Assembly (NCBI RefSeq): GCF_032362555.1
Contig: NC_083506.1
Location: forward strand, 8,603,501 to 8,667,500
Length of the DNA stretch: 64,000 bases
Direction: 5' to 3'
DNA from: Amyelois transitella
Taxonomy: Eukaryota; Arthropoda; Insecta; Lepidoptera; Pyralidae
Every line of letters begins with the position of its first letter. Position 1 is the stretch's first letter. The position numbers were made by a program, and so were the translations under genes. Below are positions 1-64,000 of the stretch, in pieces. The notes below the pieces were generated by a model. That model searched no databases and had not been told where the DNA came from. It saw only the letters and a program-made list of their open reading frames with translations.

Positions 1-660
1 AAACTTCATTTTTCGAAATTGATTGTTTTAAAACTTTAATTTGTGTTGATTATATAAGAACTTACTAGTTCCTGTTATTCATTATACATTAATAAATTGA
101 TTGATATAATTTATACGGCGTTTATTATGACATTAATTGAAAAATTAGTAGAAAAAAAATTATCAATATAAAAAACCGATTATTTTCTTAAGAAAAATCG
201 ATTATTTATTAATCGATTTTTCATACTTAAGAAATAAACTGATTAAATAAAAATTGATTTTTTATCAGCAATGTCCATCCCTACTGTCATATCTTTTGTC
301 AGTGCGGTCTGTGGCAGTGTTGCCACATGTAGAAGTTGGTAGCATTTTTAAGGTAGATCTACCGACTTTGCCCTCAGTCTACCTGTCTACCAACATAAAC
401 ATCAAATCTACCTATTTTTCGAAATTTTCTTACTGTACATACATAAAATGACGCCTCTTTCCAGGAGGGCTAAAGAGGTAGTCTCTGCCAAAATTTTCTT
501 TTTTGTTTTATTTTCTTATTTTTATAATTTTATGAAACGTAAATTTAAATAATTTTATTTATGAATAAAGGAATTAAAAGTAAAAAAAGTTGTCAAAGCA
601 ATTATTGAAAAAAAATATAAAAAAATCTTACTGAAGGAATAGGCGGTATTCTATTAAGAT
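1..660. other. AT-rich intergenic DNA with one LINE-tail fragment
   Basis: Very AT-rich sequence with no convincing gene. Positions about 436-490 carry a degraded copy of the 'catacataaaat...cctctttcc' repeat. That repeat recurs through the window and marks the 3' end of an RTE-like LINE (compare 10600-10675). Nothing else is supported here. Confidence 0.6.
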
Positions 661-672
661 TTAGATAATTTT

Positions 673-960
673 TTGTCAAAAGACTATGCCATTCTTATTT
701 CACCGGTATTGATTTCACCTGAAGAGTTCTGGAAGCATGTTTCATTAATCAAAAAAGGAGACCAGTATCCAATGTTCCCTCTGCAAAGTCAATTCATTAG
801 AAAATTACTGGCACTTCCTTATAGTTGTGCCGATCTTGAGAGATTGTTTTCCTCTATTAATAATATGAAAACACTCTAGAGGCTTTGTTACATACCAAAA
901 GGTTTATCACAAAGAATAATAGGCAGCCTAGTAGTAATCATTTAAAACTTTTTAATAAGA
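673..960 (+). pseudogene. hAT transposase C-terminal fragment
   Basis: A 68-codon open stretch ends in a block resembling the hAT family C-terminal dimerisation domain: the order is FPLQSQFIRKLLALPYSCAD, then LERLFSSINNMKT. In intact hAT transposases this block follows the catalytic core and is followed by a short basic tail. Here the frame stops straight after NNMKTL, and only faint similarity continues to about 960. No catalytic core, BED finger or terminal inverted repeats are visible. I read it as a dead, heavily truncated relic. A domesticated use cannot be excluded but nothing supports it. Confidence 0.55.
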
Positions 961-1165
961 ATATGTAGGTATAAAATAACAAACAATAAATTAAATATTT
1001 ATTTTTTGTTAATTTTTATTTTAAAAAACCTATAAAGTTAAGGTGGTGGTTCTACCTATTTTTGATCTTGGATTCTACGAAAGCGATTCCAATTTCAAAA
1101 ATGGAACTCTTTAGCAATAATAATGAGTAAAAATTTCATTCAATTGTTGTTATTGTAAGTGTAAG

Positions 1166-2162
1166 TTAACTCAACAAGAAAGATCAGTAGACTTCGATTG
1201 GCCTTTCATAATGAAGCCCCATCTCGTGCCACTCTTTACAACTGGTTCAATGAATTTAAGCGTGGTCGGTCTAATCTCACCGATGATCTGCGTGAGGGAC
1301 GGCCTTCTACGGCGACGATTGAAGAAAACATCAGTGTTGTGCGGCGTATGATAGAGGCTGACAAAAGTGTTACTTATCAGCAGATTCGGACAAGTCTAGG
1401 CATTGGTATGAGCCAAATCCATAAAATCCTCCATGAACATTTAGAGGTCAGGAAGCTTTTTGCCCGGAGGATACCCCATAATTTGACTGAGGCCCAAAAA
1501 CGCCGTCGTGTTAATTGGTGCCGTGATATGATTGAAAATTTAATGGAGGTGACTCAAATGCCGTATTCAACATACCTACTTACGGGTGACGAAAGCTGGA
1601 TTTATTGTTATGATTCAGAAACTAAAAGGCAGTCGGCCCAGTGGATGTTTCCGTTCGAGGAGTTTCCCACAAAAGTGAAGAGAGGTCGAAGTGTGGGAAA
1701 AAAGATGGTGGCTTCGTTCTTCGGAAGGACAGGCGATTACGCAACAATTGTTTTAGAGGATCAAAAAACAGTTAATGCAGAGTGGTACACCAATATTTGT
1801 TTGCCACTTGTCTTTGAAAAAGTTCGGGAGAAACGACCTCGCAGTATCAATCCTCCTTCATCACGACAACGCCTCGGCGCACACCGCCAGGCGAACCATA
1901 GACTTTTTAGAGACATCAAATGTGGAATTACTGGGTCACCCGCCATACAGCCCCGACCTTGCACCTGGTGATTTCTATTTATTCCCCAAAAAAAAAAAAA
2001 CTTCGCAGTAAACGTTTTGTGAACGCTGAGGAAGCAGTCGCTGCATTCGAAAGGGCCGTCGAAGAGACACCTAAGGAAGAGTGAGCAAGGTGCTTCTCCC
2101 AATGGTTCCATCGGATGCAGCGATGTATTGACTTAAAGGGACACTATTTTGAAAAGATATAA
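1166..2162 (+). pseudogene. mariner transposase pseudogene
   Basis: This is a decayed mariner-family (DD34D) transposase. The N-terminal helix-turn-helix region is present, including EAPSRATLYNWFNEFKRGR near 1210-1270 and the EGRPSTA linker. The first catalytic Asp is in TGDESWIY, the second in HHDNASAHT (about 1855), and the third in YSPDLAPGDFYLF (about 1945-1985). The copy is broken in at least four places. There is a frame change near 1190, and another near 1840 just before the second Asp. A run of A near 1990 shifts the frame again, and a TGA replaces the Trp expected in the EEW motif near 2082. The normal C-terminus GHYFEKI ends at 2162. It cannot make transposase. Family membership is certain from motifs; the subfamily was not determined. 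Confidence 0.88.
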
Positions 2163-2262
2163 AACTAATATTATAGTAGAATGCTCAGTTTTTGATTTTC
2201 TAAAAAAATTCAGTTTGACCCTCGTACCAGCTTCAACCGATTTTTGGCACATTATTTACAAA
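2155..2262 (+). repeat. mariner 3' end plus flank, inverted partner of 9744-9830
   Basis: The stretch running out of the mariner pseudogene, past 'gaccctcgtaccagcttc' to about 2262, recurs in reverse complement at about 9744-9830. The shared block extends beyond the likely mariner terminus, so the two are copies of a larger repeat or a duplicated locus rather than independent mariner insertions. They bracket the large Helitron palindrome on both sides. Confidence 0.7.
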
Positions 2263-2911
2263 TTTTCTAAAATTAGGCAGCAAAGGCGAAATATGTGTAA
2301 TCTATTACATGTACTACACGAACAGAAAAATTAGCTTCGCTTGCCCATTTTAAAAAAAAATTGGCTCTGTAGATAACGCGTGAAGAGACAACAAGCAAAC
2401 ACTAACTTAAACTTTCTTTCGCATTTATAATATTATTTGAAATTGAAATTAAAATAGTATGAAACTTTCTTATAAAGTTATGGACGTAATGGAATCTCCA
2501 TGAATAAACTGCTTATGTTAATTTGGTAACTAGTACATAAATGTGAAATTTTCCGGTCCAAGGATTTGAATAGCACAACATAATAAGTCCTTTCCGTCGT
2601 ATTTCACCTTAAAGGTATGTAGAATGATGAAGAAGGATGTTTTAACTGTGAACAGGTTACAAACTTTAGAATTTATAATAGGTACCTATTACTTACTTAC
2701 CTAGTCGTGATAAATAAAAACCAAAGAAAGTGAAATGACTAAATAACGTGAACGAGCAATAATTGTTTTTTCTTCAGTAGGTGTACTCATACATAAATCC
2801 TTTACATAGGATGCTATGGCGGTTAGGGAAACAGCTTTTTGATTAGATATCAAAAATATTCTGTGAATTATTCAGCTTCTAAAGTCTTCATCTTCATTCA
2901 TCATATTACAT

Positions 2912-2979
2912 ACATCTATATCTATATCTATCTATATCTATATCTTCTATCTTCTATATCTATACTTATAATAAATCTA
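2912..2979. repeat. TATC-rich microsatellite and 21-bp Helitron 5' stub
   Basis: A run of tatcta/tatctt repeats precedes the Helitron. Positions 2959-2979 repeat the first 21 bases of the Helitron that starts at 2980 (TCTATACTTATAATAAATCT, then A). The 5' terminus is therefore present twice in tandem, once as an orphan stub. Confidence 0.75.
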
Positions 2980-3039
2980 TCTATACTTATAATAAATCTG
3001 TAGAGAGGTCAATTCTGTACATTGAATATATTTTCAAAA

Positions 3040-3307
3040 CTAGCTATGCCTGCGACTTCGTCCGCGTGGAATAGTTATTTTGGGCATCATTGAAGCCCTC
3101 AAGGATGCTCCTTCCCCGATATTTTTCACATCTTCCATTATTTCTTCGCTCCTAATAGTTGCAGATAGACGTTATATAGCCTAAAGCATTCCTCGATAAA
3201 TGGTCTATTCAACACAAAAATAATCTTTTAAATCGAACCAGTAGTTCTTGAGATTAGCACATTCAAACAAACAAACAAACTCTTCAGTTTTATAATATTA
3301 GTATAGA
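3040..3307 (-). mobile_element. small Lep1-type Helitron forming the 3' end of the inner copy
   Basis: Mirror image of 9086-9353. It has TC at 3307 and CTAG at 3040 on the minus strand, 268 bp, with the 'gcggacgaagtcgc' subterminal block. It could once have moved on its own, but here it serves as the 3' terminus of the larger 3,187-bp unit. Confidence 0.75.
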
Positions 3308-3711
3308 TTAATATAAGATCGTGGCAAGTGGAAAGAGGTAATCTCTGCCTACCCCTCCGGGAAAGAGGCATGATTTTATGTATGTATGTACAAATCTAAG
3401 TGCCTATTTAAACTAAAGAAAATATTCTAATATAATTATAATCAGAAATATGTACCTACAACTTACAAAATAAAAAGAAATGAGAATAAAGTTGAAACGC
3501 CTGTGCAATACTGTCTTGCCGTCGTCGGGTCTTCCCATACTCCCTTAAGGGAGTCAGAGTACATTGGTCAGGGTTTTTGGCCCTCTTCAATGGCATCATC
3601 GCTGCCTATGACTGTAGGCAGGTCGATGGGGTGGCCGTGACGGCCTGGGTCTTCACGTCTTCATACACTGGGAGTTCCCATCGGCGGCGGCGTTGTCACT
3701 GGTCGACGACG

Positions 3712-4080
3712 TCAGCCGCGAGGCAGCGAGGGGAGGGTTTCACCCGATGGCCCGGAGGGCGGGCGTGGAGCGGCGCGGTGCCGCGCAGGTGGCTGTGTGA
3801 TGACGCGTCCGCCCTCTCGAATATCTAGGTTCTCCCACTTCAGGTCCCTGAGGATCGTCGAGTTCCTTACGTAGCACGGGGCTCTGTCGACTGCTCTGAG
3901 ACTTTGGTTCTCTTGGGCTCTGAGTCTTCTCCTGTTGGTCTCAGAGCAGAATGCGTACCACGCCGGGGCCGCGTACGTGAGGCGGGATCTGACGTACGTT
4001 TGGTAGATCCCGAGCTTCGTCCTCAGGGGGAGGCTGGAGGAGAGAACTGCGTGAAGTCTCCCCCTGGCTGCCTTGGTCAT
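3712..4080 (-). pseudogene. captured Jockey-type reverse-transcriptase C-terminal fragment
   Basis: Open for 122 codons. It contains LRTKLGIYQTYVRSRLTYAA and PAWYAFCSETNRRRLRAQEN, then YVRNSTILRDLKWENL. This order is typical of the segment just C-terminal to the reverse-transcriptase core in Jockey-clade LINE ORF2 proteins. The catalytic YADD region, endonuclease and the rest of ORF2 are missing. It is a fragment carried inside the inner Helitron and is identical to 8313-8681. It is GC-rich against the AT-rich Helitron around it, which supports capture. Confidence 0.75.
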
Positions 4081-4103
4081 GAAGCTTACGCTCGCCTCCT
4101 GCC

Positions 4104-4112
4104 CCTTTTATA
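4104..4112 (-). promoter_or_regulatory. TATA box upstream of captured RT fragment (inner copy, distal unit)
   Basis: TATAAAAGG on the minus strand, in a GC-rich setting, 24 bp upstream of the ATG at 4080. Mirror of 8281-8289. The match to consensus is strong; promoter activity is inferred. Confidence 0.4.
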
Positions 4113-4699
4113 CCCTGCCGCCGCTAGCCGCGTCGAGCGCGGCAACCGTTACGCAAAAATAATCCTTATAGCATGATTCAGTATTTACGCGCGATGGCTT
4201 GTTAGGGTATTTTATTTCATGTATAAGTTTGGTGTTTCTATACCGATTTCGATGATTCTTTTTTTATTGAATAGGTACTTATATTAATTTTAAGAATAAC
4301 GAATGAGTGTGAGTGTTATTGGTATTATAAACATCAGAGTAAAGAAATATAATCAGAAATCTCCGAACTGCTAAGCTATTAGGAATTAAACGTGTTATTG
4401 TGAGTCAACTATAAAAGATAGACTTATGCTGTCGTGGGATATTTTATTAATAATTTTATGTAGAATATTTCCGTTATACATGGTTTCGCTGTATCTTTAA
4501 CCATTAAGGCTTCACACGCGACGGAAGCTTAAAAAATCAAGTAACTTCTCCCGTTTTCCCAACATTTCCTTTCACTGCTCTGCTCCTAGTGATTGTAGCG
4601 CAATGAAAAGTATACTATAACCTGCTCAGGAGTATGAAGAATACCTGTACTAAGTTTCATTAAAATCCGTCCAGTAGTTTTTGTTTCTATAAAGAACAT

Positions 4700-4732
<33 letters not shown>

Positions 4733-5131
4733 AAATTTACTGATTGCATTTTTGGCATCAGTATCGATCACTAATCACCCCCTGATAGTTATTTTAAAAA
4801 TATATTCCATGTACAGAATTGACCTCTCTACAGATTTATTATAAGTATAGACAACTTACAAAAGAAAAATAAATGAAAATAAAGTTGAAACGCCTGTGCA
4901 ATACTATCTTGCCGTCGTCGGGTCTTCCCACACTCCCTTAGGGGAGTCGGAGTAGATTGGTCAGGGCTTTTGGCCCTCTTCAATGGCATCGTCGCTGCCT
5001 ACGACTGTAGGCAGGTCGATGGGGCGGCCGTGGCGGCCTAGGTCTTCACGTCTTCATACACTGGGAGTTCCCATCGGCGGCGGCGTCGTCACTGGTCGAC
5101 GACGTCGCTGCAAAGCAGCGAGGGGAGGGTT

Positions 5132-5476
5132 TCACCCGACGGTCCGGAGGGCTGGCGTGGAGCGGCGCGATGCCGTGCAGGTGGCTGTGTGATGACGCGT
5201 CCGCCCTCTCGAACATCTAGGTTCTCCCACTTCAGGTTCCTGAGGATAGTCGAGTTCCTCACGTAGCGCAGGGTTGTTTCCGACGACTGCTCTGAGACTT
5301 TGGTTCTCTTGGGCTCTGAGTCTTCTTCTGTTGGTCTCAGAGCAGTATGCGTACCACGCCGGGGCCGCGTACGTGAGGCGGGATCTGACGTACGTTTGGT
5401 AGATCCCGAGCTTCGTTCTCAGGGGGAGGCTGGAGGAGAGAACTGCGTGAAGTCTTCCCCTGGCTGCCTTGGTCAT
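5132..5476 (-). pseudogene. captured Jockey-type RT fragment, frameshifted copy
   Basis: Diverged tandem relative of 3712-4080. The two agree through RAQENQSLRAV, then a one-base difference near 5285 shifts the ORF out of the YVRNSTILR frame, so the C-terminal part reads as unrelated residues. Identical to 6917-7261. Carried in the inner Helitron, with a TATA box at 5500-5508. Confidence 0.7.
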
Positions 5477-5499
5477 GAAGCTTGCACTCGCCTCCTGCC

Positions 5500-5508
5500 C
5501 CTTTTATA
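5500..5508 (-). promoter_or_regulatory. TATA box upstream of captured RT fragment (inner copy, proximal unit)
   Basis: TATAAAAGG on the minus strand, 24 bp upstream of the ATG at 5476. Mirror of 6885-6893. Confidence 0.4.
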
Positions 5509-6884
5509 CCCTGCCGCCGCGAAACGCGTCGAGCGCGGTAACCGTTACGCAAAAATAATTCAGTATTTACGCGCGATGGCTTGTTAGCGTATTTCATTTC
5601 ATTTATAAGTTTTGTGTTTCTATACCGATTTCGATGTTTCTTTTTTTATTGAATAGGTATTTATATGAATTTTTAAGAATTACGAATGAGTGTTAGTCTT
5701 ATTGGTATTATAAACGTCAGAGTATAGAAATATAATCAGAAATCTCCGAACTGCTAAGCTATTAGGAATTACTCGTGTTATTGTGAGTCAACCATGACAG
5801 ATAGACTTATGCTGTCTTGGGATATTTTTTTAATAATTTTATTTAGAATATTTCCGTAATACATGGTTTCGCTGTAGCTTTAACCATTAAGGCTGCACAC
5901 GCGACAGAAGCTTAAAAAATCAAGTAACTTCTCCCGTTTTCCCAACGTTTACTTTCACTGCTCTGCTCCTACTGATTGTAGCGTAATGAAAAGTATACAA
6001 TAACCTGCTCAGGAGTATGAAGAATAACTGTACCAAGTTTCGTTAAAATCCGTCAAGTAGTTTTTGTTTCTATAAAGAACATACAGACAGACAGACAGAC
6101 AGACAAAAATTTTACTGATTGCATTTTTGGCATCAGTATCGATCACTAATCACCCCCTGATAGTTATTTTGAAAATATATTCAATGTACAGAATTGACCT
6201 CTCTACAGATTTATTATAAGTATAGATAACTATCAGGGGGTGATTAGTGATCGATACTGATGCCAAAAATGCAATCAGTAAAATTTTTGTCTGTCTGTCT
6301 GTCTGTCTGTATGTTCTTTATAGAAACAAAAACTACTTGACGGATTTTAACGAAACTTGGTACAGTTATTCTTCATACTCCTGAGCAGGTTATTGTATAC
6401 TTTTCATTACGCTACAATCAGTAGGAGCAGAGCAGTGAAAGTAAACGTTGGGAAAACGGGAGAAGTTACTTGATTTTTTAAGCTTCTGTCGCGTGTGCAG
6501 CCTTAATGGTTAAAGCTACAGCGAAACCATGTATTACGGAAATATTCTAAATAAAATTATTAAAAAAATATCCCAAGACAGCATAAGTCTATCTGTCATG
6601 GTTGACTCACAATAACACGAGTAATTCCTAATAGCTTAGCAGTTCGGAGATTTCTGATTATATTTCTATACTCTGACGTTTATAATACCAATAAGACTAA
6701 CACTCATTCGTAATTCTTAAAAATTCATATAAATACCTATTCAATAAAAAAAGAAACATCGAAATCGGTATAGAAACACAAAACTTATAAATGAAATGAA
6801 ATACGCTAACAAGCCATCGCGCGTAAATACTGAATTATTTTTGCGTAACGGTTACCGCGCTCGACGCGTTTCGCGGCGGCAGGG

Positions 6885-6893
6885 TATAAAAGG
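6885..6893 (+). promoter_or_regulatory. TATA box upstream of captured RT fragment (outer copy, first unit)
   Basis: TATAAAAGG at 6885-6893 lies between a GC-rich block ('gcggcggcaggg') and the ATG at 6917. It is conserved between both tandem units, although the sequence around it differs by several substitutions. Confidence 0.4.
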
Positions 6894-6916
6894 GGCAGGA
6901 GGCGAGTGCAAGCTTC

Positions 6917-7261
6917 ATGACCAAGGCAGCCAGGGGAAGACTTCACGCAGTTCTCTCCTCCAGCCTCCCCCTGAGAACGAAGCTCGGGATCTACCAAACG
7001 TACGTCAGATCCCGCCTCACGTACGCGGCCCCGGCGTGGTACGCATACTGCTCTGAGACCAACAGAAGAAGACTCAGAGCCCAAGAGAACCAAAGTCTCA
7101 GAGCAGTCGTCGGAAACAACCCTGCGCTACGTGAGGAACTCGACTATCCTCAGGAACCTGAAGTGGGAGAACCTAGATGTTCGAGAGGGCGGACGCGTCA
7201 TCACACAGCCACCTGCACGGCATCGCGCCGCTCCACGCCAGCCCTCCGGACCGTCGGGTGA
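6917..7261 (+). pseudogene. captured Jockey-type RT fragment, frameshifted copy
   Basis: Begins MTKAARGRLHAVLSSSLPLR and contains the LTYAAPAWYAYCSETNRRR block of Jockey-clade LINE ORF2 C-termini. The frame shifts near 7108, so the expected YVRNSTILRNLKWENLDVRE segment lies in another frame. No catalytic residues are present. It sits in the first 1.4-kb unit of the outer Helitron. Confidence 0.7.
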
Positions 7262-7660
7262 AACCCTCCCCTCGCTGCTTTGCAGCGACGTCGTCGACCA
7301 GTGACGACGCCGCCGCCGATGGGAACTCCCAGTGTATGAAGACGTGAAGACCTAGGCCGCCACGGCCGCCCCATCGACCTGCCTACAGTCGTAGGCAGCG
7401 ACGATGCCATTGAAGAGGGCCAAAAGCCCTGACCAATCTACTCCGACTCCCCTAAGGGAGTGTGGGAAGACCCGACGACGGCAAGATAGTATTGCACAGG
7501 CGTTTCAACTTTATTTTCATTTATTTTTCTTTTGTAAGTTGTCTATACTTATAATAAATCTGTAGAGAGGTCAATTCTGTACATGGAATATATTTTTAAA
7601 ATAACTATCAGGGGGTGATTAGTGATCGATACTGATGCCAAAAATGCAATCAGTAAATTT

Positions 7661-7693
<33 letters not shown>

Positions 7694-8280
7694 ATGTTCT
7701 TTATAGAAACAAAAACTACTGGACGGATTTTAATGAAACTTAGTACAGGTATTCTTCATACTCCTGAGCAGGTTATAGTATACTTTTCATTGCGCTACAA
7801 TCACTAGGAGCAGAGCAGTGAAAGGAAATGTTGGGAAAACGGGAGAAGTTACTTGATTTTTTAAGCTTCCGTCGCGTGTGAAGCCTTAATGGTTAAAGAT
7901 ACAGCGAAACCATGTATAACGGAAATATTCTACATAAAATTATTAATAAAATATCCCACGACAGCATAAGTCTATCTTTTATAGTTGACTCACAATAACA
8001 CGTTTAATTCCTAATAGCTTAGCAGTTCGGAGATTTCTGATTATATTTCTTTACTCTGATGTTTATAATACCAATAACACTCACACTCATTCGTTATTCT
8101 TAAAATTAATATAAGTACCTATTCAATAAAAAAAGAATCATCGAAATCGGTATAGAAACACCAAACTTATACATGAAATAAAATACCCTAACAAGCCATC
8201 GCGCGTAAATACTGAATCATGCTATAAGGATTATTTTTGCGTAACGGTTGCCGCGCTCGACGCGGCTAGCGGCGGCAGGG

Positions 8281-8289
8281 TATAAAAGG
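8281..8289 (+). promoter_or_regulatory. TATA box upstream of captured RT fragment (outer copy, second unit)
   Basis: TATAAAAGG, 24 bp upstream of the ATG at 8313, flanked by GC-rich sequence. Same arrangement as 6885-6893. Confidence 0.4.
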
Positions 8290-8312
8290 GGCAGGAGGCG
8301 AGCGTAAGCTTC

Positions 8313-8681
8313 ATGACCAAGGCAGCCAGGGGGAGACTTCACGCAGTTCTCTCCTCCAGCCTCCCCCTGAGGACGAAGCTCGGGATCTACCAAACGTACG
8401 TCAGATCCCGCCTCACGTACGCGGCCCCGGCGTGGTACGCATTCTGCTCTGAGACCAACAGGAGAAGACTCAGAGCCCAAGAGAACCAAAGTCTCAGAGC
8501 AGTCGACAGAGCCCCGTGCTACGTAAGGAACTCGACGATCCTCAGGGACCTGAAGTGGGAGAACCTAGATATTCGAGAGGGCGGACGCGTCATCACACAG
8601 CCACCTGCGCGGCACCGCGCCGCTCCACGCCCGCCCTCCGGGCCATCGGGTGAAACCCTCCCCTCGCTGCCTCGCGGCTGA
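8313..8681 (+). pseudogene. captured Jockey-type RT C-terminal fragment, open copy
   Basis: 122 codons, open from MTKAARG to LPSLPRG. It keeps the Jockey-like order LRTKLGIYQTYVRSRLTYAA, RRRLRAQENQSLRAV, then CYVRNSTILRDLKWENL in one frame. It is a short C-terminal piece of a LINE ORF2 without catalytic motifs. Carried in the second unit of the outer Helitron and identical in sequence to 3712-4080 on the other strand. Confidence 0.75.
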
Positions 8682-9085
8682 CGTCGTCGACCAGTGACAA
8701 CGCCGCCGCCGATGGGAACTCCCAGTGTATGAAGACGTGAAGACCCAGGCCGTCACGGCCACCCCATCGACCTGCCTACAGTCATAGGCAGCGATGATGC
8801 CATTGAAGAGGGCCAAAAACCCTGACCAATGTACTCTGACTCCCTTAAGGGAGTATGGGAAGACCCGACGACGGCAAGACAGTATTGCACAGGCGTTTCA
8901 ACTTTATTCTCATTTCTTTTTATTTTGTAAGTTGTAGGTACATATTTCTGATTATAATTATATTAGAATATTTTCTTTAGTTTAAATAGGCACTTAGATT
9001 TGTACATACATACATAAAATCATGCCTCTTTCCCGGAGGGGTAGGCAGAGATTACCTCTTTCCACTTGCCACGATCTTATATTAA

Positions 9086-9353
9086 TCTATACTAATATTA
9101 TAAAACTGAAGAGTTTGTTTGTTTGTTTGAATGTGCTAATCTCAAGAACTACTGGTTCGATTTAAAAGATTATTTTTGTGTTGAATAGACCATTTATCGA
9201 GGAATGCTTTAGGCTATATAACGTCTATCTGCAACTATTAGGAGCGAAGAAATAATGGAAGATGTGAAAAATATCGGGGAAGGAGCATCCTTGAGGGCTT
9301 CAATGATGCCCAAAATAACTATTCCACGCGGACGAAGTCGCAGGCATAGCTAG
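9086..9353 (+). mobile_element. small Lep1-type Helitron forming the 3' end of the outer copy
   Basis: TC at 9086 preceded by A, CTAG at 9350 followed by T, 268 bp. It starts TCTATACTAATATTATAAAA and ends with the 'ccacgcggacgaagtcgcag' block typical of small moth Helitrons. No coding capacity. Confidence 0.8.
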
Positions 9354-9687
9354 TAGGTACATATTTCTGGTTATAATTCTATTAGAATATTTTTTTTAGT
9401 TTAAATAGGCACTTAGATTAATCTATACTTATATTATAAAACTGAAGAGTTTGTTTGTTTGTTTGAATGCGCTTATCTCAAGAACTACTGGTTCGAATTG
9501 AAAATCTTTTTGTGTTGAATAGACCATTTATCGAGGAAGGCTTTAGGCTATATAACGTCCAGCTGCAACTATTAGGAGCGAAGAAGTAATGAAAAATGTG
9601 AAAAAAATCGGGGAAGGAGCATCCTTGAGGGTTTCAATGATGCCAAAAATAACTATTCCACGCGGACGAAGTCGCAGGCACAGCTAG
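9354..9687 (+). mobile_element. tandem repeat of Helitron flank plus second small Helitron (9422-9687)
   Basis: Bases 9354-9421 repeat, with a few changes, the 65 bp at 8934-8998 ('gtaggtacatatttctg...ggcacttagatt'). They are followed by another small Helitron with TC at 9422 and CTAG at 9684-9687, again between A and T. The arrangement is a tandem duplication of flank plus Helitron directly downstream of the large element. Confidence 0.75.
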
Positions 9688-9743
9688 TACATACATAAAA
9701 TCACGCCTCTTTCCCGGAGGGGTAGGCAGACAATAAATAAAAT

Positions 9744-9830
9744 AAATAATGTGCCAAAAATCGGTTGAAGCTGGTACGAGGGTCAAACCGAAAGTTTTTA
9801 GAAAATCAAAAACTGAGCATTCTACTATAA
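9744..9830 (-). repeat. inverted copy of the mariner 3' end at 2155-2262
   Basis: Reverse complement of the mariner terminal region, beginning 'ataatgtgccaaaaatcggt' and running to 'ctactataatatta'. The mariner body is missing beyond about 9830, where the sequence switches abruptly to the 'atatcccttgcagggtagac' repeat. Confidence 0.7.
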
Positions 9831-9841
9831 TATTAAATCTA

Positions 9842-9985
9842 TATCCCTTGCAGGGTAGACAGAGCCAACCGTCTTGTATGGCAGATAGGCCATGTTAAGC
9901 TGTGAGGCTTAATGATAGAATTGAGATTAAAATAGTGACAGGTTGCTCTCCCATCCCCTTAATAAGAATCCCAACCTATATAAGT
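9842..9985 (+). repeat. 'tatcccttgc-gggtagacagagcc' moth repeat, truncated
   Basis: Member of a dispersed repeat family with this order: catacata tail, 'tatatcccttgcggggtagac', 'tagtgacaggttgctagccc', and finally 'gccgggaaccacacggcac'. This copy breaks off near 9985, where LINE coding sequence begins. Better copies lie at 15527-15770 and 47148-47420. Confidence 0.65.
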
Positions 9986-9988
9986 CCT

Positions 9989-10675
9989 TAATTTTGATTG
10001 GAGGAGAAAAAGTTGAGCAAGTGAAAGAGTTTGTATATCTAGGATCAAAGTTTACATCAGATGGCAAGTGTGATTTTGAAAGGAGAGTGAACGCGGAGAA
10101 CATGGTGAATGGAGCTTTGCATGCCTTTATGAGCAGTCAGAAACTATCCAAAAAGGCTCGACTGATTGTGCATAGGGGCGTGTTGTTCCCGACATTAATG
10201 TATGGGAGTGAAAGTTGGGTATGGCAAAAGAAGCACGAAAGCAGTATAAATGCAGTGGAAATGAGAGCGTTAAGGAGTATAATGGGTGTGACATTGAGTG
10301 ACCGGATAAAGGAACAGCGTGATAAGGGAATGTTGTGATGTGAAAGAAGATGTAGTTAGAGGAATAGAAAAGGGTATGTTAAGATGGTTCGGTCATATGG
10401 AGAGGATGGATGAAAGCAGGTTGACTAAGCAGATATACAAGGAGAGTGTGGAGGGAAAGGTCGGAGTGGGAAGAGCTAGACGAAAGTATCTTGATCAAAT
10501 TAAGGACCTCCTGGTAAAGGTTCAGGTCAAAAGTACCCGAAACCGTGAGCTTGCATGAAGAGAGTTATGAATGTGCATGAAGCGAAGGAAGTATGCAGAG
10601 ATCATGGCAAATGGAAAGAGATAGTTTCTGCCTACTCCTCCAGGAAAGAGGCGTGATTTTATGTATGTATGTATC
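9989..10675 (+). pseudogene. RTE-like LINE, 3' end of reverse-transcriptase ORF
   Basis: The reading frame has the C-terminal signature of RTE-type LINE proteins: EFVYLGSKFTSDGKCDFERR, FPTLMYGSESWVW, RALRSIMGVTLSDRIK, then RWFGHMERMDESRL. A frame change near 10320 splits it into two ORFs (9943-10338 and 10319-10558). Read through a stop at 10557, similarity continues to CMKRVMNVHEAKEVCRDHGKW. The copy ends with 'cctccaggaaagaggcgtgattttatgtatgtatg', the tail that recurs through the window. It is strongly 5'-truncated, as is usual for LINEs, and cannot move on its own. Confidence 0.82.
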
Positions 10676-11200
10676 CTTAAGTCGCCTCTTATAGATAGGC
10701 TTATATCAAGACATCCATGGGAAAGAAATTGAGTGGTCCTATTCTTTTTTATATTCGTGCTGGAAACCACACGGCACGGGCTTCTAAAGTAGGATAGTAT
10801 TTTATATAGATGGGCCGGGCTGCAGCTTAATCTAGTCGTCAATAAAACCATTTTTTTTAAGTACATTTAATTTTTTTTTAATAATAAATATAAAGACCTT
10901 CCACATAGACATTTTTCTTTCCTGTAGTAAAACTTATAGTAGATACTATTATTTATTATTAATACATATATCAGTATAATCACATCTTTATCACTTCCAG
11001 GATAGACAGATAAGAGCCAAGTGTCTTGAAAAGACTAATAGGCCACATTGAGCTGATTGACTAAATGAAAAGAGTTGAGATTGAAATAGTGACAAGTAGC
11101 TAACCCATTGCCTCTATCAAATCCCAGATTAATAAGCCTATTGGGACATCCATAGGAAAGGACAGGTCCTATTCTTTTTTCTATTGGTGCCAGGAACAAC
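10676..11200 (+). repeat. two fragments of the 'gggtagacagag...ccacacggcac' repeat
   Basis: 10676-10800 carries the distal part ('aagacatccatgggaaagaa', 'accacacggcacggg'). 10985-11200 carries a fuller but diverged copy, from 'cacttccaggatagacagat' to 'gccaggaacaaca'. No coding sequence. Confidence 0.6.
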
Positions 11201-11478
11201 ATATTATAATAGGCTATTTGACAAAGTTCTAAAAACTATCTTAGGCTATTTATTTGTTTATAAGGAGCCCTACAAAAATACTTTTCTAAAAAAAAAAAAA
11301 AAAATGCAATATTCAAATATGCCTCCAAAACGCGACTTTTAGCAATATGGCGGCCATGGCATGCAGTGACGTAAATTTCGTGTAAATATCATACAAAGCT
11401 TGTTGGTGTTTCGAAAAGTTTTTATTTTCTCTTGTTTTATTTAACTTGTGCCACGTCATATGTGTGAAAATTATTAAA

Positions 11479-11607
11479 ATGAGTTCCTATAAATATTGTG
11501 CAGTGCCTCAATGCACTAATACAACAATAAAATCTCCTACGAAACTGTTTTTTTCTATGCCGATGGATTTGAATATTCGCAAGAAGTGGTTTCAGATCAA
11601 GATCTAA
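11479..11607 (+). pseudogene. THAP zinc-finger N-terminal stub
   Basis: 42 codons. It has the spacing of a THAP C2CH finger start: CAVPQC, then KLFFSMP and RKKWFQ (conserved Pro and Trp). The distal Cys/His ligands are missing because the frame ends at KI-stop, near the internal deletion junction. THAP domains bind the terminal sequences of P-type transposons, consistent with its place in a transposon. It is not expected to fold as a full finger. Confidence 0.6.
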
Positions 11608-11633
11608 GATCAGTGATAACCACCAAGATATAC

Positions 11634-11765
11634 TTACATTGATGTTTTCACATTCCTCAGTTCGGCAGCATAGAAATCTGGATTGTTTTTGAAGAAGACG
11701 CCAACCATTATTGCGTCCACTTTTGGTAGGTTTCGACTGTCAGCTTTCGCGGAAGTGGTTTCCAT
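11634..11765 (-). pseudogene. second gene stub, convergent to THAP stub
   Basis: 43 codons, [20 protein letters not shown] then [20 protein letters not shown]. The final ATG-TAAGT looks like a splice donor, so this may be a first exon whose remainder has been deleted. It resembles, from memory, the N-terminus of insect transposon-associated proteins with SWIM and YqaJ-like nuclease domains. That assignment is tentative. Confidence 0.35.
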
Positions 11766-12627
11766 TATTAAATACCTATGTTATCTGCTATAGCGATCTA
11801 ACACTTATACAATCTTGAAAAATAATAGCGAACACTAAAGAACGGTACGATCCACAGTCTGTTTATGGATAATTGACGTCATAATAGAAATAGCCAATCA
11901 CGTTCGTTTTTAGTCACGTGACAGCTGCATAAAAAACCCTAATTTTCTGAGATGGATTTTGTTAAAATAATGCCATATTTTTATCTCGCGTTAATACCAA
12001 TCGCTCCAAAAAAATAACATTAAGACTGATGACATAAAAGAAATGTATATTTTTAATACAGTCAAATAGCCTATTATTAATAATATTTTCATGTTCAAAA
12101 TTTGATGTCAAATTTAATATCACAAATAAACTAATACGGACACGGTATTTGGTGTTACTCTTTTGTTAATCAGGTAGGTATCACACTCATACTAATTTGT
12201 ACAAGACAATGACTTTGTCCCAGAAAGTCAATCTACTATTATACCACATGAAGGAAATTTCTCTTCATTTTGTGTCCTTCACTTATGCTTGTACTCATTT
12301 TTTATAACAAAATCATTTCCTTCTATTTCAATTTTGTCATACATCCATTTTCTATTAACCCTGAAATATTAATGTTAACATAATGTTTAAGCACTGGTGG
12401 TCAAAAGTTAAGGTTTCTAACTTTAAAAAAAAGCCTTATTGTTTCATGCTGTAAGCTGTCAGTTCAGTACAAATAATTTAAAGATATTGTATTATGTAAA
12501 TCAAAGTTTAATACTTATTTGTAAACTACTAAGGGCAAAAAAATTGTTAAGTATTAGGACATAACAGTTTCAGGTATCTACTAATACAATATTAACAGGT
12601 AACTAGGTAGGTACCTAGTTCGATTAC

Positions 12628-12945
12628 CTGCATTCATGACCACATTTTGCAGAGCTGCACTTAGGGCATGGAAAATGACATCCCGGACATGTTTCATCCA
12701 GGCAATCACAAAGGTCTTTGCCGGTGACTGCTATCTGTCCCCGTTCATTGTAGATATTTTTACTTTTACGACTAAAATAAAGTCACTATTACAAATAAAT
12801 CGTAAATAATTACAAAATTCTATTGGCAAAAAAAAATTACTTACTTCATAAAATAACTTTTACGATTTAATTTTCTTCGTTCGCGTGCTGATGTTTCTGG
12901 ATCAAAATTACCAAGAAAATCATTCCTTGCGACATTTTTCGACAT
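12628..12945 (-). CDS. ARL14EP-like (ARF7 effector protein family), two exons, 3' end not found
   Basis: Exon 1 (12845-12945) starts at the ATG at 12945 and reads [20 protein letters not shown] and on to RKSYFM. A GTAAGT donor follows. Exon 2 (12628-12771) follows a TTTTAG acceptor and reads [20 protein letters not shown], then [20 protein letters not shown] and ECR. The Cys-rich block [22 protein letters not shown] is characteristic of the ARL14EP family. Those proteins are small and, in mammals, interact with ARL14 and also with chromatin methyltransferase complexes. Family members continue with a CNRRW-like segment. Here the exon ends AG-GTAATC, which would be a splice donor, but no third exon is recognisable down to the P-like element at 12075. 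If unspliced, a TAA stops translation right after ECR. The gene is either truncated or has a distant last exon. It is divergent from Rpb12. Confidence 0.72.
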
Positions 12946-15177
12946 CGTATTGAACTTATGTACTGTATGCACGTGAACAGATCTTCCTTTCTTCCTTTTT
13001 ATTGTATTTTTAACCACAAACTAAGAGATACTATGTATTAACGTAGTTTGTGATTATATTGCATCCTCTCGTCATTAATGTACCTACAACAGATATTAAT
13101 TTTTAATTTCTAAGAGATAATCTATGTTAAAATGTCATAGATAAACAAAGAGAATGTAGTCACTTCACTACGTTTAAATCATACGGACGTTATAATTTTC
13201 TTTTAAGTTTAGATATTCTGGAGTTGCCTTAACATGTACTTTTCCTGCATAGGTACCCTAAATAAAACGCCAAAACGGGTGATCAACATGGCGGACTAGA
13301 GATGTTCACTTGTTCGTTTAGTCTAAAATATTTTATCGATAGATGAGTGAGTTAAGATTGTTCATTTCCGATCACAGTTTTACCTATAAAGTTTAATACG
13401 TCTGTGATTTGGTTCTATATTGAGAATCCTAACTATCTTGGCTATAATTCAAGGTCCAACAATATTTTATCTATCACCAATGTCATTCTGATAAAAAGTG
13501 TTTGGAAATCAAATATTATTAATACCCTGCCATTCTAACTGCCTTATTTCGAGAAACAGTTTAATTTTTAGATTTTTATTAGCTGTCCTGATCCCAGTGC
13601 AAAGTGTAGTTTTTTATTTAAATATTTGATTAAACGTTATTATGATGTGCACAAAATGTTTGTCGGATCACTCCATAACATTCACGTTTAAAGGGTTAAG
13701 AGATAAATGATATCAATAAATAAGAGAAATAATAGCAATTTTTCTCTTAGTTTATTTTTTCTTTGAAGTATTTATGGTCTTTTGAATCCGCGAGATTTCG
13801 TTTTGACTAAATTATATAAACTTTATGATAAGCGAGTGCCAAAAGATTGTTGTAAAGTCGATTGTTCTTTCGTGCCCCTAGAAGAGGCCTGTAGCAGGAA
13901 CGATTATTCGAGCTCGACCGCCTTCAAAGGAATGATCTTCAGTAAGGTTTTATGCATGGAGAACCTGTTGTTTGTTCCTGGCCGGATATTTTCTATGCCA
14001 ATCATGTATACCCATCACGCAGATTAGTTCCTTGGTAAACTAAAACGAAAAAAAAAAATACTAGAACATAACTTAGACCCTAATTTATCGATGTTTATTC
14101 TATGTTCGATGGTGTTCGACACTAGCACCCGTGTTTTCGATGTGAATGAAATATTAAGAATATTATAGGTTTCTAGAAAACTCACAACAAAGAAGATTTT
14201 TCTTAAATACTAATATTAACCACTTACCGGTGAATGGTTAGATTCGGCCTATTTTTGCTTGGGCATAGGCCACAATATGCTATAGAACACTTCAGCTTAT
14301 AGTTTATTTTCGATTAATATTAGCACAGCTTCGTACATAGTCTAAAAAACTCGGGAAAAACGTAAACAAAGCGGTAAAGTTCGATGGCGTCCGCGCCAGC
14401 AAAAGGAGCACCATACTACATGTTTGTTTTTGTACATATTTTTGTTTCCTTTTTTGTCTTTTTGTTATGGTGTTCTTTGAATAAATTCTTTTTACTTTAC
14501 TTTACTTTACTTCTCCGTAAAACCACTGATGTGAGAAAGAAACAGATATATCATTGTTATTTCTGAATCAAGTTGAACAATTACGGCATTTTCAATCTAA
14601 AGCATTGGGAGCTTTAACTTTATCATGTAATAAATCATTTTGAAAATAAATATCTTCTTTCATACCCGATTTGACTTTGATTTGGTAATAAAATGATTAT
14701 TATATGTAAAAACAGATTTTACTGTTAAGAGATCAGTTATTATGTCATCAATCTTATTTTTCAATAAATTGATTTATTTTAACATTATAATTGCAAACTT
14801 GAAAAAAAAAACAATCTTTCTTCTCAATTTTTCTTTCAATCGATAATTTTAGGAAAGAATGGCCTTCACATCCCTTAACTAACCATAGATTTTGTAATTA
14901 ATAATTAATCTGGTCTGAGGCCTCTAAGGATGGTGTCTTGTCATTGTCATCGATGTCATCCCATTTTTTATTTTCGTTTAAATTAATTCAAGCAAAAAGC
15001 GGACAGGTGGTTTTTTGTTTTGTGGTGTGCTATCATTTAAATAAAAAGATATATGTGGTAAAAAGTATCAACCTAGAAAAAGGAATTAAAGAATATTTGT
15101 GCAACGTACTGTGAGCTGTTTATGCCAAAATACCTATAACATCAGAGAATCCAAACGAGTAAATATACCTTTCTACC
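12946..15177. other. divergent intergenic region between ARL14EP-like and Rpb12
   Basis: About 2.2 kb, mostly AT-rich, presumably containing both promoters. The open frame at 13782-14027 shows no recognisable motif, and I do not call it a gene. Part of 14384-14520 looks like the 3' end of a retroposed element (next entry). No clear TATA box was found next to either gene. Confidence 0.4.
14380..14520 (+). repeat. retroelement 3' end with (TTTAC)n tail
   Basis: A short stretch ending in an AATAAA-like signal ('gaataaattc') is followed by four or more 'tttac' units (14488-14510). LINE-derived insertions commonly end in simple repeats of this kind. The open frame across it has a hydrophobic, low-complexity translation and is not a convincing gene. 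Confidence 0.35.
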
Positions 15178-17903
15178 ATGGCCGATACAAGTAAAGACCA
15201 GTCAGTTACCAAAATTATGATTTATGTATGTGGAGGTATGTATTACTTTCTACAGGTTTATCAGCCCCCAATAGCTGTTTTCCTCCTTGCAATTCCAAAC
15301 TTTAGTATCCGCGCGGAGCCGCAGGCAAAAGGTACCATTACAATATTTTTTTATAATATTTTGTATGGTTTCCCAAATTTAGTATTTCAGTAAAATACTT
15401 GGTTAAAGGTCTTTAAAAGCCAGGACTATTCAGCATTTATTCATGTTATGTTCAAACTGTGTGGGGCCAGTAATTTAATAAATAGGTTGGGTTGGTGGGT
15501 GAAAAGCAAAGTGTTAACTACAAGTCATACATACATACATGTAATCACGTCTATATCCCTTGCGGGGTAGACAGAGCCAACAGTCCTGAGCGGACTGATA
15601 GGCCACGTTCAGCTATTTGGCTTTAAGATAGAATTGAGATTTGAATAGTGACAAGTTGCTAGCCTATCGCCTAAAAAGTAGTCGCCTAGTCGCCTTTTAG
15701 GACATCCATGGGAAAGAGATGGAGTGGTCCTATTCTTTTTTGTATTGGTGCCGGGAACCACACGGCACTACAAGTGAACTACAAGTCACTACATGGAATC
15801 ATCAGTAAATTCTTATAACACATCCTCAATGCTTTTGTGCAATGCCATTATGAGTTTGGGTATTCCTTTTTAAATGTTGACTGGAAAAAATTCCAATAGG
15901 GTCTGCTATTGTAAAAATAACTTTGCAATTCAATTTCTGTATTTTATTTTGTTGCATTTTAACAATGTTGTTGTATTAATTATATTTTTATTTTTTCAGA
16001 ATGTCATAAAGAAAATGAAATAAAACCAAAAGACCCAATCAGATGTAGAGAATGTGGATATAGAATCATGTATAAGAAGCGGACTAAGAGATGTATCCTT
16101 TTAAAATTATGTATTAGTTAGGTTTCTTGGCAAAAACCGAATCCTATTATTTTGCCATTATATCAGTCTGACCATGTAAAATATCCCCCTTCTCTTTAAA
16201 CATTACAAAGAAGAAAAATATTTGGTTTGACAATATGTACATAATAAAAACTTCAAAACAAAAATAATTTGAACATGTTTCATGAACATAATTTGAACAT
16301 GTTTCATTAACGTGTTTCAAAAATTTGTTTAGAAAATTTTAATTCTTTATTTTATGTGTGTAATATTTGACATTACACAGAAAAAAAAGAATTAAAATTT
16401 TAATAAAGTAATAAGTATCTATTTATTTTTTAATTAAATTTTCACAAAAGATAATTACTTATAATGTTTTTGGGATCACTGAATAGGCTATTTGACAAAG
16501 TTCTAAAAACTATCTTAGGGTATTTATTTGTTTATAAGGAGCCCTACAAAAATACTTTTCTGCCTTTATTACAGCTATTTTATTAACAAATCGAAAAAGA
16601 AAATGAAATATTCAAATATGCCGCCAAAACGCGACTTTTAGCAATATGGCGGCCATGGCATGCAGTGACGTAAATTTCGTGTAAATATCATACAAAGCTT
16701 GTTGGTGTTTCGAAAAGTTTTGATTTTCTCTTGTTTTATTTAACTTGTGCCATGTCATATGTTTGAAAATTATTAAAATGAGTTCCTATAAATGTTGTGC
16801 AGTGCCTCAATGCACTAATACAACAATAAAATCTCCTACGAAACTGTTTTTTTCTATGCCGATGGATTTGAATATTCGCAAGAAGTGGTTTCAGATCATG
16901 ATCTAAGATCAGTGGTTACCAAGATATACTTACATTAATGTTTTCACATTCCTCAGTTCGGCAGCATAGAAATCTGGATTGTCTTCTTCAAAGACAATCC
17001 AGATTTCTTCTTCCAACCATTATTGCGTCCACTTTTGGTAGGTTTCGACTGTCAGCTTTCGCGGAATTGGTTTCCAGTATTAAATACCTATGTTATCTGA
17101 GTAATCCTGAGCGATCAAACACTTATAAAATCTTGAAAAATAATAGCGAACACTAAGGAACGGTATGATCGACAGTCTGTTTATGGATAATTGACGTCAT
17201 AATAGAAATAGCCAATCACGTTCGTTTTTAGTCACGTGACAGCTGCATATAAAAACCTAATTTTCTGAGACGGATTTTGTTTAAATAATGCAATATTTTT
17301 ATCTCGCGTTATTACAAATCGCTCCAAAAAAATAGTATTAAGACTGATGACATAAAAGGAATGTATATTTTTAATACAGTCAAATAGCCTATTGTCATGC
17401 TTGGCTTTATGAAATATTTATTTATCATATTCTACTATTGGTTCTCACTTTAGAAGATACAGTGTCTTGGTTAATTCCTATGTGCATGTTTTGCTGGTAA
17501 GTAAATTTGTTGTTGTATGAAAATTTTGTATTTTTTTTTTACTAATTATTCTGCTTGTTTCAGTCCTGCATGATAAATAACCTAACTCCAACCAAAATAG
17601 TTTGACCAGATTAGGTTTTGAAGTTTCATGTTTTGTTTAAAAGTTATGCATTTGGGTTAGGGTCTTCATATTTATGTTGTTATGTTATGTTTGTATTATG
17701 TTATGTTACTAATTGAGTCTATATCACTTTGACCTTATAAAAATGTTTAAACATTTACATATAAATAGCACTGCTTTCCTGGAACAGTAGCCACAGAATA
17801 CTTCTTTTAACTTGCCACTATCCCTGCATACTTTTTTCGTACATCAATATTATTAAAATTATCCTGAACTTATATTTCAGTGGTTGTTTTTGATGCTCGC
17901 TGA
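15178..17903 (+). CDS. Rpb12: RNA polymerase subunit RPB12/RPABC4 (POLR2K)
   Basis: Three exons: 15178-15235, 16000-16092 and 17881-17903, joined at GT-AG introns in consistent phases, giving a 57-residue protein. The core reads [20 protein letters not shown], then [17 protein letters not shown] and LVVFDAR. The paired CGEC and CREC motifs form the zinc ribbon. RPB12 is the smallest subunit common to RNA polymerases I, II and III; it bridges RPB2 and the RPB3/RPB11 assembly platform. Length and sequence match eukaryotic homologues almost end to end, so the gene appears intact. Intron 1 carries a dispersed repeat (15527-15770) and intron 2 a P-like transposon (16482-17393). The tiny last coding exon (23 nt with stop) would be easy for automated annotation to miss. 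Confidence 0.95.
15527..15770 (+). repeat. best + strand copy of the 'cttgcggggtagacagagcc' repeat
   Basis: Starts with (CATA)n, then 'cacgtctatatcccttgcgg', 'gataggccacgttcagctat', 'tagtgacaagttgctagcct', 'acatccatgggaaagagatg', and ends 'gccgggaaccacacggcac'. About 240 bp, non-coding, lying in Rpb12 intron 1. The family occurs at least ten times in this window, in both orientations, and behaves like a SINE or a LINE 3' end. Confidence 0.7.
16778..16906 (+). pseudogene. THAP zinc-finger stub, copy 2
   Basis: 42 codons, differing from copy 1 at only two residues (Cys for Tyr at position 6, Met for Lys near the end). It keeps CAVPQC and RKKWFQ, and lacks the second half of the finger. Confidence 0.6.
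16968..17008. repeat. local inverted duplication inside P-like copy 2
   Basis: 18-bp arms 16968-16985 and 16991-17008 ('aaatctggattgtctt' and its complement) around a 5-base loop. Copy 1 has the plain sequence at this point, so the hairpin arose by a local strand switch. Confidence 0.8.
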
Positions 17904-20539
17904 AAAAAGAAGACTACAAATATTTCATTTACTTTATTATTCTTACTATTGTAAAGTATCCATCCATACAATGTATAATTATTATGTAGGTATAAACAAT
18001 AAATGAGTAAATATTTGACAAGTCTTTCATTTATCCAATATATACACATTAATAATACATCTAAAACACATATTTTTACATATTTTATTCATTTTATACT
18101 CTTAAGTTTCAAAGTTCGTTTATAAATTATCACCATTATTATATACTTAAATAGTTTTTGCTTGGTGGTGTGGGAGACCAATACACTTATTTATCAAATT
18201 GTTTTTCGTTCAGAGCTCTGCACCAGCTAAGCTGAATAAGGTAGCTAGATTATTTTTTTTATTTTATTTTTAAATAAATTTTATATACATATAACAACTT
18301 ATTACCAAAATGTCACATGGGTCATTTTTTTATATGGAGGTTTCAGATTATTTACTTCCCCATTGCATTAACCGCCTTACTCTGTTTTATGAAAGTAAAT
18401 ATATGTTATGGTTACATGGACCATAAGCTATTCACAGATTATCTATATGCTTCGATATGCCTCTCATGGACAAAGATACTTGCCTCTGTACTCAATTTAC
18501 CACATTTTGTTTGTATGATAATATTTAACCATCTTTTAATTGTTGTATATCGACTTTATTAAATCCATGCTTACCCATTTTTTTGTGAGCTGCTATATAA
18601 TTTTAAATAATTGATATGTCACTTTCGTAATATGTACCTACATAATTGTTACATAATTTTGAGACTTGCTACATACTAAGTACGAGTATGCATACATGGT
18701 AAAATGATATACCTTCCCAAAAAGTTACCAATTAGCGAAATATCCTTTTGTTCCGAACTGAGCTCAGAAATTTGGTGGTAAATATATTTTCTTTTATATT
18801 TATCGCGTAATTATCTCGTAGTTGAAACCGAAACTCATACGACACAAGCTTAAAAATTAACACCCTTAGTTTTGAGATGATAATTTTTTGTAAATTTTTA
18901 TTTAAATACAATTATCTCTAACGATGAAGATACAATACTTTATAATCGAATAATCTTTTATCCATATTTTAATTAATATCTAATCGTTTTATTTATTTTA
19001 CTCGCAGTTCCGTAAGTTTGAGATCTTCCCCACATTGTACGTCTCATACTGTCCAAGACATGTTTTCATCCCTTCTTCTTCTTCTTAAATTTAAGAGCTA
19101 ACTCTTTTTTCGGTGGAGTTAAGTGGAGCTACCTCCATTCATCTCTTTGTTAATTTTTTACTTAATGTATGTTGTAAAGTTTACTTTTTGCTTTATTTGA
19201 TCCAAATAATCTCTTCCTCTCTTTCCGTAAATTAAATGGCCTATAATTTTCCCTCTCCTTTTTTCTATCGTTTTAAAAGAAGTTCTTTTTTTATCTTATT
19301 CTGAATAACACTTCTTCACACAAAAAAACGACTGCACAAAAAAACGTCAGCATCCAAAAATCAAAATAAAAAACAATCAGTTAAGCTCAATAATCAAAAA
19401 GTAAAACAAGTTTACAAATTCCAAAATTTAGGCAGTATTATTATGCATGGAAAATCATGATGCTCACAGAATATTAAACCGAGAATAAGAATAGCAAAAA
19501 CTACTTTCAAAAATAGAAAAGATTTATTTTGCTCAAACATATGTAAAAATCGACTAATTAAAACATACATTTGGAGCATGGCCTTATACAGATACGAAGC
19601 GGACAGATACAGAAAGACAGGAAAGGATAGAGGGATTTGTGATGAGGTGCTGGAGAAGAATGGAGAAAATAAGTTAATGGAAAAAATCACAAACGAAGAA
19701 GTGTTTATCCCAACTAATATTAATTCGAAAGTGAATTTTTTTGCTTATTACTTGATAGTTATATTATGAAGCCTTGTATAGGTAATCATGTATACAAGGC
19801 TTGATCACAGTACCCTCTAATAGATTGAAAAATATGGTTGTATTATTTTTTAAATTTTATATGATTAATGATAAATTAGATAGAAGCTTAATCGTTGTGG
19901 TTTGGAACTTCCACACTCGTCAAATATTCACCCACATGAAGAGTTACAAATTTTTAAAACATCTAGCTCAAGTACAATTTCGATATGGAAGACTCTTCAA
20001 GGATTTTATACATATATCTAAAATTTCGTTTCTGGAACTTGATATGCCAATAGTATAACTTTAGGGATTTTGGAAGTAGATTTCACACAGTGTAAATACG
20101 TCATGGTATATATTTTATAAAAATACATACAAAAAGTAGAACGGTACGTTAGAAGATAAACTTCACTACATCTCAAATTGTTTGTAATATGTCTCACTGA
20201 TATTTTAAACGTTACCTAAACCTGGACCACTTTTAAGTTAAAACTTCAAAATTTTTGAAGTTCGGAACTTTTAACATTTTTCTTATTTAGTAACAAATAT
20301 CGTATCGTAAGCCTTATAATGGAAGCAAATGTAACAATTTTAAAATTATATCGATTTCAAATATTTACAAGGTACTTGCAATTATATTGAAACTAAATTC
20401 AAATATGTATATAATTAAAGCGCATAATTTTGTTTTTACAAATCCCGAGTCAAACCCCAGTATGAAGACTTACATCTTAAATTAACAATTAAACAAAATT
20501 GCACATTAAAATATCCTACTTATCAAATTAATTTTGGCA
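17904..20539. other. intergenic region between Rpb12 and schnurri
   Basis: About 2.6 kb, very AT-rich, with convergent gene 3' ends on either side. The open frames here (for example 18317-18562, 19412-19690 and 19801-20058) have low-complexity hydrophobic or Lys/Asn-rich translations without motifs and are not supported as genes. A 12-bp inverted repeat (19769-19780 / 19791-19802, 'aagccttgtata') with a 10-base loop is the only structured site noticed. Confidence 0.5.
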
Positions 20540-23500
20540 CTAATTATCTGTGGCACTACAATTAACTCGTGTTTCTCCATTCAGTCCTTCAATATTTTCG
20601 TTAGTCTTTTTCTCACTGTCTCTTTCACTATCAATGTACATTTTGTCCAAACCAGTTTCTTCATCATCAGAAGAGTCTTTACTAGCAGTTGCTGTCGATG
20701 TGACAGCACTGCCGCCTTCTAGAAAGTCCAATTTGGTTGGATCTCTCTCGTGAAGCTTCTGAGCAAGGGACTGTAAACTGGCGAGTGAACTTGCGCAATC
20801 GGTCGTATCAATATCTGTTAAACTAACTCCAGCCCGTTCGATTTCAGTAAATGTCCCAAAAGGCAACTTGAATAAACATTCTAGCCGCATTACATGCATC
20901 TTGCTTCTTAGATGTTTAGCTAAATGCCCATGAATTCTAAACGCAATGTTACAATCAGAACATCGGAAAGGGCGAGGATTAAAAGAAGTCGCCGCTCCGA
21001 ATGTCGATGTCATTGACACTTTGTTGTGATGAGAACCTGAACGTTCGTGTTTTTGGAGATGTCCTCTTGTTCTGAAACTAACTGCACAAACACTGCATCG
21101 GAAAGGCCTCTCCATATAATGTATATTAAGATGCAATCTGAGTTGAGAAGGTTTCGTGAATGTCTTATTGCAGAAGTCGCACACTCTCCGTCCATCTTCC
21201 ATAAGTCGTCCAGGCGAAAAAGACGCATTTTCAAATTCCTTTCCTTTACTAACTTTAAACGCCACACCACCAACTCCAATAACAACTTTCCTTGCAACCG
21301 GATCATGATCTAAAGTTGGCAATTTCAAGGATTCTGCATCAGCGCTGACATCATTAACATGAATAGTGTCTTCATTGTCTTTTATGTTATTACCATCATC
21401 TTTTGTATTATCGGTAAAATTTTCTTCTTGTAATTTCATATTTAGTCTAGCTTGTTTTAAATACTCTGATACTACGTATTTTGCATTTTCGGAATTACTT
21501 TGAGTTGATGCCCGTATCTTCTTCATTTCGGTCGGTATATTTTCGGGTAGTGGAGACTCCCTTACTTTACATAGACTGTCTTCTGTTGACGGAGCTAAAC
21601 TTTTTAGATTATCATTTTCAGTCATCTGTGTATTGTAATTATTTTTCGGAGAAATTTTAGGTGAACATGTAGTGCCTTTACTGGAAATTGAAATATTGAT
21701 ATTGGTTTCAACGGCTTTATTGTTTTCGGTTAAAGCAGATTTATCCAATTCTATTTTCCTTAATTTGGTTAAATTGGATGTGAGTTGACTTTGTTTTATT
21801 TTAGAATCTAGAAGCGCGCGTTCTGTCAAATAAGTGTGTAACATTGGCTCTCCATTTGACCATTGAGTCTGATGCTGTGGAAGCTTAGCTGTGTTTGAAG
21901 CCAGTGATGCAAGAACACTCGACTCTCGAGCGGTTGGGATTTCAGGAATGCTGGGAAATGGTTTTGATTCGTTCTTGCTAAGATCCATTGGTTCATTTTC
22001 AATGTCCACTCCAGAATCAACTGAAGTGCCGCTGATGCTAATAAGTTTTTCTTGTGTTATGTCTGAAGATAATTTATCTAACCCTACTGGAGTGTACGGA
22101 TAGGTGGATGGTCGCGCACTTGTTATCAAACCAGGAGTAGTAGTCGTCGTTGGACGAGAACCTCCTAGCGATAATAAACAATGCGCCGCTTCATGTTCCG
22201 GTAATCTTGATTTGCAAGCTTCAGTATCTGAAAATAAACAGTGTTTTATTAACAAGGCTGACAGATTTGGTACATTATTTTGTCTAAATGTTACGTATAT
22301 ATGTAACATTTCTAGTATATAGCGCACCAATTAAAACTTATCAGATTAAATATTTATATTTCAAGTTTTTCTTATTTACCTAACGAGTATGCTTTTTTAT
22401 CATACTAATCCACACTAATATTATAAATGCAAAAGTGAGATTGTTTATTTGTTTGTTAATTTTTTACAGTTACTTCAACTGCATTCCTTTGTATGTGATG
22501 CTAATTTTGTCGCCTTTTTTAGATGACGTTAAATTTAAATTCATTGATGACGCTAAATTCACGCGGGCGAAGCTGCGGGTAAAAGCTAGTAAGATTATTA
22601 ATGCGAAAGTGAGTTTGTTATTTTACCTCTTCAATGCTAAACTACTGAACCGATCTACATGAAATTATAAAGTGTGGAGTACGGAGATGGGCATAGAGTA
22701 CCTTTCATCCCGGTAAAAACTAAAGTGCCCGTGGGTTTGCGAACAACCAATATTCTTTTGGAGGTGGGGCTATATTCGCGCGGTAAAGCCGCGCGTTAGA
22801 ACGGTGTGGTATTGCTCAAGGCAAGAGTATAATATTACAATGCCCAAATAATTAAACTGATACTTCAAATCTTAGGATAGTAATTCCTTGGACTCAAAGT
22901 ATTAAAGTATTTCTTGACATTGTAACAATTGTTAATTGAAGTAACTAAGTATCACTAAACTAACCAACTTCGTTCAGGATATAAAAGTATTTACCGCTAG
23001 ATTCAGTCTCTCCCTCGTTGCCTTCATCTCCATCAGATTCTGTGTCATCATCAGTTTCCCCTGAACACTGCATCATTTCACCACCTTCGCCATCGTTATC
23101 TTCGTTTGGATTGATTCCTAATTCACAACATTTTTTGTAATGCGCCTTACTCTTCATGTGTTTCGTCAAATTTCCTTTTGTTTTAAAACTGCAAACATGA
23201 GAAGAATGGTATTTTTTGATCATTCGAATACAACATTTATAACTTTAGTTATTACTAAAGTTATAAATGTTGTATTCGATATATACAACATAGAGAGGTT
23301 TACACTTTTAGTTACAGTTTCTACTGCATACATTATTATGTATGCAGTAGAAACTGTAACTAAAAGTGTAAACCTCTCTATGTTGGACGACATCGTCATT
23401 GAATACTTACTAAGAAATATAAACTTCCTCCATAAGATTTGAGCCGAATTATTAAAAGAAAGAAAGTATCTAAAACTAAACTTACATTAAAAATTTTCAA

Positions 23501-26500
23501 AGTAATTTGTTTGGAAACGAAACTTCGAGAAAGTTTCGTAATTATATGCGCACCGACCTGTTGCATCTTCTCTACTCTGGAGAGGAGCCTGGGTTAAGCC
23601 GCAAACCTATCACGTTGCTAGCCCATCGCCGTCAAGATGAATCCCAAATTTATTGGCCTATGCCTTAGTTGCCTTATACTTACAACATCATCATTACATC
23701 ATCAGAAATAGAGTAGTCCTATTGTAAAGTGCCGGAAACCACACTGTAGATATAAAGTTCTCTAAAATATATAACATCAAATACCAACCTAAAAGCGCAA
23801 TGAGTACAAGTGTACGGCCGCACATCTGTGTGAGTACGGATATGCTTCTTTAACATTGATGGTTTCTTACAACGTATTCCACATTCGGAACAAACATATC
23901 TTCCTCTGCCACGACCACGTACATACGTATATTCCTCATTGCTCTCGAATCCTCCAGCAAGTTCTTTTTTTGGTGTTGTTGCATCTAATAACTGAAGTTT
24001 ATTCTCATCATGTTTCTTACTTTCTGCTATTGTATGAGTCTGAAATAAAAGTAAAAACACTAATTGTAGTCATTAAAATAATGTGAAATTGTCTCTTATT
24101 AAGTTTATTGCTACTAAGTTTTGACCAAGTGAAAATTCGAATATATTGCGCAGTAAGATAGAACAAGCCGTAATTTAGTTTTGTCCTAGGAATGTTACAC
24201 AATTATAAGAAAGCGATTCATTCCTATCTTACTAGGAATATAATTATAAAATATTTTAAGTTTAGTGATATGATTTAAGATTATTTTCAACGAAATAGAA
24301 ATCTACCATAGATTGAAATAGAACAATATTACATTATTGTTTTTATTTAAATTACATAATAACTGTTTGTGACCAAACTACTTTTAAGTGTTGCTTAAAA
24401 ATATTTAATTTTTATAATCCATTTATACAGGTAGTGTTTGAGTCCATCAACCACTAACCTATTATAATCTTTTTGACCAATACCTAATTACCTCGATAAA
24501 AATCTAATGAAATAGTTATAATTTATACATACTTTGTCAACTATATTATTACTAAAACACCTTGCGGGGTAGACATAATCAAATAGACACGAAAGTGAGA
24601 TTTAACTGGTTGGCATAAATGTTGGAATTAAAATTCAGATAGTGACAGGTTGCTAGCCCATCGCCTAGATTCCTAGAAGAAGAATCCAAAGTTATTAAGC
24701 TTTTCCCTTGATTTACTTTTAGAAAATGCGCGGAAGCTTCTTATTTAAATATGCATACATAAAATCACGCCTCTTTCCCGGAGGGGTAGGCAGAGACCAC
24801 CTCTTTCCACTTGCCACGATTATCACGATTTAAATATATTTATAAATAATTGTGTTTCTATGTATTTTCAATCCATATATGTACTCGTATATAAAACTCT
24901 TCTGTTACTTAGAGACTGACTGACAGCAACGCACAGCCCAAACCGCTAGGTCTAGACTTGTATGTAAATTTGGCATGTAGGTTACAGGTGTGGTGTGGTC
25001 TACAGATGCCCTAAGAAACGATTTTCTGAAATTCCTATAAAGGATATTAACAGGATTTTACGTTTTACGCAGGCGGAGTCGAAGACAAATTTTAAGTAGA
25101 AGAGTAGATAAGTAGATCACCTGTAAAGTGAGGTAATTTAATACTAACCTGCATAATTTCTTTCAAATTTTTATTCCATTTTGAAGAATGAGTCAGTATG
25201 AGATCTTGTTTGATGGTTGCTATAGAAGTTTTTTGAGGACGATGGCGTGAGTCATAGAGAGACATAGCTATTGACGTTGATAATCCGAGTGGATCTGGCG
25301 TCAGTTCCGATAGTAACTGTAAATTTAATAATTCGTTAGTAATAACAACACAAAGGTACTACGCGTACCTATGTAAAAGTAAATGTGTGATTTAAAAACA
25401 AAATATATAGCTATATATACCTGCCAATTGCTGTACATTGATAAGAAGTGTTGATTAGGAACGTATGTAGGCTGTGGTCGATTGATAGTGCAATAGAACA
25501 CCTTTGTAGAACACTTCAAACCTAAGTAAGTATAAGCATTTCCATTCAAATAAAGCTGCCCATAAGCCTTTGCCGGACGTGGGGTCTCCGGTGACACCAA
25601 GGGCATAGTGTTTGCGTTAGGTGTTATACCATGGTGCCGTTTAGGTGTGAATGTGCCAGGCTTCAACGGTAAAGTCGATGGTCGTAAAAACTTAGGTTTT
25701 CTTTCTTCTGAAGTTGCTTTAGAAGTAATGTTCTTTTGAAAATATGATGTTTCTGATCTTTCATTTGGCATACCAGTACTATCCACCTCTTCATTTTTTT
25801 GAACATCCGTTGAACTTTGCATTTGATTATTAAATATTTCTACCTTGGTTATTAAGTTTTCGAAATTGAAATTTTTCACCTCATCTGTTTTATTTTCTAT
25901 ACATTTTCCTGCAACGTTTAAAGTGATTATATCCCTGACTTTTAATTTATTTAGTGGATAATCAGTGTTTTCTTTGAGAACTGGTGTCCTGGGTATAGTT
26001 TCTATGTAATTTCTTTTAAGTGACACTTCTTGTCTTGAGGTTATTGATTTATTGATTGCTGAATATGATTTTGTATTATTACATGATTCCTCTACATTGT
26101 TTACTTTTATTATTGGTATTGCCGACACATACGTTGGTGTTTCAATTAAATTGTCCTGCATACTTTGCTTAAACTCGGAAGAAACTAATCGTTTTACTGG
26201 ACTTCCAGTGTTTCTCGATATATCATATTTTAAACTGACTTTCGAAGTTGAAATATTTGAAGAACAGTTATTAGCTTCGTCTCTAATTGATTTTGTTGTA
26301 CTTTTGCTGTTTTTACTGGGGTCATCATGTTTTATTTGTGAAATTGGATTCTCCTGAAATACCCCTGGTGTGTTCGGTCCGGGTATTCCTGGTACATGAG
26401 GAATTAGTTTTCCTCCATGAAGAATTGTTGTGGCACCACTTGGGGATGATGACGGACTTAATGGTGGCAGCGTTAAAGGATTATATGCTGTTATAGCACT

Positions 26501-28636
26501 TAATGGTGGAAATTGAAAATGTGTTATATCCCGCATTCTCGGTAAATTTCCAGAAGTCGATATTGACGACATTCTTGGTGTTTGTGGAGCATTAATTAAT
26601 TCTTTTGGTGTCGGTGGATTATGAACCATAGTTCCGCCTGATTGTAATCCTGATCTGACTACTATGCTACTCGCTTCGGTTTCATTGGTTAGTTTTGATG
26701 GAGATAAACTTTGCTGTATTAGTATTGGTGATAATTGATTTTTACTTGGTTCTATACGCAAAGTAGTTGTTCCGCCTGAATGATTAACGATTTTAACTTC
26801 TCCTCCAAACATTTGAAGAGAAGTAGAATTAGTTCGCATGTGATGGGATATATCTTCCAACGAGCGAGTAGTTATAGTATTACCATCCACGCAGCGAATT
26901 TTCGCTTGAGGATACAAATCTGTTCGAGGTGAAATATTTTCAATTAATCTAGGACTGTAAGTTTCCGATCTGCTGTCAATTCGTCGTTTCGGACTGTGTG
27001 TAGATTTAATTTTAACGTTTTCGGATTTCCTTGTGTATTCAGGAGTCCTTGTGTCTACAAGTCTTGTATTTCCTAGTAGAGGCCCAGGTGAAGGTAAAGG
27101 GGCTACTATCTCATTTGATTCAGTTTTAGTTATGACGAGATTATCCGGTTTACTTCGTAGAGGTAATTTGGTTATTGAATTCGGTGTCGCTTCAGGTAAA
27201 CGGACATTGATAGAATTGCTTCTTACAAATACGTTTTCAGGTCTTACAATTTTTAAGTCTTTTTGAGAATTAATTTGCATGTTACTGAGGTTACCTTTGC
27301 AGTAATACAGCCTATGTATTTCCAAATTGTCCGCACTTCTATATACTATCTGGCAAAGAGGGCATATAAATAATGGTCCTAACCCATCTATTAGTTCCCC
27401 TGTATTAGATGTCAAGCAATTGGATTTTGTTTTTAGAAGAAGATCTTTTATAATAGATCCTTCTGGATTTAGTGGATGTTTTTGGAGATCTAGGTGAGAA
27501 AAACTTTCTGAGTGAGATCTTTTCCTAAATGAACTTTCCATTTCATTGCCATTTTTAGTAAGATTTAGTGGCGTTGATTCCTGTTTTATTTCCAAACACT
27601 CACTTAAAAGCTGCTTGCTTTCGGCCATCTGCTTGATTTTTCCATATTTCTTTTGTAAAGGTGTATCTGTGACATCTACAATAGCTTCATTATCTGATAT
27701 AATTTTTGAGATATGTTCAGTAAGAAATTCGGCGTTTGGCGACATTGTTTTCTTTGCTTTATCTTTTTCATCGGATTCTTGATAACATTCTACTCTGAAC
27801 TTAGGTTTGTAAATTGATTTGGATTTAATGTTATCACCAGACGATAAATTCGCACTTGGCGACGCATAGTCAGATAATTCAATACAGGACAGCTCATTAC
27901 TTTTAAAATTTTCTTGTCGTGCTAAAGAAGAATCTGAACCAGTGTCAGATATCGATGTAGGAGGTAAAGACGTATCGCTTTCTGATCCTCCAGATTCGTC
28001 TTCGATAGCAACGTTAACATCTGAGCCTTGTAACCTCAAAGCATGTGTCCTAGACCTCCTATGTTTGTATAAATTAGATTTTGTTTTAAAAGCAAAACCG
28101 CAAGGTACACAAGGGTAAGGTCTCTCGTTTGTGTGAGCTCTGATATGTTTTTGAAGAACTGAAGGCTTGGCACAAGACAATTTACAATAGGGGCATACAT
28201 AACGTCCACCTAATGTTCCATTAGAAGCATCCTTTATAAAGTCATTTTCAAAGTGCTCAGTCTTATTTGAAAATTCATCAGTAAAACTGGTTTGACCAGA
28301 TACTTGAACCTTATTGATTACATTACTTAACCTAGCATTTACATTACAATTAGTTTGTACAATTTTTCCCATGTATTGATCTTCATGTTTTTCTGGATTT
28401 TCTTTTATTTTTTCTATTTCTGGATGAGCTGCAGCGATACTCCCGTTGGAAATTAAGGCATTACTGTTAGACTGTATTACATCAGATTCTATTTGTCGAG
28501 TTTCTAATGCTTTGTTTGTGTTTAATTGAGACACCGAAATTGTTGATGCCATTTTCTTAAACTTCTTATGTAGATAACTCTGATCATTGTTGTTGGAAAA
28601 GTTACTATCTAAACGATTTTCTTGAGTGAGCGGCAT
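20540..28636 (-). CDS. shn: Schnurri (HIVEP/ZAS-family zinc-finger repressor), complete coding region
   Basis: Five coding exons: 25421-28636, 25149-25316, 23789-24039, 22995-23188 and 20540-22227, in consistent phases, encoding about 1,838 residues. Paired C2H2 fingers near 148-198 ([17 protein letters not shown], then [17 protein letters not shown]) and near 1178-1235 ([17 protein letters not shown], then [14 protein letters not shown], split by an intron) are the two ZAS clusters, the second followed by an acidic run. A CCHC finger lies near 425-446. Three more C2H2 fingers near 1620-1710 ([24 protein letters not shown]) match the Schnurri C-terminal triplet. In flies Schnurri joins Mad/Medea on silencer elements and represses brinker downstream of Dpp. 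CtBP-like motifs PLNLT and PMDLS are present. The ATG at 28636 is chosen because an in-frame TGA lies upstream in the same exon, after a TTTTCAG acceptor; hence a 5' non-coding exon exists further upstream. Confidence 0.93.
22409..22589 (+). mobile_element. small Helitron in schnurri intron 4
   Basis: TC at 22409 (A before) to CTAG at 22586-22589 (T after), 181 bp, starting 'tccacactaatattataaat' with a 'gcgggcgaagctgcgggt' block near its 3' end. Directly after it (about 22590-22810) is a second, degraded Helitron-like piece ending near 'gcgcggtaaagccgcgcg'. Confidence 0.7.
23224..23279. repeat. near-perfect hairpin in schnurri intron 3
   Basis: 26-bp arms 23224-23249 and 23254-23279, fully complementary, around the 4-base loop 'tatt'. 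It lies between the two exons that encode the second ZAS finger pair. Confidence 0.85.
23286..23385. repeat. 100-bp palindrome in schnurri intron 3
   Basis: Positions 23286-23335 are complementary to 23336-23385, with a single mismatch next to the centre, giving a hairpin stem of about 50 bp. It lies 6 bp after the previous hairpin. No shared sequence with other repeats of the window was noticed. Confidence 0.88.
23570..23750 (+). repeat. degraded copy of the 'gggtagacagagcc' repeat in schnurri intron 3
   Basis: Fragments 'ttgctagcccatcgcc', 'tattggcctatgcctta' and 'gtgccggaaaccacac' follow the family order. Heavily diverged. Confidence 0.4.
24555..24835 (+). repeat. repeat cluster in schnurri intron 2
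   Basis: 24555-24670 is a partial copy of the 'cttgcggggtagacataatc' family ('tagtgacaggttgctagccc'). 24745-24835 is a copy of the LINE tail 'cataaaatcacgcctctttc', read opposite to the tail at 10600-10675. Confidence 0.6.
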
Positions 28637-28763
28637 CTTGCCTGCCTCTTTTCATCCTGAAAAGCAATATTTCATATGTAAGTCAATTTATTAAAACAAG
28701 GCTATTTGTTTTTTTACATAAAATGTGATACAATAATAAATACATATTGTCGGTTATTTACAA

Positions 28764-29031
28764 CTAGCTATGCCCGCGACTTCGTCGGCGTGGAATAGTT
28801 GTTTCGGGCATCATTGAAGCCCTCAAGGATGTTGCCCTCATTTTTTCCCGTTTTTTTTCAAATATTCCATTATTTCTTTGCTCCTCATAGTTGCAGCGTG
28901 ATGTTTTATAGCCTAAAGCCTTCCTCGATAAATGTTGTATTTAACGCAAAAATAATTTTTCAATTCGAACTATTACTTCCTGATATTAACGCGTTCAAAC
29001 AAACTCTTCAGCTTTATAATATTAGTATAGA
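28764..29031 (-). mobile_element. small Lep1-type Helitron upstream of the schnurri start exon
   Basis: Minus-strand TC at 29031 to CTAG at 28764, between A (28763) and T (29032), 268 bp. It is of the same family as 9086-9353 but more diverged, so it is an older insertion. It lies in what should be a 5' intron of schnurri. Confidence 0.75.
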
Positions 29032-29039
29032 TAAACACC

Positions 29040-29467
29040 AAGTAGTGAGAATATTAGATACCTTATATTAGTACATTAAGTACCTGAAATTTTCAATTTT
29101 ACTCCATAATCAAAAATCACTTTCAAGTGTTAAAAATTATTGATATTTTATATCCGCGTTAATGATTAGGAGAGTTAACAAGACGCAGCATTGCAACTTG
29201 CGACAGTGGAGCTATAAATGACGCAATGCGCATGTGCCTCTATTTCTATTGCTGTGTAGTGTGTGTCTGACATCACCGTTACGTAGCCGCAAACTTGTGC
29301 GAGTCGCCGAGGATATCCCCGCCCGTTAAAGTATACATAATTTCATTGTTGTTTTGGTCTTATGAATAACTCTTTAATATCAATAACCATCATCCAATTA
29401 TATGTTAATTTGGCGCAATTTAATAATGCAATGTTAAAAATAATTATTCTAATATAAAGATATATAC

Positions 29468-29507
<40 letters not shown>

Positions 29508-32500
29508 CAGAATTAGCTTGCAATGAAATAAATTATTTTACATCATTTCAAGGCGTACACTGAATATATATTTGAATGTGTAAATTTTTATATTAAAAGT
29601 TCAATACCTACGTTAGTACTAATCTAATCTTAAAATAAGTAGTAGCGCGGCAATGTCGACCTCGCTTTGCGTTCACTCGTCGTTTGTGAACGACTGCGTT
29701 GGTGTATTCCGAGAAGGCGTTACAATTTCAGAGAACCGGAGACAAACTAACCGCTCTGACCACTTTATGATGGAACCGGCAAATAAATACGCACACAGAC
29801 ACGCACTGTATACTATGTAGTGTGCGAGACTGTCCATCCAATTTTAAATTGCGGAGGTCAACTTTTAAATAATACTATCGATAAATTAATACATAAATAC
29901 CAAGCAATAGCTCGTCTATTTTGTTAGTACAGATTAATATTTATGTGATGTCATTTTGGAAATAATCTTATCAGCAATATAGGTTTGAAAATGTCATCTT
30001 TATGTTTACTTTCTAATGTAATGATAGTTATTGTAGAAGGCAAAATAACATGTCAGTGTTGTAATGAGACAAAGGAATCCCGGCGGTTGGCCGCCGCCCG
30101 CCGGCCTGGCGCCAAGCCAGGCGGCCCTGGCGACGCCTGTGTTAGCCGCCAGCCTATATTGCATTATACTTTACACCATAACTTCTTTACACTGTTAGAA
30201 AGAACGCTTTACCGGTTTAACTATAAGTTATTTATTACTGTACCACATATTGCGTACATTGTGTTAGTATAAACAGTAACTAATTTTAACTATTCGCATA
30301 TGTATCTCTTAATTATTTGCCTTCTTACCTACTTTGCCTTCCAAATCTAAAAACTTGTATCATCCTTATTTGAATATATTGCATTATATCTGTGTAGATA
30401 TATATCAGTATCTGCTCAGATAGTACTAAATGTAAATCTATTCATATTTCTTTTTACAAAAGAAATAAAAATATAAAAATCGTAAAAAGTTAGAAATAAC
30501 ATAAAAAAGCAATATGCAGAGAATATATCTTCACACCCTGTACAAAGGGGCATCTGTCTCTGCATGAAGCATTTTCTTATTTCTTTTAAGATAGATGATT
30601 AACGATTTAATCGTTTATCATAAATGATTAACGTAGGTTAGATAGAAATTGTAGGTACTTACCTACTTATGATAAGATAAAATTTAAGGCTTTAAAAATT
30701 ACTAAATGTAATGTAGTTGTAAGTAATATAAATTAATTGAATTAAAATGTGAAATACTATCAACTAAAAGAATGTTGATAAAATCTTACCACGGGGTATG
30801 AATCAATCCACCATTATAATATGGCTGTCACGATCACGATATCATTTGTTTACGCTTACAGAATAAATGTCAACAAGTCCGATAGGCTGCATTTCACCCG
30901 CGCACAAGTGAATCATCGTTAATAATTGCGCGACGATCCACGCCGCACTCACACATATACACCTAAATTATCGTCACACACTCCACTGGTACATCGTTTC
31001 GTAGCTTTCTTTTCTGCTGGAATAGCTAATGTAGGTAGCAGCGCTTCTTTATCAGCCAAGGTGTTAATAATTTTGATCCCAAAAAGATAATATGAATAAG
31101 CAACGAACGATGCAAGTTGTCTCACCGGGGATGACTGTACAACTGTTTGTAGCAATCGTGGGTTCGTTTCGTTCCGTTCGGCTATTCTCCGTACGCCCCG
31201 CGCCACCCGCGCATTACCCGCGCGCCGCCCTGACTCTGTGTTCGCTGTGAGTAGTGATTCATGTCGCGTTTTATCTATCTCTCTCCTTCACCGCAACCGG
31301 ATCGGTCGTTCTTCGTAATCTATTTATACATATCTATATAAGCACGGACTTTAACACTGCGATTGTAATACCATATTTACGAATCCAAGAACAAAATATT
31401 CACGAATGATTTACCTACTGATTATGCTCATAAATATGAAGGACTAGGAGTAGCTTTTGATCAATAACTATAATTATACTCGATGACCTCTGTGACGTCA
31501 TATGCTATCAAGCCACTAGACCGCTACTCTTATAGGTACCTATATCCATGATTCAATTTACTATTACAATTTGCTACGAGGCTAGAAACTTGTAAAATTC
31601 ATGTTTGTCTGCGGTTCTGGGTTAACTTTATTTATTAATGTTACAAACCTGCTAAGTACATACTTACATCTCAAGTTATTTTTTTACTAAGATCATATAT
31701 ATTTCAACTAGTAGAAATTACATATCAATTAGCTACGCGGGCGTCGTAGTATAGTGTTCATGCAGGAATGATTTCGTAACGGTTGCATTCGACTAGAACG
31801 GTTATTGGCTTTATGCGCATCTTCCATTTAACAGTCCTTAATTCATAAATAAACTTTATGCGACAAAATGATCATACTATGAAACTTTAGTATTTTCATA
31901 CCTTTTGCTACATAATGGTAAAGCAACCAGTACTATAGCAGTAAATAAACTGTTCCTAATAACGTGTTGCAATATACGATAATTATATTATTTAGTTGGT
32001 ACTTTCCTATATTTAACTTATCTCGTGAACTTGTTATCTGCAAGACCTCTTTATCGAATTTATTCATATTACTTACAGACAAATAGCTTACTGTTGAAAA
32101 TTAATCTAAATACTGGTCCTTATCGTTATGTTGCGCCATAATAATTTTAATGGAAACTCCGCGATACTCCAGCAGATACGAAGAAATAAACACATTATAT
32201 TTGCAATGATAATTGGTTGGCGCTTATCAGCGGAGGCGATGACGCACGCGTTTCACCGATAGCACAAGCAGTCGCTTGCAACGAACTCGCGAGTTGGGGT
32301 TGATTGGCAACTGCTACAACTATTCGAACGAAAATTGTCAGTGTCATTCAATCTAGTTGACAATAATGTAACCGTTTCATGATACTTACACACTCCGAGA
32401 AAATATTGTCTAAATGGAATAAAATTCGGCGACTTCCTGTACAGGTATCGTACGTCACCTCCGACGTAAACGTCTTTTGGTCGCAGTCGTCTGTCTTGCA

Positions 32501-32920
32501 AACACTTTATTGCAGGAAAAGACAAAACAGGTTATCAGATGATGAACATCTCGATGCTCTTAAACTAGTTAAGAATATGAAAAAGACTTCATCTTACATT
32601 ATCACATGCCATTGTAGCATAACATTTAGGTAAGTCGATTTCAACGGCACATTATATTATGCTATGACAATATGACAGCTGTTTCGCGAATGGCATGTGA
32701 GACGAGGAAGGGGCGCGGGGCACTTGTTGCGTTGTTTGGTTGGCGTTCTCGCCTGTTGCCGAACATCGACGTCACGCTACGACCTTGAGCCACGCGGCAC
32801 TGAGAAGGTTATTTCTTCGTCTTCTATATAAGCAAACAAGCCGCATAATCTAATAAAACTATCAGTGCAAATGATCATACATTAATTCGTTCATACTTAT
32901 TTCACTGCTATTATTTTTAT
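29040..32920. other. schnurri 5' flank / probable 5' intron sequence
   Basis: About 3.9 kb with no convincing coding exon. GC-rich islands stand out at about 30078-30145 ('ccgccgcccgccggcctggc', forming a GC hairpin), 31190-31265 and 32690-32800. They could be promoter or 5' exon sites of schnurri transcripts on the minus strand. The open frames 30949-31206 and 32253-32525 have no recognisable domains. A 'tatataag' box at 32825 on the plus strand lies 39 bases before a TCAGT initiator-like site, which is too far for a standard core promoter. Confidence 0.35.
29470..29506. repeat. (TA)n microsatellite
   Basis: About 18 uninterrupted TA units. Expected to be length-polymorphic. No other role seen. 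Confidence 0.9.
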
Positions 32921-32922
32921 TA

Positions 32923-34969
32923 TAGTAGAACCGCCTAAATGAGTCCTCGCCCGCGGAGTACAGGGGCGCGGGGGTATGACGACGAAGGGGAACGAAAGAG
33001 GTGCGGGCGGCGGTCGAGCGTAGCGTGTAATACAAGGGGCGAAATGTTACTGGACATTTCTTGAGATATGTGACGTCATAGTGGTTAGCGGCAAACAGGT
33101 GAAGATTTTTATTAAAAAAATAATAATGGCTATACAAAATTTGAATGAAACAACTGTAAACTATACAACGTGTTCCTTTTGTTATCCCATAACTCCATGG
33201 TATCAACGAGACCACGTACATGAATTAAATAGCATAAGCATTTTTCGATTATTGTTATTTTCAAATTTTTATTTTTCATACAAAACAATTCGATAAAAAT
33301 GTGATTTTATGATATATAGGTATGATATGTAGGTAAAAAAAAGGTAATAAAGTTATGTATGTAATATTTATTTATGCAAAATTTATCAAAATTATAAATC
33401 AATCACTTATGTCCATAATATCACTATCACTGGAACTTGATTCTTCACTTTCACAACAGCCATCATCAGAATCATCAGAATCGTCTTGCACATTAATAAT
33501 AAAATCAACAACTTCATCTAGGACTCCATCATGTTTGCAATATTCGTCTTCGATTTTAATCACGTGTTTAACACAATTCTCCCATTTCTCTTTGGGATAT
33601 TCAGCAAATAATCTCTCTAATATTTCTTTTTTCTGGTCCAAATTAGAGTCGATACTTTTTTGTGCTAATTGTCCTTTGATATCACCCCAGACCAACTCAA
33701 TTGGGTTCAGGTCTGGGTGATATGGAGGCAAACGCAATACTTCGTGTCCGTTTCTTTTCAATACCTCGTCAATTTTGTAAATATCTTCTGTGAAATTACT
33801 TTTAATTAATTTATATAAGTCATCCTTTCTAAGTTTTTCATCAAAAGGCACGTTATGTCGTCGTAGCCATTCTTGCATAGTTGGCTTGGTAGAAGCCATA
33901 GTTGGCTTTTTCTCTTCTCGAACCGAATGATAAGCTGCGTTGTCCATTACTATGACAGAATTTTGCGGTATATTAGGCATGAGCTTTTCATTTATCCATT
34001 TACTGAAATTTGCGAAATTCATAGAATCGTGATAATCACCTGTTTTACATTTGGATTTGAATATCACAAGGGCTCCGTCTACAAATCCAATTTGACCTCC
34101 ACAATGTACGATGATCAAACGGTCCCCTTTACCAATATGAGATAGAACGCCAAGTTCATCCTTTGATTGCCAACATTTTGAAACGTTATGAGACGCGTTT
34201 ACATAAGTTTCGTCAAGGTATAAAATATGTCTTCCTTCTCTACGATATTTTTTAATAGTATTTAGGTATTTCCACCTCCACGATGTGATATTTGGCTGTT
34301 CGATAAGGAGTTTCCTTTTAGATCCGCATTTCTTAAATTTAAAACCTAGATCATGTAATAATAGCCTTAAATATTCCCTGCCGCAGTGTAATATATTCTC
34401 TTCTCTAAGTACAGCGTTCAAAGTTTTCAGAGTAGGTATTTTTTTGAAAATTGTGTAAAACTGAGTGACTTTTCTTCTTACCACTCCTTTTGTGAAATCG
34501 TCTATTTCCACTCTTTTTCTACGAACCTGTTTTGGTTTTCTCGGTGATTTAAATCTCTCGTTGTCATTTAATGCTTTCCCTTGTTGTACAATTCTAGATA
34601 CAGTCTTTTCTGATAGTCCAGTAACTTCTGCTACAGTTTTATTTAAAGGTATATCTTGTTTATATTCATCAGAATTTGGGTCGAGTTTCTTTTTTCTAAA
34701 ATATTCATATACGTTAAACGCCATTTGTTTGCACTGACTATTAATTCTATGTCCGAAAATATTTCGACTCATCTTGAGAATGTAATCTCATGTATAATTT
34801 TCACAAGGCGTCCGCAACTGTCAACACGTGTGATCGCTAACCGCGTAGCGAGCGAACTGAGTTTTTACAAGAATGCGCCCGCCGCCCGCACCTCTCTCGG
34901 TCCCCTTCGTCGTCATACCCCCGCGCCCCTGTACTCCGCGGGCGAGGACTCATTTAGGCGGTTCTACTA
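32923..34969 (-). mobile_element. intact IS630/Tc1-like DNA transposon with long GC-rich TIRs
   Basis: About 2,047 bp. Ends read TAGTAGAACCGCC... and the complement, forming terminal inverted repeats of about 90 bp (32923-33015 and 34876-34969) with a strikingly GC-rich core ('ccgcggagtacaggggcgcg'). TA lies on both sides (32921-32922 and 34970-34971), consistent with TA target duplication as in the IS630-Tc1-mariner superfamily. One uninterrupted transposase gene occupies the middle. The two TIRs are almost identical and the gene is open, so the copy appears young and possibly still active. Confidence 0.85.
33399..34772 (-). CDS. DDE transposase, 457 aa, wide D-E spacing
   Basis: Single open frame from the ATG at 34772 to a stop at 33399. 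The N-terminal third contains helix-turn-helix signatures (VAEVTGLSEKTVSRIVQQG near residues 48-66). The catalytic core follows: first Asp in ILYLDETYVNA, second in NSVIVMDNAAYHS, and Glu in PPYHPDLNPIELVW. The second Asp and the Glu are separated by 81 residues, far more than the 34 of classical Tc1/mariner. The extra stretch (EEKKPTMASTKPTMQEWLRR and onwards to IYKIDEVLKRNG) is typical of a distinct group near IS630-Tc1-mariner. The C-terminus is very acidic and Ser-rich (DDSDDSDDGCCESEESSSSD). All catalytic residues are present and there are no stops. It cuts and pastes the surrounding element. Confidence 0.9.
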   Translation of the reverse strand: MSRNIFGHRINSQCKQMAFNVYEYFRKKKLDPNSDEYKQDIPLNKTVAEVTGLSEKTVSRIVQQGKALNDNERFKSPRKPKQVRRKRVEIDDFTKGVVRRKVTQFYTIFKKIPTLKTLNAVLREENILHCGREYLRLLLHDLGFKFKKCGSKRKLLIEQPNITSWRWKYLNTIKKYRREGRHILYLDETYVNASHNVSKCWQSKDELGVLSHIGKGDRLIIVHCGGQIGFVDGALVIFKSKCKTGDYHDSMNFANFSKWINEKLMPNIPQNSVIVMDNAAYHSVREEKKPTMASTKPTMQEWLRRHNVPFDEKLRKDDLYKLIKSNFTEDIYKIDEVLKRNGHEVLRLPPYHPDLNPIELVWGDIKGQLAQKSIDSNLDQKKEILERLFAEYPKEKWENCVKHVIKIEDEYCKHDGVLDEVVDFIINVQDDSDDSDDGCCESEESSSSDSDIMDISD

Positions 34970-36594
34970 TAGTAAGATACGGAATTACTGTAAAAAAAAT
35001 TTTAACTCGATGTAACATTCCATTTTATTTAACGTGAGTAATTCTTTGTATTAGATTATTATTCCGTTTAAATAAATACTGCCATTGATAGCCTAGATTT
35101 GCCAAATAAGGTTCAAAGTAAAAGAGTTATGGATTTCTCACACTCTAACGATATTATACAATATTATTTTATTACAATTTATTTCAACGAACAAAACCGA
35201 ATTCATTTTAAACATCAACGTGTTTGGCAACGTAGGTATTGAGTAAATGTGTTGGCCGATCCGGACGGGCGCCATGATGTCGCGTGGGCGGGAAACCCGT
35301 CTTGGTAGCGAGCAATAACTAATATGGTATCGAAATAAATAGGAAAGTAACTTTTAAGTGTAATTTAATGCAAAAGGCTTTTTTATTTGATTCACGAGAC
35401 CAGTTAATTTCAATTTCAACAATTGTATTATTTAAATGTGACTATAAAAGCAAAGAGTGTACGTACTTGCATATAGGTATAAATTGTAACCAAATTACTA
35501 TATGATTGTTCGGGCTTCCCTTGGAACCAGGTCATCGTCTGACTGGCCTGACCGCTAGCCGTCCAACCAACTCCCAACTCGAGCGAACAACAATCCAATC
35601 AAATATCCATTTTATAGTAGGTCGGTATCTCGGTAGTTCATATTCTTCGCGTTGCTTTCATAAGGTTTAAAATAATAAGAGTGCATTAGTACCTACTCGA
35701 CTAGTGAGTTTGTTCCTAACCTGCATACATCAAAATTCTGGAACTGGCGCACGCCGCGCGCGTCACCAAAAAAAAAGGTTTAGTTTGCAATCTATCAGCA
35801 ATTGACACGAAATTAGGTACTCAAATATATTGTTTTGGTATTATTTGAATTTAAGCGGGCTCCGATTTCATTTTCGTACATATTTTTCCAAGTCCAATGA
35901 TTTTACAAACAAACAAAAAGATTAGATTATAGTATTTCCTGGAATATCTTCCACATTTATGACCAGACCTTAACCAAATTTCTATAGGACCAATCGGACA
36001 CTACTCTTTTCAATGCAAAAATATTTTTTCTAATCGAATTATTAATACCGGAGATATGCGGTTAATGTTTATAAACCATAAGTGTACTTAAGGTACTCTT
36101 GGAGAGAAAAAGATAACTCTTAGGAGAAGCACATTAGGTAAGTTCAATTGCAAACATAATCGACATGTGCGTATGGCCAGACCCTCACTCCTCACATATA
36201 GGATTGAAAGCTTTTTTTTTACTAAATCCTGAACATATTTTTAAAGAATTGTGCAGGAGTGGCCCCTAGATCACACGCACATTAATCGACCATGCCTGCA
36301 AATAGCTAGATATCCATAGGTATCTAGTACCTACAATCAGAAAACACTTGTATCAAGAGAGTATGGCGTCATTCTCTGCGAATTCAGGCGTTCGCAAACC
36401 AACGACTTAAATACGGAGTGTATGAATGTGACAATAATATGTGTGAGTCAACCTAAGCCAGTCAATACCACTTGCCCAAATAAATACGTATTAATTGCGT
36501 TGCACTTACCTCTTCAGAAATGAACAACGCTAAATTTATTTCCTTATATTGCATTACTTTCTTGTTTGTGAGTATTAACTACTTGGGTATATTC

Positions 36595-36785
36595 ATATTA
36601 ATATGAATGAAAGCAAGTTGATTAAGTAAATAGATGGAAAGTGTGAATAGGAACTTAAGAGAGGAACGGCAAAAGATAATGAACGTCCTTGTTTATCTTG
36701 ATAAAATTGGAGACGTCCTGGCGAACTATCAGGTCAAGATTACCCTAAACAGACTAGCTTGAATATGGATGTAATATCTGCCTGC
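36595..36785 (+). pseudogene. degraded RTE-like LINE fragment
   Basis: 'aatgaaagcaagttgattaa', then 'cttgataaaattggagacgt' and 'gtcaagattaccctaaacag' follow, with many substitutions, the order at 10405-10560. Non-coding remnant. Confidence 0.5.
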
Positions 36786-37273
36786 CATACCCATATACCG
36801 CATTATCTATCAAATATACGTTTGTTGTATGGGAGTCCTCCTTTAATTTATTACTTTATTTTATTATTTATTTTTAAAAGTAACTAATATACAACTAAAT
36901 AAACAGAAAAAAATTTAAGCGTCTACTAGTTACCGTTATCAATATTGAGCAAAAAATGTTTCGTGTATGCCACCCAGAAGCGCAGGCAGACGTACGGACA
37001 GACAGCGCCGCTGTCTGTCTGTCCGGCTTTGTAATAGTGTCCCGTGTTTACCTTTTAGGTACGAAACACCAAAAAAATTATAAATAAAACTGTGTTTATT
37101 AGTTTGTACACGCTAGGTAATCTCCGGATCAACCAAACGGATAGAATTAAGCTTTTTTGTTGTGCAGGTTGTCTGGTTAATCGCGTTGCATATCTATTGA
37201 AAAGGCAAAAGCGAAAAAGTTAGTATTTTTAACCCGCAACGGAAAAAAGGGTTGTTATTAGATTGACGTGTCT

Positions 37274-37640
37274 AGAATAGAATAGATTTATTTTTAAAAT
37301 TGGATACAAGGTATCACTTATTGCCGTCACATCACTTACCTATATCTAATAATCTAATCCACTAAGTACTACTTCTCTACTGTGCTGCTAAGCTACATTA
37401 GACTTTCTTACTTTTTAAAGGAGACGTAAATTTTTTTCGGGGTTTTTTTATTGTACATTTTATTTTATATACATAGAAAAGAATAGATTTATTTTCAAAA
37501 TTTGATACTCAGTATCACTTACTAACGTCACATAACTTAAGTCTATATCTACTACCGCTTTCAAAGCGCGTGTAGAAGAAGCGGCGGAACAAAGTGCTGC
37601 CATTATTTTTAAGAAGTGTTTCAGCTTCATTAGGGCTAGA
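37274..37640 (-). repeat. tandemly duplicated non-coding repeat
   Basis: 'agaatagatttatttttaaaattggatac...ggtatcacttattgccgtcacat' at 37274-37340 recurs diverged at 37478-37545. After the second copy the repeat continues into 'cgcgtgtagaagaagcggcg', a block common in moth retroelement 3' ends. Confidence 0.5.
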
Positions 37641-37967
37641 ATCAAAATAAGAAGTTAATTCCAATGAAGTTGTAAAAAATATCGGATAAATTGGTTATTT
37701 CTAAAGTTGAGGTAATTTTCCTATTTTCATAATTAAGTGTGTTCATGATTTACTATGTCCGTAAATATGAAACGCGATTAACCGACAACAACGCGACACC
37801 CTGTATATCTATAAATAAACCAGGCTTATTAAGCCTGGGTAATATATCTGCACTAAAAATAAAGAGCAAATATTTATATTTTTGTAAGTTTGTAATGAAT
37901 AAACTGAAAACTAATGAATTGATTTCAAAAATTTTATTCAGATCAGATATTGAACTCTTCGAATTTT

Positions 37968-38020
37968 CAAGACTGTTGGCTCTGTCTACCCCGCAAGGAA
38001 TATAGACGTGACTCAATGTT
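37968..38020 (-). repeat. fragment of the 'gggtagacagagcc' repeat
   Basis: 'gactgttggctctgtctaccccgcaaggaatatagacgtga' is the reverse complement of the 5' part of the family, truncated on both sides. Confidence 0.65.
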
Positions 38021-38219
38021 TGGTAAACCAAATAAAAATATTCAGAAACTTCAGACTATTAAATTAAGAAAGCACGCTCCCACGTTATCATAGATAGTTA
38101 TATTATTTTTGGATTACTTCCAAATTTCCAATGTGCAGCTACTACCCAGCTTCCCACGCATTATTTTGGTAAAAATAAAAAATAAACTTTACAAATAAAT
38201 GTGTTATTTTTAAAACTTT

Positions 38220-38650
38220 ATTCTTTTGATAGTTATGTCTTCTTCTTAGTCGAACACTCTAGTCAGAGTGGTCGTGGTTGCGCAGACGAGGTATGAGATG
38301 AGAAGTGTTCGGCGGGTATTCTTTCCCGAGGATTGTTCTCTCAGTGATGTGCTTTCATTTCTGCCGGTTACAGACGTTGCGAGTACACTGACCATGGAAG
38401 ACTCAGTAGCTTTTTGATCAGGTCAGTCCAGCAAGTTGGTGATCGGCCGCGTATTCTCTAGCTTCATTGCTCACCTGGCCCTGAATAACCAGTCTCTCCA
38501 TCGACTTCTCATTTCGGAAAATGTGACCAAAGAACTTTAGTATTCGTAATTGCACAGTTGACGAAAGTCGGTTTTTAATATGAAGCTCTTTTGAGGATGG
38601 AAACATTGGTGCGGAACGCCGTCCAGTTATATTGCTTCTTTAAATTTGAC
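38220..38650 (-). pseudogene. RTE-like LINE 3' end, second subfamily
   Basis: The minus strand reads LRILKFFGHIFRNEKSMERL and VIQGQV. In other frames it continues RGRSPTCWTDLIKK and ends with an Arg/His-rich segment before 'gaagaagaagacataac'. This is the conserved C-terminus of RTE-type ORFs (compare RWFGHMERMDESRL at 10385), of a different subfamily from the 10-kb copy, with frameshifts. Dead. Confidence 0.6.
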
Positions 38651-41600
38651 CGCTGCTGCTTATGACTTCATTTATTAATTAAGCACGTTGTTTGTGAATA
38701 TTTATTATATAATACATAGTTGTGTAGGCTGGTATGTATATTCAGTATCAGGTTTTTCAGATAAACATTATCAATTGTTAACTTGCCTTCTATTTCGCGA
38801 TTAATAATACGAATGTACTCTAACTATCTCTTTTTTATACTTGTTTATCTTGTTTGTATTCATTATACGAACTCCCCTGCCCGGGGCGCAATGACTGACA
38901 TGCCCGTGCACTGCACCACTCTGAGGTTCTAGGTTTTACCAGCACGGGCAAATATTTGTGCTTTGTTTTGAAAGATTTATTGACGATTCCGAATGACTTG
39001 TGCTGGTTAATTTGTTTTTCAATTTTATTTCATCAATGGTTTTTTATTTCGGGCGGCAGTTTTGCTAATATCTCAGTAATTACTACCAGCTTTGATTAGG
39101 GGCTAAGGTCAAAAGCAGATGGCCTTCTTTACTTGTGTCAGGAAGAGTTGAATAAGATCTGGTTTAAAAAAGTAGAATGGAAGCCATGGGCATGGACACA
39201 GCCTCCGAGAAACGGTGTGCTTTAGGTAGTCTATTTTTACAAACGCAGAAACATCGTCCTAAAGGAATGAACCATTGGACTGGTGGTTACCTACTCTGAT
39301 TATTGGAAAACTTGTTCAGTTCCCAGAAATAGGCAATGAATCTATTCGGGATGATAAATGCCGGCCCAACCACCTTGATAATCTCCTCCCGCAGGTGAAT
39401 TGCAGATATAGATGATCGGAATAGATATTGGGGAAATATTCAACAGCGATTTCAGTCACGAAATAATGATCGAAATTAAAAATCAAATATCATTTAAGCG
39501 ACTCCTTGTATGATTTTATCCTACATAGGTATCTTTGTATGATTTTAAATGAACAATAGTTGTTAAACCATTCGATTGACAGAAAGAAATCCCCATTGGG
39601 ATAAAACCGCCATTGAGCATATTCTTCTATCCAATAACTGCTATGTAAGTATTTAGTTATATTTCATTTTATGTGCAATAAATAATTTACAAAGAAACTA
39701 ACAATAAATTCCTTTCCATAATGGTTAAAAAAGTATACCTAAAGACGATAAAGGATAACCAATGGTTTAATTTTACACCACATGTGAAACAAGTTGTAGT
39801 TTTTTTTGAATAGAGAACAATAATTTTGCTTTAATATCTTCTTTTTTTGGAGTTGTTCTTTAAAGTTCAAATTGTTTAACTACGAAGGTTGCTTATTAGC
39901 TGTTGTCGGGTGTGTTCGATTCTCAGAAAACGTCCAAGCACGCGCCGTTGCCCGTCAGCCGAGTCGCGTCAAGCTTTTTCACATTTACCATTACAATATT
40001 TCCAGGAACGGTTCATAGTTTGCCTTAAACCATTATTTGAGTTATTTTAACAACTGATAGGGCGATGTTTTGTTGAAATGTCCATTAAACTAGCTAATTT
40101 AATGAAATGTCGTGTAGTTAGCTGTTATTAGCACAAAAAAATATTAGTAAGTTTTTAAATTATACAAAATAATTGAATTTTTTTTGATAACGATTATCTG
40201 GTGGCATCTACCGAAACAGCATATTTCGTTCGGCAACTGCAGTGAGCGCCACCGAAATACCATGAAAAATTAACCTGGCGAGCCTTAATAACATAAGTAT
40301 GTAAGTTCTTGAATAGCCATTCAAGGGCCTTCATCGGAACCATATCAGAACCGAATAGATGGATAGCGAAAACAGAACATAACAAAGTTTGTACTGGAAA
40401 ATACATTTAAGTACACCCTTTTGAGATAAATTATGTCAATTCGAGTGCCAGTATGAAAATCAAGAAAAGGTGAGAATAAAGGTGTTTAAAAATTATATAA
40501 ACGGCTATAACAGAGAAGTAACAAGCATGATTACTAAATCAATACCTACAAAATGTTTTCCTGCCATTAATTTATGTAAATGTCGCACAGGTTACTAGTA
40601 ATACAATGCTAAATGACCTTCATTGAATTTTCTTTAATATTGTCAGACTTAAAACTTCAGTTAGAAATTACCAGTCTAGACAAAATAATGATATAGTATG
40701 TAGTAAACGTGAGTTTATAGAATGAGTAATAAAAAGTACTAAGGGGAGTCAAGGGTTCCTGATCTGTTTGTATGCGTGTACCTATCTCCGGAACTAAAAA
40801 GACAGATTTAGATGAAACTGTTTGTTATGTAACTTAATAGTTACAAGTATTAACCTGGGCAAGCAAATACATAGGGTACCTGCGATAATTAATGTGGGTA
40901 GAGAACACCCAAATATTGCTGGACTGAGTTATGATACTTTATTGGGCACAAAGACAGACGAAAATAGCTTAGCTAACTAACATAGACTACGTTTCTTAAA
41001 AAGCTACGCCACGGGTAAAAACTAGTTTCATATATAATTATATAGGGCTTCAAATTTAAATAAGGTATAAACTATATTAATGTTTGATTCATCTAAGAAC
41101 GGCCGATTACATAATTTTGACAATGTTGTCAATGTTTGACATCAGCACGAAACCGTTTGATGCTCAAAGCAATTTAAGTAGAAGTTAACTAAACCTGATT
41201 ACTTATTATGATTACCTAATGATTTATTTGGAACTTAAGAAAATTGGGAAAGAAATACCTAATTGAATCTGTCTAAAAGATCAAGGCACTTATTTTGTGG
41301 CATGCAAAAGTTACTAAACCAGTAAGTTCAGGAGGGCGCATTCGTGCACCTGCTCAAGAACTGGCGGCTGCACCAATGTCCGGTGAGGATATTTTTATTT
41401 ATAGCGGCCTAGTGTTTGCCAAAGGTTCCAAAGTGCAGTAATATATCTAACTACTTTACAAAATATTAAAAATATAATGACTAATAATTTCGCCAAATCT
41501 GTTTGGTGAAATTTTTAGCCATGTGTCACAAGTGAAGGACTTCATAAGTAGGAAGTACCTATATTTCTTAAGTACTTAAATCTTTTATTGTAGTTATCAG

Positions 41601-42469
41601 AGCTAAGTTAGAATCTTAAAGGTTAAGTCGAAAAGACTGCAGATTATTTTTAAGGCGTTAGAAATAGTAAACTTCATAGATCAAACAGATAAGTAGGTAT
41701 ATCGTGAAATAATCAATTTGAAAGGAAGTAAAAATCATGTCATCGCGAGAGATTTCGCGACTTAGATGAATGGGAGAGGAACGCAAGTGGATCGTGAGGC
41801 TGCACTGCAAATGGAACCTGTAGGACCGGTCTGCGATGCTTTTTATTCCCGAGCCTCTGTCGCCGCTCGACTGCGCACTAATGAGAGATCACAACTGAAT
41901 GGGAATTGATGATTATACTTGAATAACTGGCCTGCAATAATTTCCTGTCTGTATCTCGACTTCACAGAATTTTTTTAAATAAATATAACAAATTTTAATA
42001 ATTAATACAGTATGTACATAAAAGGCCTTTAAATGTAAGCCTAGTACGTTAGAGTTGGTAAAGGTACTGACTTACTTTCCTATAAGAATATTAAGTCATT
42101 ACGCTTAGAATAAGTAAGTAACACTAACTAGATGTCTAAGTTTAATATAATCTTTGGCATAAGTCAAATAAACCCTTCGCACCATTTCAAAATTTTAGCT
42201 AGGTAGGTACGGATGTTGGGTCCAGTCCAGGAGATACCAGCTCTCCTTAGTGGTATACAGCAGTACCTATTCCTTTCGTCTTCTGCACTACCTACTTAAA
42301 TATAACACCAGAGATCTTTATTATAAGTAGTCTATCATAATTAAGCGTTTTGTTGGATATACGAATTATAATTTAGTATACAACGTGATCAAGTACTATA
42401 ACACGTTCTACTTTGTTCGCATTATCTTCAAGTGTGATGACGGAAGAGTTGCGTTCGTTGCAATTAGAA

Positions 42470-42775
42470 GGTGTGGTACGAATGAGATAGGACGGAGATC
42501 GGCATGCGGCGGGGGCGGGCGGACGTGCCAAGGCAGGCAGGCAAGCAACATATTTACTCATACGCCCGAGGCGTAAATCACTGTGCATCTATTTCGAGTT
42601 GGCCGGTGCGAGCGCGGGCTGAAGGCGGAGGGGGCGGGTAGACGCCGATGCCGGTCTGGCGCCAGAAGGATTCCCCAACGCCCCGCGCAACCCGCACACC
42701 GCACTCCGCGGCTCTCCCCGCACCGTCACTCGAGGAGGCACACTCGAGGTCACCGCGCACCCACTTACCTTTCTT
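42470..42775. other. CpG/GC-rich island with a minus-strand splice donor
   Basis: A sharp GC-rich block in an AT-rich desert ('gcatgcggcgggggcgggcg', 'cgccccgcgcaacccgcaca'). On the minus strand AAG-GTAAGTGG at about 42760-42775 is an excellent splice donor, following an open stretch MGSVDILVSDLRLHKK. This could be a 5' exon and promoter region of a minus-strand transcript; the nearest minus-strand gene downstream is schnurri, 14 kb away. No family is recognised and the coding status is unproven. Confidence 0.3.
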
Positions 42776-43019
42776 ATGTAGTCGCAAATCCGACACCAAT
42801 ATATCTACGCTTCCCAAACTCTAACCAAGTTAATGCTATAGCTTTTGTTGATAATTTTTAGGAATAGGTATCCTTTGTTGTAAAACAGGACTTGCGCCAT
42901 AGAGGGTTTGGGATTTGCGTTATTGAATTGTATAACATGCAATTTATAGGGTACCTAATGTGATGAAGATTTCTAGAAGATGACCAATTTCAGAATATTA
43001 AACTTATGGAGTAAGTTCG

Positions 43020-43115
43020 GTGTTTTGTTTTGCCGTGTGGTTCCCGGCACCACTGCAAAAAAGAATAGGACCCCTCCATCTCGTTTCTATGGATGTCGTA
43101 AAAGTGGTTTTTATT
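43020..43115 (-). repeat. fragment of the 'gccgggaaccacacggcac' repeat end
   Basis: 'gccgtgtggttcccggcacc' to 'tatggatgtcgtaaaagtgg' is the reverse complement of the distal part of the family seen at 15700-15770. Confidence 0.65.
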
Positions 43116-43257
43116 ATATCCCTACTTTTAAATACGCGTTTACAATAATACCTAGTCCCTATTTATTTATGGAAAAGTATAAAACGAACAAATGAAGTAC
43201 ATATTTTCATGTAAATACTTCCCGGGATTCCCAAGCTAAACGCATTTTATATACTTA

Positions 43258-43580
43258 CTAGCTGGTGCCCGCGACTTCGCTCACGGACGTTGTTGTATTA
43301 ATCAAACCCTGCGTTAACATTTCAAATCATTATGCTGGATGAAAGGTATAAGGTACCTACATTTGTTCTTCTCAGGCATTAGGCGTGCTTTGGATAACTC
43401 GCCCGCGAATTCGTACGAACAATGACCCATTTTTCTCCCGTGGGAATTCTTGGAAATACTAAGGTTGTTTACTACATTATCTAAGGAATAATCATGCCAA
43501 ATTAGCTATATTTATAATAAAATAGCATTTTCCGCGGTTTGCTCCGCACATTGTCGTTCTTAGACAATCTCGCGGGAACA
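43258..43580 (-). mobile_element. Helitron-like 3' terminus, other end unclear
   Basis: A CTAG at 43258 preceded by A and followed by 'ctggtgcccgcgacttcgct' matches the reversed Helitron 3' end. A clear TC terminus was not found. The downstream repeat-like 'ttccgcggtttgctccgcac' near 43530 may belong to it. Confidence 0.4.
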
Positions 43581-44264
43581 TATAATACATTCCTTTTTAA
43601 GCATGCAAGAAACTCATAAAATATCCTCTTCAATTCCTTATTTTGTTTGTTATCTCTTTATGGTTTATCCACTCAACCAATAAGTATGGAATCTTTCAAT
43701 GTACTTACATAGTTCGAAATTATTTCTAAACGCGTAACTTTCAGGATAGATTTAATACTAGGTAGGTACTGCTAAAATTCAATACATAGCGATTATTTCA
43801 AAGTACAATGCACTTATTTAATGTTTCCAAGGAAAATTTTCACAAAAGAACCCGCGGAGATATTCAATTTCTTCACCATAATTTTTTCCTATAAGAATCA
43901 CCGTTAGAGCATCTATTAACAGAGAAACTAATCAGAAAAGAGTCATTAGTTCATAGTCCCAGGCAGGATTTAAATTTGTGTCCACACGTACTGTTTGCAA
44001 TCAATCCTTCAAACGCCGACGCCGAATCTCGAGTCGCGATCGAAAGTAGGTACTTACCTTTAAATAAGTAATTCAAAGCACGCATTTTAATTTCACGTTA
44101 TTTCAAAATCCTTGAATCCAATTAATGTGCTGAAAAGGCCAAAATTTATCTCCGTTAAATTATCTTGATGATGAAATAACACTTAATCATAAAGATTTTA
44201 AAATGCACCTTTTAATTAACATAATTTTTAATATTAAAAATACCTTATAGCTTCTTAATTATAC

Positions 44265-44762
44265 ATACATACGTAAAATCACGCCTCTTTCCCGGAGGGG
44301 TAGGCAGAGACTACCTCTTTCCACTTGCCACGATCTCTGCATATTTCCTTCGCTTCATCCACTTTCATAACTCTCTTCATGCAAGCTCGGCGGTTTCGGG
44401 TACTTTTGACCTGACCCTTTACCAGGACGTCCTTAATTTGATCAAGATACCTACGTTCGTCTAGGTCTTCCCACTCCGACCTTTCCCTCCACACTCTCCT
44501 TGTATATCTGCTTAGTCAACCTGTTTTCATTCATCCACTCCACATGACCGAACCATCTCAACATACCCTTTTCTATTCCTGTAACTACGTCTCATCACAA
44601 CATTCCCTTATCACGCTGTTCCTTATCCGGTCACTCAATTTCACACCCAACATACTCCTTAACGCTTTCATTTCCACTGCATTTATTCTGCTTTCGTGCT
44701 TCTTTTGCCATACCCAACTTTCACTCCCATACATTAATGTCGGGACCAACACGCTGTATTAA
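44265..44762 (-). pseudogene. RTE-like LINE 3' end, minus-strand copy
   Basis: Reverse-strand counterpart of 10190-10675: tail 'cataaaat...cctctttcc', then [33 protein letters not shown] and, further in, the FGHVEWMNENRL and YGSESWVWQKKHESRINAVE regions spread over several frames. Same subfamily as the 10-kb copy, 5'-truncated, with frameshifts. No function expected. Confidence 0.7.
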
Positions 44763-45298
44763 TTCTTAATTATATAAGTAAGATATATGGTATTGCGACC
44801 TTTTTATAGATCTATTAAAAACCTTTATTTTTGTAGTACATTGTATGCATATACAGACAAGGAAAGCTTTTTGGAAGCGCTTTTTCCCCCGGATTACTTA
44901 ATAAATATTGATAAATCTATCTGAAGTCTAATTTATGTCCAGTCCAGAATATTCACCGACAGATACGGAGCGATTGATCCTATAAGTTTCGTTTTTCCAT
45001 TTGACCCTAGAAGTGTATAAATTAAGTAGTAAATTCATTAGTGAAAATATTGCCATTGCTTCAAGAAATCAAACAAAATATCATTTCAGCAAAACAGCAT
45101 TTTAATCATTAACATTCAAAATTTTATACATTGCAATTAATGCTACAAATACATTGAGTGGATTCTGTCAATTTATCAGATTGCCAGTTTCTTATTAAAA
45201 CATCTAAGAATTATTACTATTATTATGATGAAATAGGTATATAAATTGTATGTAACTATTATAAAGTTACAATGACGAAAGCATTTTTTTTATTTATT

Positions 45299-48200
45299 TT
45301 AATCCAGTGACATTCCGGCGTCACCGTCTTTCTTGTCTCCTTTGTCGTCCTTGGGTTTCTCGTCTTTCTTCTTTTCATCCGCACTGCTGGACTTGGTTTC
45401 TGATGTATTCTCCAGGGCCTTAAAAAAGGCATTCATGTCACCTGTGTTAGCAGCTGAGACAACTTCAGGAGCTAGTCCAAACTGTGATAAAACTGGACCT
45501 ATCTGCCCAGAAGTTAGAGCAGATGAAAACTGGTTTGCTGCCTGAAATTGAAGAATTTATCATAAAATAGGATAAACTATTTAAGTATATTTTATAACGA
45601 CGGATTGAGCTACGAGAGCAAGGTTTTTTGGGGGATTTACATTGAGCATTATTTTACTATGACATGTGAAATGCACTCATCCAAGTATTGTAGTTAAATT
45701 TTAAGCCCTACGCCATGAAAAAAAAATGAAAATAACTCATAACATATAATTTTTATGGAATAATTTGCTGATAGTTTCTTCTAAAAATTTTAATTACATC
45801 TATGCCATGCACTAAACGCGAATAACGAATTTTAAAAAGTAAAGATATTTATTTGTCAGCCATGTTTAATTTTATAAACTTCCTTTGACTAGACCTTGCA
45901 ATGTTTTAATTAAAAAAAATCAACAACTAATTATTCAATTAAAAAGTCGTAAAGGAGTTTGCTTTAGATAAAAATATTTATCCTATTTTATGACTTATTG
46001 TATATTTTCAGGCAACAAACCAGTTCTCGTTGGCTATTTCCACTCATTTACCTAGGTAAATTTCCAGTTTATTAAAATTTGGACTGGCTCCCAAAGAAAT
46101 ATCTGCTGGTAACACACACTGACGATATTTGTTCCTCGAATAAGACATTACAAAAGCTATAATATGCTGAACAGTGTGATAAGAATTAGTAATATGAAAA
46201 GTGATGAAGAATAGAATAACATGAATCTCCAAATATGAAATATGAACATGACTAGCCCGTAAAATAGGCCCATTGCTAGTATAAAGCAGGCAGCTCTACC
46301 AGGATTTCGCAAATAATTTATGATCGGGCTGGCAGTAAATTCTTTCCAAAATTATTTTTTTACCACTTAAGTGTTGTCTCTAGCGGTTCACCAGATAAAA
46401 CACTCACGCTGATGATAAAAGAGCAATCGTATCATGTTAAAAAATTTTTTTATTCCATTGAGCAACCCACACATACTACTCTAAGTGTGTCGTTTTTCCA
46501 CTACATTTAAACTCTTACTTCGTACTTATGGAATGAGATTGGTAATTTTTTTCCGCAAAAACTGCAGGTAAACATCACCCATGCAAAGCTGTCAAATATT
46601 GTTGTTAGTTATAAATAAATATTCAGATATTGATGGTTTTGAAGATTCACAAAACATATATTCAAATTACAAAATAAGCTAAATCAAATGTAACTACAAA
46701 GCTTTTACCATCTCTGCACACCCGCAACCATGAGGTCAATTTAAATATGCACAGGGGCGATAAGCAGTTCAAATTATCTATCTCAAAAGATATTAAAAAT
46801 AATGAAAACGGCAATAAGAATATAAGCCCGATACCGATGCCACACTACTAAATTATGCTTTGTAAAATGTAGTAGGTAGGTATGGGTTGTTGTTCAAAAA
46901 TATTATTTTTCCGTCACACACGAATATTGGGCTCTTAGTTCATGGGAGATAGCTTCTTTTCGTATTATTGTTGATGCAATTGCGGAATGCAGACTTCATT
47001 TATTGTTATATTTTTGCCCGATCTGTATTAGACAACCAGATTCCATAGTTAAAACACCAGTGACTCGAGCTCGTGACTTCGTCCGCCGTAAAACGAAATC
47101 TGCGTGAATAGTTCACTGTGTCAAACATTTGCTAAGATCTTGTTCTATTAGTGCCGTGTGGTTCCCGGCACTATTACAAAAAAGAATAGGACCACTCCAT
47201 CTCTTTCCCATGGATGTCGTAAAAGGCGACTAAGGGATAGGCTTATTAACTTAGGATTCCTCTTTTAGGCGATGGGCTAGCAACCTGTCACTATTTGAAT
47301 CTCGGTTCTATCATTAAGCCAAATAGCTGAACGTGGCCATTCAGTCTTTTCAAGACTGTTGGCTCTGTCTACCCCGCAAGGGATATAGACGTGATCATAT
47401 GTATGTATGTATGTATGTTGTTCTATTAAGAACATATTATAACTGGGATGGCACAACAACAACAATAAAATGGAATGGACAAGGACAGAAAAATCAAAAA
47501 TGGCGATTGTCAGTCTTTTAGGAAAGCCTGACGGCAGGTACGGGCCATTTGTGGTGTGTGTTTTATGGAAAAGACGGTAATACACATCACAAGATGATAT
47601 GCATCTTGAAATTATTCAAGTTGGGGTTTATAAGGTTAGGACGTTTACTACTTTTACAAGTATTGTATCCCTCCCCGTGAGATCGTTAATTTGTTAAATG
47701 CAATACAACAATACTACGGTAAAGTGTAAAAAATCCAAGATGTTTAGTTTTGTCGTCAAATAGCAAAACCAGAACTATTTTAGTTTGGCATGTCAGTCCA
47801 TGTGTCACAGCATAGTCATTTTATTAAGTGATAGTTGTTAATGAATGAAATCAACGATCTCAAGGGAAAGGCTACGCTAAGAAACACTATAGCAATATTT
47901 ACAAAGCATAACCGACAAACGTGCTAGCGTCGCTCGAGGTGAGAAGCGGGTGCGCATTACGTGAGGGTTCACCTGAGCGAACTGCGGTGAGAGCAGGGTG
48001 GTCCTTACATCGTCTTGCGCGGCGCCGGCGGGCGCGGGCGGCAGCAGCGGCGCCAGGCGCGGCGCGGTCGCGGGCGCGCTGGCCGCCGACACCGCCTCCG
48101 GCGACGCCAGCGCGGCCGCCAGCTCCACGCGCTCGGCCGCGCCGCCCGCCGACCCAGAGCCTTCTGGCGGCGCGTTGCCGAGCCCCGAGAAGTAGCGTTG

Positions 48201-51094
48201 CAAATCCGATAAAAATATCTGTCCACCTATTGGACATTATTCTAGTTAAACTCGGCATCCTCCTGGCCTGGCAGTGTCACCTCTCTTCATAGGATATGTC
48301 TATGACCATGATCCTAAATTGGGTAGGTCAGGTTTTTACACAAAGCAACACCCGTCTGATCCCTGTAACTGTGGAAGGGAAATCTAACCCATATTAGCTC
48401 ATGATTACATTACAAATGAAGTTTCCTGAAATAACAGATTTCCTCACGATGTATTCCCCCGCCGTATAGTTAAAACTATATAGGTATATAGCCTTATTGA
48501 TAGGAGCTAATAATAATTCTTATAAATTTGTTCATTATGCTTTTGAAAAATCCATTACAGCTTGTTAAGCCCTGGTAAACATACATACATACATACATAT
48601 GGTCACGTCTATATCCCTTGCGGGGTAGACAGAGCCAATAGTCTTGAAAAGACTGAATGGCCACGTTCAGCTATACCTGGTATACATAACTAGCGCAATT
48701 GCTGCTTTTTCCAAAATAACAAAATTAGAAATTATTAATATATGTAGAAATACAGAAGAATAAATACAGATATATATGGAAACACCAAAAACTAGTAAAA
48801 TCTTGAAAGGAACCTATGTTAAAGTTACCTAAACATAAGAACATAATCTATAAAAATACATACACACATAAAATCACGCCTCTTTCTTGGAGAGGAAGGC
48901 AATCACTACATTTTTCCACTAACAATAGTAAAAAAAATGAACCCATAAATTATACTTGTCTGTATGTGTGTAAACTCTTAATTGCACATAAAAATACTTT
49001 TTATTTATACTTTTTACTTGATTATGTATAAAAAAAAACTTAAGTAGAAATAAATTGTATTTTACATTAAAATCACAAAAAAAATTGAAAATAAAAAAAA
49101 TACTCACTACGAGATTGATTAGCATTAGCAGTGTTTGGCGGAGTGGCAGTCGGGGCCGGGGCGTCGCGGGCCCTGAGCGGGGTGCGCGTGGCGGTCGCCT
49201 CCGTGGTCCGCGGGGCGCTTCCGCCGCGTGAGCTGTTGTTGCTGCCAACCGGACGGGTTAAGCCACTGCTGCTACTATTATTCCTGAAAAAGAGACAATT
49301 ATCATGTTTTTGATATTGACTTGGGTTGGCAGACTAAATTGAAATGAGGAAGAAAATGATCATTATTAACTTTGGCTTTACACTAAATAAATTACCCCAT
49401 TGTTCCAAGGAGTGATGATAATCCACCCATTTGGCCGACACCCCCGAAAAGTTGCATCAGCTGTTGCTGTGACATATTATTAAGTATGTTTTGGAGCTCC
49501 CCATCTTGAGTGCCACTACCGCCCCCACCACCTCGCCCTCCTGAAGTAGGTGGGTTGTTCAATGCTTCATTAATACGGCGGCAATAATCATCATCCTTAT
49601 CAGTTTTAGGTTCCTGTAATAGTAAAGACAATTGATTTACAGTATGTAATTTGTCACCCATTGACCTGCTGGTCTGACCACATAAAAAGCTATGTCGTGA
49701 TAACATGGGCCAGAAAAACCTTTGACAGACCTAGGTGGAAAAATATTGGAGGCATATAAAAATAATAATTTGTCACTTTATTATTTGCAGCTTTACAAGT
49801 TTATGTATATCATGACGGATAGGTATCTCTTTTTGATTGCATTTGATGTTGAATGTGTAATAAATGTTATAATAGGTAGTGTAGCCAGAGAGATGATTCA
49901 GCTTGACCTCCACCAAAGAGTAGATCTACCATCACCAAGCTAGGTGATATGCCTAGGGAACCGCGGCTCTGACGATGCAGTGTTGGAGGTTGTATATATG
50001 CTCCAATCCATGAAATCTTTGCTTGCGCAATTTAGACTTTTTGCAGTTTTTGACTTTAATTGTCCCATGATTTTATTTTTGAAACTTGTGGTGTATATAT
50101 GCTGCCACAAGTGTTCAAGTCAGTCCCATCAAAGAGTGTGATTTTTTTCTAAAATCTACACTGTGCTCTTTTACTTTAACAAGTATGGGCCTTTTTTATT
50201 TTTGACTAATTCATAGTGTATTCATGTGCATACATCATATAATAGATAAAAATACCATTAAAAAATCTTAATGTACTGCAATACAGCTCAAAACCTTTTT
50301 TTTTTCTTCCTCCTGGCTTAGTCTCAGTTGCATCTTCATCACTCTGGAGCCCAGGGTATGCCTTCAACCATGGATCCATGATCCTTGGGTGAGTCAGGTA
50401 ACCCATATTGGATTAATCATGGTAACACTTTCAGCTGTGTGAATGTGCAGGTTTCCTGACAATCCCTCACTGTAAGAGCAGCACAACCCCGCCTTATAAT
50501 TATAAAACTCGGCTTGTTGTGAATAAATAGAGCCAGTTTCAATTGCACAATGGTAGCGTGCTTGCCTATGCCACAGTATGAAGATAAATTAATTTCTCTG
50601 ATTGACCTGGGTCTTGGATGTTTTAAATAGTTTGACCACCACACCAACACTGTATTAACACTATAATTTAGTCTAATTGTTAGTAGAAATTACCAACCTG
50701 TCACTTTACAACATTTCAATAACGTAACTTTATGAATCAACTTCCTTAAGGCAAAAATACAAACCTGCATCCAAAAGAAGTATTTCTTAGCAAATGATTT
50801 AAATTTCAGGACATAGACCCGGCCTGTAGTGCATTCATTTACACGAACGAATTCGCAATCATCAGGAAATATCAATAAATCGTCCTCTACTTCTCCAGTA
50901 GTCCGATCTTTCCAACAAAAATGCATCAAGGAATCTTCTCCTTGATATACGTAAAGTAAGCCTTTCCTTTTGTCAGGGTGAACCATTCTACCCTTTAGTG
51001 TCATTCTTCCTGCACGGAACTCTACTATATGTTTGTTACCCCCAGAACTGCCCCCCAGGGCTGATGTATTTCCAAATAAAGCGGTGGCCGACAT
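45299..51094 (-). CDS. Rpn13: Proteasomal ubiquitin receptor Rpn13 (ADRM1)
   Basis: Five coding exons: 50765-51094, 49396-49613, 49108-49283, 47973-48226 and 45299-45541. Phases agree throughout and give 406 residues, close to the usual 407 of ADRM1. Exon 1 is the Pru domain ([20 protein letters not shown], then [20 protein letters not shown]), which docks on Rpn2 and binds ubiquitin. Exon 2 ends in a Gly-rich stretch with [13 protein letters not shown], and exon 3 is a Ser/Thr/Pro/Ala linker. Exon 4 opens the DEUBAD domain ([12 protein letters not shown], then LLSPQFAQ), and exon 5 completes it ([20 protein letters not shown]), ending in a Lys/Asp tail and MSLD. DEUBAD recruits and activates the deubiquitinase UCH37. 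A CAG acceptor 4 bp before the ATG and a GTAAGT donor at 51201-51206 show a 5' non-coding exon starting near 51207. AATAAA follows the stop. Confidence 0.95.
47148..47420 (-). repeat. full-length minus-strand copy of the 'gggtagacagagcc' repeat in Rpn13 intron 4
   Basis: Runs from 'gtgccgtgtggttcccggca' to 'ccccgcaagggatatagacg' and a (TATG)n tail. It is the best minus-strand copy and defines about 270 bp as the family unit with the tail at the 5' side of the + orientation. Confidence 0.75.
48310..48680 (+). repeat. two repeat fragments in Rpn13 intron 3
   Basis: 48310-48465 has the order 'ggtcaggtttttacacaaag', 'ggaagggaaatctaaccc', 'tttcctcacgatgtattccc', known in moth genomes as part of an abundant short repeat. 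48580-48680 is a 5' part of the 'cttgcggggtagacagagcc' family with a (CATA)n start. Confidence 0.6.
50300..50640 (+). repeat. SINE-like repeat in Rpn13 intron 1
   Basis: 'gcacaatggtagcgtgcttgcc' near 50545 resembles a tRNA-type A box, and 'gattgacctgggtcttggatg' near 50600 a degenerate B box region. Neighbouring 'aaccatggatccatgatcct' and 'gtgaatgtgcaggtttcctg' belong to repeats common in moths. Assignment as a degraded tRNA-derived SINE is tentative. Confidence 0.35.
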
Positions 51095-51505
51095 GACGCT
51101 GAAATCACAATTAAAATTGATGATTTTATTTTAACAATACATGTAATCTATTATCTACGTTAAATAGACAAATTTGAATATGTAACATTATACAAAATCA
51201 ACTTACTTCAATTAAAAAAACTGTAAAAACGCGTTGCTGAGTCTTGGAATGAATTGAGAAATTTAATCCAATCAAATGATGATGATGAAGTTTTTTGACT
51301 TGGTTTTTTTTTTGTTTTGTTCAACAAAAGGCTAAGATCAGATACTTTACTGCTTAGTCTTTGGTATATTGATAAATATAAATAGGTAGAGTAATTAGGG
51401 ATGGTGCGTATTAACGCAACAGATGCCCTGGTTTTTTCGACAAGTACGTAAACCAGGGTTTAGCCCGCTTATATTTACATACTAAATACCTTATATTTAC
51501 ATATT

Positions 51506-51636
51506 TTTTAAACAAATAGATCGACTTGGACTTGGATTCTGGTGAGGAATTCGGTTGCTGGCCGTGCTGTGTAGTGTGATACATACCTACTAATAATAAA
51601 ATCATGCGATGTCCAAGTCGATCTATTTGTTTAAAA
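51506..51636. repeat. inverted repeat pair, 25-bp arms
   Basis: 'aaacaaatagatcgacttgga' at the left and its exact complement at the right, 81 bp apart. It could be the termini of a 131-bp miniature foldback element or a long stem. No coding content. Confidence 0.75.
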
Positions 51637-52264
51637 CGTAAAATATTTTTTAATATTGGCATGATAACAACTTATGTAATAACTTAAGGCAGAAGGTCCT
51701 TTAAGAAGAGACTAAATAGATTAACCGACTTGGTATTATATGGATCTCATTACTTTTAACGGTAGAAAGACTGAGCTGCGATACTTGGGTTTTTTACAGG
51801 ATATTTTTGATGGTATCTCACTTCTTTTTGTGGAGTCCTACTTTTTGGTACGATTGGTATTTGTTTCTTAGATTTAACAAGTAATAATGTTGTTCAGTTT
51901 CATGGGCTTAACACACCCTTACCCACCTTATACCCCCTCCTGTTATGCCTCATATAGTAGGTACCTATCTACACCTTACCTTACTATTATTTTCTATTAT
52001 ACAGTAATAATGTGTCATTAACCGCAAATGTAACCTTGTAATCCTATACATTTATATAGGATTACAAAGTTATTAATGCAGTTGGTGTATTTAGAAAACT
52101 GGGCCGAAAGTACAAAATATTTTGGTTTTTAAACTCTATTTGTATTCTTAATTTGAAACTTGCTAGACTTTTGATGATGGGTGATTCGGTCAGTCAGTGA
52201 GTGACAAAATTCAGAAACTTTAACAAGTTGTCATTCTTAAACTACCGGATCAAATAGACTGAAA

Positions 52265-52469
52265 TCCTACTACTATTATAAAGGCGAAAGTTTGTATGGA
52301 TGTATGGATGTTTGTTACTCTTTCACGCAAAAACTACTGAACCGATTACCATGGAATTTGGTATGTAGGTAGCTGAAGACCCAGAATAACACATAGGCTA
52401 CTTTTTATCCCAGAGTTCCCGCGGGATTGATAGGGTTTCCATGCGGACGAAGTCGCGGGCGGCCTCTAG
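52265..52469 (+). mobile_element. small Helitron
   Basis: TC at 52265 (A before) to CTAG at 52466-52469 (T after), 205 bp. It begins 'tcctactactattataaagg' and ends with 'gcggacgaagtcgcgggc' plus CTAG. Confidence 0.75.
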
Positions 52470-53279
52470 TTTTAAATATACCGTGTTTATGTAATGCCTG
52501 ATTAGTTAGGTTTCTTGTTTTATCCAAAACGATTATAGGGGGGTCGAAAATAGCCTGAATTGCTTCGAGAAAAGGATGGTACTTACGGCCGTGCCGCTTT
52601 TATTGCTCGACTTGGCGTGGGCACTGCCGCGTCCCCAGATTATATTGTTAATAGCTTAAGGAACACATAATCTTGTGTTTGAATGTGAATTGAACCCAAA
52701 CGAATTTAAGCTTTATGGATATTATTTTTGGGCTAACGGGATGTGGGCATCACAGTAAGGTGTACTGTAAGGTAGGTATCCGTGATTTGACGAAGAAGAA
52801 GTCATTTGAGTATTTACGTACTGGGTAATGCCCTTGCCCCATTGAAGAAAAAAAAGAAAGAAAAAATCTTTATTTGGCGCAAGAGGTAAAATTACATTGT
52901 TCATAAACATATAAATAAAAATATATTACATGATATTAAACTTTACCATTATATTTATATAGGTATTTGTTTCAACTTTAGCACGATACACGTCTTATTA
53001 TGACATATCGATCAAAAAGACTAAAAACCAAAAAATGTTTTTATAACTGTGCATCCAACTGTGGCATCAAATAAAAAGTGTAAAATCTAATCAAGCGGCA
53101 ACACTAAAGTTCACCAAACTAATGTCATTTTCAATATTCTTGTTGGAAATTGTCGTGGTCATATTTTTGTAAACTAAACGAAGAAAGCTACGAATTTGTG
53201 CTGCAAATTAAATTGTGAAAATATTTTAGGAATACTTTTACGAATCTAAGGCTTAATACTTCGTGATCGTGTTATCAAA

Positions 53280-56200
53280 ATGAGCAACATTCAAACAGGT
53301 AAGATGAATTCATTCTTGAGTTGATGACTCTGCTACGACTCCTTTTGCTTTCTGTGACTATCTTGCTTTTTATTTTGTCTCGAGGGCTAGTAAAGTAGGT
53401 TACGTACCCAAGTAAGCTACATTTAGTACTCTTCTACATCGGAGCTTTATAGTGTTAAAAATTCTATCCATTTGATTTTGTCATATTAAATGGTACTTGC
53501 TCTTTAATGTAATCTTTGCAATAGGTACTTGTTGAGTAGATATTAAAGCCCATTGTATAATTTGATTCTTGTTTTTGTTAAAGAATTTGTGAAAGAATTG
53601 GGTATAACAAAAATATATCTGGAATATGCATTAACAAAAATTGGGTTTTTCAATAATAGTTCAACAAATATTAAGGTTTTCATGAAAATGTTATCTTATT
53701 GGTGACTCATATTGAGTGTAATGTAAGTTGTCAACACACATTTCCAGGATCATCTAGAATTGCTTCCTCATAATATTATTTTATGGACCAATATCACTAG
53801 ATTGACAATCAAATTGTGTCATAAAAAATATTTCTAGAAGGTTGATGATGCTATTTATGTCTATATTTTAATTTGAAATTTGACAAATATATGATGGATA
53901 TTAGGCTCTTATCCTGTAAGAAATTGCTATAGCAATGGCAGCCTTTGCACCTACAAAATGAAGTGTATAAATGTTTTTTCTGTAAATCATGTTATATTGG
54001 TACAATAAAAAGTTTTTATTATTAGTTAAATCAGACTGCTGAACTACTAATGTTTAAGATATTGACACTTGATACATAAAGGTACCTTAATATTTTAAGT
54101 TCCACTTGTGTAGGCAGTATGTGATTGCATCCTTCATCTACACTAATATTATAAAGAGGAAAACTTTGTTTGTTTGGTTGTAATGAATAGGCTCAAAAAC
54201 TACTGGACCGATTTTAAAAAATTCTTTCACCATTCGAAAGCTACATTATCCACGAGTAACATAGACTAGATTTTATTTTGGATAAAATAGGGTTCCGTAA
54301 TATATTTGGATTTTTCGGACACAAACTGAAAAAAATCAACCAAAAAGTTACTTATTTTGCGTATGCTGCCTAAACTACAAAAGATAGAACCATAAAATGT
54401 TTTAATTAATTGTAGATCTTATAAATATCTACAAAAAAGTCCGTGACACAGTATACCTATCTATGTCAAATGAGGCACAACAACCACATTTTTATTTAAA
54501 AATCTTAATTTTTTTGGTCTACATTTAAACGCGTTTATTTTACTCATGCTATTAATCCTTATCAAAAGAAATAATTTTATCAATAAGTACAGTTTATGTA
54601 GATAATATTTGGTCTTTGAATGATTAAAATTGGATGTTTGGTTTTGAAGTTGTGGTGAAATTAAAATATTACGATTTCTGCTGCACGGCCTGTTGCGAAG
54701 TGAGCAAGACTTAGCCGCTTTGCGGGCGGTCCTTTAGTTAGTTCTAATGGAGATATATTTAGTATCAGCTGTGCATCCGTGCGAAGCCGGGGCGGGTTGC
54801 TAGTATTATAATAAACATACATATACTACATAAGTTGGATGATCGTAGTAGGAACTTCCCCAGAAGTGACACATGCAGATTGTAATACCAGGATTATGAT
54901 AAGTATTATTATCCCTTCATAATGAATATATTTTAAGGCCTTTTCTTAATATTTTTCAATGTTTCTTCCTAAGGTCAACAAACTTGACTTGACTCTCCCT
55001 AGCCAAACCAATGGGTTTCAATGAACAGGAGGTCATCAGACTGACCTAACAAAACAACTCCTAACAGAAGAACTTTGACGAAATGACCATACATTTATAG
55101 CTTAATAAATCACTGCAACCAATTGCATGCCTGTATCTGTATATGTTAGTCAGTCAATCAGTAGGCCCTTTTATGCATATAGTCCTAGTCTATAGAACCT
55201 ACACCCGCATTTCCGCTAAGGTAAAACGAAAATTCCTTCCCACGGGAATAACCCGAAATAAGTGGAAATTCCCACGAGGCCGAAGCCCCGCGCGAATTAT
55301 AGTAAGTAGAATATGATTTCAAGGAATGACAAATGGAGACAAGCTATCAAACACAAGCAAGTCTTATTAATTCTCTAAGTAAGTATCTACTTAATTTATA
55401 AGCAGCAAGTATGAGTCATAGAAACAAGTCGTGCTTTTGTGGTTTTTTGATAAGTTTCGACAATTCAATGACGCAACGCAACCCGTCTGCTGGCGACCAA
55501 CTCCCCGCGCTCGCATGCCGCGCATCGCCTGCTGCCGCAGGCACTGTCAATAAACTTTGGCCGCACAAGGTGAGCTCACTAATGTTGTTTTGTTCGTTGC
55601 CATTCCGCTCGGTCAAAAACCTGTACTTGCTCTGATTACCGGCAAGCTGTGCATGTTTTCCCGCTTAATTCTTTATTTATTTACCTCGTCGTATAGAATT
55701 TCACAAATTTTAACCATTTTAGAGGTCATATTAATATTTTAAAAGTTGCCAATGTACGGAACTCAAATGGCTGCTGGTGAAAGTGGCAAACACGAGGAGT
55801 CGGGCAGCGGCGCGAGACGGGCGCGGGGAGTACTGATCGGAGCCCGACGTGGCGGAAGAAACTGACTTTATTGCGCGTCGACCGCACATGTATTGGTGTC
55901 GTTTATGACAGTGTGCAAAACGCACGTAATGTTTATAATATTGCCTTAGCTTCACGTAAATTTATCATGTAATTATTACTCTTTAAAATTCAGTGATCTC
56001 GTTATTTGCCACAAATGTGCATTAACCTTTGTAGAGTAGTGTGCTCTCAAGGAGAATCTAGTTGGATAACACAGCCGAACATTGAAATGTTATATTGCCG
56101 CGTAAGAGATAGATAGTGATTTGGAGAATGGCGAGTGATGAGACGTCTACTGGCGAGGGGGGCATGGAGCCTACCAGCCTGGAATATATGGAGGACCCGT

Positions 56201-59200
56201 ACTTCGTCACTCCGGACAACGGCTCCACGCCGAGTTTCGACTTAGCGGTGGATGAGCTGGATGAGGCAGAGGAGCTGACCAGCTGGCCCAACGACGACGC
56301 CGACGCTGATTGGCGCGCGTTGCCGGACCTCGCAGACTCCGCACTTTGTATAGAGACAGAATTCTATATGGACAATCGCCGACGTCGACTACGTATCTTT
56401 AGGAAAAAAATGCGCGATGTCAGAGTCACGTTCCAAGATCTATCAAAGCCGTATCTTGCAAAAGTATCAAGCCACACGAATTATAAAAAGTTTTTAGGTA
56501 TAACGCTTGGAGGTGAGTTGCAATGCCCTGTCTATTGTAATATTTTTTTATCACCCGGCATTATGTTGTGAACAATGTTACTTATTTTGTTTCAACAAGG
56601 TTTTATTTGATGAATTCCAAAAGTAATAAATAAAACACTATACATAAAACTACGTACCTACGTAGTAGGTACCTACCTACACGATTTTTAATAATAAATT
56701 ATCATCAATCTTTTCCAGTTACATCACACTTATGTCACATCGAAAATTCGCAACCTTTATTAGCTTACTAGCTACTACTACTTTATTGTACCTACTAGCT
56801 GTGGCCCTCGTGTAGGTCGCTTCCGCGTAACCTGTGAAAACAACAATTATCCAGACATAATAGGTCTGGATATTTGTTGTTTTCAAACTTCTTCACTTAT
56901 AGTTAATTCTATAGTATTCTTCTCCCGTGCCACTTTTATATAGCCAAAACAAAGTTGAAATTCTAGCTTTATCTAAATTTAATACTTTTATTTCAACCGT
57001 ATTTTAGATACTCTTGATTAAAAGTTTTGAATGGCTTTATGTAAATTTCCAATTTAAAATGTATTGACAAAGGCTTTTTTAAATCTTTTTGGGTTTAACA
57101 CATCACTTCGTTGGGTTCTGTGTCGGTTGCGCCCTTCACGAGTATTACGCCTTTGAACTTAGAGTGGGGAGCTCAGATAATTACGATGTTGTTGTGTGTA
57201 GTAAATTTCAGTGAGTAGTAAAAATATATTTTTTTCTGAAACAATACGGACTAATTATACGGTGATAATTAATATTTTCACATTTACATATTCTATGAAT
57301 AGGAAAGTACTTTTTCATGCAAAACATCAAAACAGGTTGGGATAAAAATTTAGTCATATTACTAATACATCAAAACAAACACAGAAAGCTTGTTATTAAT
57401 AAACATTTAAAACATTGGTATATTATATATACTTAAAAATAAACTTTATCCCATCGAAATATTAAGTACCTACTTACCTACGAATTTGGACTTTTATTTT
57501 TCATCGTTTAGGTAATAGAATTTTTTCTTCCTTACGAAATATGGAATAAGAAAGTTTATTTCGGTACTTACCTATAGTAGTATTTAGTTGTAACCCTTAA
57601 AGACATGATATAAACTTGTTGGCAGCCGAGGAAGCCATGGCGGGCACAGGAGGCGCGGGCGACACCCACGTGGTGGACGAGTTGGCCGGGCTCACCCCCG
57701 AGCAGGCGGAGCAGCTCCGGGCCGAGTGGAGCCGCGAGCTGGCTAGGGTCGAGGACGAGATCGCTACTCTGCGGACTGTACTTCAAAGCAAGGTATTTCA
57801 TACATAATACTAGTTAATCTGAACATAAGAACCAAGTTTAAAAAAATAGGACCTTAAGAACCAAAATGTTATTTAAAATTTTTTGTTTGTTTTGGTTTGC
57901 ATCACGCAAATTAGCACAACACTAAATTAGCTGTCAAAATTATAATAAATGAATGTACAAGGTATGGTGTTAAGCTTCTATGCTTGTCTGTTAGTGAAGA
58001 AAAAACAGCGCAGCGTGTAAAAGTCAATCAAAAAAGGCGGCGAAGGCTAGCAACCTGACACTATGTACATTTCGGTTCCAATTATTAGTTGAACGTGAAG
58101 CTTGTGAGATTTTTCGATACTTTATATCACTTTTGTTTACCCTCAGATCCGTCAAAGCTCAGAGCTAAAGAGAAAACTTGGCATCACAGTGTGGAAGGAG
58201 ATCACCGAAGATGTTAACCAGGGCTTGAAGAATGTGAAAGAAAGCCAAGTGTAAGTACCGAATTGCAATGTACCAGCACTTAAATGCTGAACATCACATA
58301 ATTTTATTTTCTCTCGAGGGTTAGAACATTTTTTTTATTGAAGTGAATGTGGTAGAGGCACTAAGTAATGTTTCCATTTTGACCCCGCTTTATAGTACCT
58401 AGTTATCTGCCTGTGCTTGCCATTTTATCATTAGATTCGGTGGCGTGTTTTTGTTTCTTTTCATTTCACATTTAATTTATTATGCAACAGCTATCAAACG
58501 ATAGAAACACGCGTGGCTGACCTTACAAAGGCTGTGACTGAAGCACCTATGTAAGTATAGTGTTTTGTATATTATATGTAACTATCATAAGAAAAGGATG
58601 GCATCACTACGTTATATTCTAAATCAAGTCTTTATATTGCAATATAAAAAAAAATTAATACAAACACTGTAGCTTTATTCTTTGGTAAGTTTTTCATAAG
58701 TTATAAAGTTGTAGTTATTACATGACATACATATGTAAAATGTCGCAATAAGTCTAATAAGGCTTTTGTCAGTCTAGTATTCTAATGTAATAAATTATAA
58801 CACTATAAGTCATTGATCTAGTATAAGTGTATTATTTCTGGGAAATTGAATTTGCATTGCATCTTATATTTTGTAAAATACCATATAAATATTTACATTA
58901 TCAATTTATACCATCGATGTAATGATGCCAACTGTATCTTAAAGCATGATCTCACAGCTCTAATAATGCAACATAAATGGTTGTGGATGTGATATTTATG
59001 GATTAATCTATAATTTATTGAAAAAAATATGTGTCTTGGTATGGTAGTTTTAGAAACGGTGGTAGTTTTTTTATATAACATACCTAGCCTTAATGATGAC
59101 TTACTTTAAGTTTTAGAAAAAAGGCTTATAATATTTTATCATACTGATATTATAATATTAATAAAATTTATTTAACTTAATAGTACTGCTCACAACAATT

Positions 59201-60299
59201 GTCTCATTATAGATATTAAAGTATGTAAGCCTTATGCATTTTCTTTTCAAAGGTGGATAGTAACTATAGTTTTTTCACTGAAATTTCAAGATCAAACCGT
59301 TCCAAATTATGGACAGCGGACAGGGTAGAAATAGGTTGTTCAGACAACCTATTTCTACCCCGTACCTGTAACCCTACCTACGTACGCTATATCTAATAAG
59401 AAATACTAATTAAAAAACTTTTTGCGAAAAAACTATATAAACATCATATTTGCATCATGGGCAGACAAAAATATTAACATATCAATTATGTATAGATACC
59501 AAAAAACTGAATCTGTGATAAAAACTACGGCGGAGAAAACAACGTCTATCCTGGGCGGCATCACGGCCGGCGTGTCCAGCAAACTCGGCCAGATGCGCAA
59601 CTCAGAGTCTTTCCGATCCATCGAGGAGCGAGTCGGCTCGGCCTACGAAAACGTTAAGGTAATCTCTTCTTTAAGGTGTTGCGCCGAGACCACCAAAAGA
59701 TGCGCGGTATTTAGCATGTATGTCCATTGCAGTTGCAGAAAATATTTTGTTTTATTTGAGGTATAAATTTAAGAATAGGACCACTCCTTCCTTTTCCATG
59801 GATGTCGGAATGTGCGACTAAGGGAATAACTCCCTCGACTAGCGCAAGCATCTGTTTTATATTCGTTACCGGACCAGCATGAAAGCTGGTCTGGTAACGA
59901 AGAAAAAATTTTCCCATACAAATTGTAAAAATCAGTCAGGGGAAAGGCTCATGAACTAAGGATTCTTCTTCTTCGGCGATGGGCTAGCAACCTGTCACTA
60001 TTTGAATCTCAATTCCATCATTAAGCCACACAGGTAAACGTGGCCATTTAGTCTTTTCAAGCCTGTCAGCTCTGTCTACCTCTTAAAGGTTAAAGACGTG
60101 ATCCTATGTATGTTTTGAGTTTGTTCGCACTTTACAACTGTATTGTATTGCAACTGTACTGTTACGACATAATTTGCAGGGTAAGGTGGCCTCCCGGTCC
60201 AATTCTACACAGAGCTTCGATGAGGCGCTCCGCGACGCATCCCGCGCGGCCAGTGGCGCCACCTCCCCCACCATCCCCGAGAACAAACCCTTGCCTTAG
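53280..60299 (+). CDS. Tpd52: Tumor protein D52 family (TPD52-like), short isoform
   Basis: Six coding exons: 53280-53298, 57626-57792, 58147-58250, 58491-58550, 59496-59658 and 60180-60299. All junctions are GT-AG with matching phases, giving 210 residues. The first exon encodes only MSNIQT plus one base. The second encodes a coiled-coil segment (LTPEQAEQLRAEWSRELARV, then EDEIATLRTVLQSK), the family's dimerisation region. Later exons give IRQSSELKRKLGITVWKEIT, YQTIETRVADLTKAVTEAPM and the highly conserved GVSSKLGQMRNSESFRSIEE. The last exon is Ser/Ala-rich and ends NKPLP. D52 proteins are small cytoplasmic adaptors linked to vesicle trafficking and lipid droplets; the insect role is less defined. 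Introns carry a Helitron (54137-54803), small palindromes and a moth repeat (59770-60110). Family membership is certain from the exon 2 and exon 5 motifs. Confidence 0.93.
54137..54803 (+). mobile_element. Helitron, 667 bp, in first Tpd52 intron
   Basis: TC at 54137 (A before) to CTAG at 54800-54803 (T after), beginning 'tctacactaatattataaag' and ending 'cgaagccggggcgggttgctag'. Non-coding. Helitron debris without clear ends also lies near 55240-55300 and 56755-56830. Confidence 0.7.
56128..56512 (+). CDS. Tpd52: Tpd52 alternative first coding exon (long isoform, 332 aa)
   Basis: An ATG at 56128 opens 128 codons plus one base, ending GGAG-GTGAGT. Like exon 53280-53298 it ends in phase 1, so both join the exon at 57626 in frame (GCC-GAG-GAA). 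The N-terminus is acidic (LAVDELDEAEELTSWPNDDA), followed by a basic block NRRRRLRIFRKKMRDVRVTF and then FQDLSKPYLAKVSSHTNYKK. Codon use is GC-rich and coding-like in the first two thirds. No upstream acceptor is needed if it has its own promoter; the GC-rich stretch at 55780-55860 is a candidate. I do not recognise this N-terminal domain. That it is part of Tpd52 is inferred from phase, strand and position. An alternative donor (TTTTTAG-GTATAA at about 56496) is possible. Confidence 0.65.
56836..56884. repeat. short hairpin in Tpd52 intron
   Basis: 'gaaaacaacaattatccagac' (56836-56856) pairs imperfectly with 56864-56884 around a 7-base loop, next to Helitron-like debris. Confidence 0.7.
59323..59360. 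repeat. short perfect hairpin upstream of Tpd52 exon 5
   Basis: 17-bp arms 'gggtagaaataggttgt' (59323-59339) and complement (59344-59360) with the 4-base loop 'tcag'. Confidence 0.85.
59770..60110 (-). repeat. 'gggtagacagagcc' repeat with internal hairpin, Tpd52 last intron
   Basis: Order on the minus strand matches the copy at 47148-47420 but diverged. Inserted in it, near 59863-59902, is a hairpin ('ttcgttaccggaccagc' with its near-complement, loop 'atgaaa') absent from other copies seen here. Confidence 0.6.
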
Positions 60300-62640
60300 T
60301 GCAAAGTGAAGAATAACTCGCCTCACCCCCACGCCCTACATTGAAACATCTAACGTTTCAGAATTACTTCGATACCGGCACTTGATGTTTCAGCTTGGTA
60401 CGGTCAAAAGAATATCAACCTACCCATTCCGATTTCGCCTCTATTTCTGTGTCTTTCAGTACCATACAAGGAACTTGACAATGAAAATTAATTTATTGTT
60501 GTGTTTAAAAGATTGGACATCACCCTCGAAGCTTTGTTATGCTAGTCCGGATGCTCACACCCTACATTTACTTGTTAACGTATTCTGAGATGCAATAAGG
60601 ACAAAAAGATTGCTTAGCTATTCGTTCAAAATTTTAACATTTTGTAAATTTTGACTATAAAATAATGCGTGTGATATTAAGGTATTTTTGGATTTAAAGT
60701 ATTGTAGCGTGGATATTGCACTGAAAACTTTGAATGTGAGACTGTTGGGGAAACATATACATAGGTTACCTATTCACATTTCATCATTCATTATCATATT
60801 GCATTCCAAAACGATCATGTTAAGTGTCGTCGTTTTAAAATTAAATCACTATTTATATTGAGTGTTCATTATAAGAAAACGAATTTGAGAAGGTATATTC
60901 TTGAAAACTACCTATTTAACCTGTATATACAATGTTCACGATGTTAATATCACTTTTGAATGTATTGAACATTTCACTGGAACCACAAATTATAAAACCC
61001 AAGTTGTGTAGCATATTGCGTATGGATCACAATAACTTGCCGATGCCTCTTAGGTCCATAAAATATATTTTTATAAAATGCTTAGCTTTCTGTTACTTGT
61101 AAAGTATTTTCACTATTTACATTACATAAAATGGTAAATAAATTATGTACTAAAATTACTTCTTGTTTTTTTTTCATAAATCGTTAGTCTATAGCCTTAC
61201 AATAATTCTTACAAATTAAGGGGAATAAATAAAATTATAGTATTAGAAAGAAACATTTAATAACTTTAAATGTAGTGCACAAAATATAACGTACGATCCT
61301 ACAATTACTCTGTATTTAATATGTGGTACGCTGATTCAAATATAATTTGGGATATTAAGGCGGCTCCATCCGTACAGCGGCCTGGATCGCCCAGGCCCGG
61401 ATTAAACATAATATCGATAGTTACTGCTCGTCTCGTCTGCGTACGATATCCATTATGTTTGCTCGTCATCCTACCACATCGGGTCCCTCCACTTCGGACA
61501 ACATATATAGCTACAACATACTGCTACAGTATCTAGCAGACACAGTGGAGGGAAGTCCCGTATTTGGCTTTATTTCTAGAACGACTATTTAAGACTCTTC
61601 TGTACTCTAATAAAATTGTCAATTGATACAGAGCTGATTTCCAAGAAATCCAAAGTAGTTTACATAAAAATGAACGTGAAAGTTCTAAGTTTCTGCTTAA
61701 ACTATAAATCTCGTATTCACTAAGCTTCAACGATGCACAACCGCTCACCGACGACGATTTTCATGAGTAAAATAGAATTCATATCTCACTAAAATAGTGG
61801 TGAGCGAGAAATCGCTTAAGACATGTTACCTAGTGTAGGCAAGCTTATCACAGCTAAAACGGCCTTAAATAGTCATTCTCGAAAAAAATCTGACAATTGC
61901 AAACACAGATGAGATATAACATTATTTGTTCTAAAATATTATAACATTAATATCTAAATCGATATATGTCATTGAAAATATAGGAAGTTCAGACTAGTAC
62001 ACAGAAAACACAGATTCAGAGTCATTGAAAAATATATTGGGTACACTCGTTGGTTAGTTCATGTCAGTTACGATTCTACCACAGTAAAAGCAAAATAGCC
62101 TCAAGTGAACATAGTAAGTAGTTCCAACTCAAACAATTTGATTTCATTACATATATTGTGGAATACAACAAAATGTTCCCTCGTTTTAAAGCTATCATAA
62201 AACATCATCTTACGTGATCCAAAAAAGGCAATTACAAAAAAGCATCGCTAACGAGACTTGAAATTTTTAAGTAAGATTGGAGTGCTACCGTTTTAATATT
62301 AATCAACAGACATGGCCTTCATATAACGTTAAGATTCATGAATTACCCTGCACGAAGAAATTTGGAATCTATTTATTATACAATCTATCCATATCTGAGA
62401 CCTAACTGCGATTTCTACATTTATCAAAGCGAGAATAAGTGCACTATTTAAAATATATTCACATACTACTTATCCAAAATTAATGCTAGAAGCCATGCAA
62501 TACTACGGTCCATTTATAAAAGCGAGAATGATATTGTTTAGACGTCATACGTAAAATTAGCAACACATCGACTGCGATATGTACTGAAAAGCAGGACTAG
62601 TCAATTGCGGCAGTGCTTTTGTAATTATACATAATAATGT
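60300..62640. other. Tpd52 3' untranslated region and flank
   Basis: AT-rich, without a supported coding gene. Possible plus-strand polyadenylation signals (AATAAA-like) occur near 61138 and 61222, which would give a 3' UTR of about 0.85-0.95 kb. A small GC-rich island at 61360-61400 ('ggcctggatcgcccaggccc') forms a short palindrome. Confidence 0.4.
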
Positions 62641-62648
62641 ATTGCATA

Positions 62649-62696
62649 TCATTGAAAGTGTCGCTTGTCCACCTCGCCACGCTTGTTCTCGACGGT
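62649..62696 (-). CDS. possible terminal coding exon of an off-window minus-strand gene
   Basis: On the minus strand a pyrimidine-rich tract, a 'ctaac' branch-like site and an ATTAG acceptor precede 16 codons ending in TGA: TVENKRGEVDKRHFQ. The codons are GC-rich at third positions, unlike the surrounding AT-rich DNA, which is why I flag it. The family is not recognised and no partner exon is seen in the window. Confidence 0.25.
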   Translation of the reverse strand, partial: TVENKRGEVDKRHFQ

Positions 62697-62699
62697 CTA

Positions 62700-64000
62700 A
62701 TGGCGTTCTTCGCAGTCAAAGTGTTAGAAAAAAACATAATAATTTTAGTAATCGAAAATAATTTTTGGGATTTAAAAAGCTATGCTAATCTTATAACATT
62801 TTCTATCAACAAGTAGCAATAATAAAGAAGTGGTGTTAAATCATACTCAACTTAAATTTATTATCGAAATAGTAGATAGACCCTACTTAATAGTGGGGCT
62901 AGGAAAAAGTGAATGAACAGAGCAGTTGGTGCAAGTGCGAACATTATAACTTAACATACATATATGCTTGAACACCAAGTGATAAATAAATTTTTAGTTT
63001 ATTTAAGAACACAATTGAAACAAAAATCTTATACAATATATAGTTGAAGGCCGATCTTTGATCTACTAAAATAACATTTATGGACATTAAAATATTCTGA
63101 TATGAGACATACGATAAATAGGAATTTTTTTAATTCAGAAAAAATATCCGCCATATATATATGTAAATTTACGATAACGTAATTACACACAAAGTTATAC
63201 AATAAAATACACACTTTGAAACAGCCAGCTAAATAAATAAAGTATATGCGATCAGTATTATTTTGGTACAATTTATTAGACGGAAAATACTACACTACTA
63301 AATACATAAAGCGTACAAATAACAGCTAACAATATATATACTTATACCTATAGCATCAAACTATTATCATAATTAATATGATGATGAAAGTCTGATGGTA
63401 CCATAGGTGGTCCCATGAAAATTAAAGTTCATTATATTAGAGAAATAATTTTAAAGCTTCCGTTTAGTTGGTTTACAAAATAAGTGCTTGAACTGTGTGA
63501 GATCACATAAGACGTTAACTAGACTATAGATAATAGACAAACATACATTAATGAATACGTTCCGATGTTGGATTAGATCCTTCCCTTGTCCTGAGACGAC
63601 TACCATAAAAGCGAACAACAAATTTTCATTTGGACCACCAATGCATTATCATTATCGCCTAATACAAATCGATTCAGGTCTAACCGAGTGGTCAGTAAGT
63701 AAAATTAACAATTAGCTAATTAAACTTGCCATTAAAATTATGTACTAATTACTAATCATAATGTTTTATGATTAAACAAGACTTTATAGTTAATTTAACT
63801 TTATTGATTGTTACAAGGCTTTGTTATCCTAATAATAATTGTAATCCTCGGCAGGTATTGATATTCTATTAGATATAGAATGAGTTGTCCGAATCCAGAG
63901 TGGCATTTCCTTACTTCGGGAAAATTGTGCAAAAACTTTGTTCGCGTCAACATGCTCAACCAAACCACACCCGTATGCCTCATAACGTTACAGCGACAAT
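62700..64000. other. right-end region, weak minus-strand coding hint
   Basis: Mostly AT-rich. At about 63840-63980 on the minus strand one frame reads EAYGCGLVEHVDANKVFAQF, then SRSKEMPLWIRTTHSISNRI, and on to NYY and a stop. This could be the last exon of a gene running in from beyond 64,000. It is not recognised and has no proven acceptor (a GAG before GCATACGGG is possible). Confidence 0.25.

Follow-up and report, generated by a model that had tools for sequence, protein, structure and literature searches.

How could a perfect palindrome with arms of 3129 bp, whose inner junctions fall on Helitron termini, come to lie in the genome of the pyralid moth Amyelois transitella? Our analysis of a stretch of 64,000 nucleotides (contig NC_083506.1; hereafter the window) points to the following as its probable history: a resident Helitron, E0, was inserted at this place, a second family member, V, entered E0, and the resulting chimera was re-inserted in antisense into its own donor.

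Geometry of the palindrome

Direct comparison of the arms, 3039-6167 and 6226-9354, revealed perfect reverse complements without indels (0/3129 mismatches) and with a mirror sum of 12,393 (3039+9354), and the spacer, 6168-6225, is the reverse complement of 2981-3038. Likewise, 2980-3039 joined to 6227-9353 gives 3187 bp, and 3040-6226, of the same length, is the reverse complement of this sequence with 0/3187 differences; we denote this 3187-bp unit, which combines the E0 5' part with V, as U. The earlier note had described the indel-free arms, the mirrored spacer and the two identical units, between which it proposed counting variants, and each of these descriptions is reproduced exactly on recomputation. 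The arm pair is the longest inverted repeat both in 1-12000 and in the whole window, where the second-longest pair (435 nt) is a by-product of the palindrome locus.

Long palindromes are a known class of artefact, and given that the arms are 100% identical over 3 kb, one might suspect that they stem from collapsed haplotypes or from a read that is chimeric or folded back. We consider this unlikely: a fold-back should result in a single inversion point and a copied outer flank, whereas here the flanks differ on each side. Moreover, two inner junctions are required, both of which lie exactly on independently confirmed termini at AT, and their identity to the outer unit's flanks extends over just 1 and 2 bases, which is insufficient for a repeat-driven misjoin. 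These same short identities, namely one base (A) and two bases (TA) common to the junctions and the outer flanks, would be usable as microhomology if a replication or repair process switched templates. Inverted repeats arise from such switches, which could have formed the inverted duplication without a transposase, with subsequent gene conversion accounting for the 0 differences. Nevertheless, two switches would be needed, both hitting TC and CTAG termini, and the 1-2 shared bases are already predicted by an A^T target; this explanation is the least probable of those weighed here. Gene conversion between the arms also bears on the claim that the event must be recent, with which the sequence is in keeping: recency is unproven, since conversion can keep the arms identical too.

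Two family members, one inside the other

The resident E0 begins on the forward strand with its first 60 bp at 2980..3039 (TCTATACTT...CAAAA), which are preceded by A2979 and whose start matches that of other family members. Its second piece, 6227..7541, makes up 1375 bp together with the first and ends in GTAAGTTG, where it is interrupted in the same orientation by V (7542..9353; 1812 bp, TC...CTAG) at G7541^T9354. The sequence resumes at 9354..9421 (TAGGTACATATTTC...), which matches V and the relatives, and closes with a 3' part at 9422..9687 that ends in CTAG and is followed by T9688. Given that 9354-9419 aligns at 95.5% over 66 bp with 8935-9000, the stretch of V that comes after the corresponding point, and that the relatives pass the interruption point unbroken, E0 continues after V. 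We used this match rather than one of 94.0% over 116 columns, which mixes in 48 bp beyond the E0 end. The resident is thus a 1709-bp element (2980-3039, 6227-7541 and 9354-9687) with the flanks A2979/T9688.

This bears directly on the earlier proposal that all four ends obey the A^T rule. The bases A2979, T9354, A3039 and T6227 are as quoted, and A3039/T6227 indeed flank a single target. However, A2979 and T9354 belong to two different insertions, as the sequence to the right of 9353 continues the element begun at 2980, and A2979/T9354 is hence not the target site of the resident. Similarly, the antisense unit (3040..6226, minus strand, reading A / TC...CTAG / T) does lie at an A^T site within an identical unit, but 2980-9353 is not a single 3187-bp Helitron. 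The second complete family member at 7542-9353 had been overlooked within the 3187-bp unit.

Certain other readings of these segments were rejected. The 266-268-bp 3' parts are not later insertions of small Helitrons, as a 3' part of this kind is standard in the relatives; that of V (268 bp, 9086..9353, forward strand) is similar to the small Helitron that stands alone at 28764-29031. The repeat tail to the right of 9687 was excluded from E0 on the structure of the relatives. Since E0 and V belong to different subgroups, we also discarded local duplication as the origin of the tandem 1375/1393-bp repeat. V further contains, on the forward strand, an insertion of about 80 bp (9001..9080, edges approximate), whose repeat tail also occurs at 24743, 44259 and 10599-10673; it is absent from E0 and from all 16 relatives, among the 20 fetched, in which the junction was readable. 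Immediately upstream of E0, at 2915..2979 (forward strand), lie a repeat resembling TCTATA and 21 bp that nearly duplicate the element start, and comparable 5' extensions, counted without a control from at least 4 nt, are seen in 11/20 relatives; the E0 5' end could therefore be placed within 2915..2979 instead of at 2980. No Rfam family matched at the gathering score, and no Pfam family was recovered for the ORF at 8313-8681 inside V, which from its appearance we take to be retroelement-like. None of the listed ORFs inside the locus exceeds 122 aa.

Several hallmarks of canonical Helitrons of the Helitron1 type are evident. E0, V and the antisense copy each have a 5' TC and a 3' CTAG (5' TC, 3' CTRR), and CTAG is followed by T in all 16 relatives with an assigned end among the 20 fetched. 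The antisense copy and E0 (A2979/T9688) are each inserted between an A and a T with no duplicated target, V being the exception, since it sits at G^T with G as its 5' flank; the base preceding TCTATACTT in the relatives is A in 12/20 and T in 8/20. A microsatellite of the (CTGT)n type, a trait of the lepidopteran Hel-2 that follows the 5' subterminal region, is represented by a GTCTGTCTGTCTG run in E0 and V and by a run of GTCT around U 123-146. The 3' hairpin fold is weak, scoring no better than shuffled sequences (z 0.15 and 0.72). As in a self-inserted composite, resident and insert share their family and termini, and are nested with junctions on those termini.

Origin of the antisense copy

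To judge where the antisense copy came from, we turned to the relatives. Sequence comparison indicates that the usual element of this family is about 1.7 kb long: the distance from TCTATACTT to CTAG is 1550-1800 bp in 13/20 fetched relatives. One of these 13, L062, is a deleted composite. In the subgroup tree V groups with L057, L058 and L062 (support 0.999) and E0 with L047 (0.948). Compared with 13 relatives, private substitutions number 12 in the E0 part of U and 32 in V; the arms being identical, both arms carry them. A genome search with U 61-560, in which 40 of 758 candidates were scored, gave matches at 39 non-self places, the best of them at 98% over 500 bp, as against 100% between the arms. 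Exact-pattern scans returned 34 stretches (32 in viral contigs, 2 in bacterial and archaeal genome contigs), none of which matched U at E 1e-3, and three further such scans of viral contigs gave no match.

These data speak to whether a pre-existing 3187-bp Helitron family had a copy lying here by chance, into which another was inserted in antisense. Both ends of the unit and its A^T flanks are consistent with such a family, and the earlier note had suggested looking for complete copies elsewhere. However, the usual unit is about 1.7 kb, for which reason we rejected a single 3187-bp family, E0 runs on beyond V, and the E0-V tandem, and with it the 3187-bp chimera, was found in 0/20 fetched relatives, with 98% as the top non-self identity; we regard such a family as quite improbable. 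A source that has since been lost or is missing from the assembly, be it an allele or a further chimera, is somewhat less improbable, as only 40 of the 758 candidates were scored, although a second copy of recent origin should outrank the 98% matches.

The sequence itself bears out three nested insertions with terminus-exact junctions, different subgroups for E0 and V, chimeric content of the antisense copy, which spans from the E0 5' end to the V 3' end (flanks A3039/T6227), and identity of the copies. The copy most likely derives from this locus and was re-inserted 60 bp inside its donor: the chimera requires V in E0, an arrangement with which 0/20 relatives were found, and the 98% of the best match stands against 100%. 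The description of an insertion into "another copy of itself" is correct in that the units are identical, but we prefer "its own donor", as no other chimera was found in the genome matches obtained. Under this preferred history, the non-autonomous 1.7-kb E0 would first have entered at A2979^T9688, followed by the 1812-bp V of the other subgroup at G^T. A transposase supplied in trans would then have started at the E0 5' end and stopped at the 3' terminus of V, the first one met, yielding a chimera of 3187 bp that has two 5' ends but a single 3' end. This chimera, probably as a circle, would have joined an AT that lies 60 bp into E0, and its antisense orientation there would have made donor and copy the perfect palindrome now seen. 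We infer that the donor was this locus, not the sister chromatid, an allele or a lost copy, that the assembly is correct, and likewise the circular intermediate and the source of the transposase. The available parts of published work describe a model in which the leftmost 5' terminus is nicked and the first 3' terminus ends transposition (PMC5148889), and report Helitron circles and AT targets (PMC4778049, PMC5876387).

Comparison with other Helitrons and implications

In the accessible portions of its descriptions, Helraiser similarly has an AT target, TC/CTAG ends, circular intermediates and a reused donor (PMC4778049, PMC5876387). It differs in encoding its own transposase, and in the lack of local hopping: its 701 retransposition sites include no clustering of new insertions near donors (PMC4778049), so that no preference for the donor as a target is to be expected. 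The alternative, that the return to the donor was non-random and the palindrome a by-product of normal left-end chemistry in a self-targeting pathway, appears doubtful to us. Yet in vitro the Helraiser transposase is reported to cut the bottom strand of its left end at an AT that lies within this end (PMC4778049), the antisense copy occupies an internal AT of the E0 left end, and its orientation is that expected if the plus strand of the copy were joined into the bottom strand.

The closest parallel is FoHeli of Fusarium oxysporum, which, as far as the available text goes, likewise includes nested family members with several 5' termini and one 3' terminus, explained as here by leftmost-5'/first-3' transposition, and for which antisense nesting was proposed as the source of reversed ORFs (PMC5148889). 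There both processes were proposed for composites, whereas here they are found together in one locus with intact termini, the copy identical to the resident and the palindrome perfect. The lepidopteran Hel-2, in the portion of the report at hand, is also short and non-autonomous with TC...CTAG, A/T flanks and (CTGT)n near the 5' end, membership being defined by at least 65% sequence identity to the 250-bp Hel-2 consensus; by this comparison of descriptions, the present family differs in its length of about 1.7 kb and a putative captured retroelement fragment (PMC4344730). The combined Helitrons of the silkworm are new elements built from two others, and the resemblance of the 3' part to the small Helitron at 28764-29031 recalls them; the accessible part of that study mentions neither antisense self-insertion nor a resulting palindrome (PMC3789558).

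Within the literature searched, which lay mostly outside subscription journals and is thus no proof that the like is unpublished, the locus appears as a clean new case of the proposed Helitron self-insertion. Its ingredients were already known, but so clean a record of the steps is uncommon, and in our judgement nested Helitrons are rarely easy to trace to a donor; here donor and product can be matched because the copy bears the chimeric label created by nesting. The locus would record two proposed steps, leftmost-5'/first-3' transposition and antisense self-insertion, with intact termini, and present a replicative transposon as a route to a perfect palindrome of great length. Such structures are fragile. 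If transcribed, the palindrome could, speculatively, feed hairpin RNA. Were the self-targeting idea true, such a pathway would yield long palindromes at active Helitrons, and an over-representation of antisense insertions near left ends across genomes would make it directly testable.

The palindrome and the make-up of its unit

The earlier note had described a perfect palindrome built on two identical copies of a 3187-bp TC...CTAG unit (U; sense at 2980-3039 plus 6227-9353, antisense at 3040-6226), and this description holds: the arms 3039-6167 and 6226-9354 are reverse complements of one another, agreeing at 3129 of 3129 positions, the 58-bp spacer is 2981-3038 reverse-complemented, and a count of variants between both copies of U gave 0 differences. 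In a general repeat search the arm pair was the longest inverted repeat both in the first 12 kb and in the whole window. The palindrome may be a misassembly; however, two different flanks, as well as two inner junctions lying exactly at termini, are hard to obtain by fold-back. The proposal that the event was recent is compatible with the identity over 3187 bp, but gene conversion would fit as well. Separately, a 103-nt inverted repeat (2156-2258 and 9743-9845, 94%) flanks the palindrome on both sides, out of register with it; close to the left copy of this repeat is an ORF (1198-1971) that has a Transposase_1 domain.

Self-alignment of U revealed a segment of ~1.38 kb present twice (92.4%); the first segment (1375 bp) is 94.3% identical to its partner over 1370 gap-free columns, and the right flank from 9354 resembles what comes after the second segment within U (95.5%, 66 bp). 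This two-segment structure and the continuation at 9354 indicate that the second segment belongs to a distinct 1812-bp family member (V, 7542-9353), which lies inside an element starting at 2980 and resuming past 9353, namely the resident Helitron E0 (2980-3039, 6227-7541 and 9354-9687). The flanks of V, G7541 and T9354, depart from the A^T rule of Helitron insertion. The antisense copy spans the first base of E0 to the last base of V, and both it and V start with TCTATACTT. The putative 3' hairpin folds weakly.

Relatives and the separate origins of E0 and V

A 500-bp query from U was searched against the window's own assembly (327,366,114 bases, 33 contigs), with 40 of 758 candidates scored. 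Among the matches listed were 41 places, two being the palindrome arms (100%) and the best of the 39 others reaching 98%; about 7 kb was fetched around the best 20 of these 39 non-arm places, and none of the 20 contained the two-segment tandem present within U. The 3' end could be assigned in 16 of the 20 relatives, ending in CTAG and followed by T in all 16, and the length from TCTATACTT to CTAG was 1550-1800 bp in 13. Three (L044, L046 and L048) have a longer, different 3' part that likewise ends in CTAG before T. An 80-bp insertion specific to V was absent in all 16 of the 20 relatives with a readable junction. Together, these results mark E0 as a typical 1709-bp member and V as a typical one that carries an additional insertion.

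A tree was built with the 13 relatives of 1550-1800 bp, among them L062, a deleted composite; left out were L044, L046, L048 and L049, whose end was not assigned, the short L050 and L060, and the composite L059. E0 is closest to L047 (97.1%) and V to L057 and L058 (95.9%), with E0 and V 94.2% identical to each other. The tree groups E0 with L047 (support 0.948) and V with L057, L058 and L062 (0.999), V with L057 alone receiving 0.193. Judging by these sequences, E0 and V are of different origin. Relative to the 13, the substitutions private to U number 12 in its E0 part and 32 in V; the arms being identical, both carry all of them, so that the antisense copy postdates these substitutions or the arms were later homogenized.

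Element ends and other contents of the window

Variable TCTATA/TCTTCTA-like repeats directly precede the E0 start (2915-2979), making its 5' end at 2980 uncertain. Like repeats occur just before TCTATACTT in 11 of the 20 relatives (L043, L045, L047, L048, L049, L051 and L057-L061; at least 4 nt of a loose pattern, scored with no control), and the 3' flanks inspected do not resemble the other half of such a repeat. These repeats may be added or alternative 5' ends. Just right of the E0 end, 9688-9730 is 97.7% identical to 9007-9049 in the 80-bp insertion of V; we take this likeness as probable coincidence, since both stretches resemble a repeat tail that recurs at several other places in the window (435, 10627, 24754, 44266 and 48861).

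The Helitrons of the window presumably resemble lepidopteran Hel-2 as described in PMC4344730. A free-standing 268-bp Helitron (28764-29031, minus strand, A/T flanks) shows 80-81% similarity to the 3' part of V and that of E0, and the family may have originated by fusion with a small Helitron of this kind.

Elsewhere, 100-nt inverted repeats (96%) at 32917-34975 surround a 457-aa ORF (33399-34772) with a DDE_3 domain, an arrangement that suggests a DNA transposon, perhaps an intact one. Direct repeats of ~900 bp (11208-12075 and 16482-17393; 90% identity, 5.3 kb between) are possibly LTRs or a duplicated repeat, and a 97-nt inverted repeat (47323-47419 and 48578-48674; 98%, 1158 nt between) encloses two short ORFs. 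ORFs of the window carry C2H2 zinc-finger, Rpn13 and transposase domains.

Donor of the antisense copy and antisense nesting in the family

The donor of the antisense copy was probably the palindrome locus itself. A unit running from the E0 start to the V end requires V sitting in E0, for which the continuation of E0 at 9354 qualifies this locus; no second place with V in E0 was found among the relatives searched (best 20 of 39 non-arm places). For FoHelis with several 5' termini, the published model starts at the leftmost 5' terminus and stops at the first 3' terminus (PMC5148889), matching the extent of the antisense copy. The copy was inserted at an AT that lies 60 bp inside E0. Of the 241 AT dinucleotides in U, 10 start at positions 1-60. 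The inner junctions have a single base (A) and two bases (TA) in common with the outer flanks, as an AT target predicts. That the copy went back to its donor may be no more than a rare coincidence picked up by a scan for oddities, given that Helraiser displayed no local hopping in 701 sites (PMC4778049). By arithmetic, random insertion into a 3.2-kb target in 327 Mb has odds of ~1 in 100,000 each, and Helitron insertions are numerous.

Antisense nesting is not unique to the window within the family. In L059 a related Helitron of ~670 bp (~3013-3685) lies antisense within the 3' part of a family member; read from the sequence, its ends would be TCC...CTAG at A^T, one base shifted from the initial cut. 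L062 (~2760-2922), a separate locus, has one junction in common with this composite, and an older antisense-nested composite of the L059 type seems to have transposed onward. With these two loci, the case in the window becomes less exceptional as a type, but its self-identity and its labelled donor are still unusual. It looks like a real and clearly marked instance of a chimeric Helitron that went back, in antisense, into the element it came from; events of this kind are already known, and what is new is the clean match of donor and product together with the perfect palindrome.
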